Of a stretch of 64,000 nt of DNA, positions 1-64,000 are shown in pieces. The DNA comes from Rhizobium sp. SSA_523. GTDB lineage: Bacteria; Pseudomonadota; Alphaproteobacteria; Rhizobiales; Rhizobiaceae. A model generated the notes under the pieces. The model was not told the DNA's origin. It did no database searches and worked only from the letters and a program-made list of their open reading frames with translations. Both the position numbers and the translations under genes were made by a program. The stretch's first letter is position 1. The number at the start of each line of letters is the position of its first letter. The stretch is from assembly GCF_030435705.1 (NCBI RefSeq), contig NZ_CP129381.1:1054001-1118000 (forward strand). Reading direction: 5' to 3'.

Positions 1-351
1 GCGGGCGAGATAGATGTTTTCGGCGACGGTGAGATGCGGAACGAGATTGAGTTCCTGATGGATGATTGCAATGCCCGCCGCTTCCGATTGCAGCGTCGAG
101 GTGAAGTGGACCGTCTGCCCCTTGTAGATCATGTCGCCGGCATCGCGCTGGTAGACACCACTGATGATCTTCATGAGGGTCGATTTTCCGGCGCCGTTTT
201 CGCCGCAGACAGCGTGGACTTCGCCCGCACGCAATTCGAGCCGCACGCCCTGCAGCGCCTTCACGCCGGGAAACTCCTTGGACACATCCTCGAGTTTCAA
301 AAGCAGCGGCGCGGGTTCGCGCTCGCGCTGTGCAAGCGACACTCCTCCCAT
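1..351 (-). CDS. Sugar ABC transporter ATP-binding protein (5' part only)
   Basis: The first 117 residues of a carbohydrate-uptake ATPase of the ribose/xylose (RbsA/XylG/MglA) type; the gene runs off the left edge. Walker A GENGAGKST lies at residues 50-58, and the Q-loop segment IIHQELNLVPHLTVAENI at about 97-113 is typical of the first domain of these double-cassette ATPases, which are normally about 500 residues. The ATG at 351 is preceded by GGAGGAGA. It is divergent from the GntR gene starting near 519 and shares its promoter region, so that regulator probably controls it. The substrate cannot be told from this fragment. Confidence 0.93.
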   Translation of the reverse strand, partial: MGGVSLAQREREPAPLLLKLEDVSKEFPGVKALQGVRLELRAGEVHAVCGENGAGKSTLMKIISGVYQRDAGDMIYKGQTVHFTSTLQSEAAGIAIIHQELNLVPHLTVAENIYLAR

Positions 352-420
352 CGCGATCTCCTCCAGACTTGCGAAAGCCTCCCCGACTTCCTCGCCGCAA
401 GACATAGGACAGGCCACAAT

Positions 421-437
421 AATTGGTCAAGCCAATT
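421..437. promoter_or_regulatory. Candidate GntR/FadR operator, palindrome
   Basis: Perfect inverted repeat AATTGG-N5-CCAATT between the divergent ABC ATPase and GntR genes. The TGGTC core resembles FadR-subfamily operators, whose general form is TGGTnnnACCA. Likely binding site of the adjacent GntR regulator (inference from position and symmetry). Confidence 0.5.
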
Positions 438-518
438 TTCGATTTTGCTTGAAACGCGCCTTATTGACCGATTAATATGCGTAAACTGCAATCATCACCG
501 AGGATTGGCCTGACCAGA

Positions 519-1190
519 ATGACCCTTCCGAAACGTCTCTATCAGCAGATCGCCGATCAGGTCCGGCTATTGATCCAGAACGGCCAATATCCGGCAGGAT
601 CGCGGCTGCCACCGGAACGGGAACTTGCCCAGACGCTCGGCGTATCGCGCCCCTCGCTGCGAGAGGCCCTGATCGCACTGGAAATCGACGGATCGATCGA
701 GATCCGCATGGGCTCTGGCATCTATGTCCTGTCGGCGGGCAAGACCGCGCCGTCGGGCCGTTCTCTGGGTGAAAGCCCGACCGAACTGATGCAGGCGCGC
801 GCCGTGATCGAAAGCGCGGTGATCGCCAAGGCCACAGCGGCGATGACGCAAGCGACGCTGGCCACTCTGTCCGGCATCCTCGACAGCATGCGCCAGGAAA
901 TCGCCGAAGGACGAAAGCCCATCGATCAGGATCGGCTTTTCCATCTGACCATTGCGGAACAGGCCGGAAACTCGGTTCTGGCGGAAATCGTTGCCAACCT
1001 CTTCGATGAGCGGCACAGCCCGATCTCCGACCATATGCGCGGCCGCTTCGAAACGCCCGAAACCTGGTCGGAGGCTTTGCTGGAGCACGAGGCGATCCTC
1101 GCCTCGCTCGAGGCCCGCGATCCACTTGCGGCGCAAGCCACGATGCATGCGCATCTTACCGCATCAAGGCGGCGGTGGCTGGAAAGCTGA
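519..1190 (+). CDS. GntR/FadR-family transcriptional regulator
   Basis: Sugar-acid-type regulator of about 223 residues. It has an N-terminal winged helix (LYQQIADQVRLLIQNGQYPAG, then [22 protein letters not shown]) and a C-terminal FCD ligand-binding domain with the usual His/Asp metal-pocket pattern (DRLFHLTIAEQAGN...EHEAIL). The start at 519 is chosen by comparison with the paralogue at 5684; the ATG at 477 is in frame but has no visible ribosome site. Divergent from the ABC ATPase at 1-351, with a palindromic operator candidate between them. Probably a ligand-released repressor of that transporter; ligand unknown. Confidence 0.9.
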   Translation: MTLPKRLYQQIADQVRLLIQNGQYPAGSRLPPERELAQTLGVSRPSLREALIALEIDGSIEIRMGSGIYVLSAGKTAPSGRSLGESPTELMQARAVIESAVIAKATAAMTQATLATLSGILDSMRQEIAEGRKPIDQDRLFHLTIAEQAGNSVLAEIVANLFDERHSPISDHMRGRFETPETWSEALLEHEAILASLEARDPLAAQATMHAHLTASRRRWLES

Positions 1191-1225
1191 GGTCTTGAGC
1201 GCTTCGCGGCGACGGCGACAGGCTT

Positions 1226-2065
1226 CTAGCGCGACATCTCGAACTGCAGATCGACACCGAACCAGGCATGCGCCGGGATCGTGATCCGGCCTTGCCCGAT
1301 GGAATATTCGATCCCCTCTTTGCCAAGCAGCGCCGACACTGCGGCCAGATCGTCGACGAGAAGGGTAAAGGCGACAAGCCCGCCCGCCCCCGCGTCAGGC
1401 GAAATCGCGATGCGTCCCTGTTTTTGCAAAGGCAGGACTGCGTCCTGCGGCACGAAGGCGCCATCGGCAAAGGCCTGCAGAAATGCGGCATGATGGCCCG
1501 GATCGCTCGCTTGCACCGTGACCTCGGTGACGTTCCTGGCGCCGTTGGCATGCTGCTGGAAAGCCGTGTTCCAGAAGGCATCCGGGAAATGCTGCTGGCA
1601 GACGAAGAAGGAGGCATCCGGCACGGCCGGATCATGAGCAAAGGCCAGCGTGAAGGCCACATGGGTTTCGCTGCCATCCGGACGGCGTCCCTTGCGTTCA
1701 AAGAAGAAGGGTTCGAAGGCGCCGATGCCGCGCTTGGCAAAGCGGTGCGCATCGTGCCGTGCATCCTCGCTGTCGAGAACGAGCATGGCGAGCCCCTCGC
1801 GCCGGGCGAGGTAATCCCGAACAAAGGCACCGAAGCTGAAGTGGCCCGGCCGGTGTTCCTCGATCAGGCTTTCATCGCCGACTGTGATCAACTCCAGGAA
1901 GGAGGAGTGAAACTGCACGATGCGGTTTTCCGTGCCCCAGGGATGGCGATTGCGCCCGCCGACCTGGAAGCCAAGGGCCCGATACCGTTCAGCCACGGCA
2001 TCGAGGTCGCGCACCGCCAAAACCAGGTGATCGATGCGTTTTGGCGATGCTTTCAAGGCGTTCAT
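1226..2065 (-). CDS. VOC-superfamily (glyoxalase-like) protein
   Basis: 279-residue protein beginning IDHLVLAVRDLDAVAERYRALGF, the classic first beta-alpha unit of a vicinal-oxygen-chelate domain. It resembles the Glyoxalase_3-type family that carries two VOC modules (about residues 9-140 and 150-275). No specific enzymatic function can be assigned. The ATG at 2065 has AGAGGAGA upstream; the reading frame continues further upstream but without VOC homology. It follows the enolase-superfamily gene on the same strand with a 68-bp gap, so it may share its operon and act on a sugar-acid intermediate, which is a guess. Confidence 0.85.
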   Translation of the reverse strand: MNALKASPKRIDHLVLAVRDLDAVAERYRALGFQVGGRNRHPWGTENRIVQFHSSFLELITVGDESLIEEHRPGHFSFGAFVRDYLARREGLAMLVLDSEDARHDAHRFAKRGIGAFEPFFFERKGRRPDGSETHVAFTLAFAHDPAVPDASFFVCQQHFPDAFWNTAFQQHANGARNVTEVTVQASDPGHHAAFLQAFADGAFVPQDAVLPLQKQGRIAISPDAGAGGLVAFTLLVDDLAAVSALLGKEGIEYSIGQGRITIPAHAWFGVDLQFEMSR

Positions 2066-2133
2066 GGGGCGTCTCCTCTGGCCTGCTCTGCCGGTATAGG
2101 CAAAGCAGGGCTGCGCCGGAACCCGGCACCCTC

Positions 2134-3252
2134 TCAATCGATGGATTTTCCGAAGCGTTCCATGCTCCCGGCAAGCGGCGTCGTGCTGGCGCCTGGCTGC
2201 TGCGGCCGGCGGAAAATACCGTTCTCCACCTGCGCCGGCTCGTGGAAATGATCCTTGATCCACGGAATATATTCGAGAATGGTCGAGGCCGGATGCCAAT
2301 AGCTCAGATGGACATGCACCTGGCTCATCTCCCCGGCATGCGGCACGACGGGTAACCGGTTGGCCAGAGCGAGATCGGCGACCTGAATATATTCCGTGAT
2401 CCCGCCCAGCCGCGTCACGTCTGGCTGGACATAGTGCACGGCACCGGCATTGATGAAGCTGCGAAACGCATCCAGCGTGTAAAGCTGCTCACCCAAAGCG
2501 ACGGGAATGGCCGTATTGCGGGCAAGCGCGGCATGGCTTGCGATATCATCATACCACATGGGCTCCTCGAACCAGTAGATGTCGAGATCCGCCGCCCGCG
2601 CGCAGAATCTCTGGCAGGTGGGCAGATCCCAACGGCCATTGGCGTCGATAGCGATACGGATCCTGTCGCCGACCCGCTTGCGAACCGCCTGCAGCCGCGC
2701 AATGTCGGTGTTCGGATCATCATGGCCGACCTTGATCTTGATACGCGTGAAACCCTCCTCCTCCACGGCGCGCGCGCACCCCTCGACGAGCGCCTCCTGC
2801 GAAAAGGAAATCCAGCCGATATCGGTATTATAGGCCTCCAGCGCCTCGGTTCTCGCGCCGCCCAACAATGCCCAGAGCGGCATTTCGGCCCGTTTCGCGG
2901 CGAGATCCCACAAGGCGACATCGACCGCCGCCAGCGCAAGATGCGTGATGCCGGCCCGTCCCACCCATTGCAATGCCGGATATCGGGCGAGTTTCGTCCA
3001 CAAACGCTGATGGGCGCTTGCATCCTCCCCGAGCAGCAGCGGCGCGTAAGCGTCGCGGATGCAGGCGGTGATCAGCCGGTCGGAGGCCAAATGGGCATGC
3101 GTCCCGGTGAAGCCATAGCCCTCCAGCCCATCGGACGTGGTGATCTTGGCGCCGACCACGCCCCAATGTGTGATGCTGTGGGTGGAATCCGAGATGGATT
3201 GCGACGTCAGCGGCAGATGCAGGATAAAGGGTTCAACGGCAGTAATCTTCAT
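2134..3252 (-). CDS. Mandelate racemase/enolase-superfamily sugar-acid dehydratase-like protein
   Basis: 372-residue two-domain enolase-superfamily enzyme: N-terminal capping domain (about 1-125) and TIM barrel. Visible catalytic groups are the K172-x-K174 pair (RIKIKVG), metal ligands D203 (IDANG), E229 (FEEP) and E255 (GEQ), and the general base H305 (VPHAGE), the pattern of the mandelate racemase subgroup. Most such enzymes in sugar-acid operons are aldonate or uronate dehydratases giving 2-keto-3-deoxy acids. The substrate is not known; a racemase or cycloisomerase is possible. Next to a tandem GntR regulator and an Ldh-type dehydrogenase, which suggests one catabolic module. Confidence 0.88.
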
Positions 3253-3325
3253 GACCGGCTCCTCCTCCGATGCGCATCTCGGCTTGCAGGCGATGCGCGC
3301 GCCTGTGGTTCACCAGGTTTTTGCC

Positions 3326-4306
3326 CTACAGGCGCTCCAGGTAAGGCAGGTCCACCGGCGTGATGACATCTGCCACGGCACGGATGCGCAGCATGGCGCG
3401 ATGGCGCGACACCTTCAGATGATCGGCAAGCGCCTCGCAAGCGGCGTCGACATCCTGCCGTTCCAGGCATTCGACGACCTTCAGGTGCTCGGGCAGGAAG
3501 GGCTCGCTCTCGAACATGTCGGCGGTGCGGCGGTAGAGAAAATGGTGGGCGACGAGCAACGCCTGCGGCAGGCTGACCGCTCGCAAAAGGGCATGGTTGC
3601 CGCAATATCCAAGAAGATCGACATGCAGTTCCTGCTCCAGCTGATCGAGCCGGTCACTATCGACCCGCTGCGCTGCAACCGCCTCTTCCAGATGTCGCCG
3701 CAGCCGAGCCAGACATCCCTGCGGCAGAAGCGGAACAGCCTTTGCAAGGGCCAGCGGCTCCAACACCCAGCGCAGCTCGTATAATTCATTGATATGCCGT
3801 TCCGTCAGCGCCGGTGCGATCCAGCGGGCGCTGGCATCCTTGCGGACAATGCCTCTTTCCTGAAGCCTTGCCACCACTTCCCGGGCGACCGTCCGGCTCA
3901 CTCCGAAATGCCGGGCGAGCAAAGCCTCGTTGATGCGCCAGCTTGCCATTGCGGTTCGCGACACGACCTCTATTTCGACATCCGGATAGATCAGCTCCCA
4001 ACTCGCATGGGGTTGAAGCTCCTGAACAATCGCGTCGGCGACCGGCTCCGCCCTTGCAGCGCGGGGATCGGCGGCGACGGTTTCGACTTCATATCCGCGG
4101 CCCTGCGCCTTTCGCACCAGGCCTCGCTCCTCAAGTTCGGCCAGAGCCTGGCGGGCCGGTGCCCGGCTGATGGCGAACCGTTCGGCAACCGCCGTCTCCG
4201 TCAAACGCGTTCCCGCCGCGATCAGGCCACTGCTGATCTCGCGCGCCAGCCTGTCGCAGGCACGGCGGTAAAGCTTGGGCGCGGTGGTTGGAGGGATCGG
4301 CTGCAT
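3326..4306 (-). CDS. GntR-family regulator with two winged-helix domains
   Basis: 326 residues. A first GntR winged helix at about 11-77 (AVAERFAISRAPARQALAEL) is followed by a second helix-turn-helix-like unit at about 108-165 (EALLARHFGVSRTVAREVVA) and then an FCD-type helical ligand domain at about 170-310. Ordinary GntR/FCD proteins are about 220-240 residues with one winged helix, so this is an unusual duplicated architecture. Divergent from the Ldh-family gene across a 106-bp region with a clear inverted repeat; probably represses both directions. The ATG at 4306 is used. Confidence 0.88.
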   Translation of the reverse strand: MQPIPPTTAPKLYRRACDRLAREISSGLIAAGTRLTETAVAERFAISRAPARQALAELEERGLVRKAQGRGYEVETVAADPRAARAEPVADAIVQELQPHASWELIYPDVEIEVVSRTAMASWRINEALLARHFGVSRTVAREVVARLQERGIVRKDASARWIAPALTERHINELYELRWVLEPLALAKAVPLLPQGCLARLRRHLEEAVAAQRVDSDRLDQLEQELHVDLLGYCGNHALLRAVSLPQALLVAHHFLYRRTADMFESEPFLPEHLKVVECLERQDVDAACEALADHLKVSRHRAMLRIRAVADVITPVDLPYLERL

Positions 4307-4338
4307 GCAATCTCAGTCTTTCGGGTTGTCTACAGGGA

Positions 4339-4367
4339 TTGCACAAGTGCGACAGAACGTCTAGTGT
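4339..4367 (+). promoter_or_regulatory. Putative sigma-70-type promoter of the Ldh-family gene
   Basis: TTGCAC (4339-4344), 17-base spacer, TAGTGT (4362-4367). The -10 element lies inside the inverted repeat at 4360-4377, as expected for a repressible promoter. Weak match, position-based call. Confidence 0.35.
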
Positions 4368-4377
4368 ATGCATTAGA
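4360..4377. promoter_or_regulatory. Candidate GntR operator
   Basis: 18-bp inverted repeat TCTAGTGTA/TGCATTAGA; 7 of 9 positions pair. The core GTATGCA resembles TGTATACA-type GntR sites. It lies between the divergent tandem-winged-helix regulator and the Ldh-family dehydrogenase. Confidence 0.5.
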
Positions 4378-4412
4378 CATTTTTCATCGGACAGCAGGGA
4401 GGTGCGGGCTTG

Positions 4413-5570
4413 ATGGAACATTCTGATCTCTCGGCGTCTGCCGCATCCCCCGTTCAAGCTTCTGGCCAACCTTCTGCACCACCCTCTGCCTCGCCTTGCA
4501 TCCCCCTGGCCGAACTCAGCCGCTTCTCGGTCGAAACGCTGCTGGCGATCGGCGCGGACGACGCAACCGCGCAGGCTGCAACCCGGGCGATGATGCACGG
4601 TACGCGCCACGGCGTGGACAGCCACGGCATCCGGCTTCTTCCCCACTATGTCACTGTGCTGGAGGGCGGCCGGGTCAATCGGACGCCCAGCCTGCGCCGC
4701 CTGTCCGGCTTTGGCGCGGTGATGACACTCGATGCCGATCACGCTCATGGCGCGCTGGCGGCCTATACGGCCATGGACAATGCCATCGGGCTGGCAGGCC
4801 AGTTCGGAATCGGCGCGGTCGCCATCCGCAACACCTCGCATTTCGGTCCTGCCGGCACTTATTCGCTGGAAGCGGCACGGCAGGGCTTTATCGGTCTGAC
4901 CTTCTGCAATTCCGACAGCTTCGTCCGCCTCCATGACGGGGCGGAGCGGTTCCACGGCACCAATCCCATCGCGGTTGCAGTGCCGGCGCCAAACGAGGAT
5001 CCCTGGCTTCTGGACATGGCCACAAGCGCCGTGCCCTTCAACCGGGTCCTGCTCTATCGCAGCCTCGGCCTGCCGCTACCCGAGGCCGTGGCATCGGACC
5101 AGGACGGCCTGGACACGACCGACGCGCATTTGACGGATATGCTGGCGCCGGTCGGCGCGGCCTTCGGCTTCAAGGGAGCGGCTTTGGCGGGCATGGCGGA
5201 AATCTTCAGCGCCGTCCTCACCGGCATGCGCCTGTCATTCGACATCGCGCCCATGGGCGGGCCGGATGTTGCAACCCCCCGCCAGCTTGGCGCCTTCACC
5301 CTGGCCATCAAACCGGACGCTTTCGTGGAACGCGACGTCTTCGACGATGGCATGCGGCGCTATCTGCACCGGCTGCGCCATTCAAGGGCACGCGAGGGGC
5401 AGACGGTATTGGCGCCCGGCGATCGGGAATGGGCGGTGGCAAGGCTGCGGGAGAAGGACGGGGTCCAGCTGGATCCGGATACAGCCGCCGCCTTCCAGAT
5501 CCTGAGCACACGCCTAGGAATCGCAATGCCCCCGGCACTCAAACAGCCTGCGCAAGATCCGACAGGATGA
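4413..5570 (+). CDS. Ldh-family (malate/L-lactate/sulfolactate-type) dehydrogenase
   Basis: 385-residue NAD(P)-dependent oxidoreductase of the LDH2/MDHG family, which includes YiaK, ureidoglycolate dehydrogenase and ComC-type enzymes and reduces or oxidises 2-oxo/2-hydroxy acids. Family hallmarks are RHGVDSHGIRLLPHY, AIRNTSHFGPAG and FHGTNPIA. The first 27 or so residues are rich in Ser, Ala and Pro and precede the normal family start at LAELSRFSVETL; the later codons offer no better start, and GGGAGGT lies upstream of the ATG at 4413. Divergent from the tandem GntR regulator. It likely works with the enolase-superfamily enzyme on a sugar acid; substrate unknown. Confidence 0.88.
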   Translation: MEHSDLSASAASPVQASGQPSAPPSASPCIPLAELSRFSVETLLAIGADDATAQAATRAMMHGTRHGVDSHGIRLLPHYVTVLEGGRVNRTPSLRRLSGFGAVMTLDADHAHGALAAYTAMDNAIGLAGQFGIGAVAIRNTSHFGPAGTYSLEAARQGFIGLTFCNSDSFVRLHDGAERFHGTNPIAVAVPAPNEDPWLLDMATSAVPFNRVLLYRSLGLPLPEAVASDQDGLDTTDAHLTDMLAPVGAAFGFKGAALAGMAEIFSAVLTGMRLSFDIAPMGGPDVATPRQLGAFTLAIKPDAFVERDVFDDGMRRYLHRLRHSRAREGQTVLAPGDREWAVARLREKDGVQLDPDTAAAFQILSTRLGIAMPPALKQPAQDPTG

Positions 5571-5593
5571 AATGCAAGGCAACCAACTGCCGC

Positions 5594-5622
5594 TTGACAC
5601 GTACTGAAAATCACTCATAGTG
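5594..5622 (+). promoter_or_regulatory. Putative promoter of the second FadR-type regulator
   Basis: Consensus -35 TTGACA (5594-5599), 17-base spacer, ATAGTG (5617-5622). It is followed within a few bases by the perfect palindrome at 5629-5645, which suggests autoregulation. Confidence 0.5.
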
Positions 5623-5628
5623 CAAATT

Positions 5629-5645
5629 GGTCAGACAATCTGACC
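5629..5645. promoter_or_regulatory. Candidate FadR-type operator, perfect palindrome
   Basis: GGTCAGA-CAA-TCTGACC: 7-bp arms with perfect dyad symmetry, close to the FadR-subfamily TGGTCnGACCA pattern. Located between the promoter and the start of the GntR regulator at 5684. Confidence 0.6.
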
Positions 5646-5683
5646 GCATGGGCGCCGTGGGAGTGGTGTTCGGGAGGGTATCC

Positions 5684-6397
5684 ATGTTTGTCGCGCTGGA
5701 GCCGCGCCGCCTGTACCGGCAGGTCGCGGAGCAGATACGTGCGCTGATCGAAGCGGGTGAGCTGACTGCCGGCTCGCGGCTGCCGCCCGAACGGGAATTG
5801 GCGGAGCGCTTCGGCGTGTCGCGGCCGACCGTGCGGGAGGCCCTGATCGTGCTGGAGGTGGAAGGCCATATCCAGATCCGCATGGGATCCGGCGTCTATA
5901 TCAGCAGCCGCCCGAGTATCGCCTCGGTGATCCGTCCGGATGCCGATGGCGAAGGACCACTCGAAATCCTGCAAGCGCGGTGCCTGATCGAAAGCGGCAT
6001 TGCGGAAGAGGCCGCCCGCCTGGCAACGCCTTCGAGCCTTGAACGGATCGACGCCATCCTGGATCAGATGGAGGCATCGCTTGACGATGCGGAAGTGGCG
6101 CTTGCCTGTGACCGGGATTTTCACACAGCCATCGCCGACATCATCGGCAATTCCGCGCTGAAACACTTTACCGGGCTGATCTATGACACGCGCATGTCGC
6201 CCTATTTCACCAAACTTGCCAGTTACTTCGAAGGTCCGCACACCTGGAGACTCGCGCTGGAAGAGCATCGCGTGATCCGGGACGCCATCGCCGCCCGCGA
6301 TCCTGCGGGTGCCCGCGAGGCGATGCGATGGCATCTGACACTGGCACAGAAGAGATTCTCGGAAAGCTTCGGGGAGGAGCCAAGCCGGGAAGACTGA
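5684..6397 (+). CDS. GntR/FadR-family transcriptional regulator
   Basis: 237 residues, clearly paralogous to the regulator at 519 (shared [38 protein letters not shown] block). N-terminal winged helix about 5-70, FCD domain about 90-230 with [10 protein letters not shown] and EEHRVI metal-pocket segments. The ATG at 5684 has GGGAGG just upstream; longer starts at 5627 and 5648 would overlap the operator. It directly precedes the TRAP/uxuA/uxuB genes, so it is the likely regulator of that operon (ExuR/UxuR-like role by context). Confidence 0.92.
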
Positions 6398-6420
6398 CGG
6401 CCGGCGCTGATCGGCCGTCA
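6395..6420 (+). terminator. Hairpin between regulator and TRAP operon
   Basis: 9-bp perfect stem TGACGGCCG/CGGCCGTCA with an 8-base loop, beginning at the stop codon of the regulator. No strong T-run follows. It may partly terminate, or set different mRNA levels for regulator and transporter. Confidence 0.45.
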
Positions 6421-6452
6421 TAAATCAGTTCATTTTCATCTGGGAGGAAAGA

Positions 6453-7427
6453 ATGAAACTAAGACTGGCAACATTGTTGAGCGCCGCTGCCTTCGTCGCC
6501 GCCTCAGCGCTTTCGGCACAAGCACAGACCGTCCTGAAATGGGCGCATGTCTACGAGACCTCGGAACCGTTCCATACGGATTCCGTCTGGGCCTCGGAGG
6601 AAATCGCCAAGCGTACCGACGGTCGTTACAAGATCGACGTCTTTCCTGCCTCGCAGCTGGGCAAGGAAGCCGACATCAACCAGGGCCTGAAACTCGGGAC
6701 TGTCGATATCATCATCTCCGGCTCGAGCTTTGCCGCGCGCGATCACAAGCCGATCGGCGTTACCTATTACCCCTACATCTTCCGTGATCCGAGCCATCTC
6801 CTGGCCTATACCAAGAGCGACGTCTTCAAGAAGCTCACCCAGGGTTACGAGGAAAAGACCGGCAACCACATCGTGGCCGTCAGCTATTACGGCACACGCC
6901 ACACCACATCCAACCGGGCGATCGCCAAATGCGCCGATATGGCCGGCCTGAAGATGCGCGTGCCGGACGTGCCGGCCTATCTTGCCATGCCGCGCGCCTG
7001 CGGCGCCAACACCACGCCGATCGCCTTTGCCGAAGTTTATCTGGCATTGCAGAACGGCACGGTCGAGGCACAGGAAAATCCGCTGACGACGATCGAGGCC
7101 AAGAAGTTCTACGAGGTTCAGAAGAACATCGTGCTGACCGGCCATATCGTCGATCATCTGAACACGGTGGTCTCGAAGACCCGCTGGGCGAGCCTTTCCG
7201 ACGAGGACAAGAAGATCTTCACGGAGGTGATGCTGGAGGCGGCCGCGCGCACGACCAAGACGATCGAAGCGCGTGAAAAGGCGCTGGTCGACGAGTTCAA
7301 GGCGAAGGGCATTTCTGTCACCGACATCGACAAGGCGGACTTCGAGAAGAACGTCATCGAGAAGGTCAAGCTCGAAGACTTCGGCTACGAGAAGGCCGAC
7401 TGGGACGCGATCCGCGCCATCAAGTGA
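6453..7427 (+). CDS. TRAP transporter solute-binding protein, DctP family
   Basis: 324 residues with a Sec signal peptide (cleavage near SAQA-QT, about residue 25). Periplasmic receptor of a tripartite ATP-independent transporter. DctP features are LKWAHVYETSEPFH, SQLGKEADINQGLKLGTVDI and KMRVPDVPAYLAMPRACGANTTPIAF, whose Arg normally grips the substrate carboxylate. GGGAGGAAAGA precedes the ATG. First gene of a run with both membrane subunits and three sugar-acid enzymes, so the ligand is probably an aldonate or hexuronate (L-gulonate, L-idonate, D-mannonate or similar). Confidence 0.95.
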   Translation: MKLRLATLLSAAAFVAASALSAQAQTVLKWAHVYETSEPFHTDSVWASEEIAKRTDGRYKIDVFPASQLGKEADINQGLKLGTVDIIISGSSFAARDHKPIGVTYYPYIFRDPSHLLAYTKSDVFKKLTQGYEEKTGNHIVAVSYYGTRHTTSNRAIAKCADMAGLKMRVPDVPAYLAMPRACGANTTPIAFAEVYLALQNGTVEAQENPLTTIEAKKFYEVQKNIVLTGHIVDHLNTVVSKTRWASLSDEDKKIFTEVMLEAAARTTKTIEAREKALVDEFKAKGISVTDIDKADFEKNVIEKVKLEDFGYEKADWDAIRAIK

Positions 7428-7501
7428 CGGATCACCCCCGGCGTCCCAAGCGGCGCCGGGGGTTCGAGACCCCTCCAGATCAAGAACAAAGGGAGCCATC
7501 C

Positions 7502-8077
7502 ATGACGGAGCATCCGCACGCGCCGATCCCAGTGGAGGAGATGGCGCATGCCTTCGAGGAAGATGCCGCACCGGTCGACCTTTCTCCTTATGCCATCGAA
7601 GACTGGATCACGCTCATCGTCTTCTGGGGCATGGGCCTGTCGGTTTTCCTGCAGTTCTTCACCCGTTATGTGCTGAATGACAGCTTTGCCTGGACGGAAG
7701 AAATCGCCGCCAATTGCCTTGTCGTGGTCGTCTTTCTCGGCTCGGTCATGTGCGTTCGCACCATGCGCCACATCGAGGTGGACCTGATCTACCGCTTCCT
7801 GCCGCCCCGCGCGGTGCGCCCGCTCCAGCTGCTGGTCGATCTCGTCGGCATCGCCTTCTTCGCCTACATCACCTGGCTGATGTGGCGCTATCTGGAAATC
7901 GTCGGCGAAGAGCGCATGGTGACCGTCGACCTGCCGCGCGGCTACGTGTTCTACACGGTGTTTGCCGCCTTCGCGCTGATGTTCCTGCGCGCCGTTCACA
8001 ATCTCATCAAGGACCTCACCGGCCCGCGGACAATTCGCGAGCAGGCGCAGGACGATCTTCACGCTGGAGGAATTTGA
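7502..8077 (+). CDS. TRAP transporter small permease, DctQ family
   Basis: 191 residues, four predicted membrane helices (about 35-55, 70-90, 110-130, 150-170) in the usual DctQ layout, with the WTEEIAANCLVVVVFLGS segment typical of the family. The ATG at 7502 with GGGAG upstream gives a normal length; an in-frame start at 7424 would overlap the dctP stop region and add a hydrophilic tail. Inner-membrane partner of the DctP and DctM proteins on either side. Confidence 0.93.
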   Translation: MTEHPHAPIPVEEMAHAFEEDAAPVDLSPYAIEDWITLIVFWGMGLSVFLQFFTRYVLNDSFAWTEEIAANCLVVVVFLGSVMCVRTMRHIEVDLIYRFLPPRAVRPLQLLVDLVGIAFFAYITWLMWRYLEIVGEERMVTVDLPRGYVFYTVFAAFALMFLRAVHNLIKDLTGPRTIREQAQDDLHAGGI

Positions 8078-8080
8078 GCG

Positions 8081-9487
8081 ATGTTGCTGCTGATCGGCTC
8101 CTTCCTCCTGCTTCTGATCATCGGGACGCCCGTGGCTGTGTCCATGGCGGTCGCATCGCTTCTCTATCTCGTCCTGTATGGCGTGGCGCCCGATATCATC
8201 GCCGCGCAGCGCATGATCGCCGGCGTGGAAAGCTTTCCGCTGATTGCCGTTCCCTTCTTCATCCTGGCCGGCAATCTGATGAACATTGCCGGCGTCACCG
8301 GCCGCATCTATCGCTTCGCGCTCGCGCTGGTGGGCTGGATGAAGGGCGGGCTGGCGCAGGTCAACATCATCGGCTCGGTGGTCTTTTCCGGCATGTCGGG
8401 CACCGCGCTCGCCGATGCCGCCGGCATCGGCACGATCGAGATCAAGGCGATGAAGGATCACGGCTATCCCGTAGAGGCGGCGGTCGGCGTTACCGCAGCT
8501 TCGGCGACGCTCGGGCCGATCTTCCCGCCATCCCTGCCCTTCGTCATCTATGGCATGATGGCCAATGCCTCGATCGGCGCCCTGTTCATGGCCGGCATCA
8601 TCCCGGGCGTGGTAATGACCGTCCTGATGATGCTGACCGTCTACATCTTTGCCAAGCGCAAGGGCTGGGGGTCCGATACGCCCTTCGAACTCCGCCAATT
8701 GCTGTTTGCCTCGCTCGAAATCCTCATCGTGCTGGCCTTTCCGGCCGCCATTTACCTCCTGATCCTGGCCGGCCTGTCGGTCAACGTCGCCGTGCTGATC
8801 GGCCTTGCCGTCCTCGTCGCGCTCGACTGGTATTTCGATTTTTCCGCCGTCATGGCACTGATGACGCCGGTGCTTCTGATCGGCGGCATGACCATGGGAT
8901 GGTTCACGCCGACCGAAGCCGCGGTTGCCGCCGTGCTCTGGTCGCTCTTTCTGGGTCTGGTGCGGTACCGCACCATGACGCTGCGAACGCTTGCCAAGGC
9001 GTCGTTCGACACGATCGAGACGACGGCTTCGGTCCTGTTCATCGTCACCGCCGCCTCGATCTTCGCATGGCTTCTGACTGTCAGCCAGGCAGCGCAGCTG
9101 TTTTCCGATTTCATGTTCGCGCTGACGGATAGCTGGTGGACCTTCCTGATCATCGTCAACATCCTGCTGCTGGTCGTCGGCGCCTTTCTGGATACGATTG
9201 CCGCGATCAGCATTCTGGTGCCGATCCTGATGCCGGTGGCTGCACGTTACGGCATCGATCCCGTGCATCTCGGCTTGATCATCACGCTGAACCTGATGAT
9301 CGGCCTGCTGACGCCGCCGGTCGGCATGGTGCTCTTCGTGCTGTCGCGCATTTCGAAACTGTCGGTGGAGCGAACCACGCTCGCCATTCTTCCCTGGATG
9401 GTGCCGCTGCTCATCGCGCTCGGCCTCATCACCTTCATACCGGCCATCACCCTCTGGCTTCCAACCCAGCTTGGTCTGATCCGGTAA
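8081..9487 (+). CDS. TRAP transporter large permease, DctM family
   Basis: 468 residues with about 12 hydrophobic helices; forms the Na+- or H+-driven channel of the TRAP system. Family signatures are VESFPLIAVPFFILAGNLMN, FSGMSGTALADAAGIGTIEI, ATLGPIFPPSLPFVIYG and LMIGLLTPPVGMVLFV. Somewhat longer than the usual 425-430 residues because of an extra segment around 200-260 with two more hydrophobic stretches, seen in some TRAP subfamilies. Starts 3 bases after dctQ ends, so translation is probably coupled. Confidence 0.95.
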   Translation: MLLLIGSFLLLLIIGTPVAVSMAVASLLYLVLYGVAPDIIAAQRMIAGVESFPLIAVPFFILAGNLMNIAGVTGRIYRFALALVGWMKGGLAQVNIIGSVVFSGMSGTALADAAGIGTIEIKAMKDHGYPVEAAVGVTAASATLGPIFPPSLPFVIYGMMANASIGALFMAGIIPGVVMTVLMMLTVYIFAKRKGWGSDTPFELRQLLFASLEILIVLAFPAAIYLLILAGLSVNVAVLIGLAVLVALDWYFDFSAVMALMTPVLLIGGMTMGWFTPTEAAVAAVLWSLFLGLVRYRTMTLRTLAKASFDTIETTASVLFIVTAASIFAWLLTVSQAAQLFSDFMFALTDSWWTFLIIVNILLLVVGAFLDTIAAISILVPILMPVAARYGIDPVHLGLIITLNLMIGLLTPPVGMVLFVLSRISKLSVERTTLAILPWMVPLLIALGLITFIPAITLWLPTQLGLIR

Positions 9488-9511
9488 ATGTCAAGCGAAA
9501 GGCAACCGACG

Positions 9512-10570
9512 ATGAAGACGCGCGTGGCCCGGCTTTATGCAGAGCGGGACCTGAAGGTCGAGGAAGCGGACTATGCTTTGCCCGGTCCCGGCGAAGTGCT
9601 TCTCGCCATGGCGGCAGGCGGGATCTGCGGCTCCGACCTTCATTACTACCAGGATGGGGGCTTCGGGCCGGTGCGGGTCCGCGAGCCGATCATTGCCGGT
9701 CATGAGGCGTCAGGTTTCGTGGAAGCGCTTGGCGAAGGGGTTAGCGGGCTGCAGGTCGGCCAGTTGGTGGCGGTCAATCCCTCGCAGCCATGCGGACACT
9801 GCCGGTTCTGTGAGGCAGACCTGCCAATTCACTGCCTGAACATGCGCTTCATGGGATCGGCGATGCGCCTGCCGCATGAGAACGGCATGTTTCGCGACCG
9901 TTTCGTGGTGCCCGCGATCCAGTGTCATGCCGTGAGCGGCCCGGTTTCGGCTGGCGAAGCCGCCTGTGCCGAGCCGCTTGCGGTCTGCCTTCACGCCGTC
10001 GCACAGGCCGGCGATCTGCGCGGCGCCAGCGTTCTGGTCACCGGCGCAGGACCCATCGGTCTGCTCGTGGTTGCCGCGCTCAGAGAGGCCGGCGCAGGCG
10101 AAATCGTCGTGACCGATCTTGCGGATGCAGCCCTGGCTCGAGCACCTGCCATGGGCGCAACCCGAACGATCAATGTCGCCACCAATCCGGACGCGCTCCT
10201 GCCGTTCCAGGACAACAAGGGGAGCTTCGACGTCGCCTTTGATTGCTCTGCTGCGGGTCCGGCCCTGCGCGCGATATTCGCGTCGATCCGGCCGCGCGGC
10301 ACGATTGTCCAGGTCGGCGTGACCGGTGACATGACCATTCCCCTGAATGCCTTGGTCGGCAAGGAAATCGTCTGGCGTGGCTCGCAGCGCTTCCATGACG
10401 AGTTTGCCATTGCCGTCGATCTCATCTCCACCCGGAGGATCGATGTACGGCCCATCATTTCCCACACCTTCGCCCTGGACGAGGCCGTTCAGGCCTTCGA
10501 GCAGGCCGGCGACCGCAGCGTCGCCTGCAAGGTGCAACTGACGTTTTCGGCCGCAAGGCCCATATCCTGA
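9512..10570 (+). CDS. Zinc-dependent L-idonate/L-gulonate 5-dehydrogenase-like protein
   Basis: 352-residue medium-chain dehydrogenase. Catalytic zinc ligands C39, H64 and E65 (GICGSD, GHEASG) and four structural-zinc cysteines C94, C97, C100 and C108 are all present; the NAD(P) fold has VTGAGPIGLLVVAAL. It resembles L-idonate 5-dehydrogenase (IdnD). Because uxuA and uxuB follow, an attractive role is oxidation of L-gulonate to D-fructuronate, as known for RspB/LgoD-type enzymes; L-idonate is the alternative. Start 9512 has an AAAGG upstream; an ATG at 9488 overlapping the dctM stop is also in frame. Confidence 0.85.
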   Translation: MKTRVARLYAERDLKVEEADYALPGPGEVLLAMAAGGICGSDLHYYQDGGFGPVRVREPIIAGHEASGFVEALGEGVSGLQVGQLVAVNPSQPCGHCRFCEADLPIHCLNMRFMGSAMRLPHENGMFRDRFVVPAIQCHAVSGPVSAGEAACAEPLAVCLHAVAQAGDLRGASVLVTGAGPIGLLVVAALREAGAGEIVVTDLADAALARAPAMGATRTINVATNPDALLPFQDNKGSFDVAFDCSAAGPALRAIFASIRPRGTIVQVGVTGDMTIPLNALVGKEIVWRGSQRFHDEFAIAVDLISTRRIDVRPIISHTFALDEAVQAFEQAGDRSVACKVQLTFSAARPIS

Positions 10571-10580
10571 AGGTCATCCC

Positions 10581-11783
10581 ATGAGACATACCTGGCGCTG
10601 GTTCGGTCCGATCGACAAAGTGAGCGTGCGCGATGCCGCCCAGGCGGGCGCTGAAGGCATAGTCAGCGCTCTGCATCATATTCCGACGGGCGAGGTCTGG
10701 CCCGAGGACGAGATCGGGAAGCGCCATGAGGCCATTCGCGCCGGCGGCCTCGTCTGGGACGTGGTGGAGAGCGTTCCGGTGTCCGAGGACATCAAGACCC
10801 AAAGCGGTGACTGGAAGGTCCATGTCGCCAATTGGCAGGAGACCTTGCGGCGGTTGTCGAGATCGGGCATTCGCACCGTCTGCTACAATTTCATGCCGGT
10901 CCTGGACTGGACGCGTACGGACTTGCGCTGGGAAACCCGGCACGGGGCCAAGGCCATGCGTTTCGACCTCGCCGAATTCGTCGCCTTCGACCTGCACATC
11001 CTCAAGCGGCCTGGCGCCGCGCAGGATTATCCCGAGGCTTTGCGCGATGAGGCGGCCCGCCGCTTTTCCACGATGAGCGACGAAAAGATCTCGGCCCTTG
11101 GCAGGAATATCGGCGCCGGGCTGCCCGGATCGGCGGATGGCTACACGCTCGATCAGCTGCTCGATAAACTGCGCAGCTATCAGGGAGTAGACCGCGCGAG
11201 ACTGCAGCAGAACCTGATCGATTTCCTGACGGAGGTCACGCCGGTCGCCGAGGATGTCGGCATCAACATCTGCGCGCATGGCGACGATCCACCTTGGCCC
11301 CTGCTCGGTCTGCCGCGCATCCTCTCGACCGAAGAGGATTATGCTCACATGCTAAAGGCAGTGGATGCGCGTGCCAATGGCGTGACGCTCTGCACCGGCT
11401 CACTCGGCGCCAGGGCGGATAATGACCTGCCCTTCATCGCCTCGCGCTTTGCCGACCGCATCCATTTCGTCCATTTGCGCAATGTGACCCGCGATACCGA
11501 TACCGTGCCATGCTCCTTCTTCGAAGACGAGCATCTGGAGGGCGGCACCGACATGGTCGCCGTGATCGCCGCTCTCGTTTCCGAGGAGGCAAAGCGGCGG
11601 GCCGAGGGCCGGAGCGACCATCAGATCCCGATGCGCCCCGATCACGGCCAGGAAATCCTCGATGATCTGTCGCGCGGCGCACAGCCCGGCTATCCCGCAA
11701 TCGGCCGCCTGAAGGGCCTTGCGGAATTGCGCGGCATCGAGCGTGCGCTGACCCATAAGCGCTATGGACTGGAGCCCGCATGA
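10581..11783 (+). CDS. uxuA: Mannonate dehydratase
   Basis: 400-residue UxuA, which dehydrates D-mannonate to 2-keto-3-deoxy-D-gluconate in the cytoplasm (Ashwell pathway). Near full-length family match: MRHTWRWFGPIDKVSVRDAAQAG at the start, CYNFMPVLDWTRTDL, ICAHGDDPPWPLLGLPRI with metal-binding Cys/His residues, and MRPDHGQEI near the end. Sits between the dehydrogenase gene and the fructuronate-reductase gene, overlapping the latter by 4 bp. The gene for 2-keto-3-deoxygluconate kinase is not in the window. Confidence 0.96.
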   Translation: MRHTWRWFGPIDKVSVRDAAQAGAEGIVSALHHIPTGEVWPEDEIGKRHEAIRAGGLVWDVVESVPVSEDIKTQSGDWKVHVANWQETLRRLSRSGIRTVCYNFMPVLDWTRTDLRWETRHGAKAMRFDLAEFVAFDLHILKRPGAAQDYPEALRDEAARRFSTMSDEKISALGRNIGAGLPGSADGYTLDQLLDKLRSYQGVDRARLQQNLIDFLTEVTPVAEDVGINICAHGDDPPWPLLGLPRILSTEEDYAHMLKAVDARANGVTLCTGSLGARADNDLPFIASRFADRIHFVHLRNVTRDTDTVPCSFFEDEHLEGGTDMVAVIAALVSEEAKRRAEGRSDHQIPMRPDHGQEILDDLSRGAQPGYPAIGRLKGLAELRGIERALTHKRYGLEPA

Positions 11784-13189
11784 CCCGCTTTCTCTGCCAA
11801 GACGCCGCCATCAACGAAGGGGTGCGCCGCCCTCAATTCGATCGGCAGGCTCTCAAGCCCGGCATCGTGCATATCGGCCTCGGGGCCTTCAACCGCGCCC
11901 ATCAGGCGGTGTTCACCCAGCGGGCGCTGGAAACGGCCTTCGGGCCCTGGGGTATCATCGCCGTCAATCTGCGCTCGCCGGAGCCCGTGGAGGCGCTCAA
12001 TGCGCAGGATGGGCTCTATTCCATAACCGTCCGCAGCGAGGCGGGCGATCAGTCGGAGATCATCGGCGCGACGCTCGAGGGTATCTGCGCAGCAACCGAT
12101 GGACCGCGGGTTCTTGACAGTCTGGCGCATCCGGACATCCGGATCGTCACCATGACCGTCTCTGAAAAGGCCTATGGTCTCGATCCGGTGACGGGCGGGC
12201 TCGACTTGGCCCATCCGGCCGTGGCCGCGGATCTTCAGACGCCGGAGACACCCTCTGGCGTTCTGGGCTTCATCGTCGAGGGGCTGTCGCGCAGACGCCA
12301 AGCTGGCCTGAAGCCTTTCACCGTGCTGTGCTGCGACAATCTTCCCTCGAACGGCACCGTCATCCGCAGGCTGGTCCTGGACATGGCGCAGCGGCGCGAT
12401 CCGGCTCTGGCGGCCTGGGTGGCGGAGCATGGCGCCTTCCCCTGCTCCATGGTGGATCGCATCGTGCCGGCGGCAACCGGGGAGACGCGGGCCAGGGCCG
12501 TTCGGCTGCTTGGCGTCGAGGACCGGCTGGCCCTCGATACCGAACCTTTCATCCAGTGGGTGATCGAGGACCGTTTCGTCGACGGGCGGCCGCAATGGGA
12601 GGCCGGCGGCGCCATCTTCGCCGACAATGTGGAACCCTATGAGAAGATGAAACTGCGTTTGCTGAATGGCACGCACACGCTTCTTGCGCATCTGGGCATC
12701 CTGCACGGACTGGACTATATTCGCGAGACCATGGCCGATCCGGCGCTGGCTGCCAAAGCGAGAGCGCATATGGAAGAGGTAGTCGAGACGCTGGATCCGG
12801 TTCCCGGCATCGATCTGTCCGCTTACATTGACGAGCTTCTGGCGCGTTTCGCCAATCCGACGATCGACCATCGCACACTCCAGATCTCCCTCGACACGAC
12901 GCAAAAGCTGCCGCAACGCCTGCTCTCGCCGGCCATGGATGCCCTCTCGCGAGGCGGCGACGCCGCCGCCACAGCCTATGCGGTCGGCGTGTGGATGGCG
13001 GCCGTCCGCCGCCGCGGTGATTGTGACGATCCGCGCCGAAAGGAGGTTCTGGATGCCGCCGCCGCCATGGATGATCGCGATCCCTCGGCAAGCTTCTTTG
13101 CCATCCCCGGCCTCTTTCCACCCCAGCTCATCGCAGCGCGCCAATGGCGGGACCGCGTCAACGCCGCCGTCACCACGTTCGGCGGCTAG
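11780..13189 (+). CDS. uxuB: Mannitol-dehydrogenase-family fructuronate reductase
   Basis: 469-residue long-chain polyol dehydrogenase (MtlD/UxuB/UxaB family). N-terminal NAD-binding region VHIGLGAFNRAHQAVFT; catalytic K-x5-N-x2-H motif in KLRLLNGTHTLLAH. The coupling to uxuA (ATGA overlap) points to D-fructuronate/D-mannonate interconversion, which yields the UxuA substrate. Mannitol dehydrogenase activity cannot be excluded from sequence alone, but no polyol context is nearby. Last gene of the operon; a GC-rich hairpin follows. Confidence 0.9.
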   Translation: MTRFLCQDAAINEGVRRPQFDRQALKPGIVHIGLGAFNRAHQAVFTQRALETAFGPWGIIAVNLRSPEPVEALNAQDGLYSITVRSEAGDQSEIIGATLEGICAATDGPRVLDSLAHPDIRIVTMTVSEKAYGLDPVTGGLDLAHPAVAADLQTPETPSGVLGFIVEGLSRRRQAGLKPFTVLCCDNLPSNGTVIRRLVLDMAQRRDPALAAWVAEHGAFPCSMVDRIVPAATGETRARAVRLLGVEDRLALDTEPFIQWVIEDRFVDGRPQWEAGGAIFADNVEPYEKMKLRLLNGTHTLLAHLGILHGLDYIRETMADPALAAKARAHMEEVVETLDPVPGIDLSAYIDELLARFANPTIDHRTLQISLDTTQKLPQRLLSPAMDALSRGGDAAATAYAVGVWMAAVRRRGDCDDPRRKEVLDAAAAMDDRDPSASFFAIPGLFPPQLIAARQWRDRVNAAVTTFGG

Positions 13190-13256
13190 ACCAGTGCCCG
13201 CCACCTCGCTTGTCACGTCTGGCTCATGATCGGGGGATACGATCCGATGCGGGACC

Positions 13257-13278
13257 GGGGGCAGACCGATGCGCCCCC
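13257..13278. terminator. Hairpin between convergent uxuB and LacI-family gene
   Basis: GGGGGC (13257-13262) pairs with GCCCCC (13273-13278) over a 10-base loop, and flanking GACC/GGTC can extend the stem. It lies in the 94-bp gap between two convergent genes; likely a shared terminator, though no T-run is present. Confidence 0.4.
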
Positions 13279-13283
13279 TTCGG

Positions 13284-14345
13284 TCAATCGCTGCCGTCCT
13301 TCAAGGCATCGAGCGGCCCCTCCAGCGCCGTCCGCGGCGCGACCAGTTGCGGCTCGACCAGAACGATGCGCGCATCAGCCTCCTTGGTGTCCAGAAGCTC
13401 GAAGCCTTTTTCGAGCATTTCCGGGATATTCGGCCTGATCATGTAGACGGGAAAGGGCAGGAAAGAGCCGAAGGGATCATAGTCGAAGCAGCCGACCACG
13501 ATATCGCCGAAAGCTTCCCCGTCATGCTTGCCCATGAAGCGCAGCAGACCTTCGAAATTGATGGCGGAGTTGATGAAGAAGCAGCGCGGCAATCTGCCGT
13601 GCCGCTCATAGAAGCGCTCGAAGGCCAGCGCGGTCATTGCGGGCGAATAGCCGGTGCTCTCCGTGTCGATCCCGGTGGAGCCGCCGCACAGACTTACCTT
13701 TGCATCGTGAAAACCGAGGATGCGCTCGCGGCTTGCATGGTCATTGCGCCCACCGAACATGAAGACATCATCCGGATCGAGCGGACCGGCCCTTAAGGCA
13801 TGCCGGATGATTGCGGAGGTCAGCGCCTTTGCGCCCTGCCTATTGTCGGAAATGACGGAGCAGGCCAGTTCTCCCGGCAGATCGATATTCACATGCGGCA
13901 CGCCGGCGCTAACGCAGACCCTGTGCACCCCGTCGGGATCCGTGGCGCCTGCGATGAAAAGCGAATCGATCGAGTAGGCGATGAGCGACTCCACCGTCCG
14001 GCGCTCTTCCTCCGGATCGCGCCGTCCCGAAACGACGACCGGCAGGAGGCCGCGCTTGCGTGCCTCTGCCTCGAAGGTCTGCGCCATGGAGGAGAAGAAC
14101 CGCGTGTCATAGACCGGCAGAAGCAGACCCGCCATTCCGGAGCGGGAACTGCGAAGCGCCCGCGCCTGCTGATTGGCGGTATATTTATGCTCCCTTGCGA
14201 GAGACATGATCTTCTTGGCCGTATCCTCCGATATCCGACGTTTGCGCCAGGTCCCATTGAGGACGGCACTGACGGTGGAAGCCGATGCACCCGATTGAAC
14301 CGAAAGATCGTAGATCGTTGCCTTCTTCTGCTCTTTCTCGGTCAT
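13284..14345 (-). CDS. LacI-family transcriptional regulator
   Basis: 353 residues. N-terminal LacI helix-turn-helix at about 9-60 (ATIYDLSVQSGASASTVSAV, then LAREHKYTANQQARALRSSR hinge region) and a periplasmic-binding-protein-like effector domain (about 70-345). Divergent from the sugar ABC operon starting at 14585, with a strong palindromic LacI-type operator and a repeated half-site between them. Probably the repressor of that operon, released by D-allulose or a related ketohexose (inference). The ATG at 14345 is chosen where LacI homology begins. Confidence 0.93.
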   Translation of the reverse strand: MTEKEQKKATIYDLSVQSGASASTVSAVLNGTWRKRRISEDTAKKIMSLAREHKYTANQQARALRSSRSGMAGLLLPVYDTRFFSSMAQTFEAEARKRGLLPVVVSGRRDPEEERRTVESLIAYSIDSLFIAGATDPDGVHRVCVSAGVPHVNIDLPGELACSVISDNRQGAKALTSAIIRHALRAGPLDPDDVFMFGGRNDHASRERILGFHDAKVSLCGGSTGIDTESTGYSPAMTALAFERFYERHGRLPRCFFINSAINFEGLLRFMGKHDGEAFGDIVVGCFDYDPFGSFLPFPVYMIRPNIPEMLEKGFELLDTKEADARIVLVEPQLVAPRTALEGPLDALKDGSD

Positions 14346-14390
14346 GCACACCCTCTCCCATATCCCGCATCTTGTAGATCGCCAGCCCCC

Positions 14391-14418
14391 TTGACGGAAG
14401 CACGCAGAGTGATAATCT
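14391..14418 (+). promoter_or_regulatory. Putative promoter of the ketohexose ABC operon
   Basis: TTGACG (14391-14396), 16-base spacer, TAATCT (14413-14418), placed directly upstream of the two LacI-type operator elements. Position-based call of moderate strength. Confidence 0.4.
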
Positions 14419-14421
14419 GTT

Positions 14422-14439
14422 TGCACCATCGATTGTGCA
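14422..14439. promoter_or_regulatory. LacI-type operator
   Basis: 18-bp inverted repeat TGCACCATC/GATTGTGCA with 8 of 9 pairs matching and a central CG, the standard LacI-family design. Located just downstream of the predicted -10 element. Confidence 0.65.
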
Positions 14440-14449
14440 AGCAAGAAAT

Positions 14450-14461
14450 ATCGATTGTGCA
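14450..14461 (+). promoter_or_regulatory. Second LacI operator half-site
   Basis: ATCGATTGTGCA repeats bases 14428-14439 exactly, at a spacing of 22 bp (two helical turns). The left half is degenerate. It may give cooperative binding of the LacI-family regulator. Confidence 0.45.
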
Positions 14462-14584
14462 GGGTGGACCGCGTGGAGGAACGACGGGACGGAGGCAGCA
14501 GTCGGCAGCGACGCTTTGCGCGGAGGAGCAACCTCTGCCGGACAGGCTTCCGACCGTCAGGGAAAATCAGAGGAGGAGGACCCC

Positions 14585-15565
14585 ATGAAGAGAATTCTGG
14601 CAGCAACGCTCGGCATTTCGCTGGCGCTCTTGGCATCGACCGCATCATTGGCCGCCGAAACCAAACTCGGCGTGGTGGTGAAGATCGGGGGCATTCCGTG
14701 GTTCAACGCCATGGAAGCGGGCATCAAGGAACAGAGCGCAAAACTCGGCGTCAACGGCTTCATGGTCGGTCCGACAAGCGCCGATCCGGCCCTGCAGGTT
14801 CGCGCCATCGAAGACCTGATCGCACAGAAAGTGAATGTCATCGGCGTGGTGCCGAACGATGCCAAGGTTCTGGAGCCGGTTCTGAAGAAGGCGCAGGCGG
14901 CAGGCATCAAGGTCATCACCCATGAATCGCCGAACCAGGCCGGCGCCGACTGGGATTTCGAACTGGCCTCCGCCAAGGGTTTTGGTGAGGCGCATGGCAA
15001 GCTTCTGGCGGAAAAAATGGGCGGCAAGGGCTCCTACGGCGTTTTCGTCGGCTCTCTGACCGTGCCGCTCCACAATGCCTGGGCCGATGCGGCGATCGCC
15101 TATATCAAGGCCAATCACCCGGACATGAAGCTGATCGGCGACCGCTATGGCGTTGCCGAAGATCTGGATAAGAGCCGGTCGACGGCGCTGGACCTGATGT
15201 CCGCCAATCCGGATCTTGCAGGATTCCTCGCCTTCGGATCGCAGGGTCCGATCGGAGCCGGTCGCGCCGTCGAGGAGCGTCGCAAGGACGGCAAGGTCTT
15301 CGTCATCGGTCCGTTTTCGCCCGGACAGGGCGCCAAGCTGATCAAGAGCGGCGCTTTGACCGGCGGCTTCATGTGGAATCCCAAGCAGGCGGGCGAGGTC
15401 TTCGTCACCCTCGCCGATCGCATCGCAAAAGGACAGGAGCCGAAGGCCGGCGACACGATCGAGGGCCTTGGCGCCATCAAGCCGGAAGGCAATACGATCG
15501 TCGTCGACCAGCTCCTGAAGATCGACAAGGAAAGCATCGACAAACTCGTTTCCATGGGCCTCTGA
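14585..15565 (+). CDS. Sugar ABC transporter substrate-binding protein
   Basis: 326 residues with a Sec signal peptide (MKRILAATLGISLALLASTA, cleavage near LAAE). Periplasmic-binding protein of the RbsB/LsrB type I fold (KLGVVVKIGGIPWFNAMEAG, QVRAIEDLIAQKVNVIGVVPND). First gene of an operon that includes D-allulose 3-epimerase, so the ligand is probably a ketohexose such as D-allulose. The ATG at 14585 follows a strong AGAGGAGGAGG site. A terminator-like hairpin follows immediately, which would raise its expression over the membrane subunits. Confidence 0.93.
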   Translation: MKRILAATLGISLALLASTASLAAETKLGVVVKIGGIPWFNAMEAGIKEQSAKLGVNGFMVGPTSADPALQVRAIEDLIAQKVNVIGVVPNDAKVLEPVLKKAQAAGIKVITHESPNQAGADWDFELASAKGFGEAHGKLLAEKMGGKGSYGVFVGSLTVPLHNAWADAAIAYIKANHPDMKLIGDRYGVAEDLDKSRSTALDLMSANPDLAGFLAFGSQGPIGAGRAVEERRKDGKVFVIGPFSPGQGAKLIKSGALTGGFMWNPKQAGEVFVTLADRIAKGQEPKAGDTIEGLGAIKPEGNTIVVDQLLKIDKESIDKLVSMGL

Positions 15566-15583
15566 TCCTCCCGGAGCCTGAGA

Positions 15584-15621
15584 GGGCCGTACGGCGTCGA
15601 ACCGCCGTGCGGCCCGCTTTT
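15584..15621 (+). terminator. Strong hairpin with short U-run after the substrate-binding protein gene
   Basis: 13-bp stem (GGGCCGTACGGCG with CGCCGTGCGGCCC, one G-U pair), 6-base loop, then GCTTTT. It looks like a leaky rho-independent terminator or a 3' stabiliser inside the operon. Confidence 0.7.
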
Positions 15622-15679
15622 CCAAGCCATGTCATCACGCCAGCAGGACCACCCTGGTCAGACGGGGAAACACGCCCTC

Positions 15680-17170
15680 ATGAGTGCACAACCGCTTCTC
15701 TCCCTGAAAAACATCAAGGTCACCTTCGGCGGCGTCCGCGCCCTCAAGAGTGTAGCCTTCGAGGTCAATCCGGGAGAAGTCCATTGCCTGGCCGGTGAAA
15801 ACGGCTGCGGCAAGAGCACGCTGATCAAGGTCATCACCGGCGTTTACAAGCCGGAAGATGGCGCAGAGCTGATCTTCGACGGCAAGCCCATTGCCACCAT
15901 GACGCCGACGCTTGCGCAATCGCTCGGCATACAGGTCATCTGGCAGGATCTGGCACTGTTCGGCGAAATGTCGGTGGCGGAAAACATCGGCTTCCAGCTT
16001 GCCGTCAACGGCCGCTACGGACTGATCGACAAGCGCGCCATCGATAAGGCGGCGCAGACGGCGCTGGCGCGGCTCGGCGTCAGCCTCGACATTCACAGGC
16101 CGCTGAAGGACCTGCCGATCGCCCAGCGCCAGATCGTCGCGATCGCCCGTGCGCTGGTGGGCGAGGCGCGGCTGGTCTTCATGGACGAGCCGACCGCATC
16201 CCTCACACAGTCAGAGGCCGACTACCTGATCGAGATCGTCCGCAACCTCGCCGCTTCGGGCGTGGCGGTGGTCTTCGTCTCGCATCGACTGGCGGAAGTG
16301 CTGGAAATTTCCGACCGGATCACGGTCCTGCGGGATGGCGCTTTGGTCGGCGTCTATCCGGTGCAGGGCATGACCCAGTCGCGGGTGACGGAACTGATGA
16401 CCGGGCGCAATTTCGACAATGCCGTCGTTGCCGCCGATCATGATCACGCTCCTGTTGTTCTTTCCGTCCGCAACCTGACGCGGCACGGCGAATTCGAGGA
16501 TGTATCCTTCGATCTCCGTCGCGGCGAGACGCTTGGCATAACCGGTCTGCTCGGGGCTGGCCGCACGGAACTGGCACTGACCCTGTTCGGTATGCATCGG
16601 CCCCATGCCGGCGAAATCGTCGTCGAGGGCCGGAAGGTCGAATTCGCATCGAACCGCGATGCCATCCGCACCGGTATCGCCTACCTGTCCGAAGACCGGC
16701 TGTCGCTTGGCCTCAATCAGCCGCAATCCATTGCCGACAATCTGGTCATGGCCTCTCTCGATCGCATTCTATCGGGCGGCCTGATCTCACCCGGCCGGAA
16801 AGCCGCGGTAATATCCCACTGGATCGCAGCGCTCGGCGTCAAGATCGGAACGCCGGATGATCCCATCCGCACCTTGTCCGGCGGCAACCAGCAGCGGGTT
16901 GCCATTGCCAAATGGCTGGCGATCGGTCCGAAAATCCTCATCCTCGATGCCCCGACGGTGGGCGTCGACGTGGGAGCCCGTGCCGGGATCTTCGACATCG
17001 TGCGCAAGCTTGCCGCCGAGGGCCTGTCGATCATCCTCATTTCCGACGAACCGCCGGAAGTCTATTTCAATGCCGATCGCGTCGTCCACATGGTGGAGGG
17101 ACGCTTCCAGGCCGTCTACGATCCGCGCACCATTGCGCTCAGCGAACTGGAGGCCGCCGTCTATGCTTAG
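15680..17170 (+). CDS. Sugar ABC transporter ATP-binding protein (double cassette)
   Basis: 496 residues, two fused ATP-binding cassettes of the RbsA/XylG/LsrA type. First cassette: Walker A GENGCGKST and LVFMDEPTASLTQSE. Second: the usual degenerate Walker A (GLLGAGRTE) and an intact signature LSGGNQQRVAIAKWL. Cytoplasmic motor of the importer built with the binding protein before it and the two permeases after it. Start 15680 is preferred (GGGGAAA upstream); 15629 is in frame but has no ribosome site. Overlaps the next gene by 8 bp. Confidence 0.95.
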   Translation: MSAQPLLSLKNIKVTFGGVRALKSVAFEVNPGEVHCLAGENGCGKSTLIKVITGVYKPEDGAELIFDGKPIATMTPTLAQSLGIQVIWQDLALFGEMSVAENIGFQLAVNGRYGLIDKRAIDKAAQTALARLGVSLDIHRPLKDLPIAQRQIVAIARALVGEARLVFMDEPTASLTQSEADYLIEIVRNLAASGVAVVFVSHRLAEVLEISDRITVLRDGALVGVYPVQGMTQSRVTELMTGRNFDNAVVAADHDHAPVVLSVRNLTRHGEFEDVSFDLRRGETLGITGLLGAGRTELALTLFGMHRPHAGEIVVEGRKVEFASNRDAIRTGIAYLSEDRLSLGLNQPQSIADNLVMASLDRILSGGLISPGRKAAVISHWIAALGVKIGTPDDPIRTLSGGNQQRVAIAKWLAIGPKILILDAPTVGVDVGARAGIFDIVRKLAAEGLSIILISDEPPEVYFNADRVVHMVEGRFQAVYDPRTIALSELEAAVYA

Positions 17171-18179
17171 GCTTGTGCGCGACCATGCAACCGAAGTTAC
17201 CCTTTTTGCGGTCATGGTGCTTCTCTGTATCGGCCTGTCCTTCGGCACGGATCGGTTTCTGACGATCTCCAATGCTTTCGACCTGTTGAACGTCTCGGCC
17301 GTCAACATCATTTTCGCGGTCGGACTTCTGGTCGTGCTGATCTCCGGCGGGATCGACATCTCCTTCGCCGTCGCGGCCTCGGTGGTGCAATATGTGACGG
17401 TGCTGGCGCTGAACGCGCTCGGCGGCGGCAACTGGGCGGAGGGTTTCATCATCGCCGGCGCGGTCGGGATCGGACTGGGCCTGGTCAACGCGCTCCTGGT
17501 CTATCGTTTGCAGATCATCTCGATCGTCGCCACCATCTCGACCTTCAACATCTTCTTCGGCCTTTTGATGTTCTTCACGAAAGGCGTATCAATCTACAAC
17601 CTGCCGGACTGGCTCTCCAACCGCGTCGTCTTCTACGAGCGGGAAATGGCCGACGGTTCCTGGATCGAGCTGACCCTACCGGTCGTGGTCATGATCCTCT
17701 GCTGCCTGGCCACCTGGTTCATGATCTCGAAAACCACGACGGGACGCAAACTTTACGCCTTTGGCGACAATCCGGAAGGAGCGCGCCGCTTCGGCATCGA
17801 TATCGGAGCGATGCATTACATCTCCTTCGGCTGGCTTGGCCTGATGGCCGGCATTGCCGGTCTCATGCAGGCCCATTACGCCCAGGAGGTCGTGCCCAAT
17901 GCGCTGTATGGACGCGAGCTGGATGTGCTGGCGGCGACGGTGCTGGGCGGCGCGCGGCTCGGCGGCGGCAAGGGATCGGTGCTGGGCTGCGTGCTGGGCG
18001 TCCTGCTGGTCTCCATCACCCAGAACGGCCTGAACCTGATGGGCGTTTCGCCCTTCGCCTTCAAGATGATTGTCGGGGCCATCATCCTGATCGCCATCAC
18101 GCTCTCCTACACGCGCTTCGACAGGCTCCTGCCGGAAAGCCTGAAGCGCCGCGCACCGCAGAAAGGCGATCGGCCATGA
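17163..18179 (+). CDS. Sugar ABC transporter permease (RbsC type)
   Basis: 338 residues, about 8-10 membrane helices, with family segments VLISGGIDISFAVAASVV, TIVATIST-like helix SIVATISTFNIFF and LAATVLGGARLGGGKGSVLG. Inner-membrane subunit of the ketohexose importer. The ATG at 17163 lies inside the ATPase stop region, so translation is coupled. Forms a heterodimer with the next permease. Confidence 0.94.
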   Translation: MLRLVRDHATEVTLFAVMVLLCIGLSFGTDRFLTISNAFDLLNVSAVNIIFAVGLLVVLISGGIDISFAVAASVVQYVTVLALNALGGGNWAEGFIIAGAVGIGLGLVNALLVYRLQIISIVATISTFNIFFGLLMFFTKGVSIYNLPDWLSNRVVFYEREMADGSWIELTLPVVVMILCCLATWFMISKTTTGRKLYAFGDNPEGARRFGIDIGAMHYISFGWLGLMAGIAGLMQAHYAQEVVPNALYGRELDVLAATVLGGARLGGGKGSVLGCVLGVLLVSITQNGLNLMGVSPFAFKMIVGAIILIAITLSYTRFDRLLPESLKRRAPQKGDRP

Positions 18180-19171
18180 AGAGCTTGGTGCGGAAATTCA
18201 ACAGCCTGTTCGGCGCCGACATGGGCGGACCGCTGATCGCCTTCCTGGCGGTCATGCTGATCTTCGGGCTTGCGGCGGACAATTTCATCTCGGCCGCCAC
18301 CTTCGGCTCGGTCGCCTTCCAGCTCCCCGAACTCGGCCTGCTGACTTTGGCAATGCTTCTGCCACTCCTGACCGGCGGCATCAATCTGGCGGTCACGTTC
18401 ACCGCCAATCTCTCCGGCCTTGCCGCCGCCTGGGTGCTGCAGGCCAATGGCGGTGTCGATGCTCCGGCCAGCGCCTTCGCCCTGGCCTGTTGTGCCGCAC
18501 TTGCCAGCGGGGCAGCGGCAGGGGCCCTGACCGGTCTCGCCATCGCCTATACCCGCGCCCATCCCATTCTGATTACGCTGTCCATGATGATCTTCCTGCG
18601 AGGCCTTGGGGAATTCCTGACGCGCGGCGGCGACGTCTCCGGATTTCCGGCCTATATGGCGCCGATCGGCCATGGCTCGCTTCTCGGCATTCCCATTCCG
18701 CTGCTGATTTTCATCGTCTGCGTCGCGGCATGGCACGTCCTGCTGACCCGCAGCAAGCTGGGCTTCGGACTGCTGATGATCGGCTCCAACATGGAGGCCG
18801 CGCAGTATTCCGGCCTGAACACACGGCGGATCCTCGTGCTTGTCTATACTCTGTCAGGGGTCATGTGCGCGATTGCCGGCATCATCATGCTGGCCCGGTT
18901 CAATTCCGTTCGCGTCGGGCATGGCGAATCCTACCTTCTGATCACCGTGCTCGCCGCCTTCCTTGGCGGGGTCAATCCCTTTGGCGGCTTCGGGCGGGTC
19001 CTGCCGGTTTTCGTGGCCTTGATCGTCCTTCAGCTTCTTTCCTCCGGACTGAACCTGATGGGCGCCAACCAGCATCTCGCTACGGCGCTCTGGGGTGTCC
19101 TGATGATCGTGGTGATGGCCGCCCGATCCTTCGTCTCGACCAATCGCATCTTCAGCAGAAAGAAGAACTGA
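18176..19171 (+). CDS. Sugar ABC transporter permease (RbsC type), second subunit
   Basis: 331 residues and a similar helix pattern to its neighbour: LLPLLTGGINLAVTFTANLSG, ITLSMMIFLRGLGEFLTRGG and VLAAFLGGVNPFGGFGRVLPV. Overlaps the first permease by 4 bp. Two different permeases suggest a heterodimeric channel, as in LsrCD-type and other sugar importers. Confidence 0.94.
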   Translation: MKSLVRKFNSLFGADMGGPLIAFLAVMLIFGLAADNFISAATFGSVAFQLPELGLLTLAMLLPLLTGGINLAVTFTANLSGLAAAWVLQANGGVDAPASAFALACCAALASGAAAGALTGLAIAYTRAHPILITLSMMIFLRGLGEFLTRGGDVSGFPAYMAPIGHGSLLGIPIPLLIFIVCVAAWHVLLTRSKLGFGLLMIGSNMEAAQYSGLNTRRILVLVYTLSGVMCAIAGIIMLARFNSVRVGHGESYLLITVLAAFLGGVNPFGGFGRVLPVFVALIVLQLLSSGLNLMGANQHLATALWGVLMIVVMAARSFVSTNRIFSRKKN

Positions 19172-19172
19172 C

Positions 19173-20021
19173 GTGCAGGGTTTCGGCATTCACGCAATGA
19201 TGTGGACCTCCGTCTGGGATCAGGCGGGCGCAGAGCGGGCGATCTTCGGCGCGGCGCGCTACGGGCAGGATTTCATCGAGATCCCGCTGATCGACCTGGC
19301 CGCCGTCGATGCGGAGCACAGCCGTGCCCTGCTGGAGAAGTTCAAGCTGCGCGCTACCTGCTCGCTCGTCCTGCCTGAGCCTGCCTGGCCCTCCCTTCGG
19401 CCCGATGCAGCGGCGCAGCACCTGAAGGCGGCACTGGACATAGCTGCGGCGATGGGCGCCGAGGCGTTGACCGGCGTCACCTATGGCGGCACCAATGAGC
19501 GAACCGGTTTTCCTCCGACTGACGGAGAATACGACAATCTGACCCGCGCGCTCGGCGCAGCCGCCGTCCATGCAAAGCGTCTGGGATTGCAATTCGGCAT
19601 AGAGGCGGTGAACCGCTACGAGAACCATCTCGTCAATTGCGCGGCCCAGGCCGTGGCTCTGGTCGAGCGGATCGGCATGGACAATGTCTTCGTGCATCTG
19701 GACACGTTTCATATGACCATGGAGGAAAAGGGCGTGGCGAACGGGATCCTCGCCGCCCGCGAGCATCTGCGCTACATGCACCTGTCCGAAAGCGATCGCG
19801 GCGTGCCGGGATACGGCAATGTGCCATGGGACGCGCTTTTCGCGACCCTCGCCGCGATTGGCTTTACGGGAGGCCTCACGCTTGAAAGCTTTGCGGCCAT
19901 GCCTGCGAGCATGGCCGGCGCCACCGCCACCTGGCGGCCTGTGGCCGACAATGGCGAGGAAGTTCTGGACAAAGGCCTCTCCTTCCTGCGCAACAAGGCG
20001 GCCCAGTATGGCTTCGGCTGA
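19173..20021 (+). CDS. D-tagatose 3-epimerase-like sugar isomerase
   Basis: 282-residue TIM-barrel protein of the D-tagatose/D-psicose 3-epimerase (AP-endonuclease 2-like) family. The metal and acid/base set can be placed at E144 (FGIEAVNRYENH), D177 (HLDTFHM), H203 (YMHLSESDRG) and E238 (LTLESF). GTG start at 19173, one base after the permease stop. Together with the D-allulose 3-epimerase at 20915 it makes two epimerase paralogues in one operon, so it probably acts on a different ketose; substrate unknown. Confidence 0.88.
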   Translation: MQGFGIHAMMWTSVWDQAGAERAIFGAARYGQDFIEIPLIDLAAVDAEHSRALLEKFKLRATCSLVLPEPAWPSLRPDAAAQHLKAALDIAAAMGAEALTGVTYGGTNERTGFPPTDGEYDNLTRALGAAAVHAKRLGLQFGIEAVNRYENHLVNCAAQAVALVERIGMDNVFVHLDTFHMTMEEKGVANGILAAREHLRYMHLSESDRGVPGYGNVPWDALFATLAAIGFTGGLTLESFAAMPASMAGATATWRPVADNGEEVLDKGLSFLRNKAAQYGFG

Positions 20022-20070
20022 TGTGCCGGATGGTAGAGCGACGATGGACAGCAGAGAGGAGATGAGCGGG

Positions 20071-20736
20071 ATGGACCACAAGACGATGGCGGGGATCGAC
20101 AACAATGTGCGGCGGATTGCGCAGGCGGCGATCGAAAGCCTGGAGAGATCGGGCGGCCGGCGCGTCCTCGTCGCTCTCGCCGGCGCTCCGGGTTCCGGCA
20201 AATCGACACTGGCGGAGAAGACCGTTGATGCGCTGGAGGCCGAATACGGGCGCAGCAGCGCCCTCTTTCCGATGGACGGTTACCACCTGGACGACACCGT
20301 GCTCCGGACGATGGGCCGGCTTGCCTTCAAAGGTGCCGTGGACACCTTCGACGCTCACGGCTTGCGGCACATGCTCTTGCGGCTGAAGGCGAACGAGGAC
20401 GATGTCATTGCCGTGCCCGTGTTCGATCGTTCCATCGAGATCGCCCGGGCTGGCGGAAGGCTCATTCCGCAATCGACCGAAATCATCGTTTGCGAAGGCA
20501 ATTACCTGCTCCTGCGTCAGGCACCATGGGACCGGCTGAAGCAGATTTTCGACGTCACGATCTTCGTGGATGTCGACGTGGAGGTATTGCGGCTTCGCCT
20601 GCAGACCCGCTGGCTAGATGCGGGGCTGGATGCGCAGGAGATCTCAAGGAAAGTGGAGGAAAATGATCTGCCGAACGGGCTCTTCATCCAGTCCAACAGT
20701 GCGGAGCCAGATCTTCGTATCGACAATCCAGGCTGA
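20071..20736 (+). CDS. P-loop sugar/nucleoside kinase (FrcK/phosphoribulokinase-uridine-kinase type)
   Basis: 221 residues with Walker A GAPGSGKS at 38-45, PMDGYHLDDTVL and a long helical C-terminus. Resembles the fructose-transport-linked kinases of rhizobia and other PRK/URK-fold kinases; it probably phosphorylates the imported or epimerised ketohexose. Start 20071 has AGGAG 9 bases upstream; in-frame ATGs at 20044 and 20062 are possible. Followed by a short GC-rich hairpin before the last operon gene. Confidence 0.82.
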   Translation: MDHKTMAGIDNNVRRIAQAAIESLERSGGRRVLVALAGAPGSGKSTLAEKTVDALEAEYGRSSALFPMDGYHLDDTVLRTMGRLAFKGAVDTFDAHGLRHMLLRLKANEDDVIAVPVFDRSIEIARAGGRLIPQSTEIIVCEGNYLLLRQAPWDRLKQIFDVTIFVDVDVEVLRLRLQTRWLDAGLDAQEISRKVEENDLPNGLFIQSNSAEPDLRIDNPG

Positions 20737-20740
20737 GCAG

Positions 20741-20762
20741 GGCGGCCCGGCCGCCTTCTTTG
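20741..20762 (+). terminator. Small hairpin after the kinase gene
   Basis: GGCGG/CCGCC stem with a 5-base loop and then TTCTTTG. Possible weak terminator or attenuator between the kinase and the allulose epimerase genes. Confidence 0.3.
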
Positions 20763-20914
20763 TCCCAGGCGCTGCTTTCGGCCGGCCGCTTGACGTTTGC
20801 GGGCTCCGAAAGTCTGGCCTTCCAAATGCCTGGCCTTCCGAAGTCCTTCCGCCATTCCGGCCTTCTGTCCTGTCTCCCAATTCTCGACGCCTGATCATGA
20901 CAAGGAGTTTTTCG

Positions 20915-21784
20915 ATGAAACACGGCATATATTATTCCTACTGGGAACATGAGTGGAGCGCCAAATTCGGCCCCTATATCGAGAAGGTCGCCAAGCTGGG
21001 CTTCGACGTGATCGAAGTGGCTGCGCATCACATCAACGATTATAGCGATGCGGAACTCGCCGACATCCGGCAGCGCGCCATCGACAACAACATCATCCTG
21101 ACCGCGGGCATCGGCCCCTCCAAGGCGAAGAACCTGTCCTCGCCGGATGCGGCCGTCCGCGCGGCCGGCAAGACCTTTTTTGAACAGACGCTTACCAATG
21201 TCGCCAAGCTCGACATTCGCACCATTGGCGGCGCCTTGCATTCCTACTGGCCTGTCGATTATTCGCAGCCCGTCGACAAGGAGGGTGACAGGCAAAGAGG
21301 TGTGGAGGGCATTCACGGCATTGCCGATTTCGCCCGGGACCTCGGGATCGATCTCTGCATCGAAGTGCTCAATCGCTTCGAAAACCACGTGCTGAACACG
21401 GCGGCGGAGGGTGTCGCCTTCGTCAAGGACGTCGGCAAGCCGAACGTGAAGGTCATGCTCGATACCTTCCATATGAATATCGAGGAAGACAGTTTCGGCG
21501 ATGCGATCCGCACCGCCGGGCCTCTCCTCGGCCATTTCCATACCGGCGAGAGCAATCGCCGCGTTCCCGGCAAGGGGCGCATGCCCTGGCACGAAATCGG
21601 TGCGGCGCTGCGCGATATCCAATACCAAGGCGCGGTGGTGATGGAGCCATTCGTCAAGACCGGCGGCACGATCGGCTCCGACATCCGCGTGTGGCGCGAC
21701 TTGAGCAATGGCGCAAGCGAAGCCCGGATGGATGAGGATGCGCGCAATTCGCTCGCCTTTTCCCGCTTCGTCCTGGGGGGCTGA
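20915..21784 (+). CDS. D-allulose (D-psicose) 3-epimerase
   Basis: 289 residues, the exact length of the Agrobacterium tumefaciens D-psicose 3-epimerase and very close to it from memory over the whole protein (MKHGIYYSYWEHEWSAKFGP, AHHINDYSDAELADIR, GIGPSKAKNLSS). Interconverts D-allulose and D-fructose. The metal/catalytic residues E150, D183, H209 and E244 fall at the positions known for that enzyme. AAGGAG precedes the ATG at 20915. Last gene of the ABC operon, after a 178-bp gap. Confidence 0.96.
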   Translation: MKHGIYYSYWEHEWSAKFGPYIEKVAKLGFDVIEVAAHHINDYSDAELADIRQRAIDNNIILTAGIGPSKAKNLSSPDAAVRAAGKTFFEQTLTNVAKLDIRTIGGALHSYWPVDYSQPVDKEGDRQRGVEGIHGIADFARDLGIDLCIEVLNRFENHVLNTAAEGVAFVKDVGKPNVKVMLDTFHMNIEEDSFGDAIRTAGPLLGHFHTGESNRRVPGKGRMPWHEIGAALRDIQYQGAVVMEPFVKTGGTIGSDIRVWRDLSNGASEARMDEDARNSLAFSRFVLGG

Positions 21785-21825
21785 ACCGGATCTGCGCAAG
21801 CTTCGGCAAGGGCATCCTTGCATCC

Positions 21826-21851
21826 GGGGCCGGGGCCGCTATGCCGGCCCC
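21826..21851. terminator. Hairpin between convergent allulose operon and cydX
   Basis: GGGGCCGG/CCGGCCCC, 8-bp perfect stem with a 10-base loop, in the gap between two convergent operons. Likely shared terminator; no long T-run. Confidence 0.5.
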
Positions 21852-21925
21852 CGCCAGATCCAATCCGGCCACCAGAACGCCTGCCCATCCGCACGCTGCA
21901 GGATGGGCGGCAAGGACGTCATGCG

Positions 21926-22042
21926 CTAGCGGTCATTGCCCGCATGAAGGTGCTCATCATCCCTGACTTCCAGCCAGATGGCGTTCATGACGGCGAAGAC
22001 GGCAGCCAGCGGCAGGCCAAGCATCCAGGCGAAATACCACAT
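21926..22042 (-). CDS. cydX: Cytochrome bd oxidase small subunit CydX
   Basis: A 38-residue protein starting MWYFAWMLGLPLAAVFAVMN, with one membrane helix (about 4-23) and the conserved WYFAW-LG-x-A motif of CydX/YbgT. It stabilises the bd oxidase. Starts 13 bases after the end of cydB and is therefore in the same operon. Small enough to be missed by usual length cut-offs. Confidence 0.93.
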   Translation of the reverse strand: MWYFAWMLGLPLAAVFAVMNAIWLEVRDDEHLHAGNDR

Positions 22043-22055
22043 GATCGGTTCCTTT

Positions 22056-23219
22056 TCAGTAGAATGAATGCTCGTGCTCCGCCACGTCATGCTCCGTCAC
22101 CTTGCCCCAGAGAACCTTGTAGACCCAGCTCGTATAGGCAAGGATGATCGGCATGAAGATCAGCGTGCAGACCAGCATGATGAAGAGTGTGAGATGCGAG
22201 GAGGAACTGTTCCACACCGTCAGCGAGGATTTGGGATCCGTCGATGAGGGCATGATGAAGGGAAACATGGTCAAGCCGACCGAGGCGATCACCCCGAGAA
22301 TGGCCAGTTTCGAGAAGATGAGGGTCGAGACCTCGCGTCCGGCCCGCAAGCCGAAAAAGGTCAGGAGCCCGCCAAGGACGCCCAGCGCCGGCGCAATGGC
22401 GATCCATGGCCGTTCCGCATAGGCGCTCAACCAGCTCGGCGTGCGCTCCACGGCAAAATGCAGCGGGTTGGAAGGACCGCCCGTCACGTAGTCTCCGACG
22501 ATCTGAAATCCCTGCACCCCGAAGGCGAGCCACAGGCCCGCCAAACCATAGGTGACGACGGCCGTGAGTGCAGCCACGGAACCGATGGACCGCGCCCGCG
22601 CCTGGACCCTGCCCTGTGTCTTGACCGTCAGCCAGGCGGCACCGTGCATGATCAACATGCTGAGCGACACCAGGCCGGCAACGAGCGAGAAGGGATCGAG
22701 CAGACCGAAGAACTTGGTGTACCAGGCGCCTTCGTAAATGCTGCGCAGGTCGTCGGTGAAATGGAAGGGCACGCCTTGGATGACATTGCCGACGGCAACG
22801 CCGAACAGGAGGGCCGGCACCGCCCCGCTGACGAACAGGGCCCAGTCCCAGGCGGAACGCCAGCGCCTGTCATCGCGCTTGGAGCGATATTTGAAGGCGA
22901 CGGGCCGGACGATGAAGGCGGCAAGGACCACGAACATGGCAAGGTAGAAGCCGGAAAAGCTCATCGCATAGAGCGGCGGCCAGGCGGCGAAAATGGCGCC
23001 GCCGCCGAGGATGAACCACACCTGGTTGCCCTCCCAGACGGGACCGACGGTGTTGATGACGACACGCCTTTCCTCATCCGTCTTTCCGACAAAGGGCAGC
23101 AGCGCGCCGACGCCCATGTCGAAACCGTCGGTCACCGCAAAGCCGATCAGAAGAACGCCCAGCAGCAGCCACCAGACGACACGCAGGAATTCATAGCTTA
23201 GAAGTTCATGCAGGATCAT
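22056..23219 (-). CDS. cydB: Cytochrome bd ubiquinol oxidase subunit II
   Basis: 387 residues with about eight to nine membrane helices. The start MILHELLSYEFLRVVWWLLLGVLLIGFAVTDGFDMG carries the family motif GFAVTDGFDMGVG; also GAIFAAWPPLYAMSFSGFYLAM. Structural partner of CydA in the high-affinity quinol oxidase of the inner membrane. It begins 5 bases after cydA and ends 13 bases before cydX. Confidence 0.97.
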   Translation of the reverse strand: MILHELLSYEFLRVVWWLLLGVLLIGFAVTDGFDMGVGALLPFVGKTDEERRVVINTVGPVWEGNQVWFILGGGAIFAAWPPLYAMSFSGFYLAMFVVLAAFIVRPVAFKYRSKRDDRRWRSAWDWALFVSGAVPALLFGVAVGNVIQGVPFHFTDDLRSIYEGAWYTKFFGLLDPFSLVAGLVSLSMLIMHGAAWLTVKTQGRVQARARSIGSVAALTAVVTYGLAGLWLAFGVQGFQIVGDYVTGGPSNPLHFAVERTPSWLSAYAERPWIAIAPALGVLGGLLTFFGLRAGREVSTLIFSKLAILGVIASVGLTMFPFIMPSSTDPKSSLTVWNSSSSHLTLFIMLVCTLIFMPIILAYTSWVYKVLWGKVTEHDVAEHEHSFY

Positions 23220-23224
23220 GAGCC

Positions 23225-24826
23225 TTACTCCGCGGGAATGGCGATGGGATGGGCAGGGTTCAGCGCCGCACGGCGCGTCTGGAACCAGGCCTCTGTTTCC
23301 GCGACGTCCATGTAAGGACCCTTGCGGATATATTTCAGCATCAGGCCCATCTCGATGATGAAGAGGATGGTGTAGAAGGCAACGAAGCCGGCAAGCGTCA
23401 GAGCAAGCTCGGTCACCGACAATTCGCTGACCGACAGCGCTGTCGGCAGTACGCCATCCACCGTCCAGGGCTGGCGTCCGACCTCGGCGACGATCCAGCC
23501 CATTTCCGCCGCGATCCACGGCGCCGGGATCATGACGACTGCCAGCCAGAGCGCGGCGCGCGGGAAGCGCATGCCCTTGAACGAGGCGCGGTAGAAAAAG
23601 TAGGCCATGGTGGCGATGAAGGAGAGGCCAAGCGCGACCATGATCCGGAAGGCCCAGAACAGAGGCCAGACGGTCGGCACCGTATCATTGGCCGCCAGCC
23701 GGATCTGCTCCTCGCTCGCCGTTCGCGGATCATCCACGTACTTCTTCAGCAGGAAGGCGAAGCCGAGGTCCTGCGAGTGATCCTCGAAGGTTTTCATCAC
23801 CTGCGGCGATGTCGCTTCACGCTCCTGGCGCACCGTCATCAGCGCATCATAGGCGATCAGACCTGAGCGGATGCGGGCCTCCGCCTGGGCGACCAGGTCC
23901 TTGATGCCGGGGATTTCCGTGGTCAGCGACCGCGTCCCGATCAGGCCCATGACCATCGGGACATGAATGGCGAAATGCGTCTCGCGCGCCGCCTGATCCG
24001 GAAAGCCGAAGACGGTGAATGGCGCCGGCGCCGGCTGCGTATCCCACATGGCCTCGATGGCGGCGAGCTTCATCTTCTGGCTATGCGTCGCCGAATAGCC
24101 GGACTCGTCCCCCAACAGCACGACAGAGAAGGCCGAAGCCAGGCCGAAGGACGCCGCAACGGTGATTGACCGCCGCGCCAGCGCATGATGACGATCTTTC
24201 AGCAGGTACCATGCCGAGACACCGATGACGAAGACAGCGGCGGTGACATAGCCGGCGCTGACAGTGTGAACGAATTTGGCCTGCGCCACCTCGTTGAACA
24301 AAACAGCGTAGAAATCGGTCATCTCCATGCGCATCGTCATCGGGTTGAACGAGGCGCCGACCGGATACTGCATCCAGCCATTGGCGATCAGAATCCAGAG
24401 CGCCGACAGGTTCGATCCGATCGCGACCAACCAGGCGACGACCAGGTGCTGGACCTTGGACAGCTTGTCCCAGCCGAAGAAGAAGAGGCCGACAAAGGTG
24501 GCTTCGAGAAAGAAGGCCATCAGGCCCTCGATCGCCAGTGGAGCACCGAAGATGTCGCCGACATAATGGCTGTAATAGCTCCAGTTCATGCCAAACTGGA
24601 ACTCCATGGTAATGCCCGTGGCAACGCCCAGCACGAAGTTGATGCCGAACAGCATGCCCCAGAACTTGGTCATTTGCCGCCAGATCGGGCGGTTTGTCAT
24701 GACATAGACCGTCTCCATGATCGCGACGATGATCGACAGACCAAGCGTCAGCGGCACAAAGAGAAAATGGTACAGGGCTGTCATGGCGAACTGCAGCCGT
24801 GACAGCTCAACGATGCCGATTTCCAT
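23225..24826 (-). CDS. cydA: Cytochrome bd ubiquinol oxidase subunit I
   Basis: 533 residues. Haem-bearing subunit that oxidises ubiquinol and reduces O2 to water without proton pumping. Conserved start ELSRLQFAMTALYHFLFVPLTLGL with the haem-ligand region His20, and GINFVLGVATGITMEFQFGMNW. The periplasmic Q-loop segment (about 300-380) is long, as in the Escherichia coli-type (L) subfamily rather than short cyanide-insensitive oxidases. An FNR/FixK-like box lies 86-99 bases upstream of the start, so oxygen-limited induction is expected. Confidence 0.97.
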   Translation of the reverse strand: MEIGIVELSRLQFAMTALYHFLFVPLTLGLSIIVAIMETVYVMTNRPIWRQMTKFWGMLFGINFVLGVATGITMEFQFGMNWSYYSHYVGDIFGAPLAIEGLMAFFLEATFVGLFFFGWDKLSKVQHLVVAWLVAIGSNLSALWILIANGWMQYPVGASFNPMTMRMEMTDFYAVLFNEVAQAKFVHTVSAGYVTAAVFVIGVSAWYLLKDRHHALARRSITVAASFGLASAFSVVLLGDESGYSATHSQKMKLAAIEAMWDTQPAPAPFTVFGFPDQAARETHFAIHVPMVMGLIGTRSLTTEIPGIKDLVAQAEARIRSGLIAYDALMTVRQEREATSPQVMKTFEDHSQDLGFAFLLKKYVDDPRTASEEQIRLAANDTVPTVWPLFWAFRIMVALGLSFIATMAYFFYRASFKGMRFPRAALWLAVVMIPAPWIAAEMGWIVAEVGRQPWTVDGVLPTALSVSELSVTELALTLAGFVAFYTILFIIEMGLMLKYIRKGPYMDVAETEAWFQTRRAALNPAHPIAIPAE

Positions 24827-24911
24827 ATCGCTTACTCCAAAGACGGCGGCCAGGTGCCAGCCGTGCGGGTCAAGACTGGGGGAAGCCTAGGCGCCACCCT
24901 TCCGGCCAACC

Positions 24912-24925
24912 TTGATCCCGGTCAA
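24912..24925 (-). promoter_or_regulatory. FNR/FixK-type box upstream of cydA
   Basis: TTGATCCCGGTCAA, one mismatch from the TTGAT-N4-ATCAA anaerobox consensus. It sits between the cydC stop and the cydA start and could give cydABX its own low-oxygen promoter. Confidence 0.6.
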
Positions 24926-24947
24926 ATAAGAGGTGTCGCAGATAACC

Positions 24948-26639
24948 TCAGGCCGAGGGAACCGTCTTGGAAGTGAGGGTGATCACCTGCGCAAAGGCCT
25001 GTTCGACGGCGCGATGCGATGCCATGACGATGGCTGCGCGCGGCAGAAGGTCGCGGATTGCCCCAAGGACCTCTGCCGCGGTCTTTTCATCCAGCCCTTC
25101 CGTCGGCTCGTCGAGCAGAAGTATCTCAGGCCGGCGCAGCAATGCCCGCGCCAGGGCCAGGCGCCTCACTTCGCCGCCCGACAAGCCCTCGCCCAGATGG
25201 CCGAGCGTCAGGTCAAGCCCGCCGCGCGCCCGGACGAGGCCCGCCAGCCGGACACAGTCCAAGACCTGCCACATCTGGCCTTCGCTGCTGTGCGGCGCAG
25301 CCAGACAGAGGCTTTCCCGCACGCTGCCGGCCATGATGACGCTGCGCTGCGGGACCAAAGTCAGTTTCTGTCGAAGATCCTCTTCCCCAAGGGTCCGGAT
25401 ATCCTTGCCGGCAATGAAAATCGTGCCTGCAGACAGGGGATGCAGCCCGGCCATGGCGAGAAGCAGCGTGGATTTTCCACAGCCGCTCGGTCCACGAAAG
25501 GCGATCGTCTCACCGGGCCCGACTTCCAGCGTCAGACCTTCAAGCAGAAAGCCAGCGCCTGCCATTCGCGGAAGAGAGAGGTCCCTAAGACGGAGCAGCG
25601 CTGTCGAGGCAGGGTTCGTCACGGCAGGGTTCGTTACGGCAGCAGCGGCGGGCCTAGTCGACACCGCAGGACGCTCGCGCGACAGATCGGCGCGGACCCG
25701 CCGCGCAGCCTCTGCCATTCGGCCAAAATCGGTGGCGGCGCGTCGCAAGGGGGCATAGGCTTCCACCAGCGCGATCGCGACGAAGACAGTCAGCGCGGCC
25801 ATCGAGGGATCGAGGCCGCCCGTCTGGACCGCGGCCAGACCAAGGCCCAGCGCGCCCGCCACCATGATGGCAGCCAAAGCCGAAAGTGCCAGACCCGTTC
25901 GCCGATCGATACGATCGAGCGGCAGCAGGAGCCGCCGCCTCTCCGCATCCTCCAGATGCTGTCGCCGCTGCCCGATCTGGCCGTAGATTGCGAGATCGCG
26001 CCGGCTGCGGATCAGATCGATCATCCGCGACCGGAAGGCCTGTGTTGCCGCCTCCCGGCGTCTCGACAAGGTCAGCGATGTTCGCCACGCCGCCCAGCAG
26101 ACAATGCCGGCCCCGAGGCTCCAGCCGATGGAGACCCAGGCGGCAATCGCGGGCGTGACAAAGAGGAAGAGGAGCGTGCAGGCCGCGATCTGCACCAGGA
26201 TCAGCGACAGGATCGGCAGCACCAGGCGGAGTGTCACGCCGTCCAGGGCATCGATATCCGCCATCAGACGGTTCAGCGCCTGCGGTCCGCGAAGCGCGGC
26301 AATGCGCTTATAGGGTGCGGCGAGATAGACATCCAGCAGCCGGAGACGGAGCGTCTCCAGGCCCCGCAGCGTCGCATCATGCGTCAGCAGCCGTTCGCCA
26401 TACCGCGCAGCAGCCCGGCCCAGCGCCAGAAAGCGCACCATGGCCGAGGGGCGAAAGACATCGAAGAGCGCGCCGGTACCCGCCAGGCCGGCCGCCGCAG
26501 CGGCGGTGATGAACCAGCCGGAGAGGCCGAGAAGTCCGGCGCCCGCCAGGAGCACGATGACAGACAGCGCCGCGCCCCGCAGCAGCGACACGGCCTGGTC
26601 CTGCGCAATCATCCGGAAGATCGACCATAGGTGCTTCAC
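24948..26639 (-). CDS. cydC: Cysteine/glutathione exporter subunit CydC (ABC type)
   Basis: 563 residues, an ABC half-transporter: six-helix membrane domain (about 15-310) and C-terminal cassette with Walker [12 protein letters not shown], signature LSGGEVRRLALARALL and Walker B ILLLDEPTEGLD. With CydD it exports reductant (glutathione/cysteine) to the periplasm, which bd oxidase assembly requires. ATGA overlap with cydD. Contains an Ala/Thr/Asn-repeat linker (AAAVTNPAVTNPAST) before the cassette. Confidence 0.93.
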   Translation of the reverse strand: MKHLWSIFRMIAQDQAVSLLRGAALSVIVLLAGAGLLGLSGWFITAAAAAGLAGTGALFDVFRPSAMVRFLALGRAAARYGERLLTHDATLRGLETLRLRLLDVYLAAPYKRIAALRGPQALNRLMADIDALDGVTLRLVLPILSLILVQIAACTLLFLFVTPAIAAWVSIGWSLGAGIVCWAAWRTSLTLSRRREAATQAFRSRMIDLIRSRRDLAIYGQIGQRRQHLEDAERRRLLLPLDRIDRRTGLALSALAAIMVAGALGLGLAAVQTGGLDPSMAALTVFVAIALVEAYAPLRRAATDFGRMAEAARRVRADLSRERPAVSTRPAAAAVTNPAVTNPASTALLRLRDLSLPRMAGAGFLLEGLTLEVGPGETIAFRGPSGCGKSTLLLAMAGLHPLSAGTIFIAGKDIRTLGEEDLRQKLTLVPQRSVIMAGSVRESLCLAAPHSSEGQMWQVLDCVRLAGLVRARGGLDLTLGHLGEGLSGGEVRRLALARALLRRPEILLLDEPTEGLDEKTAAEVLGAIRDLLPRAAIVMASHRAVEQAFAQVITLTSKTVPSA

Positions 26640-28459
26640 GAGCCCGCCCCCAGCCTGATCATCCGATGCATATTCTGTGCAAGCCGCATATCATGCGTGG
26701 CGACGATCAGTGTGGCGCCGCGCTCGACTTCGGACAGCAGCGTCTGCGTGACGATGTCTGCGGTTTGCGGATCGAGATCGGCCGTCGGTTCGTCGGCCAG
26801 GATGACATCCGGACATCCGAAAATGGCCCGCGCCAGCATCAGGCGGCGCGCCTCGCCGCCGGATATGCCCGCGCCGCTCTCGCCCAGCCGGGCAAGCGTG
26901 CCACCCGGCAGCGATTGCACGAAGGCCTCGGCCCCGGTGCGCCGCAACACCTCCGCCAGATCCCCCTGACGGCCCAGCATGATATTGTCCCGGATGCTCG
27001 AATTCAGGAAGTGCGGCGCCTGCGGCATCCATCCGAGCCGGGCCCGCCAGGCATCGCAATTCGCGTCGGTCAGCACCACCCGACCGGCAACGAGGACCAG
27101 TCCCCGGCTCGGGACCGAAAGGCCGGCCATCAGGCGCAGGAGCGAGGTTTTGCCGGCGCCGCTTGGCCCCACCAGGGCCAGGCTCTCGCCTGCAGCCACC
27201 GAAATGGTCGGCAGCGCTCTGCCGCCGGGCGAGTAGCATCCCTCGATGCAGAGGCTGGCCGGGCCTGGCAGTGGGGCGACCCGCTCGCCTCTGCCGGCCA
27301 TGAATGCCGTCTTTCCCGCCTGCCAGGCCGCAAATTCATCGGCAACTGCCGAGGCCGATGCCCGGTCATGCCAGGCCGCCGCAAGATCCCGCAGAGGCTG
27401 ATAGAAGTCTGGAGCGAGCAGGAGCAGGAAGATGCCGGATTGCGGCGAGAGCGCTGCTCCCCAGGCGCCGAAGGTGATGGTGCCGAGCAGGGAAAAGCCG
27501 ACATAGACGGCCATCATGGCAACGCCCACCGCGGCGAACAGTTCAAGCACCGTGGAGGACAGAAAGGCCACCGCCAGCACGGCCATTGTTCGGCGCCGCA
27601 GATCATCGGACCGCAGGCGGAAAGGCTCGTGCACGATCTTGCGGGCGCCGAGCAGACGGATGTCGAGCAGGGCCGATAGGCGTTCCACAAGCATGTCGTT
27701 GACGCTGCCGACTTCCTTCAGCTGGCGGGAACTGGTTTCCTTTGCCGCATAGCCGACAAGCGCCATGAACAGAGGGATGAGCGGGCCGCTGACCAGCAGA
27801 ATGCAGGCGGCAACCCAGGAATGCCAGAAGGCGGCCGTCACCAGAACGAGCGGCAGCACCGCCACCCGCGCCTGGGCCGGCAGATAGCGCGTCGCGTAAG
27901 GCGAAAGAAGATCGAGCTTCTCCGTCGCCAGCGAGGCAACGGCTCCGGCGCCGCCAAAGCCGCTTTCCTCAAGGCGCCGGGTTTCCATCGCGATCATGGC
28001 CTTGCGTGCCGCGCCGATAACGCTGTCGGCCGCCCTCTGGGCCTCCTTTTCCGCCACAAAGGAAAAGGCTGCCCGGCACAGTCCGAGACCGGCGAAAGCG
28101 CCGGCCACCATCATCGGCACGATCGCCTCGTCCGCCAGCGCCTGGCCGATCGCCCATGCCACCAGGCCCGCCTGCAAGGGCCATATCAGCGCACCGACCA
28201 CGCCATAGGCTGCGGCGCGCCGCTGGAACTGAAGACCGGGCGCCATCAGCATCGTCAAGGGATCGGCCGAACGATCCCGCCTTGTCCGGCGTCCGGCGCG
28301 CGGGCCGGCCTGCACTGCAGGATTGGCTGGAGGCTCGGATGGCAAGGCGGGCCGAAATAGGGATGGCCGAAATCTGGGACGACGCGGGGCTTTTGCCGTC
28401 TCCCGCCGCTCGAAGCCCTCACCCGGAACAGCAGGTGCAGGAGATGCAGTGTCCAGCAT
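26636..28459 (-). CDS. cydD: Cysteine/glutathione exporter subunit CydD (ABC type)
   Basis: 607 residues; an N-terminal basic, Pro/Arg-rich extension of about 65 residues precedes the usual ABC membrane domain. The cassette has GPSGAGKTSLL, a signature ISGGEARRLMLARAIF and VILADEPTADLD. Partner of CydC. The start at 28459 has AGGAAGG upstream; 28480 (seven residues longer) is also possible. First gene of the cyd run, with a perfect FNR/FixK box 75-88 bases upstream. Confidence 0.93.
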   Translation of the reverse strand: MLDTASPAPAVPGEGFERRETAKAPRRPRFRPSLFRPALPSEPPANPAVQAGPRAGRRTRRDRSADPLTMLMAPGLQFQRRAAAYGVVGALIWPLQAGLVAWAIGQALADEAIVPMMVAGAFAGLGLCRAAFSFVAEKEAQRAADSVIGAARKAMIAMETRRLEESGFGGAGAVASLATEKLDLLSPYATRYLPAQARVAVLPLVLVTAAFWHSWVAACILLVSGPLIPLFMALVGYAAKETSSRQLKEVGSVNDMLVERLSALLDIRLLGARKIVHEPFRLRSDDLRRRTMAVLAVAFLSSTVLELFAAVGVAMMAVYVGFSLLGTITFGAWGAALSPQSGIFLLLLAPDFYQPLRDLAAAWHDRASASAVADEFAAWQAGKTAFMAGRGERVAPLPGPASLCIEGCYSPGGRALPTISVAAGESLALVGPSGAGKTSLLRLMAGLSVPSRGLVLVAGRVVLTDANCDAWRARLGWMPQAPHFLNSSIRDNIMLGRQGDLAEVLRRTGAEAFVQSLPGGTLARLGESGAGISGGEARRLMLARAIFGCPDVILADEPTADLDPQTADIVTQTLLSEVERGATLIVATHDMRLAQNMHRMIRLGAGS

Positions 28460-28836
28460 GATTGCGACCGCCTTCCTCATTCGTCGTCATCTCGGCAATG
28501 CATGCGAGGATAGACGGTCAGATCCTCCAATCCTTGATCTTGATCAAGTTTCGCCAGCCATGGAAAAACAGAGCAGTTCTCATGAATGCTCCTCCCACCC
28601 CAAGTTCTTCCACATGAATTCTAAGATTTGTTGTTAACTAATATAACACGTTTCCTCCCCAGATTTGGGTGGCTGAAATGATCGGATCTGCACTGGCAAC
28701 CGACAGCAGGCAACGTCATTCGAAGAATGGCAGCAGCGCGCAAAGCTGACGCCCGAAAGAACGTGCCCCTCTGGACAACCCGGCAGATGACTTGCCGTGG
28801 CTCCTTTCATGAACGCTTGTTTTTTGGGAGAGGCAT
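28460..28836. other. Intergenic region between divergent cydD and chemoreceptor gene
   Basis: About 375 bp with no convincing reading frame. Contains the FNR/FixK box at 28534-28547 and an AT-rich stretch near 28620-28650 (TTGTTAACTAATATAAC) that may hold promoters in either direction. Nothing else recognised. Confidence 0.6.
28534..28547. promoter_or_regulatory. FNR/FixK box, perfect consensus
   Basis: TTGATCTTGATCAA matches TTGAT-N4-ATCAA exactly. It lies 75-88 bases before the cydD start and about 290 bases before the chemoreceptor, so it most likely controls the cyd genes in low oxygen. Confidence 0.8.
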
Positions 28837-30774
28837 TTGAAACATATATCCATCATCGGCAAGTTCCTGGTCATCATGGCCTGCTTTGGACTATTCTCCT
28901 TCTGCGTCGCGCTATACTCCGCCAGCCAGATCTCGAGCGTCGATGGAAGCTATAGCGAGCTGCTTGACGGCGAAAGTGCAGCAGCCCTCTACTTGGCGCG
29001 CTCCAACCGGACCTTGCAGGCAGGCCGCGCGGCGATCGGGGACCTGATGATGTCCCGTACGCCGGAGCTCAACCAGCGGGCACAGCAGGCCCTTGCCGCT
29101 GCTCAAGCCGATTTCGCCGGCTATATGGATAAAGTTGTCGCGGCCGTTCCGGCCAAGGACGCGATGATGAAACTGAAAGCGGAGGGCCTGCGAATTTTCA
29201 CAGACACCTGCGCGCCGGCCATCAAGGCTGGCGCCTCGGCGACAGAATCGCAGGAAATCGAAGCCTCGCAGGAGATTTTTCTCAGCCAGTGCCAGCCGGC
29301 TTTCAGTGACATTGCTCCGCGATTCACCGCGGCAACGAATGAGGTTGTCGATACCGCCGCCAAGCGCAGCGGCGATTTGTCCGACATGGCGGGCGACACC
29401 GTCATCGCCACGCTGACAGCGGTGATCCTCGGCCTGATCACCGTGCTCGTACTCGGCTTCCTCGCCATCCGTGCCTGGCTGGTCGTCCCGATCCAGACAA
29501 TGTCGGCCACCATGAACCTTCTGGCCAATGGCGACCTTGCCGCAACAGTGGACGGCACGGACCGGCGCGACGAAGTCGGTGCCATGGCGAAAGCCGTCCA
29601 GGTGTTCAAGGATAATGGGCTGCGTGCCCGCGACCTCGAACAAGAGGCGGCAGCCTCCCGTTCAGCGGGCGAAGCGGAACGTTTGCGTGTGGCCGAGCAG
29701 GAGCGCCTGCGTGCCGAGCAGATGGCAAAGGCCACGTCCGGCCTCGCCACGGGCCTCAAACACCTCTCCAACGGCGATCTGACCTTCCTGCTCAACGAGC
29801 CGTTCGCCAGCGAGTTCGAAGCTCTGCGCGCAGATTTCAATGCCGCTGTCCAGCAACTCTCCGGCAGTCTTCGGTCCGTAGCCACGGCAACGGGATCGAT
29901 CGACAGCGGCGCGAGGGAGATCAGCCAGAGCGCCGAGGACCTGTCGAAGCGCACCGAGCAGCAGGCCGCCTCGCTGGAGGAAACCGCCGCCGCGCTCGAC
30001 CAGATCACCACCAATGTCGCGAATTCCTCAAAGCGAACCGAGGAAGCGAGGCATGTGGCGATCGAGGCCAACAAATCCGCCCGCCGCTCCGGTGAAGTGG
30101 TGTCCAATGCCGTCGTGGCCATGCAGCGCATCGAGCAATCCTCCAACCAGATCTCCAGCATTATCGGCGTCATCGACGAAATCGCCTTCCAGACCAACCT
30201 CCTGGCGCTGAATGCCGGCGTCGAAGCCGCGCGCGCCGGAGAGGCCGGCAAAGGTTTCGCCGTCGTCGCCCAGGAGGTCCGGGAACTGGCGCAGAGATCG
30301 GCGCAGGCGGCCCGTGAGATCAAGGACCTGATCCGCAATTCCGTCGACGAGGTCAGCACGGGGGTCAAGCTGGTGCAGGAGACCGGCGATGCCTTGAAGG
30401 TTATCGAGGACCAGGTGGTCACCATCAACAATCAGCTGGATGCGATCGCGACCTCGGCGCGCGAGCAATCGGTGGGTCTGGCGGAGGTGAACACGGCCGT
30501 CAACCAGATGGACCAGGTGACCCAGCAGAATGCCGCCATGGTCGAGGAATCGACGGCGGCCAGCGCTTCGCTTGCCGGCGAGGTCAATCGCCTGCGCGAG
30601 ATCATCTCGAACTTCAGGCTTGGATCGGGCGCCGGCGCGGATGCTGTGCGAGCCGTGGCCGCACGCAGCGATCACAAGCCGGTCGCCTCTCCGGCCCGCA
30701 GGATGATGGCCAAGGTGGCCGGCGCCGTCGGTCTCGGCGGGGGTGCCGCAGCGGAGAACTGGAGCGAATTCTGA
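28837..30774 (+). CDS. Methyl-accepting chemotaxis protein
   Basis: 645 residues. Membrane helices about 7-28 and 190-212 bracket a roughly 160-residue periplasmic domain (four-helix-bundle type). HAMP domain about 212-265, a second HAMP-like segment about 295-345, then the signalling coiled coil (about 350-600) with the conserved tip EIAFQTNLLALNAGVEAARAGE. It ends in ENWSEF, a variant of the C-terminal pentapeptide that tethers CheR/CheB. TTG start with GGGAGAGG upstream; no ATG is available in frame. Ligand unknown. Confidence 0.94.
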   Translation: MKHISIIGKFLVIMACFGLFSFCVALYSASQISSVDGSYSELLDGESAAALYLARSNRTLQAGRAAIGDLMMSRTPELNQRAQQALAAAQADFAGYMDKVVAAVPAKDAMMKLKAEGLRIFTDTCAPAIKAGASATESQEIEASQEIFLSQCQPAFSDIAPRFTAATNEVVDTAAKRSGDLSDMAGDTVIATLTAVILGLITVLVLGFLAIRAWLVVPIQTMSATMNLLANGDLAATVDGTDRRDEVGAMAKAVQVFKDNGLRARDLEQEAAASRSAGEAERLRVAEQERLRAEQMAKATSGLATGLKHLSNGDLTFLLNEPFASEFEALRADFNAAVQQLSGSLRSVATATGSIDSGAREISQSAEDLSKRTEQQAASLEETAAALDQITTNVANSSKRTEEARHVAIEANKSARRSGEVVSNAVVAMQRIEQSSNQISSIIGVIDEIAFQTNLLALNAGVEAARAGEAGKGFAVVAQEVRELAQRSAQAAREIKDLIRNSVDEVSTGVKLVQETGDALKVIEDQVVTINNQLDAIATSAREQSVGLAEVNTAVNQMDQVTQQNAAMVEESTAASASLAGEVNRLREIISNFRLGSGAGADAVRAVAARSDHKPVASPARRMMAKVAGAVGLGGGAAAENWSEF

Positions 30775-30847
30775 CGGAGCTCGGGTGCCCGCCGGACGGA
30801 GACATCGAGTCCCGGGGGGCGAGTTGCTGCACCTATCCGATTATCAT

Positions 30848-30876
30848 GATCAGGGCGGCCGGCCGCTGCCCTGATC
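30848..30876. terminator. Hairpin between convergent chemoreceptor and pentulokinase genes
   Basis: GATCAGGGC/GCCCTGATC, 9-bp perfect stem with an 11-base GC-rich loop containing GGCCGGCC. Probably a bidirectional terminator. Confidence 0.5.
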
Positions 30877-30882
30877 CCGGGC

Positions 30883-32493
30883 TCAGCAGTCCCGCATGCC
30901 GCGAAGCGCATCCTGCAGCGTGCGGAATGCCTGGTAGCGCTGGTCGTGCAGGCGAGCAATATCCCCGGAGGCGGGCGTATAGATCGGGCCGGCCTTGCTG
31001 AGCGCATGCATGGCCTGCTTCAGATCCGGAAAGGCCTTGCCGGCCGTGGCGCCGAGAAGCGCGGCACCGAGCAGAACCGGTTCGGATGTCTGCGGCGCAA
31101 TGACCGGTTTTCCGCTCGCATCCGCCAGGATTTGACGGGTCAGGTCATGCTGGCCGGCGCCGCCGCTGATGATGATCTGCTGGACCTGCGCCCCCGCCTC
31201 CGCCTGTGCCTCGATGATCTGACGCAGACCATAACCAATGCCGCTGAGGCCGGCGACGTAGAGCGCAATGAGATGATCGAGGTCGCGTTCCATGTCGAGA
31301 CCGGCGATCACCGCACGGGCGGCAGGATCGGCAAAGGGCGCCCGGTTGCCGAGAAATTCCGGAACAACATGAAGGCCGCGCGCCAGGCCAATAGCGTGAG
31401 AGCGTGACCCGTGCCGGGCAAGCGCCATGTCGGCCAGCAGGACGGGCACCGAGACGCCGGCGGCAGCGGCCTTCTCCTTCGCCTCGGCCAGGGCCGGATG
31501 GAAGCTGATCAACTGGTCGATTGCAGCACCTGCGGCACTCTGGCCACCTTCATTCAGCCAGAGACCGGGAACCATGGCGGAGAAATACGGCCCCCAGACG
31601 CCCGGCACGAATTTCGGACTGTCGGTCGAGGTGAGGGTGCAGGACGAGGTGCCGAAGACATAGCCGAGATTGGCCTGGGGATCGCCGCCGATGCCGACGG
31701 TGCCGATGCCACCCGCATGCGCATCGATCATGCCGGCCGATACGGGAGTGCCGATGGGCAGGCCGAGGTCCTGCGCTGCGCGCGCGGTGAGGCCTTCGCC
31801 CACGGCCGTGCCGGGCTCGACGATGAGCTGCCCGATCCGCGCGAAATTCTCGTCGGCCAGTTCAGCCAGGCCGATCTCGCGGAAATAGCCGGGCTCCCAG
31901 CGGGATTCATGCGCCAGATAGGTCCATTTGCAGGCGACTGTGCAGGTGGACCGGGCGAGGCTTCCTGTTGCCCGGAAGGTCAGGAAATCCGCCAGATCGA
32001 AGAATTGCCAGGCCATGGCAAAGACCGCCGGACGGTTCTCCTTCAGCCAGAGCAGTTTTGGCGTCTGCATTTCCGGCGAGATTCGTCCGCCGACATAGCG
32101 CAGGACACCGTGGCCCTTGGCGTTGATGCGTTCCGCCTGATCGACCGCACGGTGGTCCATCCAGACAATGATGTCGCGATCGGCGTCTTCGGAGGGCCCG
32201 ACAGGCAGCGACCGGCCGTCTTCTCCCAGAACGACGAGGGAGCAGGTCGCATCGAAGCCAAGGCCCGCGACGCTTGAAGGCTCGATCCCGGCCGAGGCAA
32301 CCGCTGCGCGCACCGCCGCGCAGACCGAATCCCAGATATCCCGGCTCGACTGCTCGACCATATGCGCCGTGTCCCGGAAGAGCTTGATGTCGCGCTTGCC
32401 GGTGCCCAGGCACTGACCCTGCGCATCGAACACGCCGGCCCTTGCGCTGCCGGTCCCGATATCAACGCCGATGAAGCATTTCGAACCGTCCAT
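30883..32493 (-). CDS. FGGY-family pentulokinase (D-ribulokinase-like)
   Basis: 536 residues, the length of the FGGY-type pentulose kinase subgroup. ATP-binding start FIGVDIGTGSARAGVFDAQG, DATCSLVVL, and C-terminal IIISGGAGQHDLTRQILAD with the FGGY phosphate-binding loop. It phosphorylates a pentulose made by the adjacent dehydrogenases: D-ribulose from ribitol or D-xylulose from xylitol/D-arabitol. AGGAGAAGG precedes the ATG at 32493. Last gene of the pentitol operon. Confidence 0.9.
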   Translation of the reverse strand: MDGSKCFIGVDIGTGSARAGVFDAQGQCLGTGKRDIKLFRDTAHMVEQSSRDIWDSVCAAVRAAVASAGIEPSSVAGLGFDATCSLVVLGEDGRSLPVGPSEDADRDIIVWMDHRAVDQAERINAKGHGVLRYVGGRISPEMQTPKLLWLKENRPAVFAMAWQFFDLADFLTFRATGSLARSTCTVACKWTYLAHESRWEPGYFREIGLAELADENFARIGQLIVEPGTAVGEGLTARAAQDLGLPIGTPVSAGMIDAHAGGIGTVGIGGDPQANLGYVFGTSSCTLTSTDSPKFVPGVWGPYFSAMVPGLWLNEGGQSAAGAAIDQLISFHPALAEAKEKAAAAGVSVPVLLADMALARHGSRSHAIGLARGLHVVPEFLGNRAPFADPAARAVIAGLDMERDLDHLIALYVAGLSGIGYGLRQIIEAQAEAGAQVQQIIISGGAGQHDLTRQILADASGKPVIAPQTSEPVLLGAALLGATAGKAFPDLKQAMHALSKAGPIYTPASGDIARLHDQRYQAFRTLQDALRGMRDC

Positions 32494-32530
32494 ATCCTTC
32501 TCCTGCCCTGTGAACGCCGTGCCGGTCATC

Positions 32531-33259
32531 TTAAAGATCGACGCTGTTCGGCAGGATGACAAGATCCCGGATGACGACGTTTCGCGGCCGCGACAGCATG
32601 AAATACACCGCTTCCGCCACCTCCTGCGGCTGCATCAGGCTGCCATTGGCCAGCGCCTCCTCCATCTTCTCCTTTGGCCAATCGTCGAGAAGCGCGGTCA
32701 CGACCGGCCCCGGCAGGACTGCGCCCATCCGCACGCCGTATGGCGAGACCTGCCGGCGCGTCGTGTGCACGAAGGCCTGAACTGCGAATTTCGACGCCGT
32801 GTAGATGGGTTCCCAGACGACCGGGACGACGCCGGCCACGGAACTGGTGAAGAGGATATCGCCGCTCTTCTCCCCGATCATGTGCGGCAGAACCGCGTGC
32901 ACGCTGCGGAAGGCCGCGTTGACATTGAGATGAAGCATGCGGTCCCAGGCGCCCGGATCGCCCTCTGCCACGGCGCCGCCGACATAGGCCCCCGCATTGG
33001 CATGGAAGATGTCGAGACGGCCGGCAACCTCGAGGATCCGCGGCAACAGGCCGGAAACCTGCGGCCCATCCAGAAGATCGACAACCACCATGCGGCATCG
33101 GGGGCCGAGCTCTGCGCAGAGCGCGCGGAGCTTTTCCTCCGCGCGATCGATGAGGACAACCGTTGCCCCCTCATCGAGCAGCTTACGGGCGCAGGCAAGA
33201 CCGATTCCCGAGGCCGCGCCGGTTATGGCTGCGACCTTGCCCTCCAGAATTCCTGTCAT
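32531..33259 (-). CDS. SDR-family ribitol 2-dehydrogenase
   Basis: 242-residue short-chain dehydrogenase. Cofactor motif TGAASGIG at 13-20, catalytic S140, Y153 and K157 ([13 protein letters not shown]). From memory it follows the Klebsiella ribitol 2-dehydrogenase closely ([20 protein letters not shown], and the end [12 protein letters not shown]). Oxidises ribitol to D-ribulose with NAD+. Placed between the xylitol dehydrogenase and pentulokinase genes, which fits the pathway. AGGAGGAAG precedes the ATG. Confidence 0.93.
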
Positions 33260-33350
33260 GGCTTCACTTCCTCCTGGCAAAGGTTTGGCTGACCTTTCGG
33301 CCGCGGATCATGTCCTCAATCCTGGTATGCGTGACCGAAGGCCTGAGGGA

Positions 33351-34388
33351 TCAATCGGCGAGACGGATCTGCAGTTTGACATCCTCCGGCAGGCCCTTTG
33401 CAGCCCGTTCGAAAGCGGCAATGCTGTCGGCGAAGTCGAAAGTCTGCGTGATCAGCGGCTTCAGATCGACCTTGCCGGAGGCGATGAGGTTCACCGCGCG
33501 GTCGAAATTATTGGCGTAGCGGAACACGGTCTCGATCCTCGCTTCCTTGATGATGGCGGCTGGAACATCGACAGCGACCGGCTCCACGGGCAGACCCACG
33601 AGCACCAGCGCGCCGCCTGGCCGCACCAGATCGAAGATCCCTTCATAGGCCTTCGGACTGCCGCTCGCTTCGAAGATGACGTCGGCCCCCCAGCCCTCGG
33701 TTACATGGGCGACCGTGTCCTGCAGCCGCGTTTCGGCAATATTGACGGGTGTGATGCCCGGATATTGGGCGGCGATGGCCAGCTTCGGGGCGCTGAGGTC
33801 CGAGATGATCACGCTGGAGCAGCCGCCGGCCAGCGCGGCCAGGGCCGTCATGATGCCGATCGGACCGCAGCCGATGACCACCGCAACATCGCCTGGAGTG
33901 ATCCGGGCGCGCGTGGCTGCCTGCATGCCGACCGCAAAGGGTTCGATCATGGCGCCCTCTGCAAAGGACACATTGTCCGGCAGCTTGTAGGTGAAGGCGG
34001 CGGGATGCACCACTTCCGGCGTCAGGACGCCATGCACTGGCGGGGTTGCCCAGAACTGCACGTCCGGATCGACGTTGTAGATGCCGAGCTTGGAGGCACG
34101 CGATGCCATATTGGGCACGCCGGGTTCCATGCAGACCCGGTCACCGACCTTCAGGTTTTTGACATTGGCGCCGATTGCCGTGACGGTTCCCGCGGCTTCA
34201 TGGCCGAGGATCATCGGTTCGCGCACGATGAAGGAGCCGATGGCGCCATGGGTGAAATAATGGACATCGCTGCCGCACACGCCGACGGTATGGATGGCAA
34301 TCGTCACATCGTCCGGACCCATCTTGCGGTCTTGTTTCATCTCCCGGATGGCGAGTTCGCCTTTGCGTTCCAGAACCAGAGCTTTCAT
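33351..34388 (-). CDS. Zinc-type xylitol dehydrogenase / polyol dehydrogenase
   Basis: 345-residue medium-chain dehydrogenase of the sorbitol/xylitol dehydrogenase family. Catalytic zinc ligands C38, H63 and E64 are kept (VGVCGSD, GHEAAG). The loop that normally carries four structural-zinc cysteines reads [20 protein letters not shown] (92-111) with no cysteine, so this is a single-zinc enzyme like mammalian sorbitol dehydrogenase. Probably xylitol (or D-arabitol) to D-xylulose; the exact polyol is not certain. Confidence 0.88.
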
Positions 34389-34470
34389 GGGATCTTCCTG
34401 ATCTTATTGCGGGTTGCGATCTGTGTCATGCATACAGCGGCAGTCAATCCGGTCAGATCGACCTCTCCCG

Positions 34471-35556
34471 TCAAAGTGCAAGCCCGTCGGCCTTGAAGAG
34501 ATAGATGTGCCGAGGATCGATCCCGACGGTCAGCGTGTTGCCAGGTGCGAGATCGGGCCGACCATTGGCGAGGATGATCACCGTCTCCTGCTCCGTGCGC
34601 GCGTATAGCTGGGTCGAGCCTCCGAGATTCTCCGAAAAGTCCAGCGCCAGACGCAGGAGCGGCGCATGGTTTCCGGCAACGTCGAGATGCTCCGGTCTCA
34701 AGCCCACGGTCAGCATTTCGCCGGGCTTGGCCTTCGCCGCACCGGCATGCGTAAGCGCCAGCCTTCCTCCTTCGAAAGCCAGATGCGCAAGGCTGATCTG
34801 CGATTCCTCCACGGCGACGACGCGGGCCTGCAGGAAATTCATCTTCGGCGAACCAATAAAGCCCGCGACAAAGGTGTTGGCCGGCCGATCGTAGAGTTCC
34901 GTCGGCGAGCCGATCTGTTCGACGAGGCCGGCGCGCAGCACGACGATGCGGTCGGCCAGGGTCATGGCCTCCACCTGATCATGCGTGACATAGACCATTG
35001 TCGCCCCGAGATTGCGGTGCAGCTTGGCAATCTCGACCCGCATCTGACTGCGCAGCTCCGCATCGAGATTGGAAAGCGGTTCGTCGAACAGGAAAATCTT
35101 GGGGTTGCGGACGATCGACCGGCCAATCGCCACGCGCTGGCGCTGCCCGCCGGACAGAGCGCGCGGCTTGCGCTCCAGCAGCGGCTCGATCTGCAGAATG
35201 CGGGCAGCCTCGGCCACCCGCTGTCTGATCTCTTCTTCCTTCAGCTTTGCCATGCGCAGGCCGAATGCCATGTTCTCGTAGACGCTCATATGCGGATAGA
35301 GTGCATAGGACTGGAAGACCATCGAGACCTCGCGCTTGGCGGGCTCCTCATAGGTCACATCCTTTCCGTCAATCGCCAGCGTGCCGGAGGAGACATCTTC
35401 AAGACCGGCAATCATCCGCAGCAAGGTCGACTTGCCGCAGCCGGACGGCCCGACAAAGACCACGAATTCGCCCTTCGATGCGGTAATGTCGACGCCCTTG
35501 ATGACGCTGAGCTCACCAAAGGTCTTCTTGATAGTGTCCAGGCGAAGAAAGGTCAT
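34471..35556 (-). CDS. Polyol/sugar ABC transporter ATP-binding protein (UgpC/MalK type)
   Basis: 361 residues: cassette with Walker A GPSGCGKS at 36-43, signature ALSGGQRQRVAIGRSIV and IFLFDEPLSNLDAELRSQMR, followed by the C-terminal OB/TOBE regulatory domain (about 240-361) of the CUT1 family. It energises the MalFG-type permeases at 37552-39272 and the binding protein at 40001-41350 although other genes lie between. Homology starts at 35556; the frame is open far upstream. Confidence 0.94.
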   Translation of the reverse strand: MTFLRLDTIKKTFGELSVIKGVDITASKGEFVVFVGPSGCGKSTLLRMIAGLEDVSSGTLAIDGKDVTYEEPAKREVSMVFQSYALYPHMSVYENMAFGLRMAKLKEEEIRQRVAEAARILQIEPLLERKPRALSGGQRQRVAIGRSIVRNPKIFLFDEPLSNLDAELRSQMRVEIAKLHRNLGATMVYVTHDQVEAMTLADRIVVLRAGLVEQIGSPTELYDRPANTFVAGFIGSPKMNFLQARVVAVEESQISLAHLAFEGGRLALTHAGAAKAKPGEMLTVGLRPEHLDVAGNHAPLLRLALDFSENLGGSTQLYARTEQETVIILANGRPDLAPGNTLTVGIDPRHIYLFKADGLAL

Positions 35557-35609
35557 CGGTCTCGATTCTCCATGGCTCGGCACCCCGATCGCAAGGGGTG
35601 CGCCGGCAT

Positions 35610-36608
35610 CTATCGGGGTCTTTTGTTGATCTGGTGCGTCTCGTCGAGAAGCGCCGCCGCGCATTGTTCGTCCGTCACCAGCCGCTTGACATAGCCGCCG
35701 CGCAAAATGGCGCGGATGATGGCCACCTTGTACCAGCCGCCAGAGGCGAGCACGCTGTGGCGGACCGAACGCAATTGCTCCGGCGCGACCGACAGGACGC
35801 GTTCGTTCAGCGGGTGATCGACCGGCTGTCCCTGGCCGTCGAGGAAGACACCCAGAAGATCGCCCACGGCTCCCGCCGCCAGCAAGGCATCCAGGTTCTC
35901 CGAGACCGTTGGTGTCTGCACCAGCAGCGAACGAGCCGTCATGTCGCCGCAGGAGACCAGAGCGACATCCACGGAGCGGGCGCGCCGCATGGTCTCGCGG
36001 ATCCCGTAGTGGGACAGCAAAGCCTCCCGGCTTTCGGCGGACGGGAAATAGAGCGGCGCGGTGAGATACCAGCATTCGGCGGAGATCGCCCGTGCATAGC
36101 CGGTGGCGACTTCGAATGTGCTGGAGCCGGAGCCGCGCGTCAGCCCTCCCATGATGGAGGTGACCCAGCTGGCGGGCAAGGCCCGAGGCGTGAGCCGCTT
36201 GAGGCCGGCCGTCAGTGTCTTCCCCCATCCGACCCCGAGGCCCATCCCGTCCTCGAGCAGGCGATCCAGCACACCGCCGGCCGCATCCCCGACCGCCCGC
36301 TGGTTTTCCGCATCGTCCGGAAGCGTGGGAATGACCGTCACTTCCTCCAGGCCGAACCGCTCCTTCACCTTGTGTTCAAGCGCAATGCAGCCGGCCATGG
36401 GCAGACGGATATCGACCACCACCGAGCCGTCGGTGCGCAATTGGCCAAGCGTCTTGTTCACCCGCAGGCGTGTCAGGCCCAGCTGGTCGGCAATCTCCTG
36501 CTGGGTCAGGCCGCCGATGAAATACAACCAGGCTACGCGCGCTCTGACCTGCTGGGCGTCCATGTCCTCGACGGTCGCTGTGCCGTTATCCGCTGCGCGA
36601 TTAGCCAT
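35610..36608 (-). CDS. SorC/DeoR-type sugar-binding transcriptional regulator
   Basis: 332 residues. N-terminal helix-turn-helix (RVAWLYFIGGLTQQEIADQLGLTRLRVNKTLGQL) then the SorC sugar-phosphate-binding domain (about 70-330; LGVGWGKTL, GGLTRGSGSSTFEVATGYA, GDMTARSLLVQ). Encoded inside the pentitol operon, so it is probably autoregulated and senses a pentulose phosphate or polyol. It resembles the activators/repressors of sorbitol, erythritol and ribitol operons in rhizobia. Confidence 0.93.
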   Translation of the reverse strand: MANRAADNGTATVEDMDAQQVRARVAWLYFIGGLTQQEIADQLGLTRLRVNKTLGQLRTDGSVVVDIRLPMAGCIALEHKVKERFGLEEVTVIPTLPDDAENQRAVGDAAGGVLDRLLEDGMGLGVGWGKTLTAGLKRLTPRALPASWVTSIMGGLTRGSGSSTFEVATGYARAISAECWYLTAPLYFPSAESREALLSHYGIRETMRRARSVDVALVSCGDMTARSLLVQTPTVSENLDALLAAGAVGDLLGVFLDGQGQPVDHPLNERVLSVAPEQLRSVRHSVLASGGWYKVAIIRAILRGGYVKRLVTDEQCAAALLDETHQINKRPR

Positions 36609-36625
36609 GCTCTCTCATCTCCTGT

Positions 36626-37555
36626 TCAGGCAAAGGCCTGCTTGAGCGACAGAGCCGATGCCTTCAATGCATCCAGTATGGACCTGCTGTCCCGTTCGAA
36701 GGGATAGAACACTTCGAGCAATACCGGTGATTGCGCAAGCCCTGTGCGCGCGAGGAGCGAGCGTGCCTGGCCCGGATCGACCCGACCGGGAACGGTGAAA
36801 TCCCAGTGGCAATCCGATTGGAAATCCGTCTGCTGGATATGCACGGCCGCGATCACGTCATGCAGTTGCGCAAACCACGGCTCCATCGGATCGGCACCTG
36901 GCCCCGAGAGAGGTCCCTCGGGCATCCCATAGAGCGGCAGGACGGTGCCATGCCCCCAATCGACACACAGCCGCCAGGGCGTGTCGCTTGCCTGCAGGTC
37001 GTCCATCATCTGGCGCGACTGCTGGATGGTCCAGGGCCACTCCCGTCGCATCGGCGTCGGCTCGACATAGAGTTCCCTCAAGCCTGCAGCCCGGGCCTTG
37101 CGACCGAGGCGCAGCATGCGTTCGATCAGGCCCTCGTAATCGCGCTGGTCAAGAGCCTCCGCCTCCGTCCCGTCAAGCCGGGAGGCAATTGCCCCGAGCG
37201 GGCCGCCGACACCCTGGATCCCCGCCTCGGCGGCAAAGCCATAGGCACGCTCCAGCCAGAATTCGGCATAATCGCGCACCGCTTCATCGGGATGGAGCAG
37301 CTGGTTGAACGTGTAATGCGCAAGCCCGATGAACGCGCTGTGAATGGTGATGCCGTGATCCTGCGTGACCTTCGCGATGTCGCACGCATGACGGCTCAAG
37401 ATGGCATTCGGCCACATGGGATCGACGAGGTCGAAGGAGAATTGCACAAGATCCAGATCCAGCTGATCCCGCACGATGCCGGCCCAGAGTTGCGGCGTGA
37501 CCCAGCGCTTGACGCAGAAGGAGAGGTTGATGCCGAGCGGATTGGACCTGGTCAT
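36626..37555 (-). CDS. Xylose-isomerase-like TIM-barrel protein
   Basis: 309 residues of the AP-endonuclease-2/sugar phosphate isomerase-epimerase fold: SFCVKRW near the start, LYVEPTPMRREWPWT with a metal-binding Glu, LCVDWGHGT and LHDVIAAVHIQQTD. Starts in an ATGA overlap with the permease gene. In a polyol operon it may epimerise or isomerise a keto-sugar or its phosphate; it recalls the tetrulose/pentulose-phosphate isomerases of rhizobial erythritol-type loci, but the reaction is not known. Confidence 0.8.
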   Translation of the reverse strand: MTRSNPLGINLSFCVKRWVTPQLWAGIVRDQLDLDLVQFSFDLVDPMWPNAILSRHACDIAKVTQDHGITIHSAFIGLAHYTFNQLLHPDEAVRDYAEFWLERAYGFAAEAGIQGVGGPLGAIASRLDGTEAEALDQRDYEGLIERMLRLGRKARAAGLRELYVEPTPMRREWPWTIQQSRQMMDDLQASDTPWRLCVDWGHGTVLPLYGMPEGPLSGPGADPMEPWFAQLHDVIAAVHIQQTDFQSDCHWDFTVPGRVDPGQARSLLARTGLAQSPVLLEVFYPFERDSRSILDALKASALSLKQAFA

Positions 37556-38373
37556 TTCGTTGCACCCATGGTCAGGCCGCGCACCATGTGACGCGAGACG
37601 ATCAGGGCGAAGATCGTGACGGGCAGCACGATAACGGTCCCGGTCGCCATGATCTTGCCCCAGGGCAGTTCGTAACCGGACATGAAGGAGGTGGCGACCA
37701 CCGGCGCGGTCTGCACATCGCGTCTTGTCAGCACCAGCGCATAAAGAAGCTCGTTCCATGAGAAGATGAAGGAGAAGATGGCCGAGACGGCGATGCCGGG
37801 GGCGCCGAGCGGCAAGTAGATCTTGCGGAAGATCATGAACTGGTCGGCCCCATCCAGCCGCGCCGCCTGTTCAAGATCCGGCGGAATGGACTTGAACTGG
37901 TCCGTGCAGATCCACACGACGATCGGCAGGTTGAAGGTCAGGTAGATCAGAATGAGCACGAGATGCGTATCGAGCATGCGCAATTGCAGCGCCAGGATAT
38001 AGACAGGCAAAGCGAGGACGATCGGGCTCGTCATGCGGTTGGAGATGAACCAGAACCACAGGTCGGACTTGCCGCGAAACTCGTAGCGCGCCAAAGCGAA
38101 GGCCGCCGGAGCCCCGAGGAGAACGGCAAGAGCCGTGGTGGCCGTGGCGATGATCAGCGAATTGCCGACAGCACCGAGAACCTTGGAATCGGCAAAGATC
38201 TCGCGGTAATGGTCAAGCGTCGGCGCAAATAGCCAGACAGGCGGAGAGGCCAGAATATCAGCCTGGGTTTTGAAGCTCGCCGAGACCATCCAGTAGAACG
38301 GAAACAGAGTGAAAAGGATGACGGCTGTCAGACCCAGCGCGTGCAGGAATCGGCTCGAGGTGCGACGCATCAT
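37552..38373 (-). CDS. Carbohydrate ABC transporter permease, MalG type
   Basis: 273 residues, six membrane helices, with the EAA loop EQAARLDGADQFMIFRKIYLPLGAPGI that contacts the ATPase. CUT1-family inner-membrane subunit. Four-base overlaps on both sides (MalF-type gene and TIM-barrel gene) show translational coupling. Confidence 0.95.
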   Translation of the reverse strand: MMRRTSSRFLHALGLTAVILFTLFPFYWMVSASFKTQADILASPPVWLFAPTLDHYREIFADSKVLGAVGNSLIIATATTALAVLLGAPAAFALARYEFRGKSDLWFWFISNRMTSPIVLALPVYILALQLRMLDTHLVLILIYLTFNLPIVVWICTDQFKSIPPDLEQAARLDGADQFMIFRKIYLPLGAPGIAVSAIFSFIFSWNELLYALVLTRRDVQTAPVVATSFMSGYELPWGKIMATGTVIVLPVTIFALIVSRHMVRGLTMGATK

Positions 38374-39272
38374 TGCACTTCCTTATAGAGGACACGGATA
38401 TAGAGGCGGCTGAGAACGATGGTGATGATGAGCAGCAGAATGGCCTGCGCCGATGCCGTGCCGAGGTCGAAGACGCGGAAGCCGACGCGCTGGATGTAGA
38501 CCGAGACGAGGTCGGTGGCAGAGCCCGGCCCACCCCGTGTCATGACGAAGACCATGTCGAACAGCTTCAGCACGTCGGCGGAGCGCAAAATGAGCAGAGC
38601 CGTCAGGCCGGGCAGCAGGTAGGGCAGTTGCACATGCTTCAGCAGGGCCCATTTCGACGAGGTTTCCAGCCGCGCCGCTTCCTCGATCTCGCCCGGCACC
38701 ATGGACAGGCCGGCCAGAAAGATCAGCGCGCAAAACGGCGTCCACTGCCAGATATCCATGATCGAGATTGCGGCAAAGGCGCCGGCCTGCGAGCCCAGCC
38801 AATCGACGGGACCAAGACCGAGCGTGGCGAGAAACCAGGTCGCCACGCCGAAATCGCGATTGAAGATGAGCCGCCCGATCAGGCCGACGACCGCATAGGT
38901 GGTGGCAAGCGGCACCACAAGGGTGACGCGGGCCAGAGATTTGAACAAGCCCATGCCGGTTTCGTGCAACAGCAGGGCTATCGCCAGACCCAAGGCAATC
39001 TGGATCGGCAGGACCGTGACATAGAATTTTGCGGTCAGGAACAGCGAGGCCCAGAAGGTGCTGTCCGTCAGGACGGAGGTGTAATTGTCCAGGCCGATGA
39101 AGGGAAAGCCCTCGCGCGGCCGGGCGATATTGTAGCGCCTGAACGAGGTGACCAGTGCAAACAGCGTCGGATAGATGCCGATGAGAAACAGGGTCACGAC
39201 GGCCGGTGCCAGGAACCAGAGCGGCGTCCAGCGTCCGTAGCCGCGATTGGGCCTTTGAGCTGCTTCAGGCAT
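38370..39272 (-). CDS. Carbohydrate ABC transporter permease, MalF type
   Basis: 300 residues, six membrane helices, EAA loop IEEAARLETSSKWALLKHVQLPYLLPG. Starts at ATG 39272 after the SIS-domain gene. Works with the MalG-type permease in polyol uptake. Confidence 0.95.
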   Translation of the reverse strand: MPEAAQRPNRGYGRWTPLWFLAPAVVTLFLIGIYPTLFALVTSFRRYNIARPREGFPFIGLDNYTSVLTDSTFWASLFLTAKFYVTVLPIQIALGLAIALLLHETGMGLFKSLARVTLVVPLATTYAVVGLIGRLIFNRDFGVATWFLATLGLGPVDWLGSQAGAFAAISIMDIWQWTPFCALIFLAGLSMVPGEIEEAARLETSSKWALLKHVQLPYLLPGLTALLILRSADVLKLFDMVFVMTRGGPGSATDLVSVYIQRVGFRVFDLGTASAQAILLLIITIVLSRLYIRVLYKEVQ

Positions 39273-39343
39273 AGCATCGTCCTCTTTTCATGCTTCAGGC
39301 CTTGCCGGCCCGTCTGACGCCGTTCTGGTTCCTGGCCGGCGCG

Positions 39344-39895
39344 TCATTCCAGATTGGTGTGATTGGCGCGCATGCGCTCCGGAGCGATGTCCAATCGTTC
39401 TCTCAAGGCCAGGATCATCAGTTCGAAGGTGAGATACAGCGCGCCCTCATAGAGCGATCCCATGGGCAGCACCGAGCCCGCGCCCTGCCAATCATCCGCC
39501 ATGGTCTGCGCGGGGATACAGAGGACCCGATCCGCCTTCCGGGCCGCGGCTCCGTCCGGCTGCGCGGTAACCACCAGCACCCGCGCACCGGCCTGGCGCG
39601 CCACGCCGATCAGCGCCGACACGGTGGAGAAATCCCCCGGTCCCGCCGAGACGATCAGAAGATCGCCGGCGGATAGCGGCGGCGTCGTCATGTCACCGAC
39701 CACCGCCGACTGGAGGCCCAGATGAAAGAGGCGCATGGCCAGTCCCTTGATCTGCAGGCCCTCGCGCCCGACGCCGTAAAGTGCGATTCGGCGGGCCTCC
39801 GCAATCTCTGCGACGGCCTCTTGGAACCCTGCCTGGCCGATGTGGCCGAGGCAAGTCGCAAGTTCGGCCAGCGCTTTCTCATGAAGATGAAGCAT
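39344..39895 (-). CDS. SIS-domain sugar-phosphate isomerase (hexuloisomerase-like)
   Basis: 183 residues, the normal size for 6-phospho-3-hexuloisomerase (HxlB/PHI)-type SIS proteins. Phosphosugar-binding segments are RIALYGVGREGLQIKGLAMRL and LLIVSAGPGDFSTVSALIGVARQAGARVLVV. It lies between the binding-protein and permease genes of the pentitol operon. Probably aldose-ketose isomerisation of a sugar phosphate. Start at 39895 fits the family; an open frame extends to 39958. Ribosome site weak. Confidence 0.83.
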   Translation of the reverse strand: MLHLHEKALAELATCLGHIGQAGFQEAVAEIAEARRIALYGVGREGLQIKGLAMRLFHLGLQSAVVGDMTTPPLSAGDLLIVSAGPGDFSTVSALIGVARQAGARVLVVTAQPDGAAARKADRVLCIPAQTMADDWQGAGSVLPMGSLYEGALYLTFELMILALRERLDIAPERMRANHTNLE

Positions 39896-39926
39896 GATGT
39901 GGTTTCGCTCGATGATGCTGAAGGCA

Positions 39927-39965
39927 GGGGCAGATGGCGGCGAGCCTGTCGCCGCCATCTGCCCC
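39927..39965 (-). terminator. Long perfect hairpin after the polyol-binding-protein gene
   Basis: 17-bp perfect stem (39927-39943 with 39949-39965) around a 5-base loop, in the gap between the binding-protein and SIS genes. Typical of an attenuator/3' stabiliser that gives excess binding protein; no U-run. Confidence 0.65.
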
Positions 39966-40000
39966 GCTTTGCGCCCGGGAGATGGGAGGCGCGCGGCGGA

Positions 40001-41350
40001 CTATTGGAGAAGCTTCTTCTTGCCGTCGTAATAGCCTTCCTGCTTCAGGATATCCTCCATGCGCGTGCCGATCTCCTTGGCGCCCGCCTCGACGGAGACT
40101 TCGCCCAGCATCATCTTTGAGCCCCATTCGGCGACCACTTCCGAAATGGCCGGCCAGGCAGGGAAGCGCGGACGGAATTCCGGGACGCCCTTCTGCCAGG
40201 AGGCGACCATGGGTTCGACGAACTTGTACTTCGCCTGGATCGCCGGATCCTTGTAGATGGACATGCGGCCGGAAACGCCGCCTGCTTCCACATAGGCCTT
40301 TGCGATATCTTCGGAGGTGGCCCATTGGATGAAGAGCCAGGTTGCCTTCTTCTGCTCTTCGGACGCCTGCGAGGCCACAGCGAGCGAGAAGCCGCCGAGT
40401 GCCGGCAGACGACCCGCCGGCCCGGCCGGCTCCGGCGCAACTGCCAGGCAATCGCCGATCTTCGACGTCGCCGGATCCACCAATGTGCCGTAGAATGCGG
40501 ACCATTCGGTGATCATCGCGACCTGACCCTGTGCCAGCGCATTGACCGCTTCGGCATGGTCGAAACTGACAATGCCGGGCGGCATGTATTTCATCAGCGC
40601 CTGGCGGAAATTCAGCCCGGCCTGGCTTTCCTTGCTCATCAGATTGGACTTGAACTGCGCGTCCAGCAGCGAGCCGCCGAATGGCCACAGGAACCGCATG
40701 AAGCTGTCGGCGGACTGCGTCTCGCCGCGCAGCGACTGCAGGGCGAAAGCATACTGGTTCTTGGAGGCGTCCGTCAGCTTGGGCCCATAGACATTCATCA
40801 CCTCGTCCCAGGTCGCCGGGGGCTTGTCGAAACCTGCCTCCTTGAGCTTGCACGAATTGTAAAACAGCAAACCGGAATAATTGTCGAAGGGCAGGCCGTA
40901 GGTCTTGCCGCCCCAGGAGCCGAACGCATTGAGAAGAAGCGGGAAGAAACCGTCCAGCTTCAGGTTCGGATCGGTGATCGAGGCATCCTTGGTAAAGGTC
41001 TCGATCGGCTCGATCCAACCGTTCTCAGCGAATTCGCCGATCCAGACCAGATCGACCAGGGCCATGGTCAGGTCGCCCTGCGAGGTGAAATTGAGGACCT
41101 CCTTCTCACGCGTATTCTCGTAAGGGACGATCTCGTAATTGACCTTGATGCCGGTTTTCTTTTCGAACTCCGGCAGCAGCTTGATGATCGCGCGGTAGCC
41201 CGGCCGGTCCAGGAAAATGCCGCTGATCTCTGTTCCCTTCAAGGGCTTGGCAGCATCCTCCAGCCAGTCGGCCTGCGCTGCCACCGGCAGGCTTGCCGTC
41301 GCGGCGGCGAGAGCCAGAACGCTTGCGCATACAGTCCACAGACGTTTCAT
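40001..41350 (-). CDS. Polyol/sugar ABC transporter substrate-binding protein
   Basis: 449 residues, CUT1-type periplasmic binding protein (extracellular solute-binding family 1). Sec signal peptide [20 protein letters not shown], cleavage near VAAQA-DW. Segments [29 protein letters not shown] and [15 protein letters not shown] are typical. Aromatic-rich binding cleft; the pentitol enzymes in the operon suggest xylitol, ribitol or D-arabitol. GGAGGAATG precedes the ATG. First gene of the operon; 316 bp upstream hold the promoter region. Confidence 0.94.
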
Positions 41351-41666
41351 TCCATTCCTCCTCAGGTGCCGGCCGCCCTGCGGCAGCCATTGGTGTGGCA
41401 TGCGATTGACGGAGCCTGACCTGTCGCAAGCGGCGATGACCTGGGCAGGCCTCCCCGTTCCTTGGACGCCGTTTCGGCGTCCCCCGACCGAATTACAGGC
41501 ATAGCTTCGCCCTTCGCTGAAGGGCGAAAACATTCAAGATTACAATGCATTAGGTTTTGCGCCTTCCTCCGACAGCGCATTCAATCGATACATCTGTATT
41601 TTTCATTTTGCAATAGCATTTTTCGCGCCGCTATGGTCTTCTTTGGTCAAACGGTAAGGGGGAACC
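41351..41666. other. Divergent promoter region of pentitol operon and inositol-phosphatase-like gene
   Basis: 316 bp without a supported gene. Contains the perfect palindrome at 41506-41528 and an AT-rich stretch near 41530-41640 (for example TTGCAA near 41611 and TATGGT about 18 bases later, a weak candidate promoter on the plus strand). Confidence 0.55.
41506..41528. promoter_or_regulatory. Perfect 23-bp palindrome (candidate SorC-type operator)
   Basis: TTCGCCCTTC-GCT-GAAGGGCGAA: 10-bp arms with full symmetry, 156 bases upstream of the pentitol operon start. No U-run, so an operator or an mRNA 5' hairpin is more likely than a terminator. Confidence 0.5.
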
Positions 41667-42470
41667 ATGGGCGAGCAGCAACCGCTTCCTGCTGACATAG
41701 AGGCACGCGGACATGTGGCGGCGCGGATCGCGAAAAGCGCTGGTGTCAGGGCAAAAGCTTTCCTGAAGGACAGGAGCAGCCTGACACCCTCCCAGAAGTC
41801 GTCGTCGCAAGACCTCGTCAGCGCGGTTGACCGAGCGACGGAGGCACATTTGCGGCGGATGATCCGCAAGCATTTTCCGCAGGACGGGATTGTGGGTGAG
41901 GAGGCTGGACGAAGCGAGGGAACGACCGAGTTCGTCTGGGTGATCGACCCGATTGACGGGACGATGGCCTATCTCGTCGGCCAGCCGAACTGGACCGTCT
42001 CGATCGCCGTGCTCCACCGGGATCAGCCCGTCATCGGCGTTGTTCATGCGCCCATCCTGCGCGAACTGTATGTTGCAATGAAAGGAAAGGGGGCCACGCT
42101 CAACGGCCTGCCGCTTGCGATCAACGAGAGCTGGTCCATACGGTCGACGACGATCGGTTATGGCGGAACCGAAAGGGCCGATCCGCGCGAGGTCGGCGCC
42201 TTCGTGACGCGGCTTTATGAGGAAGGCGGGGTGCTGTTCCGGGTCGGTTCCGGCGCGCTCATGCTTGCCTATGTGGCCGCCAACCGGCTGGCCGGTTATT
42301 ACGATCCGACGCTTTTCTGCTGGGACTGCCTGGCGGGGATGGTGCTCATTCGCGAAGCGGGCGGAAAGGCGGAATTTGCCGGGGACCTGGCCTCGCCCGG
42401 ACCGATCTGGGCCGGCAATGCGCAGGTCTTCAGCGACCTGAAACGCCTCAGCGGCGGAATGGAGGCCTGA
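41667..42470 (+). CDS. Inositol-monophosphatase-family phosphatase
   Basis: 267 residues with the complete Mg2+-dependent phosphatase signature: E78/E79 (GEEAG), D94-P-I-D97-G-T and W219-D220 (CWDCLAG). Family members hydrolyse inositol phosphate, histidinol phosphate, fructose-1,6-bisphosphate or 3'-phosphoadenosine phosphates. The adjacent polyol operon is divergent, so a sugar- or polyol-phosphate substrate is possible. GGGGGAA precedes the ATG. Substrate not assigned. Confidence 0.9.
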   Translation: MGEQQPLPADIEARGHVAARIAKSAGVRAKAFLKDRSSLTPSQKSSSQDLVSAVDRATEAHLRRMIRKHFPQDGIVGEEAGRSEGTTEFVWVIDPIDGTMAYLVGQPNWTVSIAVLHRDQPVIGVVHAPILRELYVAMKGKGATLNGLPLAINESWSIRSTTIGYGGTERADPREVGAFVTRLYEEGGVLFRVGSGALMLAYVAANRLAGYYDPTLFCWDCLAGMVLIREAGGKAEFAGDLASPGPIWAGNAQVFSDLKRLSGGMEA

Positions 42471-42521
42471 GGGAACGGCCGGTTGCCCCCTTTGCCAAGG
42501 GCGTGGCAAACAGGCGGAGAC

Positions 42522-43682
42522 ATGCTAGGGTCGATCGAAATGAGCACCATGTCCCCAGACACAGGCAGGCGCGCCGAAGCGCTTGACACCATTGCCGCCG
42601 TACTCCCTGTCGAAAGACGGGACGAACTGGCCAAACTCCTGACGGATCAGGATATCGAGACCCTGCGCCATCTGGTGAACGAAGGCATGGGTGCCAATAC
42701 CTTGCGGGCACTCACTTCAGACCTGGCTTACCTGCAGGCCTGGTGCCTGGCGGCGACGGGATCTCCCCTGCCCTGGCCGGCACCGGAAGCGCTCTTGTTG
42801 AAATTCGTGGCGCACCACCTCTGGAACCCGCAGGAACGGCTCGTGCAGGCGCAGCACGGCATGCCGGCGGAGGTCGAGGACATATTGCGCTCGCGGGGCT
42901 TTCTCAGGGCATTGGGCCCGCATGCGCCGGACACCGTCCGCCGCCGGCTTGCGAGCCTCTCCACGCTCACCAAATGGCGTGGCATGACCGGCGCCTTCGG
43001 CTCGCCGGCCCTTCGATCGGCCATCCGGCTCGCTATCCGCGCGACACCGCGGATGCGAAAGCGCAAGAGTGCGAAGGCCGTGACCGGGGATGTCCTGTCG
43101 CGCCTGCTCGCGACCTGCCGGAGCGACAGCCTGCGCGACAGGCGGGACAGGGCCATTCTGATGGTCGCTTTCGCCTCCGGCGGCCGGCGGCGCAGCGAAA
43201 TCGCCGGCCTGCGCATCGAACAGATCAGGCTGGAGGATCCGATCACAAGCGAGGACGGCAGATCGCTTCCCTCGCTCGCCATTCATCTTGGCCGCACGAA
43301 AACCAGTGGATCGCAGAGCGACGAACTCGTCTATCTCACCGGCAGGCCTGTCGACGCGCTCAATGAGTGGCTCAAGGCGGCGCGGATCACCTCCGGCAGC
43401 GTGTTCCGCGCCATCGATCGCTGGGGCAATCTCTCCCGGCGCGCGCTGGAACCGAAATCGATCAATGACATGATCAAGCAGCGGGCGGTGCTGGCAGGGC
43501 TTGATCCAAAGGACTATTCGGCGCACGGGCTGCGATCGGGCTTCCTCACCGAAGCCGCCAATCGCGGCATTCCGCTGCCCGAAGCGATGGAGCAATCCCG
43601 CCATCGCTCGCTCCAGCAGGCATCCAGCTACTACAACAATGCGCAAAGGCGCAGCGGACGTGCCTCGCGGCTCCTCGACTGA
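42522..43682 (+). CDS. Site-specific tyrosine recombinase (integrase)
   Basis: 386 residues. Core-binding helical domain about 35-175, catalytic domain about 185-386. Active-site set: R223 (GGRRRSEIAG), K260 (LGRTKTSG), H335-x-x-R338 (SAHGLRSG), H361 and Y370 (QQASSYYNN). Stand-alone rhizobial integrases like this occur on chromosomes and plasmids; no excisionase, att repeats or phage genes are visible here. Start uncertain (42483, 42522 or 42540); 42522 has a GGCGGAG site. Confidence 0.88.
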   Translation: MLGSIEMSTMSPDTGRRAEALDTIAAVLPVERRDELAKLLTDQDIETLRHLVNEGMGANTLRALTSDLAYLQAWCLAATGSPLPWPAPEALLLKFVAHHLWNPQERLVQAQHGMPAEVEDILRSRGFLRALGPHAPDTVRRRLASLSTLTKWRGMTGAFGSPALRSAIRLAIRATPRMRKRKSAKAVTGDVLSRLLATCRSDSLRDRRDRAILMVAFASGGRRRSEIAGLRIEQIRLEDPITSEDGRSLPSLAIHLGRTKTSGSQSDELVYLTGRPVDALNEWLKAARITSGSVFRAIDRWGNLSRRALEPKSINDMIKQRAVLAGLDPKDYSAHGLRSGFLTEAANRGIPLPEAMEQSRHRSLQQASSYYNNAQRRSGRASRLLD

Positions 43683-43734
43683 TCGACGTTTGCGACCCGG
43701 CCCCCGGACCTTGGCCCGCTTCGCTCGCGCCACG

Positions 43735-43774
43735 CGATCACCGGCACCCGGACATTGCCGGACACCGGTGATCG
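43735..43774. terminator. Hairpin between integrase and SsuA-like gene
   Basis: CGATCACCGG (43735-43744) pairs perfectly with CCGGTGATCG (43765-43774); the 20-base loop contains a second CCGG/CCGG pair. Likely bidirectional terminator between convergent genes; could also be a recombination-related inverted repeat. Confidence 0.5.
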
Positions 43775-43800
43775 GTGCGCAATAGGGTGAAACGCCGGCG

Positions 43801-44784
43801 TCAGGCGCTGGTGAACAGGTCCGCCGTATAATAATCCTTCGGCGAGAGAGGCTCCTTCACCGTCCCGAATTCCTGGAACATCTTGTTGAAGTCGGTCAGC
43901 CAGTTGTTCACCGTGCCATCCTTGGTGAAACTGTCGAGCTCCTGCGATGTGAGGATCTTGCGGCTTCGGGCAACCTTTGCCGTCACTTCGGCCGGCGCAT
44001 TCAGGAAGTGGGTGGTGATCTCGATCGACCGATCGAGATTGGCGGCCCGGTAATCCATGGCCTTCTTCATGACCCGCAGGAAGGACTTCACCACATCGGG
44101 CTTTTCCGCCACGATCTCGTTCCGCGCCACGAACGTATTGATGAACGAGGTCTGCGGATAGAAATCCTGGTTGGAGGCAAGCTCCTTCATGTCCGGCACG
44201 CGCGGCTTGATCGTGTCGATCAGCGGGTACCAGATTCCCGCGGCATCGATCTGCTTGGACGTGAAGGCGGCAACCACGGTGGACGGATCCATCGGCACCA
44301 CTTCGATATCCTTGATCGACATGCCGGCTTTGGTCAGCGCCATGCGCAAGATCATGTCACCGGATGTGCCTTGCGGAACGCCGACCTTCTTGCCCTTGAG
44401 GTCCGTGATGGAATTGATGCCGGCCTGCGCGATCACCCGGTCAGAAAAGCCGATGTCGTTGACGCCGATCACCTTCGCCTTGCCGCTGGCCGGGAGCCAG
44501 AGGGCGCCGGGGCCGATCGTGCCGAAGTTCAGACTTCCAGCGCCCATGGCCTGGATCTGGATCGGCCCGTTGGTGAAGACCTTGACGGAAGGGGTAATGC
44601 CTTCCGCCTCCCAGAGCTTCTGCTCCTGCGCGATGGCCAGCACGCTGGCATTCGGGAAGTCGGCAATGTAGCCGATCGTCATATCAGCGGATTGTGCCAG
44701 CGCCCGCCCGCCAATGGCAAAGGTGCTTGCGGCCGTCATGGCCGCCGTCGTCTTCATAAGGTCTCGTCTCGTCAGCATGTTCAT
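43801..44784 (-). CDS. NitT/TauT-type ABC substrate-binding protein
   Basis: 327 residues, SsuA/TauA-like periplasmic receptor for sulfonates, nitrate or related anions. Twin-arginine signal (LTRRDLMK, then a hydrophobic stretch ending ALAQS), so probably exported folded. Family features: MTIGYIADFPNASVLAIAQEQKLWEAEGI, LKGKKVGVPQGTSGDMILRMAL. Last of four minus-strand genes with ATPase, permease and sulfatase genes upstream; a sulfate ester or sulfonate ligand is inferred. Confidence 0.9.
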   Translation of the reverse strand: MNMLTRRDLMKTTAAMTAASTFAIGGRALAQSADMTIGYIADFPNASVLAIAQEQKLWEAEGITPSVKVFTNGPIQIQAMGAGSLNFGTIGPGALWLPASGKAKVIGVNDIGFSDRVIAQAGINSITDLKGKKVGVPQGTSGDMILRMALTKAGMSIKDIEVVPMDPSTVVAAFTSKQIDAAGIWYPLIDTIKPRVPDMKELASNQDFYPQTSFINTFVARNEIVAEKPDVVKSFLRVMKKAMDYRAANLDRSIEITTHFLNAPAEVTAKVARSRKILTSQELDSFTKDGTVNNWLTDFNKMFQEFGTVKEPLSPKDYYTADLFTSA

Positions 44785-44816
44785 TCCTCCTCTAGACAGC
44801 CGATGAAAGCCAGGTG

Positions 44817-45587
44817 TCAGGCCGCGACCGGGTGATAGACCGATCGCCAGACCTCGTTGCGCAAAGCCGAAAATTCCGTGGATAGACGCATCTCCTCCGT
44901 CCGCGGATAAGGCAGATCGACGGGAACGATCTTGTGCAGCCTTCCCGGTCGGGCAGCCATCACGATGACCCGGCTCGCCAGATAGACCGCTTCGTCGACA
45001 TCATGGGTGATGAACATGACCGTGCGGCGCTCCTGGCTCCATGTGGCGAGAAGCTGATCCTGCAACTGGACGCGGGTCAGCGCGTCGAGCGCGCCGAAAG
45101 GCTCGTCCATCAGCAGGATTTTCGGGTTGACGGCATAGGCGCGGGCAATGGCGCATCGCTGCTTCATCCCGCCCGACAGCGTCTTCGGCAGCGAATCGGA
45201 GAAATCGCTCAAGCCGACGAGGCGGATGAAATGATCCGCGATCCTGCGGCGCTCGGCGCGGGGGTGCCCGGCCACCTGCAGCCCGAATTCGACATTCTGG
45301 CGCACCGTCAGCCAGGGAAACAGCGCATACTGCTGGAAAATCACGCCGCGTTCGGGGCCAGGCCCGGAGACCGGCACCTGGTCGACCAGCACCTGCCCGG
45401 CAGTGGGCGCCGTCAATCCGGCCGCGATGTTCATGGCCGTCGATTTGCCGCAACCGGACGGTCCGACAACCGTGATGAACTCGCCATCCTCGATGTCGAG
45501 GTTCAATCCCTGCAGGGCCTGGAATGACGACTGTCCGGCGATGGTGAAGGTCTTCGATACGTTCTGGAATGAAATCTTGGGCGTCAT
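44817..45587 (-). CDS. NitT/TauT-type ABC transporter ATP-binding protein
   Basis: 256 residues, SsuB/TauB-like cassette: Walker [10 protein letters not shown] at 42-50, signature [17 protein letters not shown], Walker [16 protein letters not shown] and switch His in [14 protein letters not shown]. Overlaps the permease gene by 4 bp. Cytoplasmic energiser of the organosulfur-type importer. Confidence 0.94.
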
Positions 45588-46441
45588 AGCTTTTCCTGCC
45601 AGGCGGTCAGCACGGCATCGAGGGCCTGAACGATACGATCCATGGCAAGACCGAGAACGCCGATTGCGATGAGGCTGACGAAGATGGTGGGAAGATCGTA
45701 GTAGAGTTGCGCCTGCTGCATGCGGAAGCCAAGGCCGGACTGGGCGGCGATAAGCTCCGCGGCGACGACGGTGGCCCAGGACGAACCGAGCCCCACCCGC
45801 ACGCCGACCATGATATAGGGCAGCGATGCCGGCACGATGACCCGGCGGAAAATGGTGAAATCATTGGCGCCCAATACGCGCGCCGCATTGATGAGCGTCT
45901 TGTCGACATTGACCACGCCCTGGAAGGTTGCGACGACGCTGGTGAGAAAAGAGGCGAGGAAGATGACGAAGATCTTCGGCGTTTCGTCGATCCCCATCGT
46001 CACGATGGCCAGCGGGATAATGGCCAGCGGTGGAATGGTGCGGAAGAACTGGACATAGGGCTCGATGAGCCCGCGCGCCAGCCAATACCAGCCCATCAGG
46101 AAACCGACCGGGATTGCCACCATGATGCCGAGCGCGAAGCCAGTGAAGACACGCGCCAGGCTGGACAGCGCATCCGTCCATAACAGGCCACTTTCGGCCT
46201 GGATGACGGCCTGCTTCGCAACGGCAAGCGGCGTCGGCAGCCCGACGACGCCTTGGGAGGTGACCAGGGCCCAGAGAAGGATGCCGAGCACGACCGCGGC
46301 AATATTGAGGGCGAACATGCCGAGAGGGCGCGACAGCAGCGATTTCTGCGGCATGGAGGAGGACAGACCGTCGGATGCATCGACGGAGACGATCGTGCCG
46401 CCGTTACGCCCTGCTTTGACAGGATCCTCGCGCATCGTCAT
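45584..46441 (-). CDS. NitT/TauT-type ABC transporter permease
   Basis: 285 residues, SsuC/TauC-like: six membrane helices and EAA loop [36 protein letters not shown]. Overlaps the sulfatase gene upstream (4 bp) and the ATPase gene downstream (4 bp), so all four genes are one transcript. Confidence 0.94.
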
Positions 46442-47874
46442 CTTGCACCTGCCATCACGTCACGCGTGCGGAAATTGGATTCGATCAGCCAGTCGCGCAT
46501 CACGTCAAGCAACTCGCGCTTCTGGTCGGCATAGGCCGGATCGTTCCACAGGTTTCGAACCTCCCCCGGATCTTTCTCCAGATCGAAAAACTGCCCGTCG
46601 GACGACCCCTTGAAATGGACGAGCTTGTAGCGGTCGCTGCGCACCCCGGTCATGAATTCGACGCCGCCGGCCATTGCGACATCGCCGATCTGTTCGCAGA
46701 AAACATGCGGTCGCGGTGTCCAGTCCCGCCCCTCCAGCGCCGGTTTCAGGCTTCGCGCCTCAAAGCTCTTCGGCGGCTCGATCCCCGCATATTCAAGAAT
46801 GGTCGGGCCCAGATCGAAGAGCTGGCACAGGCCCTCGATCACCCGCCCGCCTTCGAACCGGCCCGCGGTGGACCAGATCACCGTCGGAACGCGGGTCACG
46901 ACGTCATACATGGACCATTTCTGGATGAGGCCGTGTTCGCCGAGGCATTCCCCATGATCGGAGGTGAAGATGACAATCGCATCCTCCAGATAGCCGCGGG
47001 CCTGGAGCGAGGCCAGAAGCTCGCCGACCTTCTCATCGATCAACGTTACATTGCCCAAATAATGCGACCAAAGCCGGTGCATCTGGTCTTCCGTGGGCGC
47101 GAGATCCCAGACGACAGAATCGTGGTCGACCTCGACATCATGCTGCCGCTTGTCCTTCAGCTCCTGGTGCAGGCCATCCAGCTCCTCCTGCGTCGGCCTT
47201 GGCAGCGGCAGATCGTTGCGCTCGAGATAGGGTTGCGAGTAGCGCGCCGGGGGATCGAAGGGAGGATGCGGCCCGGGAAAGCCGACCTGCAGGAACAAGG
47301 GCTCTGTCGGCGGATAGGTATCGACCCACCATTTGGCCATGTTGCCGACAAAGGCATCAGAATGCAGCGCCTCGGGAAGCTCCCAGTCGAAACAGCCCAG
47401 GCGCTCGCGATAATCCGCGCGCTGGCGGTATTGCTCGCGCTGCTGCTTGACCAGGCCATTGGCGGCAAGCGCCTTGTCCCATTCGTCGAAATACCAGCGC
47501 CCTTCCATGTAGCGGTCTTTGTTTTCCACCACATACCGCTCGTGAAAGCCGGAATCCGAATTATAGGGAATGGTGTGCATCTTGCCGACATTGACGCAGC
47601 GATACCCTGCATCCCGCAATTGCTCGACCCAAGTTCGCTGCCAGGCCTGGCCATTGGCAAGGACACCCGTCGTATGAGGGTAATAGCCGGTGAACAGGCT
47701 GGCGCGTGAGGGTACGCAGCTCGGCGCGGTGATATGGCAATTAGCCAGCGCCACGCCCTTCTCGACAAGCGCATCGATATTCGGGGTCACTGCATAGGGA
47801 AAGCCGAGAGCGGCGATGGAATCGTAGCGCTGCTGATCCGTGATGATCAAGATGATGTTCGGCCTCTCAGCCAT
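46438..47874 (-). CDS. Type I sulfatase (alkaline phosphatase superfamily)
   Basis: 478 residues, no signal peptide, so cytoplasmic. Maturation motif C53-V-P-S-R57 ([13 protein letters not shown]), where Cys is converted to formylglycine; metal ligands in ITDQQR (D13) and [13 protein letters not shown]. Hydrolyses a sulfate ester to sulfate and an alcohol; the substrate is unknown (choline-sulfatase-like or carbohydrate sulfatase; a phosphonate monoester hydrolase is the main alternative). Coupled to an SsuABC-like importer and near an FGE gene. AGGAGAAG precedes the ATG. Confidence 0.9.
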
Positions 47875-47985
47875 GCCTGCTTCTCCTCCTGCCGCGCAAG
47901 GGCCGACAGCCTCTCCGTTCGACTTCGAACAATCGTGTGCCCATCGTCTTCCGCTTGCCTCTCCCGCAAAACGATGGCACAAAGT

Positions 47986-48025
47986 GAACGTTAACGCAAC
48001 GATCACTTTCGCCCGTTCTAACGTT
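47986..48025. promoter_or_regulatory. Candidate LacI operator pair (two AACGTT cores)
   Basis: AACGTT at 47987-47992 and at 48020-48025, centres 33 bp apart (about three helical turns), each with partial flanking symmetry. They lie in the divergent region between the sulfatase/ABC operon and the LacI-family gene starting at 48034. Moderate to low certainty. Confidence 0.4.
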
Positions 48026-48033
48026 TGGAATAG

Positions 48034-49065
48034 ATGATGCGCCAGAGGGAAAAAGACGGCAAAATCGTGCCCACGCTGGCCTCCATCGCCGAACGGGTTG
48101 GCGTCTCGGTCAACACCGTGTCACGGGCAATGCGCGCGCCGAAAACTGTGCGGGCGGAGCTGCGCCGACAGATCAACGAGGCGATGGAGGAACTGAATTA
48201 CGTTCCGAACCGGCTGGCAGGCGGCCTCTCGGGGACTCGCTCCGACATCGTCGGCGTTGTCGTGACCTCTCTCTATTACTCCGAATTCGCAAGCATCATC
48301 GATGGGCTCCAATCGGCATTGCTGGAGCACGATCTGCAGGTCATGCTCGCCAATACGCGCTATGATGCGGCGCAGGAATTGCGGCTCGTTCGCTCGATCC
48401 TCAGCTGGCGCCCGGCGGCCATGGCCATTATCGGCGTGGATCACCCGCCGAAGGTGGTTGAACTGCTCCAGGCCTCCGGCGTCCCGATCATCGAAATGTG
48501 GGATACCGGCGGGGCTGTCATCGACACCGCCGTCGGCTTCGATCACCGGCGGGTCGGCTTCACCCAGGCGCAACACCTGATCGCGAAGGGCTACAGGCGT
48601 CTGGCCTTTGTCGGCAGCCTGCGCGAGAACGACAAGCGGGCGCAGAAGCGGCTACAGGGGGCGCAGGAGGCCGTCCTTTCACACGGACTGCCCCCGATGG
48701 TCTGCCATACGGCACAGATGGGAGGGAGCCCGGAGCTTGGGGAGCGGCTGGCAGCCGAAGTGATGCAAGAGGAGCCGCAGATCGACGCGATCGTGTGCAA
48801 CAGCGACGTCGTCGCGTTCGGCGTCCTGCGCAGCCTGAAGCGGCTTGGCCTGCATGTGCCGGAGGATGTCGGCGTCATCGCGTTCGGCGACAATGAGGCG
48901 GCCGCCTGCGTCTCGCCCTCGCTCACCACCGTGCGGCCCGCCCGCGAGCAGATCGGACGCCTGACGGCCGACGCGATCCTGTCACGCATCAATGGCGCAG
49001 CGCCCTTTACCGCGAGCGTGGACTGGACGCTCATGCAACGCGACAGCACGAACCGGGCCTCGTGA
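48034..49065 (+). CDS. LacI-family transcriptional regulator (GntR-gluconate type)
   Basis: 343 residues: helix-turn-helix (TLASIAERVGVSVNTVSRAM), hinge VPNRLAGGLSGTRS and a sugar-binding-type effector domain (about 68-340; VVVTSLYYSEFASIIDGLQ). It is divergent from the sulfatase/SsuABC-like operon with candidate operators between, so it likely represses it. Two ATGs in tandem (48034 and 48037). The effector may be the desulfated sugar or the sulfate ester (inference). Confidence 0.93.
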   Translation: MMRQREKDGKIVPTLASIAERVGVSVNTVSRAMRAPKTVRAELRRQINEAMEELNYVPNRLAGGLSGTRSDIVGVVVTSLYYSEFASIIDGLQSALLEHDLQVMLANTRYDAAQELRLVRSILSWRPAAMAIIGVDHPPKVVELLQASGVPIIEMWDTGGAVIDTAVGFDHRRVGFTQAQHLIAKGYRRLAFVGSLRENDKRAQKRLQGAQEAVLSHGLPPMVCHTAQMGGSPELGERLAAEVMQEEPQIDAIVCNSDVVAFGVLRSLKRLGLHVPEDVGVIAFGDNEAAACVSPSLTTVRPAREQIGRLTADAILSRINGAAPFTASVDWTLMQRDSTNRAS

Positions 49066-49080
49066 CGTTTTGTTTTGACC

Positions 49081-50580
49081 CTAGCCCTGCCCGCCTTGTC
49101 TGGCCTGATTCTGCGGGGTCCGGCCGGAGCCTGGACCAAGCTGCATGCTGGCGAGCGTCCAGCCTTGCGTCTTCAACGCGCTCCGGATCCGCCATTTCAG
49201 GATCTCGTCGATCAGCTCCCGGCGTATCGACTGATGGGCAGGATCATCCCAGAGGTTCGCGCGTTCCTGCGGGTCGTCCTGCATGTCGAACAGCTGGCCC
49301 TCGGCACTGTCGACGAAATGGACAAGCTTGTAGCGGTGGCTGCGCACCATTGTCATGAAGGCGGCGCCATCGAAGATCCGGTCGCCGGCATGTTCGGAAA
49401 ACACAAAGCGCCGCGGTTCGCACGCCTCTCCTTGCAGATAGGGCTTCAAGGATTGCGCCTCCATCCAGTCCGGCACCGGAAGCTCCGCCAGTTCCAGAAT
49501 GGTCGGGGCGAAATCGAACAGCGAGACCAGGTCCTCCACCACATAGCCGGAGGCGACCCGGCCCGGTGCCCAGACAATTGCCGGCACCCGGACGCTTTCC
49601 TCATACATCGACCATTTCTGGCTATGTCCGTGATCGTTCAGGCTGTCGCCATGGTCGGAGGTGAAGATGAAGATCGTGTCTTCCAGAACGCCGCGTCGCT
49701 CGACCGCCTCGATCAGTCTGGCCATCTGCGCGTCGATCATCGACACATTGGCGAAATAATGCTGGCGCTGCCGGCGCAGTTGCTCCCTGGTCGGGTTCGG
49801 CAGATGCACCACCGCATCGTGATCGACCGAAAGATGCTGCTCGCGCAATCGTCGCAAGGCTGCCGGCTGGGCGGCGATATCCTCATCGCTCAATATGGGT
49901 TCGGGAAGATCCGCATCGGCATACATGTCGAGATAATCCTGCGTCGGATCATAGGGAGGATGCGGACCGGGAATGCCGATCTGCAGGAAGAAGGGTTCGG
50001 TGCCGGTATAGGAGTCCAGCCACATCCGGGCGAAGTCGGGCACGAAATTATCCGCATGCAGATCGGCAGGCAGTTCCCAGACGAAGGCGCCCAGAGCGCT
50101 GCGGTAATCCTCACGACGCCGATAAGTGACGCGGCTCGGTTTTTCGAAACCACGCGCCCAGATCGCCTTGTCCCAATGGTCCAGAAAGAATGGCAGACGT
50201 GCCGTCGCCCGGTCCTTGTTCTCCACCACGTGGCGCTCGTGGAAGCCGAATGAATCTTCGAAAGGCGACGTGTGCATCTTGCCGACATTGACGCAGCGAT
50301 AGCCGGCTTCCGCCAGCAGCTGGACCCAGCTGAAGGCCCAGGGTTCGTCATTGCGGAAGACGCCGTTGGTGTGGGGATAGACACCGGTAAAGAGACTGGC
50401 CCGAGACGGCGCACAAGAGGGCGAGGTGACATAGGTCCGGCGAAAATAGGTGCCCTCCCGCACCATGCGATCCAGCGTCGGCGTTTTCATGTAGGGAAAA
50501 CCGCCTGCGGCAATCGTGTCGTAACGCTGCTGATCGGTGATCACGAACACGATGTTCGGTCGCTTCTGGGTCTGGTTCAC
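49081..50580 (-). CDS. Type I sulfatase, second copy
   Basis: 499 residues, cytoplasmic, with the FGE motif C56-A-P-S-R60 ([21 protein letters not shown]), VITDQQR and FTSDHGDSLNDHGHSQKWSMYEES. It shares most motifs with the sulfatase at 46438 (GKMHT, FHERxVVENKD, PGPHPP) but is clearly diverged, so a different or related sulfate ester is likely. GTG start with AGGGAGAG upstream. Cotranscribed with the LacI-family regulator at 50625. A Gly/Gln-rich C-terminal tail (LGPGSGRTPQNQARQGGQG) is extra. Confidence 0.9.
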   Translation of the reverse strand: MNQTQKRPNIVFVITDQQRYDTIAAGGFPYMKTPTLDRMVREGTYFRRTYVTSPSCAPSRASLFTGVYPHTNGVFRNDEPWAFSWVQLLAEAGYRCVNVGKMHTSPFEDSFGFHERHVVENKDRATARLPFFLDHWDKAIWARGFEKPSRVTYRRREDYRSALGAFVWELPADLHADNFVPDFARMWLDSYTGTEPFFLQIGIPGPHPPYDPTQDYLDMYADADLPEPILSDEDIAAQPAALRRLREQHLSVDHDAVVHLPNPTREQLRRQRQHYFANVSMIDAQMARLIEAVERRGVLEDTIFIFTSDHGDSLNDHGHSQKWSMYEESVRVPAIVWAPGRVASGYVVEDLVSLFDFAPTILELAELPVPDWMEAQSLKPYLQGEACEPRRFVFSEHAGDRIFDGAAFMTMVRSHRYKLVHFVDSAEGQLFDMQDDPQERANLWDDPAHQSIRRELIDEILKWRIRSALKTQGWTLASMQLGPGSGRTPQNQARQGGQG

Positions 50581-50624
50581 CTGTCTCTCCCTGCTATGCC
50601 GTTCCGTGACGTCCTGCCTGGTCT

Positions 50625-51632
50625 CTATCCGGAGGCGCGGACAATATGCTCGAAGCCGAGATTGATCGATTCCGGGCTACCCTCGCCGCGCACCCGTTGC
50701 AGCAGAAGCTCGCCCGCCTTGCGGCCGATCTCGCGATCGGGGGGCCGGACCGAACTCAGCGAGGGCCAAAGCGTTGCGGAAAAATCGAAATCGCCATAGC
50801 CGCAGAGCCTGATATCCTCCGGAACGCGGAGGGACAGACGCTGGGCCTGCGACAAGGCGCCGAGGCAGACCAGATCGTTGGAACAGAAAAGGGCCTGGGG
50901 CGGCTCGGGCCGCGCCATCAACTCTGCACACCCTCTGGCTCCGGCCGCTGCGGAGGCACGCTCCGCCAGGGTGAATTCGGCAAGATGCGCCCCTGCTTCG
51001 TCCACCGCCTCCCGAAAGCCGCGGGCGCGATCGGCGGCGCGGCCATCTCCCGGCACAGCCACCAGCACCTGCGCTAAATGCCGGATGCCGAGAGCCAGGA
51101 AATGGCGCGCCACCATGCGGCCCACCGCCAGATGGGAAAAGCCGATGGCACTATCCATGGCAGCATCGACCTGATCCCCCACTTCGACAAGCGGCAGCCC
51201 ATCTTCCAGAAGGACCCGCAGGCTGCCGCGGCTATGATGGCGGCCAACCAGAACCAGGCCCGCCGGCGACCAGGAGAGCAGGGATTTGACCAGTTCCTCC
51301 TCGCGCTGCAGATCATAATCGCTGGCCCCAAGCATGACCTGATAGCCGCCCGCGTTCAAGACGGCGGTCAACTCTTCCAGCATCAGCGCAAAGACGGAAT
51401 TGTTCAGCGTCGGTACGATCACGCCGATCGTTCTGCTGCGGGATGCGGCGAGACTGCCGGCCAGGACATTCGGAACGTAGGCGAGTTGGCGCGCCGCCTC
51501 AGCGACCCGCTGTCGAACCGTCGGGGAGACCAAGTCGGGCTCGTTATAGACCCGTGACACCGTCGTCAGAGATACGCCGGCCGCACGGGCGACATCTGCC
51601 ATTTTCGGCCGGCGCGACAAGGTTGACCTCAT
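50625..51632 (-). CDS. LacI-family transcriptional regulator
   Basis: 335 residues: helix-turn-helix (KMADVARAAGVSLTTVSRVYN), hinge YVPNVLAGSLAASRS and periplasmic-binding-protein-like domain. Followed at 44 bp by the second sulfatase gene. Two near-identical palindromes TGAAA-NCG-CTTTCA-type upstream suggest autoregulation of this regulator/sulfatase operon. Confidence 0.93.
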   Translation of the reverse strand: MRSTLSRRPKMADVARAAGVSLTTVSRVYNEPDLVSPTVRQRVAEAARQLAYVPNVLAGSLAASRSRTIGVIVPTLNNSVFALMLEELTAVLNAGGYQVMLGASDYDLQREEELVKSLLSWSPAGLVLVGRHHSRGSLRVLLEDGLPLVEVGDQVDAAMDSAIGFSHLAVGRMVARHFLALGIRHLAQVLVAVPGDGRAADRARGFREAVDEAGAHLAEFTLAERASAAAGARGCAELMARPEPPQALFCSNDLVCLGALSQAQRLSLRVPEDIRLCGYGDFDFSATLWPSLSSVRPPDREIGRKAGELLLQRVRGEGSPESINLGFEHIVRASG

Positions 51633-51646
51633 GTGGATCCGATTTC

Positions 51647-51660
51647 TGAAAACGCTTTCA
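51647..51660. promoter_or_regulatory. LacI-type operator 1
   Basis: TGAAAACGCTTTCA, one mismatch from perfect symmetry, 15 bases upstream of the regulator start at 51632. LacI/PurR/RafR-type design with central CG. Confidence 0.65.
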
Positions 51661-51723
51661 TAACCGAAAATGCAATGGCTTCTCTTTTAAGTCAAGCCAC
51701 TGAAACAAGGTGGCGAGCTTCGA

Positions 51724-51737
51724 TGAAAGCGCTTTCA
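51724..51737. promoter_or_regulatory. LacI-type operator 2
   Basis: TGAAAGCGCTTTCA, perfectly palindromic, same sequence class as operator 1, centres 77 bp apart. Could support looping or flank the promoter of the regulator/sulfatase operon. Confidence 0.65.
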
Positions 51738-51798
51738 GCCATCGGCCTGCTGGATGGTTCCAGTCATTCAACAGGGCGGCCGGCGTAACAGATCCGGC

Positions 51799-52833
51799 CT
51801 AGGCAGGGTGACGATCATAGGCGACGCGAAACCCTGTATTGCTGGAGGCACTGTCGGCGGACAAAGCCATGCGAGCGGCAATGCGGTATCTGTAGCAATA
51901 GCTCTTGTGGCACAGGAAGGAGCCGCCTTTCAGCACCTTGTCCCTGCTCTTGCGGGCAGCCTCATTGCGCAGTTTGGCCCGCCGCGACAGGGAGCGGATG
52001 CGGAACGCATCGCCCGTCCATTCCCAGACATTGCCGCTGAGATTGTAGAAGCCCTGCTCTGTCGGCACGAAACTGCGGACAGGTGCTGTGCCATAATAGC
52101 CGTCTGCGAGGCTATTATGCTGCGGGAAACGTCCCTGCCAGATATTGCACAGGATCGTCTCATCCGTCGGCTCTTCATTGCCCCAGGGAAAGCGCCGGCG
52201 CTGGTTGCCGCCGCGCGCTGCATGCTCCCACTCGGCTTCCGTCGGCAGACGGCCGCCCACCCAGGCGCAAAAGGCGAGCGCATCATGATAGGAGACCTGG
52301 GTCACGGGATGATCCATGCGAGTCTCGATCGAGCTGCCCGGCCCCTCCGGGGCATGCCAGGTCGCTCCGTCAACGCGCGCCCACCAGGGCGTCTGCGCGA
52401 CATTCTGCGCCACCAGGGCCTTGTCTGCGAGAAGACCAGTGAAGACGGCCGCGCAGCCGAAACGTTCCGCTTCCGTGACATAACCGGTGTCGCGCACAAA
52501 TTCCGCAAAACGGGCATTGGTGACCGTTTCCGCTTCCAGATGAAAATCGGCCAGGACGACTTTTCGCTCCGGCCCCTCCCCGTCGACGGAAAGGACGGGT
52601 TCATCTGTGCCGACATAGCTCTCACCGCCTTTCACGGCGATGACGGTGCCGGCCCTGCCGCGCATGTCGGCAAACGGAGCCATCGGCTTCTGCCCGGCGT
52701 CTGCCGTTTCGCTTTGCCCGCTACCGTCCGCATTGCGACTGACTGCCGAACAGCATCCACTCATCTCGTCGATCCCATTTGTCTGGCGAACCGCTCTGCG
52801 AGCGGCCGTTGTCTCGTGGTCTGATTCTGACAT
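51799..52833 (-). CDS. Formylglycine-generating enzyme (sulfatase maturation, FGE/SUMF1 type)
   Basis: 344 residues. Converts the motif cysteine of type I sulfatases to formylglycine using O2. FGE hallmarks: VTQVSYHDALAFCAW, GGRLPTEAEWEHAARGG, GNVWEWTGD and the catalytic cysteine pair C308 and C313 (GSFLCHKSYC) with YRYRIAARM and SSNTGFRVA, as in human SUMF1. The first about 60 residues are low-complexity with Cys-Cys at 27-28 (extra tail). GGGAGGGG precedes the ATG at 52833. Strong functional link to the two nearby sulfatases. Confidence 0.95.
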   Translation of the reverse strand: MSESDHETTAARRAVRQTNGIDEMSGCCSAVSRNADGSGQSETADAGQKPMAPFADMRGRAGTVIAVKGGESYVGTDEPVLSVDGEGPERKVVLADFHLEAETVTNARFAEFVRDTGYVTEAERFGCAAVFTGLLADKALVAQNVAQTPWWARVDGATWHAPEGPGSSIETRMDHPVTQVSYHDALAFCAWVGGRLPTEAEWEHAARGGNQRRRFPWGNEEPTDETILCNIWQGRFPQHNSLADGYYGTAPVRSFVPTEQGFYNLSGNVWEWTGDAFRIRSLSRRAKLRNEAARKSRDKVLKGGSFLCHKSYCYRYRIAARMALSADSASSNTGFRVAYDRHPA

Positions 52834-52948
52834 GCCAGACCCCTCCCAGCACGGTCGAGGGAGAATGTCGATATTCCCGAGACCGTGGGCGATTCTATGA
52901 CACCCGTCCGGCTTCGGACCATTCACCCGCGACAGATCTCGAGATCCG

Positions 52949-53605
52949 TCAGCGCTTGGCCAGCAACTGGATCAGATCCTCCCTGACGCTGCCGATGTGA
53001 TCGGCCAGAAGCGCGCAGGCCTGATCGAACTGCCCCTGGCGCAGCAGGGCAATCAGCTGCGCATGTTCCGCCATGGCCTTGGCCATTGCCTCGCCGCTCG
53101 ATAGCTGCAGGCGCGTGTAGCGGTCGCTGGTCTGCAGCAGGGAGGCGACGATCTGCTGGCTGCGCGGCATGTCCGCCCGGTGATACATGGCCATATGCAG
53201 GTCCGCGTTCAGCCGGCCGTAATCATGCACCTGGCCTGCGGCAATCGCCTTTTCATAATCCGCCTGCTTCTCGTTCAGCGCCGCCAGGTCTTCTTTGGTC
53301 AGCAAAGGCGCCGATTTGCGGAGCAGGCGCGGCTCAAGCAGAATGCGCAGATCGAAGACGTCGTCGATCTCGGCCGGAGACAGAGCCGACACCACGGCGC
53401 CCTTCTGAGGCAGGATCTTCACCAGGCCCTCGGCCTCCAGCTGAAACAGCACCTCGCGCACCGGGATCCGGCTGACGCCATAGGCTTCGGCCAGCGCCTC
53501 CTGGCGCAGTTGCGTTCCCGCAGCGTATTGGCCCGACAGGATAGCCTGGCGGATTTCGTCGATCAGCGCCCCCGAAAGGGTCTTGTGTCGCAGCGTCGGT
53601 TTCAT
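52949..53605 (-). CDS. GntR/FCD-family transcriptional regulator
   Basis: 218 residues, single winged helix (LRQEALAEAYGVSRIPVREVLFQLEAEGLV) and FCD domain (about 75-215). Divergent from the TRAP transporter operon at 53697, with a perfect TGTATACA-core palindrome in the shared promoter, so it is the probable repressor of that operon. The ATG at 53605 is the first consistent start. Confidence 0.93.
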   Translation of the reverse strand: MKPTLRHKTLSGALIDEIRQAILSGQYAAGTQLRQEALAEAYGVSRIPVREVLFQLEAEGLVKILPQKGAVVSALSPAEIDDVFDLRILLEPRLLRKSAPLLTKEDLAALNEKQADYEKAIAAGQVHDYGRLNADLHMAMYHRADMPRSQQIVASLLQTSDRYTRLQLSSGEAMAKAMAEHAQLIALLRQGQFDQACALLADHIGSVREDLIQLLAKR

Positions 53606-53640
53606 GGCATCCAGCTACACCAAATTCGTCAAAAAACCAG

Positions 53641-53670
53641 TTGACTCGAAAAATGTATACATTCTACATT
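53641..53670 (+). promoter_or_regulatory. Overlapping promoters and GntR operator of TRAP operon
   Basis: Plus strand: TTGACT (53641-53646) and CTACAT/TACATT about 17-18 bases later. Minus strand: a perfect TATAAT with TGTG in front (plus-strand ATTATA at 53668-53673). The operator palindrome AATGTATACATT (53652-53663) lies between the plus-strand elements. Confidence 0.5.
53652..53663. promoter_or_regulatory. GntR operator, perfect 12-bp palindrome
   Basis: AATGTATACATT, a TGTATACA-core site typical of FadR/VanR-subfamily GntR regulators, in the divergent promoter of the GntR and dctQ genes. Confidence 0.65.
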
Positions 53671-53696
53671 ATACACAACAAAAGGGGAAGCAGAGA

Positions 53697-54323
53697 ATGA
53701 CCAATCACGGCTCCACGGGGCGATCAGGAGGATCGCCCTCCCTGCCGGCGCGAGGGCTGATTGCCCTGTCCGAAGGGGTTCTGGCACTGGAAAAACTGGT
53801 TGTGGGAGGGTTCATGGCACTGCTGCTCGGATTGATCCTCATCAACGTCATCACGCGCTACGCCGGCGCGCCGCTCTACTGGGTCGACGAAGCAGCGGTC
53901 TACAGCACCGTCTGGCTGACCTTTATCGGCGGCTCGGCCCTCACCAGACTGCGGCTCGATTTCGCGGTCACACTGCTCAGCGAAAGACTGTCTCAACGTC
54001 ACGCGGAACGGCTGCAAATGCTGGCCACCTTCATCGCCTTTCTCTTCTCCCTGTCGCTCGTCGTCATGTGCTGGAACTGGATGGACCCGCTCGGCATTGC
54101 CGCCGCCGGCTTCGACGCCCGCGAATATGCAAGCGAGAGCTTCAACTTCCTCTACACGGAGCATACCCAGACGCTGAACTGGCCGACCTGGATTGTCAGC
54201 CTGGTCGTGCCGCTATTTGCCGTCACCATGTCGCTTCATACCGCCGCCAATCTGGTCGAGGAGATGGGGCTTGTGCCGAAGAAGGCGCGGGCCGGCTTCA
54301 GCGCGGCGGAAGGGGTGAACTGA
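53697..54323 (+). CDS. TRAP transporter small permease, DctQ family
   Basis: 208 residues, four membrane helices, with the segment VDEAAVYSTVWLTFIGGSALTR typical of DctQ. First gene of the second TRAP operon (order Q-M-P). The ATG at 53697 follows GGGGAAGCAGAGA. The N-terminal ~20 residues are Gly/Ser-rich and hydrophilic. Confidence 0.93.
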   Translation: MTNHGSTGRSGGSPSLPARGLIALSEGVLALEKLVVGGFMALLLGLILINVITRYAGAPLYWVDEAAVYSTVWLTFIGGSALTRLRLDFAVTLLSERLSQRHAERLQMLATFIAFLFSLSLVVMCWNWMDPLGIAAAGFDAREYASESFNFLYTEHTQTLNWPTWIVSLVVPLFAVTMSLHTAANLVEEMGLVPKKARAGFSAAEGVN

Positions 54324-54324
54324 G

Positions 54325-55593
54325 ATGATCACGACTGCAGCCTTCCTCGCCGTGATGCTCGTCGGCGTTCCGATCGGTCTCTGCCTCTGCATCGCGGCGG
54401 CGATCTACATCTGGGCCACGGGCAATACGCTGCTGTTCCAGAGCTTTCCCGTCCAGCTTTTCGGCGGTGTCGACAATTACGGCCTGATCTCCATCCCGCT
54501 TTTCGTGCTGATTGGTGAAGTGATGAATGGCGGCGGCATTACCCGGCGCATCATCGACATGACCATGGCCATGATCGGCGCGATGAAGGGCGGTCTCGCT
54601 TATGTCAACCTGATCGCCAACATGTTCGTCTCGTCCATCCTCGGCTCGGCCACCGCGCAGGTCGCCATCATGGCGCAGATGATGGTGCCGGAAATGGAAA
54701 AGAAGGGCTATGACAAGACCTTTGCCGCCGGCCTGACGGCCTATGCGGGCATGCTCGGCCCCATCATTCCGCCTTCCATCATGTTTGTCGTCTATTCGGT
54801 TCTGGCGCAGGTCCCGGTTGGCGACATGCTGGCAGCCGGAATGATCCCGGGCGTGCTGCTGACGCTGATCTTCTGCCTCATCATCGCCGGCATGGGCTGG
54901 TTCGTCTATGACTACCCGCGCGGCGAGCGCCGCACCCTTGGCGAACGGGCAAGGATCATCCTCGGCGCACTCCCCACGCTCTCCATTCCGATCATCATCG
55001 TCGGCTCGATCCTTGCCGGCATTGCCAATCCGACGGAAGCGGCTGCCGTGGGCGTCGTCGCCGCAATCCTGGTCGGCCGGTTCTGGATCGGCGAGCTCTC
55101 CCTGGCGCAACTGCCGAAAATGCTGCTGCGCGCCGGCATCTATTCCGCCGTCGTCCTGCTGCTTGTGGCGGCTGCCGCGGTGTTCTCCTGGGTCCTGGTC
55201 TACGGAATGGTGCCGCAGAAAGTCGCGGAATGGGTGCAGACGATCGCTTCTGATCCGATCACCTTCATGCTGCTCGTCAATGTCATCCTGCTGATCATCG
55301 GCACGGTCATCGATGGCGCACCGGGTCTGATCATGACGGTACCGATCCTTCTGCCCATTGCGACGGAGGTCTATGGCATCGATCCGGTCCATTTCGGCGT
55401 CGTCGTCGTCATCAACCTGGTGCTCGGCTTCCTGTCTCCGCCGGTCGGCCTGTGCTTCTTCGTCGCTTCGGCGGTCACGGGAGCCAAGCCCGGCAAGATG
55501 TTCATCGTGACGCTTCCCTTCTTCTTTGCCGCCTGCGGCCTGCTGATCCTGTTGTCGATCTTCCCGTCGATCTCGACCTTCTTCGTCAAATAA
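54325..55593 (+). CDS. TRAP transporter large permease, DctM family
   Basis: 422 residues, about 12 hydrophobic helices; SSILGSATAQVAIMAQMMVPEMEKKGYDK, MLGPIIPPSIMFVVYSVL and LGFLSPPVGLCFFVA. Normal length. Starts 1 base after dctQ; transports with the DctP at 55630. Confidence 0.95.
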   Translation: MITTAAFLAVMLVGVPIGLCLCIAAAIYIWATGNTLLFQSFPVQLFGGVDNYGLISIPLFVLIGEVMNGGGITRRIIDMTMAMIGAMKGGLAYVNLIANMFVSSILGSATAQVAIMAQMMVPEMEKKGYDKTFAAGLTAYAGMLGPIIPPSIMFVVYSVLAQVPVGDMLAAGMIPGVLLTLIFCLIIAGMGWFVYDYPRGERRTLGERARIILGALPTLSIPIIIVGSILAGIANPTEAAAVGVVAAILVGRFWIGELSLAQLPKMLLRAGIYSAVVLLLVAAAAVFSWVLVYGMVPQKVAEWVQTIASDPITFMLLVNVILLIIGTVIDGAPGLIMTVPILLPIATEVYGIDPVHFGVVVVINLVLGFLSPPVGLCFFVASAVTGAKPGKMFIVTLPFFFAACGLLILLSIFPSISTFFVK

Positions 55594-55629
55594 GTGCCAG
55601 AACAACCACAAACTTCAGAGGATGAACGA

Positions 55630-56628
55630 ATGACCCTTTCACGCAGAACCTTTCTTCGCACGGCCTCGCTTGCGACCGCAGGCGCCACGACGCTCTTCCT
55701 GCCGAACATCACCCGGGCGCAGGAGGCCCGGACCTTCCGGCTCGGCATCACCACGCCGCCCGGCCACCCCTGGAACAATGCCGCCCTGAAGGTCGGTGAA
55801 ATGCTGAAGGCCGAGACCAAGGGCCGTCTGGACATCGCCGTCTTCCCGGCCAACCAGCTGGGCACCGAAGCGGCCATGCTGCAGCAGATGCAGGCCGGCT
55901 CGCTGGACTTCGGCTGGATCATGACCGCCGAACTGGGCTCACGCATTCCGTCCATCGCCGCGATCAACGCGCCCTATCTCGTCGATTCGACGGCGAAGGT
56001 CGCCAAGCTCGTCCGCGACCCGCTGGCGATGAAGATGCTCGATGTGCTGCCGAAGGAAACCGGGACCTTGGGCCTTGCCTGGGGCATCACCACCATGCGC
56101 GTCGTCTTCTCCGCCAAGGAGATCGGCGGCCTGGACGATCTGAACGGGATGAAGCTGCGCATCAACACCACCCCAGCCTATCGCGATTTCTACCAGCTGC
56201 TCGGTGCCGCGCCGACGCCGATCCCGACGCCGCAGGTCTTCGACGCCATGTCGAACGGCCAGGTGGATGGGCTTGAAGCCGATCTCGACTTCTCCTGGAA
56301 CCAGCGCTTCGACCGGGTATCGAAGACGATGTTGAAGATGAACGCGATCTTCATGCCCTGCGTTGCCCTGGCATCCGGCCGCGTCTGGAAGGATGTCCCG
56401 GCAGCCGACCGGGAATTGATCACCCGGCTCACCAAGCAGGCGCTGGACGACCAGATCGATGCGACCGTTGCCAATGAGGCGAAGCTGCTGGAAGAGTTCC
56501 GCAAGGCCATTACCGTCAAGGAAGTCCAGGTGGCCGATGCCGGCAAGGTGATCGCCGAATATGACAAGATCTGGATGCCGAAGGCACCGATCCTCGCCGA
56601 TCTGCGCAAATTGGGCGCGACGCTCTAA
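55630..56628 (+). CDS. TRAP transporter solute-binding protein, DctP family
   Basis: 332 residues with a twin-arginine signal (SRRTFLRTASLATAGATTLF), so probably Tat-exported. DctP segments LGITTPPGHPWNNAALKVGEMLKAETKG, LGTEAAMLQQMQAGSLDFG and KLRINTTPAYRDFYQLLGAAPTPIPTPQVFDAM. GAGGATGAACGA precedes the ATG at 55630. Ligand unknown; the DapA-family lyase next door suggests a keto acid or imino acid. Confidence 0.94.
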   Translation: MTLSRRTFLRTASLATAGATTLFLPNITRAQEARTFRLGITTPPGHPWNNAALKVGEMLKAETKGRLDIAVFPANQLGTEAAMLQQMQAGSLDFGWIMTAELGSRIPSIAAINAPYLVDSTAKVAKLVRDPLAMKMLDVLPKETGTLGLAWGITTMRVVFSAKEIGGLDDLNGMKLRINTTPAYRDFYQLLGAAPTPIPTPQVFDAMSNGQVDGLEADLDFSWNQRFDRVSKTMLKMNAIFMPCVALASGRVWKDVPAADRELITRLTKQALDDQIDATVANEAKLLEEFRKAITVKEVQVADAGKVIAEYDKIWMPKAPILADLRKLGATL

Positions 56629-56667
56629 TCGCGACGACCCAAACGCGGCAAATACCACTTCATGCAG

Positions 56668-56696
56668 GAAGGCGCGCCGGTCATTGGCGCGCCTTC
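56668..56696 (+). terminator. Hairpin after the DctP gene
   Basis: 11-bp perfect stem GAAGGCGCGCC/GGCGCGCCTTC, 7-base loop, no U-run. Likely attenuator or mRNA 3' stabiliser between dctP and the lyase gene. Confidence 0.6.
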
Positions 56697-56815
56697 GATC
56701 CGACCAAGGCCACTGCGCACCATGCGGCACCATCCGGCATGGCGCGGCGGGGCCTCCCAACACCCACCGATGGAAGCGGCCACGAAAGGCCGCCCTCTTG
56801 TTCAAGGACGAGACA

Positions 56816-57787
56816 ATGAAAGCTAGTATATTCTCAGGTGTCGTTCCGGCACTCATGACCCCCTGCAAGAGCGACCGGACGCCGGATTTCGACGCGCTTG
56901 TCGCCAAGGCGAAGCAGCTGATCGCCACCGGCATGTCCGCCGTCGTCTATTGCGGCTCCATGGGTGATTGGCCGCTCCTGACGGATGCCCAGCGGATGGA
57001 AGGCGTTGAGCGATTGGTGAAAGCCGGAATTCCGGTCATCGTCGGCACCGGCGCCATCAATTCCGCATCGGCCGTGGCCCTTGCCGCCCATGCCCAGAAG
57101 GTCGGCGCCCAGGGCCTGATGGTAATCCCGCGCGTGCTGTCGCGCGGTTCGGTCATCGCCGCCCAGAAGGCCCATTTCAAGGCCATCCTCTCGGCTGCGC
57201 CGGACCTTCCTGCGGTGATCTACAACAGCCCCTATTACGGCTTTGCAACGCGGGCCGATCTGTTCTTCGCCCTGCGGGCCGACCATCCCAATCTCGTCGG
57301 CTTCAAGGAATTCGGCGGGCCGGACGACATGCGCTATGCTGCCGAGCACATCACCAGCCGCGACGATGACGTCTCGCTGATGATCGGCGTCGATACGGCC
57401 GTCTTCCACGGCTATGTCAATTGCGGCGCAACCGGCGCGATTACCGGTATCGGCAATGTTCTTCCGCGGGAGGTTCTGCACCTGTGCAATCTTTCGCAGG
57501 CCGCCGCCCGTGGCGATGCCGATGCGCGGGTTCGCGCCAAGGAACTGGAAAGCGCCCTTGCCGTTCTGTCTTCCTTCGACGAAGGTCCGGATCTGGTTCT
57601 CTACTTCAAGCACATGATGGTGCTGAAGGGCGATGCGGAATATGCCCTCAACTTCGTGGAGACCGACGTGCTGAGCGACAGCCAGCGCGGCTACGTCGAG
57701 GCGCAGCTCACCCTGTTCAGCAAGTGGTATGCCGACTGGAGCAAGCTTCCGGGTGCGGTTCAGTCCTATGCGGCCAAGGCCGCCTGA
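56816..57787 (+). CDS. Dihydrodipicolinate-synthase-family aldolase/lyase (HypD-like)
   Basis: 323-residue class I (Schiff-base) lyase. Nucleophilic Lys164 in VGFKEFGG, Tyr136 in VIYNSPYYG, and a substrate loop GSMGDWP (48-53) instead of the GTTGE of true DapA, so it is not lysine-pathway DapA. It resembles, from memory, the HypD-type 4-hydroxy-1-pyrroline-2-carboxylate deaminase of rhizobial hydroxyproline catabolism; other keto-acid aldolases (KDG-type) are possible. In the TRAP operon with the GntR regulator; CAAGGACG precedes the ATG. Confidence 0.85.
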   Translation: MKASIFSGVVPALMTPCKSDRTPDFDALVAKAKQLIATGMSAVVYCGSMGDWPLLTDAQRMEGVERLVKAGIPVIVGTGAINSASAVALAAHAQKVGAQGLMVIPRVLSRGSVIAAQKAHFKAILSAAPDLPAVIYNSPYYGFATRADLFFALRADHPNLVGFKEFGGPDDMRYAAEHITSRDDDVSLMIGVDTAVFHGYVNCGATGAITGIGNVLPREVLHLCNLSQAAARGDADARVRAKELESALAVLSSFDEGPDLVLYFKHMMVLKGDAEYALNFVETDVLSDSQRGYVEAQLTLFSKWYADWSKLPGAVQSYAAKAA

Positions 57788-58103
57788 GGCAGCGCGATCG
57801 TCCCCGCAAGCCCGCTGGCCTGCGGGGGCAATCCCTGGAGCTTTCCCGATCGAAGCGGGATCACATGAACGGCTCCATCTGTTCGTTTAGCGAGGGTCCA
57901 TCGCCCTTCGGCGTCGCCCAGCCTCTCCGTCGTCCGCAAGGCACATTGCGAGATCGTCCAGCATAGGCGCGCAGTCGATGTCGTCGCGAGCGAGGATGCG
58001 GTGCGCGGCCATTCATCCGGGACGCTGGCAGAAAGAGCACTTCTGGCGCCGAGTTGGCCTTGCCGCTGAGGCGCGGCAAGGGGAGTCGGGCGCTTGACGC
58101 GAC
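57788..58103. other. Gap between convergent lyase and TonB-receptor genes, with hairpins
   Basis: 316 bp without a supported gene. Hairpin 1: CCCCGCA (57802-57808) with TGCGGGG (57821-57827) after the lyase gene. Hairpin 2: CCTTGCCGC (58058-58066) with GCGGCAAGG (58073-58081), loop 6, just after the receptor gene on the minus strand. Both are plausible terminators. Confidence 0.5.
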
Positions 58104-60275
58104 CTACCAGGTCTTGCTGATCTTCAACGTGACGGTGCGGGCCTCCCCGTAGCCGCAGGTGAATTCGCCACCGCAGCCGCGCACATAGTCCTTGTCGAAG
58201 ACATTGGCGACGTTCAGGGCAGCCTCCCAGCCGTTCTTCTTGTAACGGATCGCCGCATCGAAAACGGTGGCATCGGGGACACTACGGCTGTTGAGACGAT
58301 CGGCATAGCTTTCGCCCTGGTAGCGAATTCCAGCGCCGAGGCTGAGGCCATCCAGAGGACCTTCCGTCACCGCATAATCCAGCCAGAGGGACGCCTGCGA
58401 TTCCGGGACCAGGTAGGGCGATTTGCCGACATAGGCCGAGACGATATCCTCCTTCACCTCAAGATCAGTGTAGCTATAGGAGGCCAGCATTTTCCAGTTG
58501 TCGTCGAGGTTCACCTTGCCCTCCAGCTCTATCCCGCGCGACTGCACTTTTCCGATCTGTTCGGCCAGGAAGGTGGCGGGATCCGTCACCACGACATTTC
58601 GGCGCTCAAGGTGGAAGAGCGCGGCGGTGAAACTGCCGTCGAAAGCGGTGGGCTCGTATTTGAAGCCGATCTCATACTGTTCGCCTTCTTCCGGCTTGTT
58701 GTTGGGTGTCGCGCTCGGGGCAATCGTCGGATTGAAGAAGGTCCCGATACTGGCATAGGGCGTCAGGCCATTGTCGAACTCGTAGGCCAGACCGGCGCGG
58801 CCGCTCAAGGCCGTCTTGTCATAGTCATAGGATGATACGAGGCTGCTATAGGCTGTTGCGCCATTATCCGTTTGCGTATGGACGTAGTCGGCGCGGCCGT
58901 TGAGCGTAACCAGCCAGCCGTCACCGAACCGGATCTGGTCCTGCACATAAGCACCAACCTGCTGCTGGGTGATGTCCTGATCGAGATAGACCGCTGTCGG
59001 CCCCTGCGGCGTGCCGTAGATCGGGTTGATGGGGCGGATGGGTGTTGCCCCGCCGCTCGCCTGCCGGTGGTCGAGCCGGTAATATTTATAGTCCAGGCCG
59101 AGCATGATGCTGTGCTCCGCCCCACCCAGATCGACGACTGTTTCCGCCCGATTGTCCAGCGCCAGGCTATCGACCTTGGAGGTCTCTTCAAAACCGATGC
59201 GGTTGAGCGGGTAATCGGGCGCGGTCGGCGCACCGCCGACATAACCAAAGAGGTAGGGTCCGATCTCATGCTTGTAGAGATAGCTGTAGCGGGCATTGGA
59301 AGAGAGCGTCCAGCCGGTCTCGAATTCATGGCTGAAATCATAGCCGACCATTTCCTGGTTTGAGCGGCCCTCGTCGAGGGACGGCTCGCCATAGAAGGAA
59401 TCGCGGGACAATTTCCCGAACGGCGCATCGACCACAGTCCCGACATAAGGGAAGAACCCATTGCCGGTATGAACCTGGTCGAGCGCCGATACATAGGCCC
59501 AGAGATTGAGTTCGGTCGCGTCATCCGGCTGCAAGGTCACTTGCGGCATGATGAACCCGCGCAGGTCCTCACTATAGTCAGAGTAATTGTCGCCACCGGC
59601 AATCTTGCCGGTCAGGCGATAGCGGGCACCAGCAATGTCGGAAAGCGGCGCCGACAGGTCGAAGCCGAAAAAGGCATTGCCATTCGAATTAATGCCCGCC
59701 TCCGTGTAGAAGTAGGGCTCACCGGTCGGCCGCTTGCGCACCAGATTGACGATGCCGCCGGCATTGCCGCCCCCATAAAGGACCGACGACGGCCCTTTCA
59801 GGACATCCACGCGTTCCAGCGCGAAGGGGTCGATCTGGAAGCCGCCAAAGCCGTAGGAATAGAGATTGAGACCGTCGAAGAATATGCCGGTCTGCGTCGC
59901 GTCGAAACCGCGGATATAGATCCAGTCCGTGTCCGGGTCACTGCCGAAGGGCTCGGTTGCAACGCCGGGGGTGTAGCGCAAGGCCTCATCCACCTTGTTG
60001 ACGACGCCGCGGTCGTCGAGCTCGTCCCGACCAATCACCGAGACCGATTGCGGGATATCCCGCAGCACCGTATTGGTTTTCGATCCGGCGCTCGATCTGC
60101 GCGCCACATAGCCGTCCACCGGTGCATCGGCTCGCTTGGCTGAACCTTCCACGGCAATGCGCGGCAAGAGCAGGCTTGCCTCCTGCGCCAGGGCGCGCCC
60201 TGCCCCCATCACCGCGGCAACCACTACTAAGCCGTGTGCAACGCCTCTCGTCTTCATGCCATTCATCCCCATCAT
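58104..60275 (-). CDS. TonB-dependent siderophore receptor
   Basis: About 723 residues: signal peptide (KTRGVAHGLVVVAAVMGAGRALAQ), plug domain (about 60-200: DIPQSVSVIGRDEL, YTPGVATEPFG, ERVDVLKGPSSVLYGGG) and 22-strand barrel ending in an aromatic residue (TLKISKTW). Outer-membrane ferric-siderophore uptake, energised by TonB. Starts at 60275, 60266 and 60257 are in frame; the last has the best signal peptide. Next to an AraC regulator and a siderophore ATPase, which supports an iron function. Confidence 0.93.
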   Translation of the reverse strand: MMGMNGMKTRGVAHGLVVVAAVMGAGRALAQEASLLLPRIAVEGSAKRADAPVDGYVARRSSAGSKTNTVLRDIPQSVSVIGRDELDDRGVVNKVDEALRYTPGVATEPFGSDPDTDWIYIRGFDATQTGIFFDGLNLYSYGFGGFQIDPFALERVDVLKGPSSVLYGGGNAGGIVNLVRKRPTGEPYFYTEAGINSNGNAFFGFDLSAPLSDIAGARYRLTGKIAGGDNYSDYSEDLRGFIMPQVTLQPDDATELNLWAYVSALDQVHTGNGFFPYVGTVVDAPFGKLSRDSFYGEPSLDEGRSNQEMVGYDFSHEFETGWTLSSNARYSYLYKHEIGPYLFGYVGGAPTAPDYPLNRIGFEETSKVDSLALDNRAETVVDLGGAEHSIMLGLDYKYYRLDHRQASGGATPIRPINPIYGTPQGPTAVYLDQDITQQQVGAYVQDQIRFGDGWLVTLNGRADYVHTQTDNGATAYSSLVSSYDYDKTALSGRAGLAYEFDNGLTPYASIGTFFNPTIAPSATPNNKPEEGEQYEIGFKYEPTAFDGSFTAALFHLERRNVVVTDPATFLAEQIGKVQSRGIELEGKVNLDDNWKMLASYSYTDLEVKEDIVSAYVGKSPYLVPESQASLWLDYAVTEGPLDGLSLGAGIRYQGESYADRLNSRSVPDATVFDAAIRYKKNGWEAALNVANVFDKDYVRGCGGEFTCGYGEARTVTLKISKTW

Positions 60276-60465
60276 GTCGCAGCGGCTCCAGGATCCGCAT
60301 AACATGAGTCAATAAATCCGCTATTCCTGCCATGCTTGTCCGGATCGGCGAGAATTGAACTTTTCTGGGCCGCAGGCTGTCAAAAGAGCCGAAACCGTTG
60401 CCCGATTGCCGCGATCATGCCCTTAGGCCTTTTCGTTGGAGCCTTCGACCCTGAAGCAGGCCCTC

Positions 60466-61347
60466 TCATCGGCGGGCGTTTTTCCACCGGGCCGGGGTCG
60501 TGCCGACAAGCTTGCGGAAGGAGCGGGTAAAATGGGCCTGATCAGCAAAACCGGCTTCCGATGCGACAGCCGCAAGCGGCATATGCTCCTCCGAAAGAAG
60601 CCGCTTGGCATTTTCGATGCGAACCAGCATCTGCCAGGCATGCGGCGCGACACCGGTGGAGGCCTTGAAGGCATGGCTGAAATGCGAAAGAGACAATCCG
60701 GTCAGGTCTGCAAGCTCCTGAAGGCGGATGGCGCGGCTGGCATGGGTGCGGATATAGTCCTGCACGCGCCGCAACTGCCAGGATGAGAGGCTGCTGCGCT
60801 GGCGGGACGCGGTCTTCACGACATTCAGCAGATCGATCAGCACGGCGAGCGCCAGCCCGTCGCCATAAAGATCGTGCAATGGCGTGTCCGAACGCATCTC
60901 TGCGGCCAGCAAAGCGGCAAGCGCCATGGCCTTCTCGCTGTGAAACAACAGTCGTGGAGTACGAATCTGCACGGGGTCGAGCTCCTCCCCCAACCGGGAG
61001 GCGATAAGATCCGCGTCGAAATGAATATCGAGGTGTCGCAGGCCCCGGACACCGGCAATATCGACCCACAATTCCATGCCGGCCGGCACATAGGAGATCG
61101 GGCTCGTCCGGCTGTCCTGCTGGCCGCCGGCGCTTGCGGGCGACATCTTGACCTGCGGGCGGCCGCTGCCCGACTGATCGAGAAGGATGAACAGCCGGGG
61201 ATCCCGCGCGACATAGCGCCCACCGGCATAGGCGGCGCATTCGACATCCCAGAGATCGGCCACCATGCCGTTCCAGGCGCGGCGTCGCAGACCTCCGATG
61301 ACGGAAAATCCCTGGATGCTGTTTTGCATCTGCGGCTGAAACGTCAT
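60466..61347 (-). CDS. AraC-family transcriptional regulator
   Basis: 293 residues. N-terminal sensing domain (about 20-190) and two C-terminal helix-turn-helix units (LQELADLTGLSLSHFSHAFK; PLAAVASEAGFADQAHFTRSFRKLVGTTPARW). Sits between a TonB-dependent receptor and a siderophore ATPase, like PchR/RhrA-type iron-uptake activators. Divergent from the ATPase gene across a repeat-rich region. Confidence 0.92.
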   Translation of the reverse strand: MTFQPQMQNSIQGFSVIGGLRRRAWNGMVADLWDVECAAYAGGRYVARDPRLFILLDQSGSGRPQVKMSPASAGGQQDSRTSPISYVPAGMELWVDIAGVRGLRHLDIHFDADLIASRLGEELDPVQIRTPRLLFHSEKAMALAALLAAEMRSDTPLHDLYGDGLALAVLIDLLNVVKTASRQRSSLSSWQLRRVQDYIRTHASRAIRLQELADLTGLSLSHFSHAFKASTGVAPHAWQMLVRIENAKRLLSEEHMPLAAVASEAGFADQAHFTRSFRKLVGTTPARWKNARR

Positions 61348-61361
61348 GACGCCCGTCCTTT

Positions 61362-61396
61362 AAACATGTATGGCATTATCAAGTTTGCTCATGTTT
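61362..61396. promoter_or_regulatory. Inverted repeat AAACATG-N21-CATGTTT
   Basis: Perfect 7-bp arms (61362-61368 and 61390-61396) just upstream of the AraC-family gene. Candidate regulator-binding pair. Confidence 0.35.
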
Positions 61397-61463
61397 GCAA
61401 ATCCCGTCGGCACTACGAGCGGTGAAAAGAGCAGGATGTTCTGCTCAGGCCGGCGGGTCGGGG

Positions 61464-61518
61464 ATCGGGCGATGGAAATCGGGCGATAGAAGCGGGCGGT
61501 GGAAATCGTGCGGTGGAA
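61464..61518. repeat. Degenerate 14-bp tandem repeat
   Basis: Four consecutive units of about 14 bp following the pattern ATCGGGCGATGGAA (61464, 61478, 61492, 61505; lengths 14, 14, 13, 14), with a partial fifth beginning at 61519. Lies in the divergent AraC/ATPase promoter region. Confidence 0.7.
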
Positions 61519-61571
61519 ATTGTCGGAAAGCTGAGTTAGATGCTCTGGAATAACGCGATACGGATAGTTCC

Positions 61572-62387
61572 ATGACGATGATGTCGCCCGCAATGACGGC
61601 CACGGCCCGCACCAACCCCGCCTTCACGCTGGAGGAGGTCGGTTTCCGCCTTGGCAGCCGCATGCTCGTTGAGGATGTGAGCCTTGTCCTTCCCGCCGGC
61701 CAATCCATTGCGCTGGTGGGGCATAACGGCTCGGGCAAGTCCACGCTTCTGAAAATGTTGGGCCGGCACCTGGTGCCGAGCAGCGGTCGGATCCGGTTTG
61801 GCGAACGGCCTCTCGACGACTGGCCGGGGCGGGCATTCGCCCGGCATCTGGCTTATCTGCCGCAGCATCTTCCGGCAACGCCCGGAATGACGGTGCGCGA
61901 ACTCGTGGCGCTCGGCCGCTATCCCTGGCACGGCGCCCTCGGACGCTTCAGCGAGGAGGATGCCGGCCGCGTGGAGGAGGCCATGCAGGATACGGGCATT
62001 TCCGAATTCGAGGAACGGATGGTCGACACGCTCTCGGGCGGCGAGCGTCAGCGGGTCTGGCTTGCCATGCTGATCGCGCAGAATGCCGGCTGCCTGCTGC
62101 TGGATGAACCGATTTCCGCCTTGGACATCCGCCACCAGCTCGACGTGCTTTCCCTCGTCCGGAAGCTGACGGAGGAGCGGAGCATGACGGTGATCACGGT
62201 GCTCCACGATATCAATATGGCGGCACGCTTTTGCGACCGCATCGTTGCCATGCATTCTGGCCGGCTGATCGCCGACGGAACGCCGCACGAGATCATGACC
62301 TCCGCCACGCTTGCCCGCATCTACAATGTCGACATGCAGATCATCCAGAGTGCCGACAGCCGGCGGCTGACGGCGATTGCAGGCTGA
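61572..62387 (+). CDS. Iron-siderophore ABC transporter ATP-binding protein (FecE/FhuC type)
   Basis: 271 residues: Walker A GHNGSGKST, signature TLSGGERQRVWLAMLIAQ, Walker B CLLLDEPISALD and switch ITVLHDINMAARF. Fits the ferric-siderophore importers. No permease or binding protein lies beside it in the window, so its partners are encoded elsewhere. Start 61572 (further in-frame ATGs at 61578 and 61581); ribosome site weak. Confidence 0.92.
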   Translation: MTMMSPAMTATARTNPAFTLEEVGFRLGSRMLVEDVSLVLPAGQSIALVGHNGSGKSTLLKMLGRHLVPSSGRIRFGERPLDDWPGRAFARHLAYLPQHLPATPGMTVRELVALGRYPWHGALGRFSEEDAGRVEEAMQDTGISEFEERMVDTLSGGERQRVWLAMLIAQNAGCLLLDEPISALDIRHQLDVLSLVRKLTEERSMTVITVLHDINMAARFCDRIVAMHSGRLIADGTPHEIMTSATLARIYNVDMQIIQSADSRRLTAIAG

Positions 62388-62403
62388 TCGCGGCCGTTTT
62401 TCC

Positions 62404-63336
62404 TCACGGTGACATCGACGCTATCGCACCGGATTCGGCCCGCAGATGCGCGAGAAATGCCCTCACCACCGGCGAAGTCTCCGCCCGCCGGTGGGCGACC
62501 GCCAGATCGGACGTGGTTGTCGTGGACGAAAGGGCGACATACCGGACGCCCGGCAATTGCAGACAGCGCAGCGACTGCGGAACGACCGCCACCCCGATCC
62601 CCAGCGCGACCATGCTGACAATGGTCGTGAAATCCCGTCCGACGGCGCTGACGCTTGGCTGGAAGCCGGCCTCTTCGCAGGCGCGTATGGTGTTGCTGTG
62701 AAAGCCGACATCCGGCGGCTGGCGCGGCGTGATGAATGTCAGGCTCTTGAGGTCGGCGAGGTCGAGGCCGGCCTGATAAGCCTGCGGATGATGCGCAGGC
62801 AGGGCGATCACCAAGGGCTCGCGGAGAATCGAATGCAGGGCGATGCCGCCGGGCAGCGGCGCCGGCGGGCGGATATAGCCGACATCGAGGCGGCCCTCTT
62901 CCAGCGACTGCAATTGCTGGCGCATCTCCACCTCCAACAATTGAAGCTCCACCTCCGGATAGTTCTTGCGAAACGAGGACAAGGTCTGCAGCAAGACCCC
63001 TGCATAGGCGGCGGAAGCGACATATCCCACGGAAATCCGCCCGCTCTCGCCACGTCCCACCCGGGTCAGCGCCGAAACGGTCGATTCCATCTGCGAAATG
63101 ATCTTGCCCGCCTCCTCATAGAGCAATTGGCCGGGAACAGTGAGCTTCACGGCACGGCGCGACCTGTCCAGCAGGGACACGCCGAGGATTGTTTCGAGGT
63201 TCATGATCTGCTGGCTCAAGCCCGGCTGGGCGATGCCGAGACGCGCCGCGGCACGGGCAAAATTACGCTCTTCGACCAGAACGACGAAGTAGCGCAGATG
63301 GCGGATCTCCAGGCCGGGCGCCTTCTGTCTGATCAA
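62404..63336 (-). CDS. LysR-family transcriptional regulator
   Basis: 310 residues: helix-turn-helix (IRHLRYFVVLVEERNFARAAARLGIAQPGLSQQI) and LysR effector domain (about 95-300). TTG start at 63336 with AGAGGAT upstream; no ATG is available in frame. Divergent from the TonB-receptor gene at 63510, so it may regulate that receptor. Convergent with the ATPase gene (16-bp gap). Confidence 0.93.
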   Translation of the reverse strand: MIRQKAPGLEIRHLRYFVVLVEERNFARAAARLGIAQPGLSQQIMNLETILGVSLLDRSRRAVKLTVPGQLLYEEAGKIISQMESTVSALTRVGRGESGRISVGYVASAAYAGVLLQTLSSFRKNYPEVELQLLEVEMRQQLQSLEEGRLDVGYIRPPAPLPGGIALHSILREPLVIALPAHHPQAYQAGLDLADLKSLTFITPRQPPDVGFHSNTIRACEEAGFQPSVSAVGRDFTTIVSMVALGIGVAVVPQSLRCLQLPGVRYVALSSTTTTSDLAVAHRRAETSPVVRAFLAHLRAESGAIASMSP

Positions 63337-63344
63337 GCGGTCAT

Positions 63345-63509
63345 CCTCTCATAATCGTCACCGATGCCGGCAATCAAACTTCATAAGCCAAACTTCTGAA
63401 AAATCCATTCAGAACCTATTGGATTTCAATCCCTGATCTGACTATTGATGACTAATACAGTCTAGTATAAGCGACCCTTCATGGTCGCCCTGCACCGGAG
63501 ACGTCAACC
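63345..63509. promoter_or_regulatory. Divergent LysR/TonB-receptor promoter region
   Basis: 165 bp, AT-rich near 63380-63470, with a partial inverted repeat GACT-AATAC-AGTC (near 63450-63462) and TATAAG a few bases later. Candidate LysR or iron-responsive sites, not assignable by eye. Confidence 0.35.
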
Positions 63510-64000
63510 GTGTCACTTCTTCGCTTCCACACCATGATGCTCGCAGCCGGTGTTGCGCCCTATCTGGTTCTGGTTTCAACCACAGCGGCTGAGGAGCCGA
63601 CCACGGTCCTGTCCCGGATCACGATCCAGGGTCAGGGCGGCGGGGACGCGAAGGGACCGACCCAGGGCTTCGTTGCCGAAAATAGCGTTTCCGCCACCAA
63701 GACGGGACGGGCCATCCTGGAGACACCCCAGTCGATCTCGGTCATCACGCAGGACCAGATCCGGCAGCGCGACGCCCAGTCGCTCGGCGAGGCGCTGAAT
63801 TATACGGCCGGGGTGGTTGGGCAGCCTTTCGGCGCGGATCCGCGCTTCGATTCCCCCAATATCCGCGGCTTTGACGGCCGCCAGGCACAGTTCCTCAACG
63901 GCTTGCGGATGATGCGCACGTCCGGCGCGCCTGCGGTGGACGTGTATGGGCTCGAGCGCGTCGATGTGATCCTGGGGCCGAGTTCGGTCATGTATGGCCA
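63510..64000 (+). CDS. TonB-dependent siderophore receptor (5' part only)
   Basis: 163 codons to the right edge. Signal peptide (LAAGVAPYLVLVSTTAAE), then the plug domain: TPQSISVITQDQIRQRDAQSL, LNYTAGVVGQPFG, FDSPNIRGFDGRQAQFL and LERVDVILGPSSVMYG. GTG start with GGAG 9 bases upstream (an internal ATG at 63534 is possible). Plug motifs match siderophore receptors; second such receptor in this region. Confidence 0.9.
   Translation, partial: MSLLRFHTMMLAAGVAPYLVLVSTTAAEEPTTVLSRITIQGQGGGDAKGPTQGFVAENSVSATKTGRAILETPQSISVITQDQIRQRDAQSLGEALNYTAGVVGQPFGADPRFDSPNIRGFDGRQAQFLNGLRMMRTSGAPAVDVYGLERVDVILGPSSVMYG

Follow-up and report, generated by a model that had tools for sequence, protein, structure and literature searches.

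A recurring sulfatase and SsuABC-type importer cassette with a co-located FGE and candidate LacI operators in Rhizobium sp. SSA_523

Clusters joining an SsuABC-like importer to a sulfatase are known from Pseudomonas aeruginosa and P. putida, whose ats clusters (atsRBC with AtsA or AtsK) resemble in this respect the locus of Rhizobium sp. SSA_523 analysed here but hold a single sulfatase, are under sulfate-starvation control via CysB and, to our knowledge, contain no formylglycine-generating enzyme (FGE). About 95% of the sulfur of aerobic soils is present as sulfur esters and sulfonates taken together, and their use in sinorhizobia is described as little known in the part of the source available to us (PMC4053727). 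The same text presents Sinorhizobium medicae cluster III (ssuCBA-atsA-like, Smed_1127-1130) and cluster IV (tauC-ssuCBA-ats-like, Smed_3146-3151), which, compared by description, share with the present locus a rhizobial SsuABC-type importer beside sulfatases and a proposed role in ester-sulfur uptake; unlike the present locus, they have no FGE or LacI named in that part of the paper (PMC4053727). The kind of locus is thus already known from the ssuCBA-sulfatase clusters reported in S. medicae in 2013, and the LacI control and co-located FGE make the present one a variant; the initial annotation, which knew of no described locus with exactly this arrangement, is qualified accordingly. Also in the Rhizobiaceae, the Shinella acesulfame sulfatase SHIWSC3_PJ0001 is, according to the available portion of PMC11500405, a formylglycine (FGly) sulfatase; a LacI gene adjoins it. 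The sulfatase cluster of Shinella pF holds a sulfA homologue (59%) and an FGE (52%), the former corresponding in its location on pF to the PF0003 enzyme, which the study detected in the proteome (PMC11500405). The Shinella stretches (L068, L071) differ in having no annotated SsuABC, and the acesulfame enzyme differs in having a known substrate.

Within the window, i.e. the whole analysed stretch of 64,000 nucleotides, ORF coordinates and profile searches placed all the genes previously noted, namely two sulfatases, an FGE, an importer and two LacI regulators (Table 1). From sequence comparisons, we read them as an accessory cassette that would import small organic sulfate esters and cleave them, a reading to which we give about two chances in three. 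The ssuC ORF overlaps each of its neighbours by 4 bp and its true start may lie further inside; the reading frame of the FGE is already open at 52926, and the Met at 52833 accounts for the end coordinate in the initial annotation. A consensus scan of the window returned five promoter-like sites (2.0 expected), none of them in either regulatory gap, and four terminator-like sites (7.2 expected).

Table 1 Genes and candidate operators of the cassette, in window coordinates.
Feature	Position	Strand	Properties
ssuA-like periplasmic substrate-binding protein	43801..44784	-	327 aa; TIGR01728 SsuA_fam 233.6 bits, cut-off 163.5
ssuB-like ABC ATPase	44817..45587	-	256 aa; PF00005
ssuC-like permease	45584..46441	-	285 aa as ORF; PF00528
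sulfA, FGly-type S1 sulfatase	46438..47874	-	478 aa, C53; PF00884 164.5 bits
candidate LacI1 operator GCGTTAACGTTCACTTT	47981..47997	-	divergent gap; 1 mismatch to GCGTTANCGNTAACTTT
LacI1, divergent from sulfA	48034..49065	+	PF00356, PF13377
sulfB, FGly-type S1 sulfatase	49081..50580	-	499 aa, C56; PF00884 181.2 bits
LacI2, LacI-family regulator	50625..51632	-	PF00356, PF13377
candidate LacI2 operator 1, TGAAAACGCTTTCA	51647..51660	.	perfect TGAAANCGNTTTCA site
candidate LacI2 operator 2, TGAAAGCGCTTTCA	51724..51737	.	perfect TGAAANCGNTTTCA site
FGE, oxygen-dependent formylglycine-generating enzyme	51799..52833	-	CHKSYC; PF03781 238.7 bits

Conserved synteny, suggested earlier as a check, was found in a set of 19 loci with sulfA at at least 80% identity, partners being counted within the fetched stretch, where the genes recur as a unit whose flanks differ in most cases. 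In all 19, ssuCBA follows sulfA, with an FGE in between in three (L033, L072 and L063), and LacI1 is divergent from sulfA in 18; sulfB (14 loci), FGE (16) and LacI2 (4) are looser partners, and in L063 sulfB lies beyond ssuA. Since this gene order recurs in other genomes, the arrangement is not a matter of chance. The unit behaves as an accessory cassette because 164 of 171 locus pairs have no flanking gene in common at 60% identity; at this threshold none of the window's flanking genes recurs in any of the other 18 loci. Base composition gives no sign of acquisition (GC 0.618 in the cassette, 0.625 in the window). The cassette is present in several Rhizobiaceae species. A class-wide search of 385 genomes (E up to 1e-190) returned the genome of origin only, and a family search of 297 genomes (E up to 1e-100), in which sulfB-like genes were also admitted, found 12, with no match in the four other listed genomes of the same genus.

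Both sulfatases contain PF00884 and the annotated maturation motif, as CVPSR (C53) in SulfA and CAPSR (C56) in SulfB; SulfA was scanned against profiles minus its first Met. They are paralogues (51% identity) that fall in two separate clades (support 98/98 and 96/95; tree of 45 rows). The residues that we take to form the expected sulfatase active site are complete in SulfA (D13/Q14/C53/R57/K98/H100/H203/D306/H307/K319) and in SulfB (D16/Q17/C56/R60/K101/H103/H207/D309/H310/K322), and do not vary among the 66 and 61 aligned sequences picked from two lists of 120 best relatives. This set, which includes a Lys/His pair, would together with the C-x-P-x-R motif class both proteins as FGly-dependent S1 sulfatases. 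No signal peptide was seen in the N-termini read by eye, suggesting that both are cytoplasmic. For the predicted structures (pLDDT 91.1 for SulfA and 89.7 for SulfB), the nearest solved fold was 7oz8 (TM 0.79-0.83, 28% identity), that of BT1918, identified in the accessible parts of two papers as a 3-O-sulfo-GlcNAc sulfatase of SulfAtlas S1_46 (PMC10154620, PMC10154612). BT1918, unlike the putatively cytoplasmic SulfA and SulfB, is a periplasmic Bacteroides enzyme, and its substrate was not assigned to them, 28% identity being too low for subfamily or substrate. The choline sulfatase of S. meliloti (6fny), a member of the same superfamily, was the second fold neighbour of SulfB; choline sulfatase identity was rejected for both proteins (TIGR03417, cut-off 433 bits, scores 184 and 226). 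A protein search also brought up SulfA relatives (76-82%) under the names of Roseomonas, Microvirga, Jiella and Pleomorphomonas.

The FGE had been called canonical on its CHKSYC pair, and its best PDB matches are indeed formylglycine-generating enzymes, on whose CHRSYC this motif aligns. The PF03781 domain and the C-x4-C pair are those of an oxygen-dependent FGE and support the aerobic maturation proposed earlier. Its counterpart in the N. petrolearium locus is 79% identical. Two further PF03781 proteins of the genome are devoid of the Cys pair, which leaves this enzyme as the sole FGE detected there to have it, and no TIGR03942 maturase was matched in the genome at E 0.001. The genome also encodes two further sulfatases about 76 kb from the cassette, which the cassette FGE may serve as well. 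All FGEs counted in the 16 loci have the C-x4-C pair (CHKSYC, CHESYC, CAPNYC or CAPTYC); three of them are of a different type (36-39%) and in a different place, so gain or replacement of the FGE took place at least twice. In N. galegae, sulfA-ssuCBA has no linked FGE in any of three loci.

Of the annotated TauABC/SsuABC-type importer, the binding protein is over the SsuA-family cut-off (TIGR01728), and TauA identity was rejected (TIGR01729, 77.9 against a cut-off of 304). None of the 19 profile matches of the permease and none of the best 25 of 186 of the ATPase exceeded the cut-off, the nearest among those listed, all below it, being of nitrate, taurine and sulfonate types. By eye, the SsuA-like protein has a Tat-like signal, MNMLTRRDLMKTTAA, with Pfam TAT_signal below cut-off (20.1 against 22.7). 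The ORF overlaps and the linkage of importer and sulfatase genes in 19/19 loci, as in an ats-type cluster, uphold the coupling of importer and sulfatase. Sulfonates are the typical ligands of SsuA-family proteins, which counts against reading this importer as one for sulfate esters.

The two annotated LacI regulators each carry PF00356 and PF13377, and the LacI control ascribed to the cassette gained here, as a new element, a candidate operator for each of them. Both proteins have the make-up of LacI autoregulators: a helix-turn-helix, a ligand domain and, close by, a palindrome centred on CG to which they are predicted to bind. For LacI1, whose nearest NCBIfam model is a gluconate GntR (below cut-off), the site GCGTTANCGNTAACTTT lies in the sulfA/LacI1 gap of 18/18 loci with LacI1, loci that are kin and in several cases very close; at up to two mismatches it was found in none of six compared loci without LacI1. 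At up to one mismatch, its single match in the genome is the window's own site. The 12-base core has one match in the window at up to one mismatch and at least one in 24 of 100 shuffles; the proposed LacI1 operator rests on conservation because the core in the window does no better than chance. With zero mismatches, which excludes the window's site by its mismatch, the core has one genome site elsewhere, against 4 and 4 in the backward control. The perfect LacI2 palindrome, TGAAANCGNTTTCA, occurs twice in 5,475,343 bases, both times before LacI2 and 77 bp apart, with none in the backward control. Between these sites TTGACT was noticed by eye as a possible -35 element that is absent from the promoter scan output. 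LacI2, separated from sulfB by 44 bp, is probably co-transcribed with it. Neither the LacI1 site (up to one mismatch) nor the perfect LacI2 site pointed to a wider LacI regulon in the genome.

In the proposed mechanism, the SsuA-like protein would bind, on the periplasmic side, a small sulfated anion for SsuBC to carry intact into the cytoplasm. There SulfA and SulfB, once C53 and C56 have been oxidised to formylglycine by the co-located FGE, would free sulfate and leave a desulfated alcohol, for which a sugar or polyol is the likeliest candidate. LacI1 would repress the divergent sulfA-ssuCBA operon via one operator in the common gap and LacI2 its own LacI2-sulfB operon via two, and each unit would answer to a small-molecule inducer of its own, probably either the sulfated compound itself or the product made from it. 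The locus can be described as self-contained as far as import, maturation and cleavage go, but not for an enzyme acting on the desulfated product, which we infer to be a sugar: no sugar-catabolic enzyme lies in the cassette, none was seen co-regulated, and no further operator site in the genome points to one.

That the cassette harvests carbon rather than scavenging sulfur is a tentative reading, held at somewhat under even odds: two sugar-type repressors with private operators would induce the uptake of sulfated sugars or polyols and their desulfation in the cytoplasm, the sulfate would be in surplus, with putative exporters for it in some relatives, and the cassette's own maturase would suit it to any aerobic host. 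We find it possible, though doubtful, that the genes form an ats-type ester-sulfur cluster for sulfate supply whose LacI proteins merely sense the substrate. The cassette itself is without a carbon-catabolic enzyme, S. medicae clusters III and IV, with their ssuCBA and sulfatase genes, were assigned to ester-sulfur use, and sulfatase activity was, with few exceptions, higher in S. medicae than in S. meliloti nodules, as far as the available text of that study goes (PMC4053727). Sulfate supply accords poorly with two local LacI genes and their private candidate operators, with the putative sulfate/anion transporters (which may export or import) near some relatives (TauE/TSUP in L006, L007 and L062; ClC in L062 and L008; SulP in L061) and with the run of sugar-catabolic genes that adjoins the cassette in L006 and L007. 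At sequence level, the locus seems to divide into two units under separate regulation, sulfA-ssuCBA and LacI2-sulfB, which may have a substrate each; with LacI2 in only 4/19 loci and sulfB missing from the fetched stretch of five, the two need not serve one substrate. A division into two modules, with sulfA-ssuCBA-LacI1 handling one small anion, LacI2-sulfB a carbohydrate sulfate brought in by another importer, and one FGE common to both, comes close to an even chance. It agrees with the two supported clades, the separate candidate operators and the position of sulfB about 9 kb away in L062, as well as with distant relatives: sulfB-like genes adjoin Ugp-type sugar importers in L009, L017, L018, L019 and L066 and lie near one in L008, though no such importer is beside them in L016 or L067, and sulfA-like genes (59-71%) adjoin a TctA-type permease in four of five loci (L064, L065, L070 and L020, not L068). 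Against it, 13 of the 14 loci with both sulfatase genes, L062 excepted, keep them in one gene group, which favours joint use in this lineage.

Two further readings concern the enzymes. The fold neighbours of the models include two phosphonate monoester hydrolases (PMHs), 2w8s and 2vqr (TM 0.75-0.82), yet the nearest fold is a carbohydrate sulfatase, PehA/PMH identity was rejected (NF045661, cut-off 900 bits, scores 187 and 192), and SulfA has GKMH, with the Lys/His pair, at the position of the PMH GYTT, GKMH being present in SulfB as well; it is thus very improbable that they are PMHs, the outcome that the initial annotation had named as contradicting it, or phosphodiesterases, and its assignment as sulfatases is retained. 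A recently recruited xenobiotic function, e.g. acesulfame hydrolysis, is brought to mind by the Shinella enzyme of the same bacterial family, with its neighbouring LacI gene, but that enzyme is only 32-33% identical to SulfA and SulfB and sits in a separate clade, and the spread of the cassette over several Rhizobiaceae species also speaks against such recruitment, which we regard as highly unlikely.

The proposed import-and-cleave cassette is made of parts of known kinds; in its layout and in the DNA switches it carries, it seems to be a novel variant. As a recurring unit with a maturase and candidate operators, it is directly testable through two inducers, two operator sets and two sulfatases. 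Should induction prove to depend on a sulfated sugar rather than on a lack of sulfur, ester sulfates would be a carbon food for soil bacteria.

We read the cassette as an accessory unit that imports small organic sulfate esters and cleaves them in the cytoplasm, a reading to which we assign a probability of about two in three. Family-level assignments of all its genes were upheld by Pfam and NCBIfam. SulfA and SulfB share 51% identity, fall in two separate supported clades of the tree and both carry the ten expected active-site residues, invariant across chosen relatives (alignments of n = 66 and n = 61). Placement of both as phosphonate monoester hydrolases (PMHs), which would have gone against the initial annotation, is rejected here as PMH models failed for both proteins; the choline-sulfatase model failed as well. 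PMHs are placed apart, as S1_0, in the SulfAtlas description (PMC5066984). Structure models (pLDDT 91.1 for SulfA and 89.7 for SulfB) had as nearest solved fold 7oz8, the S1_46 enzyme BT1918 (TM 0.79-0.83, 28% identity), reported as a 3-O-sulfo-GlcNAc sulfatase (PMC10154620, PMC10154612), a relationship too distant for that substrate to be transferred.

The window sits on a 1.54 Mb contig of the 5.48 Mb genome. Overlaps of 4 bp at each junction of the sulfA, ssuC and ssuB reading frames suggest that these genes form a single operon. On inspection of N-termini by eye, no signal peptide was visible in SulfA or SulfB and a Tat-like signal was seen at the start of SsuA. The locus with the GntR/FCD regulator is a separate neighbour, and the sugar ABC importer genes lie nearby, with no link to the cassette seen.

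Positions of features in the window and in compared loci (L handles) of other genomes, plasmids or the window's own genome
Feature	Position	Strand	Content
Cassette	window 43801-52833	minus; LacI1 plus	FGE, LacI2, sulfB, then LacI1, then sulfA, ssuC, ssuB, ssuA
Recombinase-like gene	window 42483-43682	plus	tyrosine-recombinase-like (by eye), directly adjoining the ssuA end
GntR/FCD locus	window 52949-57787		regulator divergent from apparent TRAP transporter and dihydrodipicolinate-synthase-like gene (latter two by eye)
Sugar importer	window 37552-41353	minus	sugar ABC importer genes (by eye) and SIS-domain protein, ~2.4 kb from cassette
Second sulfatase locus, window's genome	L030 4498-12801 (G000:C3 ~1182.5-1190.8 kb)		two sulfatases, Ugp-type sugar importer, LysR-like gene
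Rhizobium sp. CC-CFT758	L007 9988-14168		both sulfatase genes broken; sulfA annotated in pieces, sulfB unlisted
Rhizobium terrae	L010 180-6536		five-gene block
Shinella sp. WSC3-e plasmid pJ	L071 1725-3957		IS630-family insertion splitting LacI gene divergent from acesulfame sulfatase
Neorhizobium petrolearium OS53	L031 5211-37373		7 annotated sulfatase genes in ~32 kb, one annotated FGE

Reference proteins were mapped onto loci from plasmids and genomes, including Rhizobiaceae family genomes, and 19 loci carried sulfA at 80% or above (the window, L005, L006, L007, L010-L015, L033, L034, L060-L063 and L072-L074), among them one species twice (L005/L011), three N. galegae loci (L034, L073, L074) and two near-identical isolates (L013/L014). 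The conserved synteny that the initial annotation proposed to look for was found, ssuCBA following sulfA in all 19. The locus is real, recurring and functionally coherent. LacI1 was divergent in 18 loci (all but L063); within the fetched stretches FGE was present in 16 (missing in the three of N. galegae), with C-x4-C kept in 16/16, and sulfB in 14 (not in L034, L060, L061, L073 or L074), lying ~9 kb off in L062 and broken in L007. LacI2 occurred in four (window, L005, L010, L011) and a small SDR dehydrogenase in nine, the window not among them; L033, L072 and L063 had an FGE of another type (36-39%) between sulfA and ssuC. The broken genes of L007 may reflect real decay or sequencing error. 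L063 (G036:C4), where a regulator gene that by eye is GntR-like stands in place of LacI1, combines sulfA with importer genes of both the Tct and the SsuABC type, possibly an intermediate arrangement.

Genes beyond the core were compared over all 171 pairs of the 19 loci at 60% identity. No flanking gene was common to 164 pairs, which argues that the unit behaves mostly as an accessory cassette; the window shared none with the other 18 loci, where its recombinase-like gene had no counterpart in the flanks. The seven sharing pairs are two of the same species (L034/L074 and L005/L011), L006/L007 (a sugar-gene run), L015/L033 (two genes), L006/L062 (a TSUP gene) and L010 with each of L034 and L074, by the five-gene block. 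The block is bordered by FGE in L010 and by LacI1 in the N. galegae loci. At this one site R. terrae has the FGE-SDR-LacI2-sulfB half and N. galegae lacks it, so that this half was probably lost in N. galegae or gained in R. terrae. In the Rhizobiaceae sample, 12 of 297 genomes gave a match at E <=1e-100, five of them at 80% or above, and sulfA relatives at 76-82% also occur outside the family. Halomontanus, Halosolutus and Halococcus plasmids carry relatives at 52-54% identity.

Neighbours of homologues bear on the possible substrate. FGE of L006 and L007 ends a tight one-strand gene run that, in L006/L032 and L007, encodes a sugar importer, a PfkB kinase, a LacD-type aldolase, dehydrogenases, an enolase-superfamily dehydratase and a TauE-type protein, apparently a sugar pathway joined to the cassette. 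SulfB-like genes of other lineages adjoin sugar importers in L009, L017, L018, L019 and L066 and lie near one in L008 (none adjoins in L016 and L067), and sulfA-like genes (59-71%) adjoin a TctA-type permease in four of five loci. Together these suggest small sulfated anions, sugars or polyols as substrates. The window's own cassette has no sugar-catabolic run, sugar importer or TctA-type permease, so a use for carbon is something we infer from relatives.

Part of the LacI1/sulfA gap was more conserved than its surroundings in the 12 loci compared. The candidate LacI1 operator GCGTTANCGNTAACTTT, a palindromic core with an extension, occurred with at most one mismatch in 18/18 loci with LacI1 and was not found at up to two mismatches in six compared loci without it (L063, L064, L065, L070, L020, L068); the window, L010 and L060 have an identical one-mismatch form. 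Genome-wide, the cassette site stood alone at up to one mismatch, and four others at two mismatches are regarded as noise, the backward control giving 8 and 9 matches. Within the window, the core was matched in 24 of 100 shuffles, no better than chance, so the case for this candidate rests on conservation among related loci; the same control slightly lowered our confidence in the import-and-cleave reading. Ahead of LacI2, TGAAANCGNTTTCA occurs as a perfect palindrome at two candidate sites with a spacing of 77 bp and TTGACT between them. The genome has no further perfect copy, and the backward control gave zero. A single site of the less strict form TGNAANCGNTTNCA precedes LacI2 in each of L005, L010 and L011. 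A promoter scan returned nothing in either gap.

The initial annotation knew of no described locus with exactly this arrangement. Pseudomonas ats clusters are one known system. S. medicae clusters III and IV, like the cassette, pair ssuCBA with sulfatase genes, there arylsulfatases tied to ester-sulfur use (PMC4053727). Shinella has an FGly-type acesulfame sulfatase, with the FGE of plasmid pF detected in the proteome (PMC11500405), and pF resembles the cassette in having a SulfA homologue (59%) and an FGE (52%). Given these precedents the kind is already known. What marks the cassette as a variant is that its LacI control comes with candidate operators of its own and that an FGE lies in the same locus; it is partly new, in regulation and packaging. 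Acesulfame sulfatase made up 6.7% of the proteome in the Shinella report, whose main text mentions neither LacI nor IS630 (PMC11500405); loss of LacI repression, as by the insertion on pJ, possibly explains this level.

The cassette FGE aligns to solved FGEs, its CHKSYC lying opposite CHRSYC. The genome encodes four PF00884 sulfatases and three PF03781 proteins, of which only the cassette's has the Cys pair; TIGR03942, the anaerobic maturase model and the only one searched, had no match at E 0.001. The remaining two sulfatases (motifs CMPAR and CGPAR) lie ~76 kb away next to the Ugp-type importer, in a locus where no FGE was found, and may thus depend on the FGE of the cassette.
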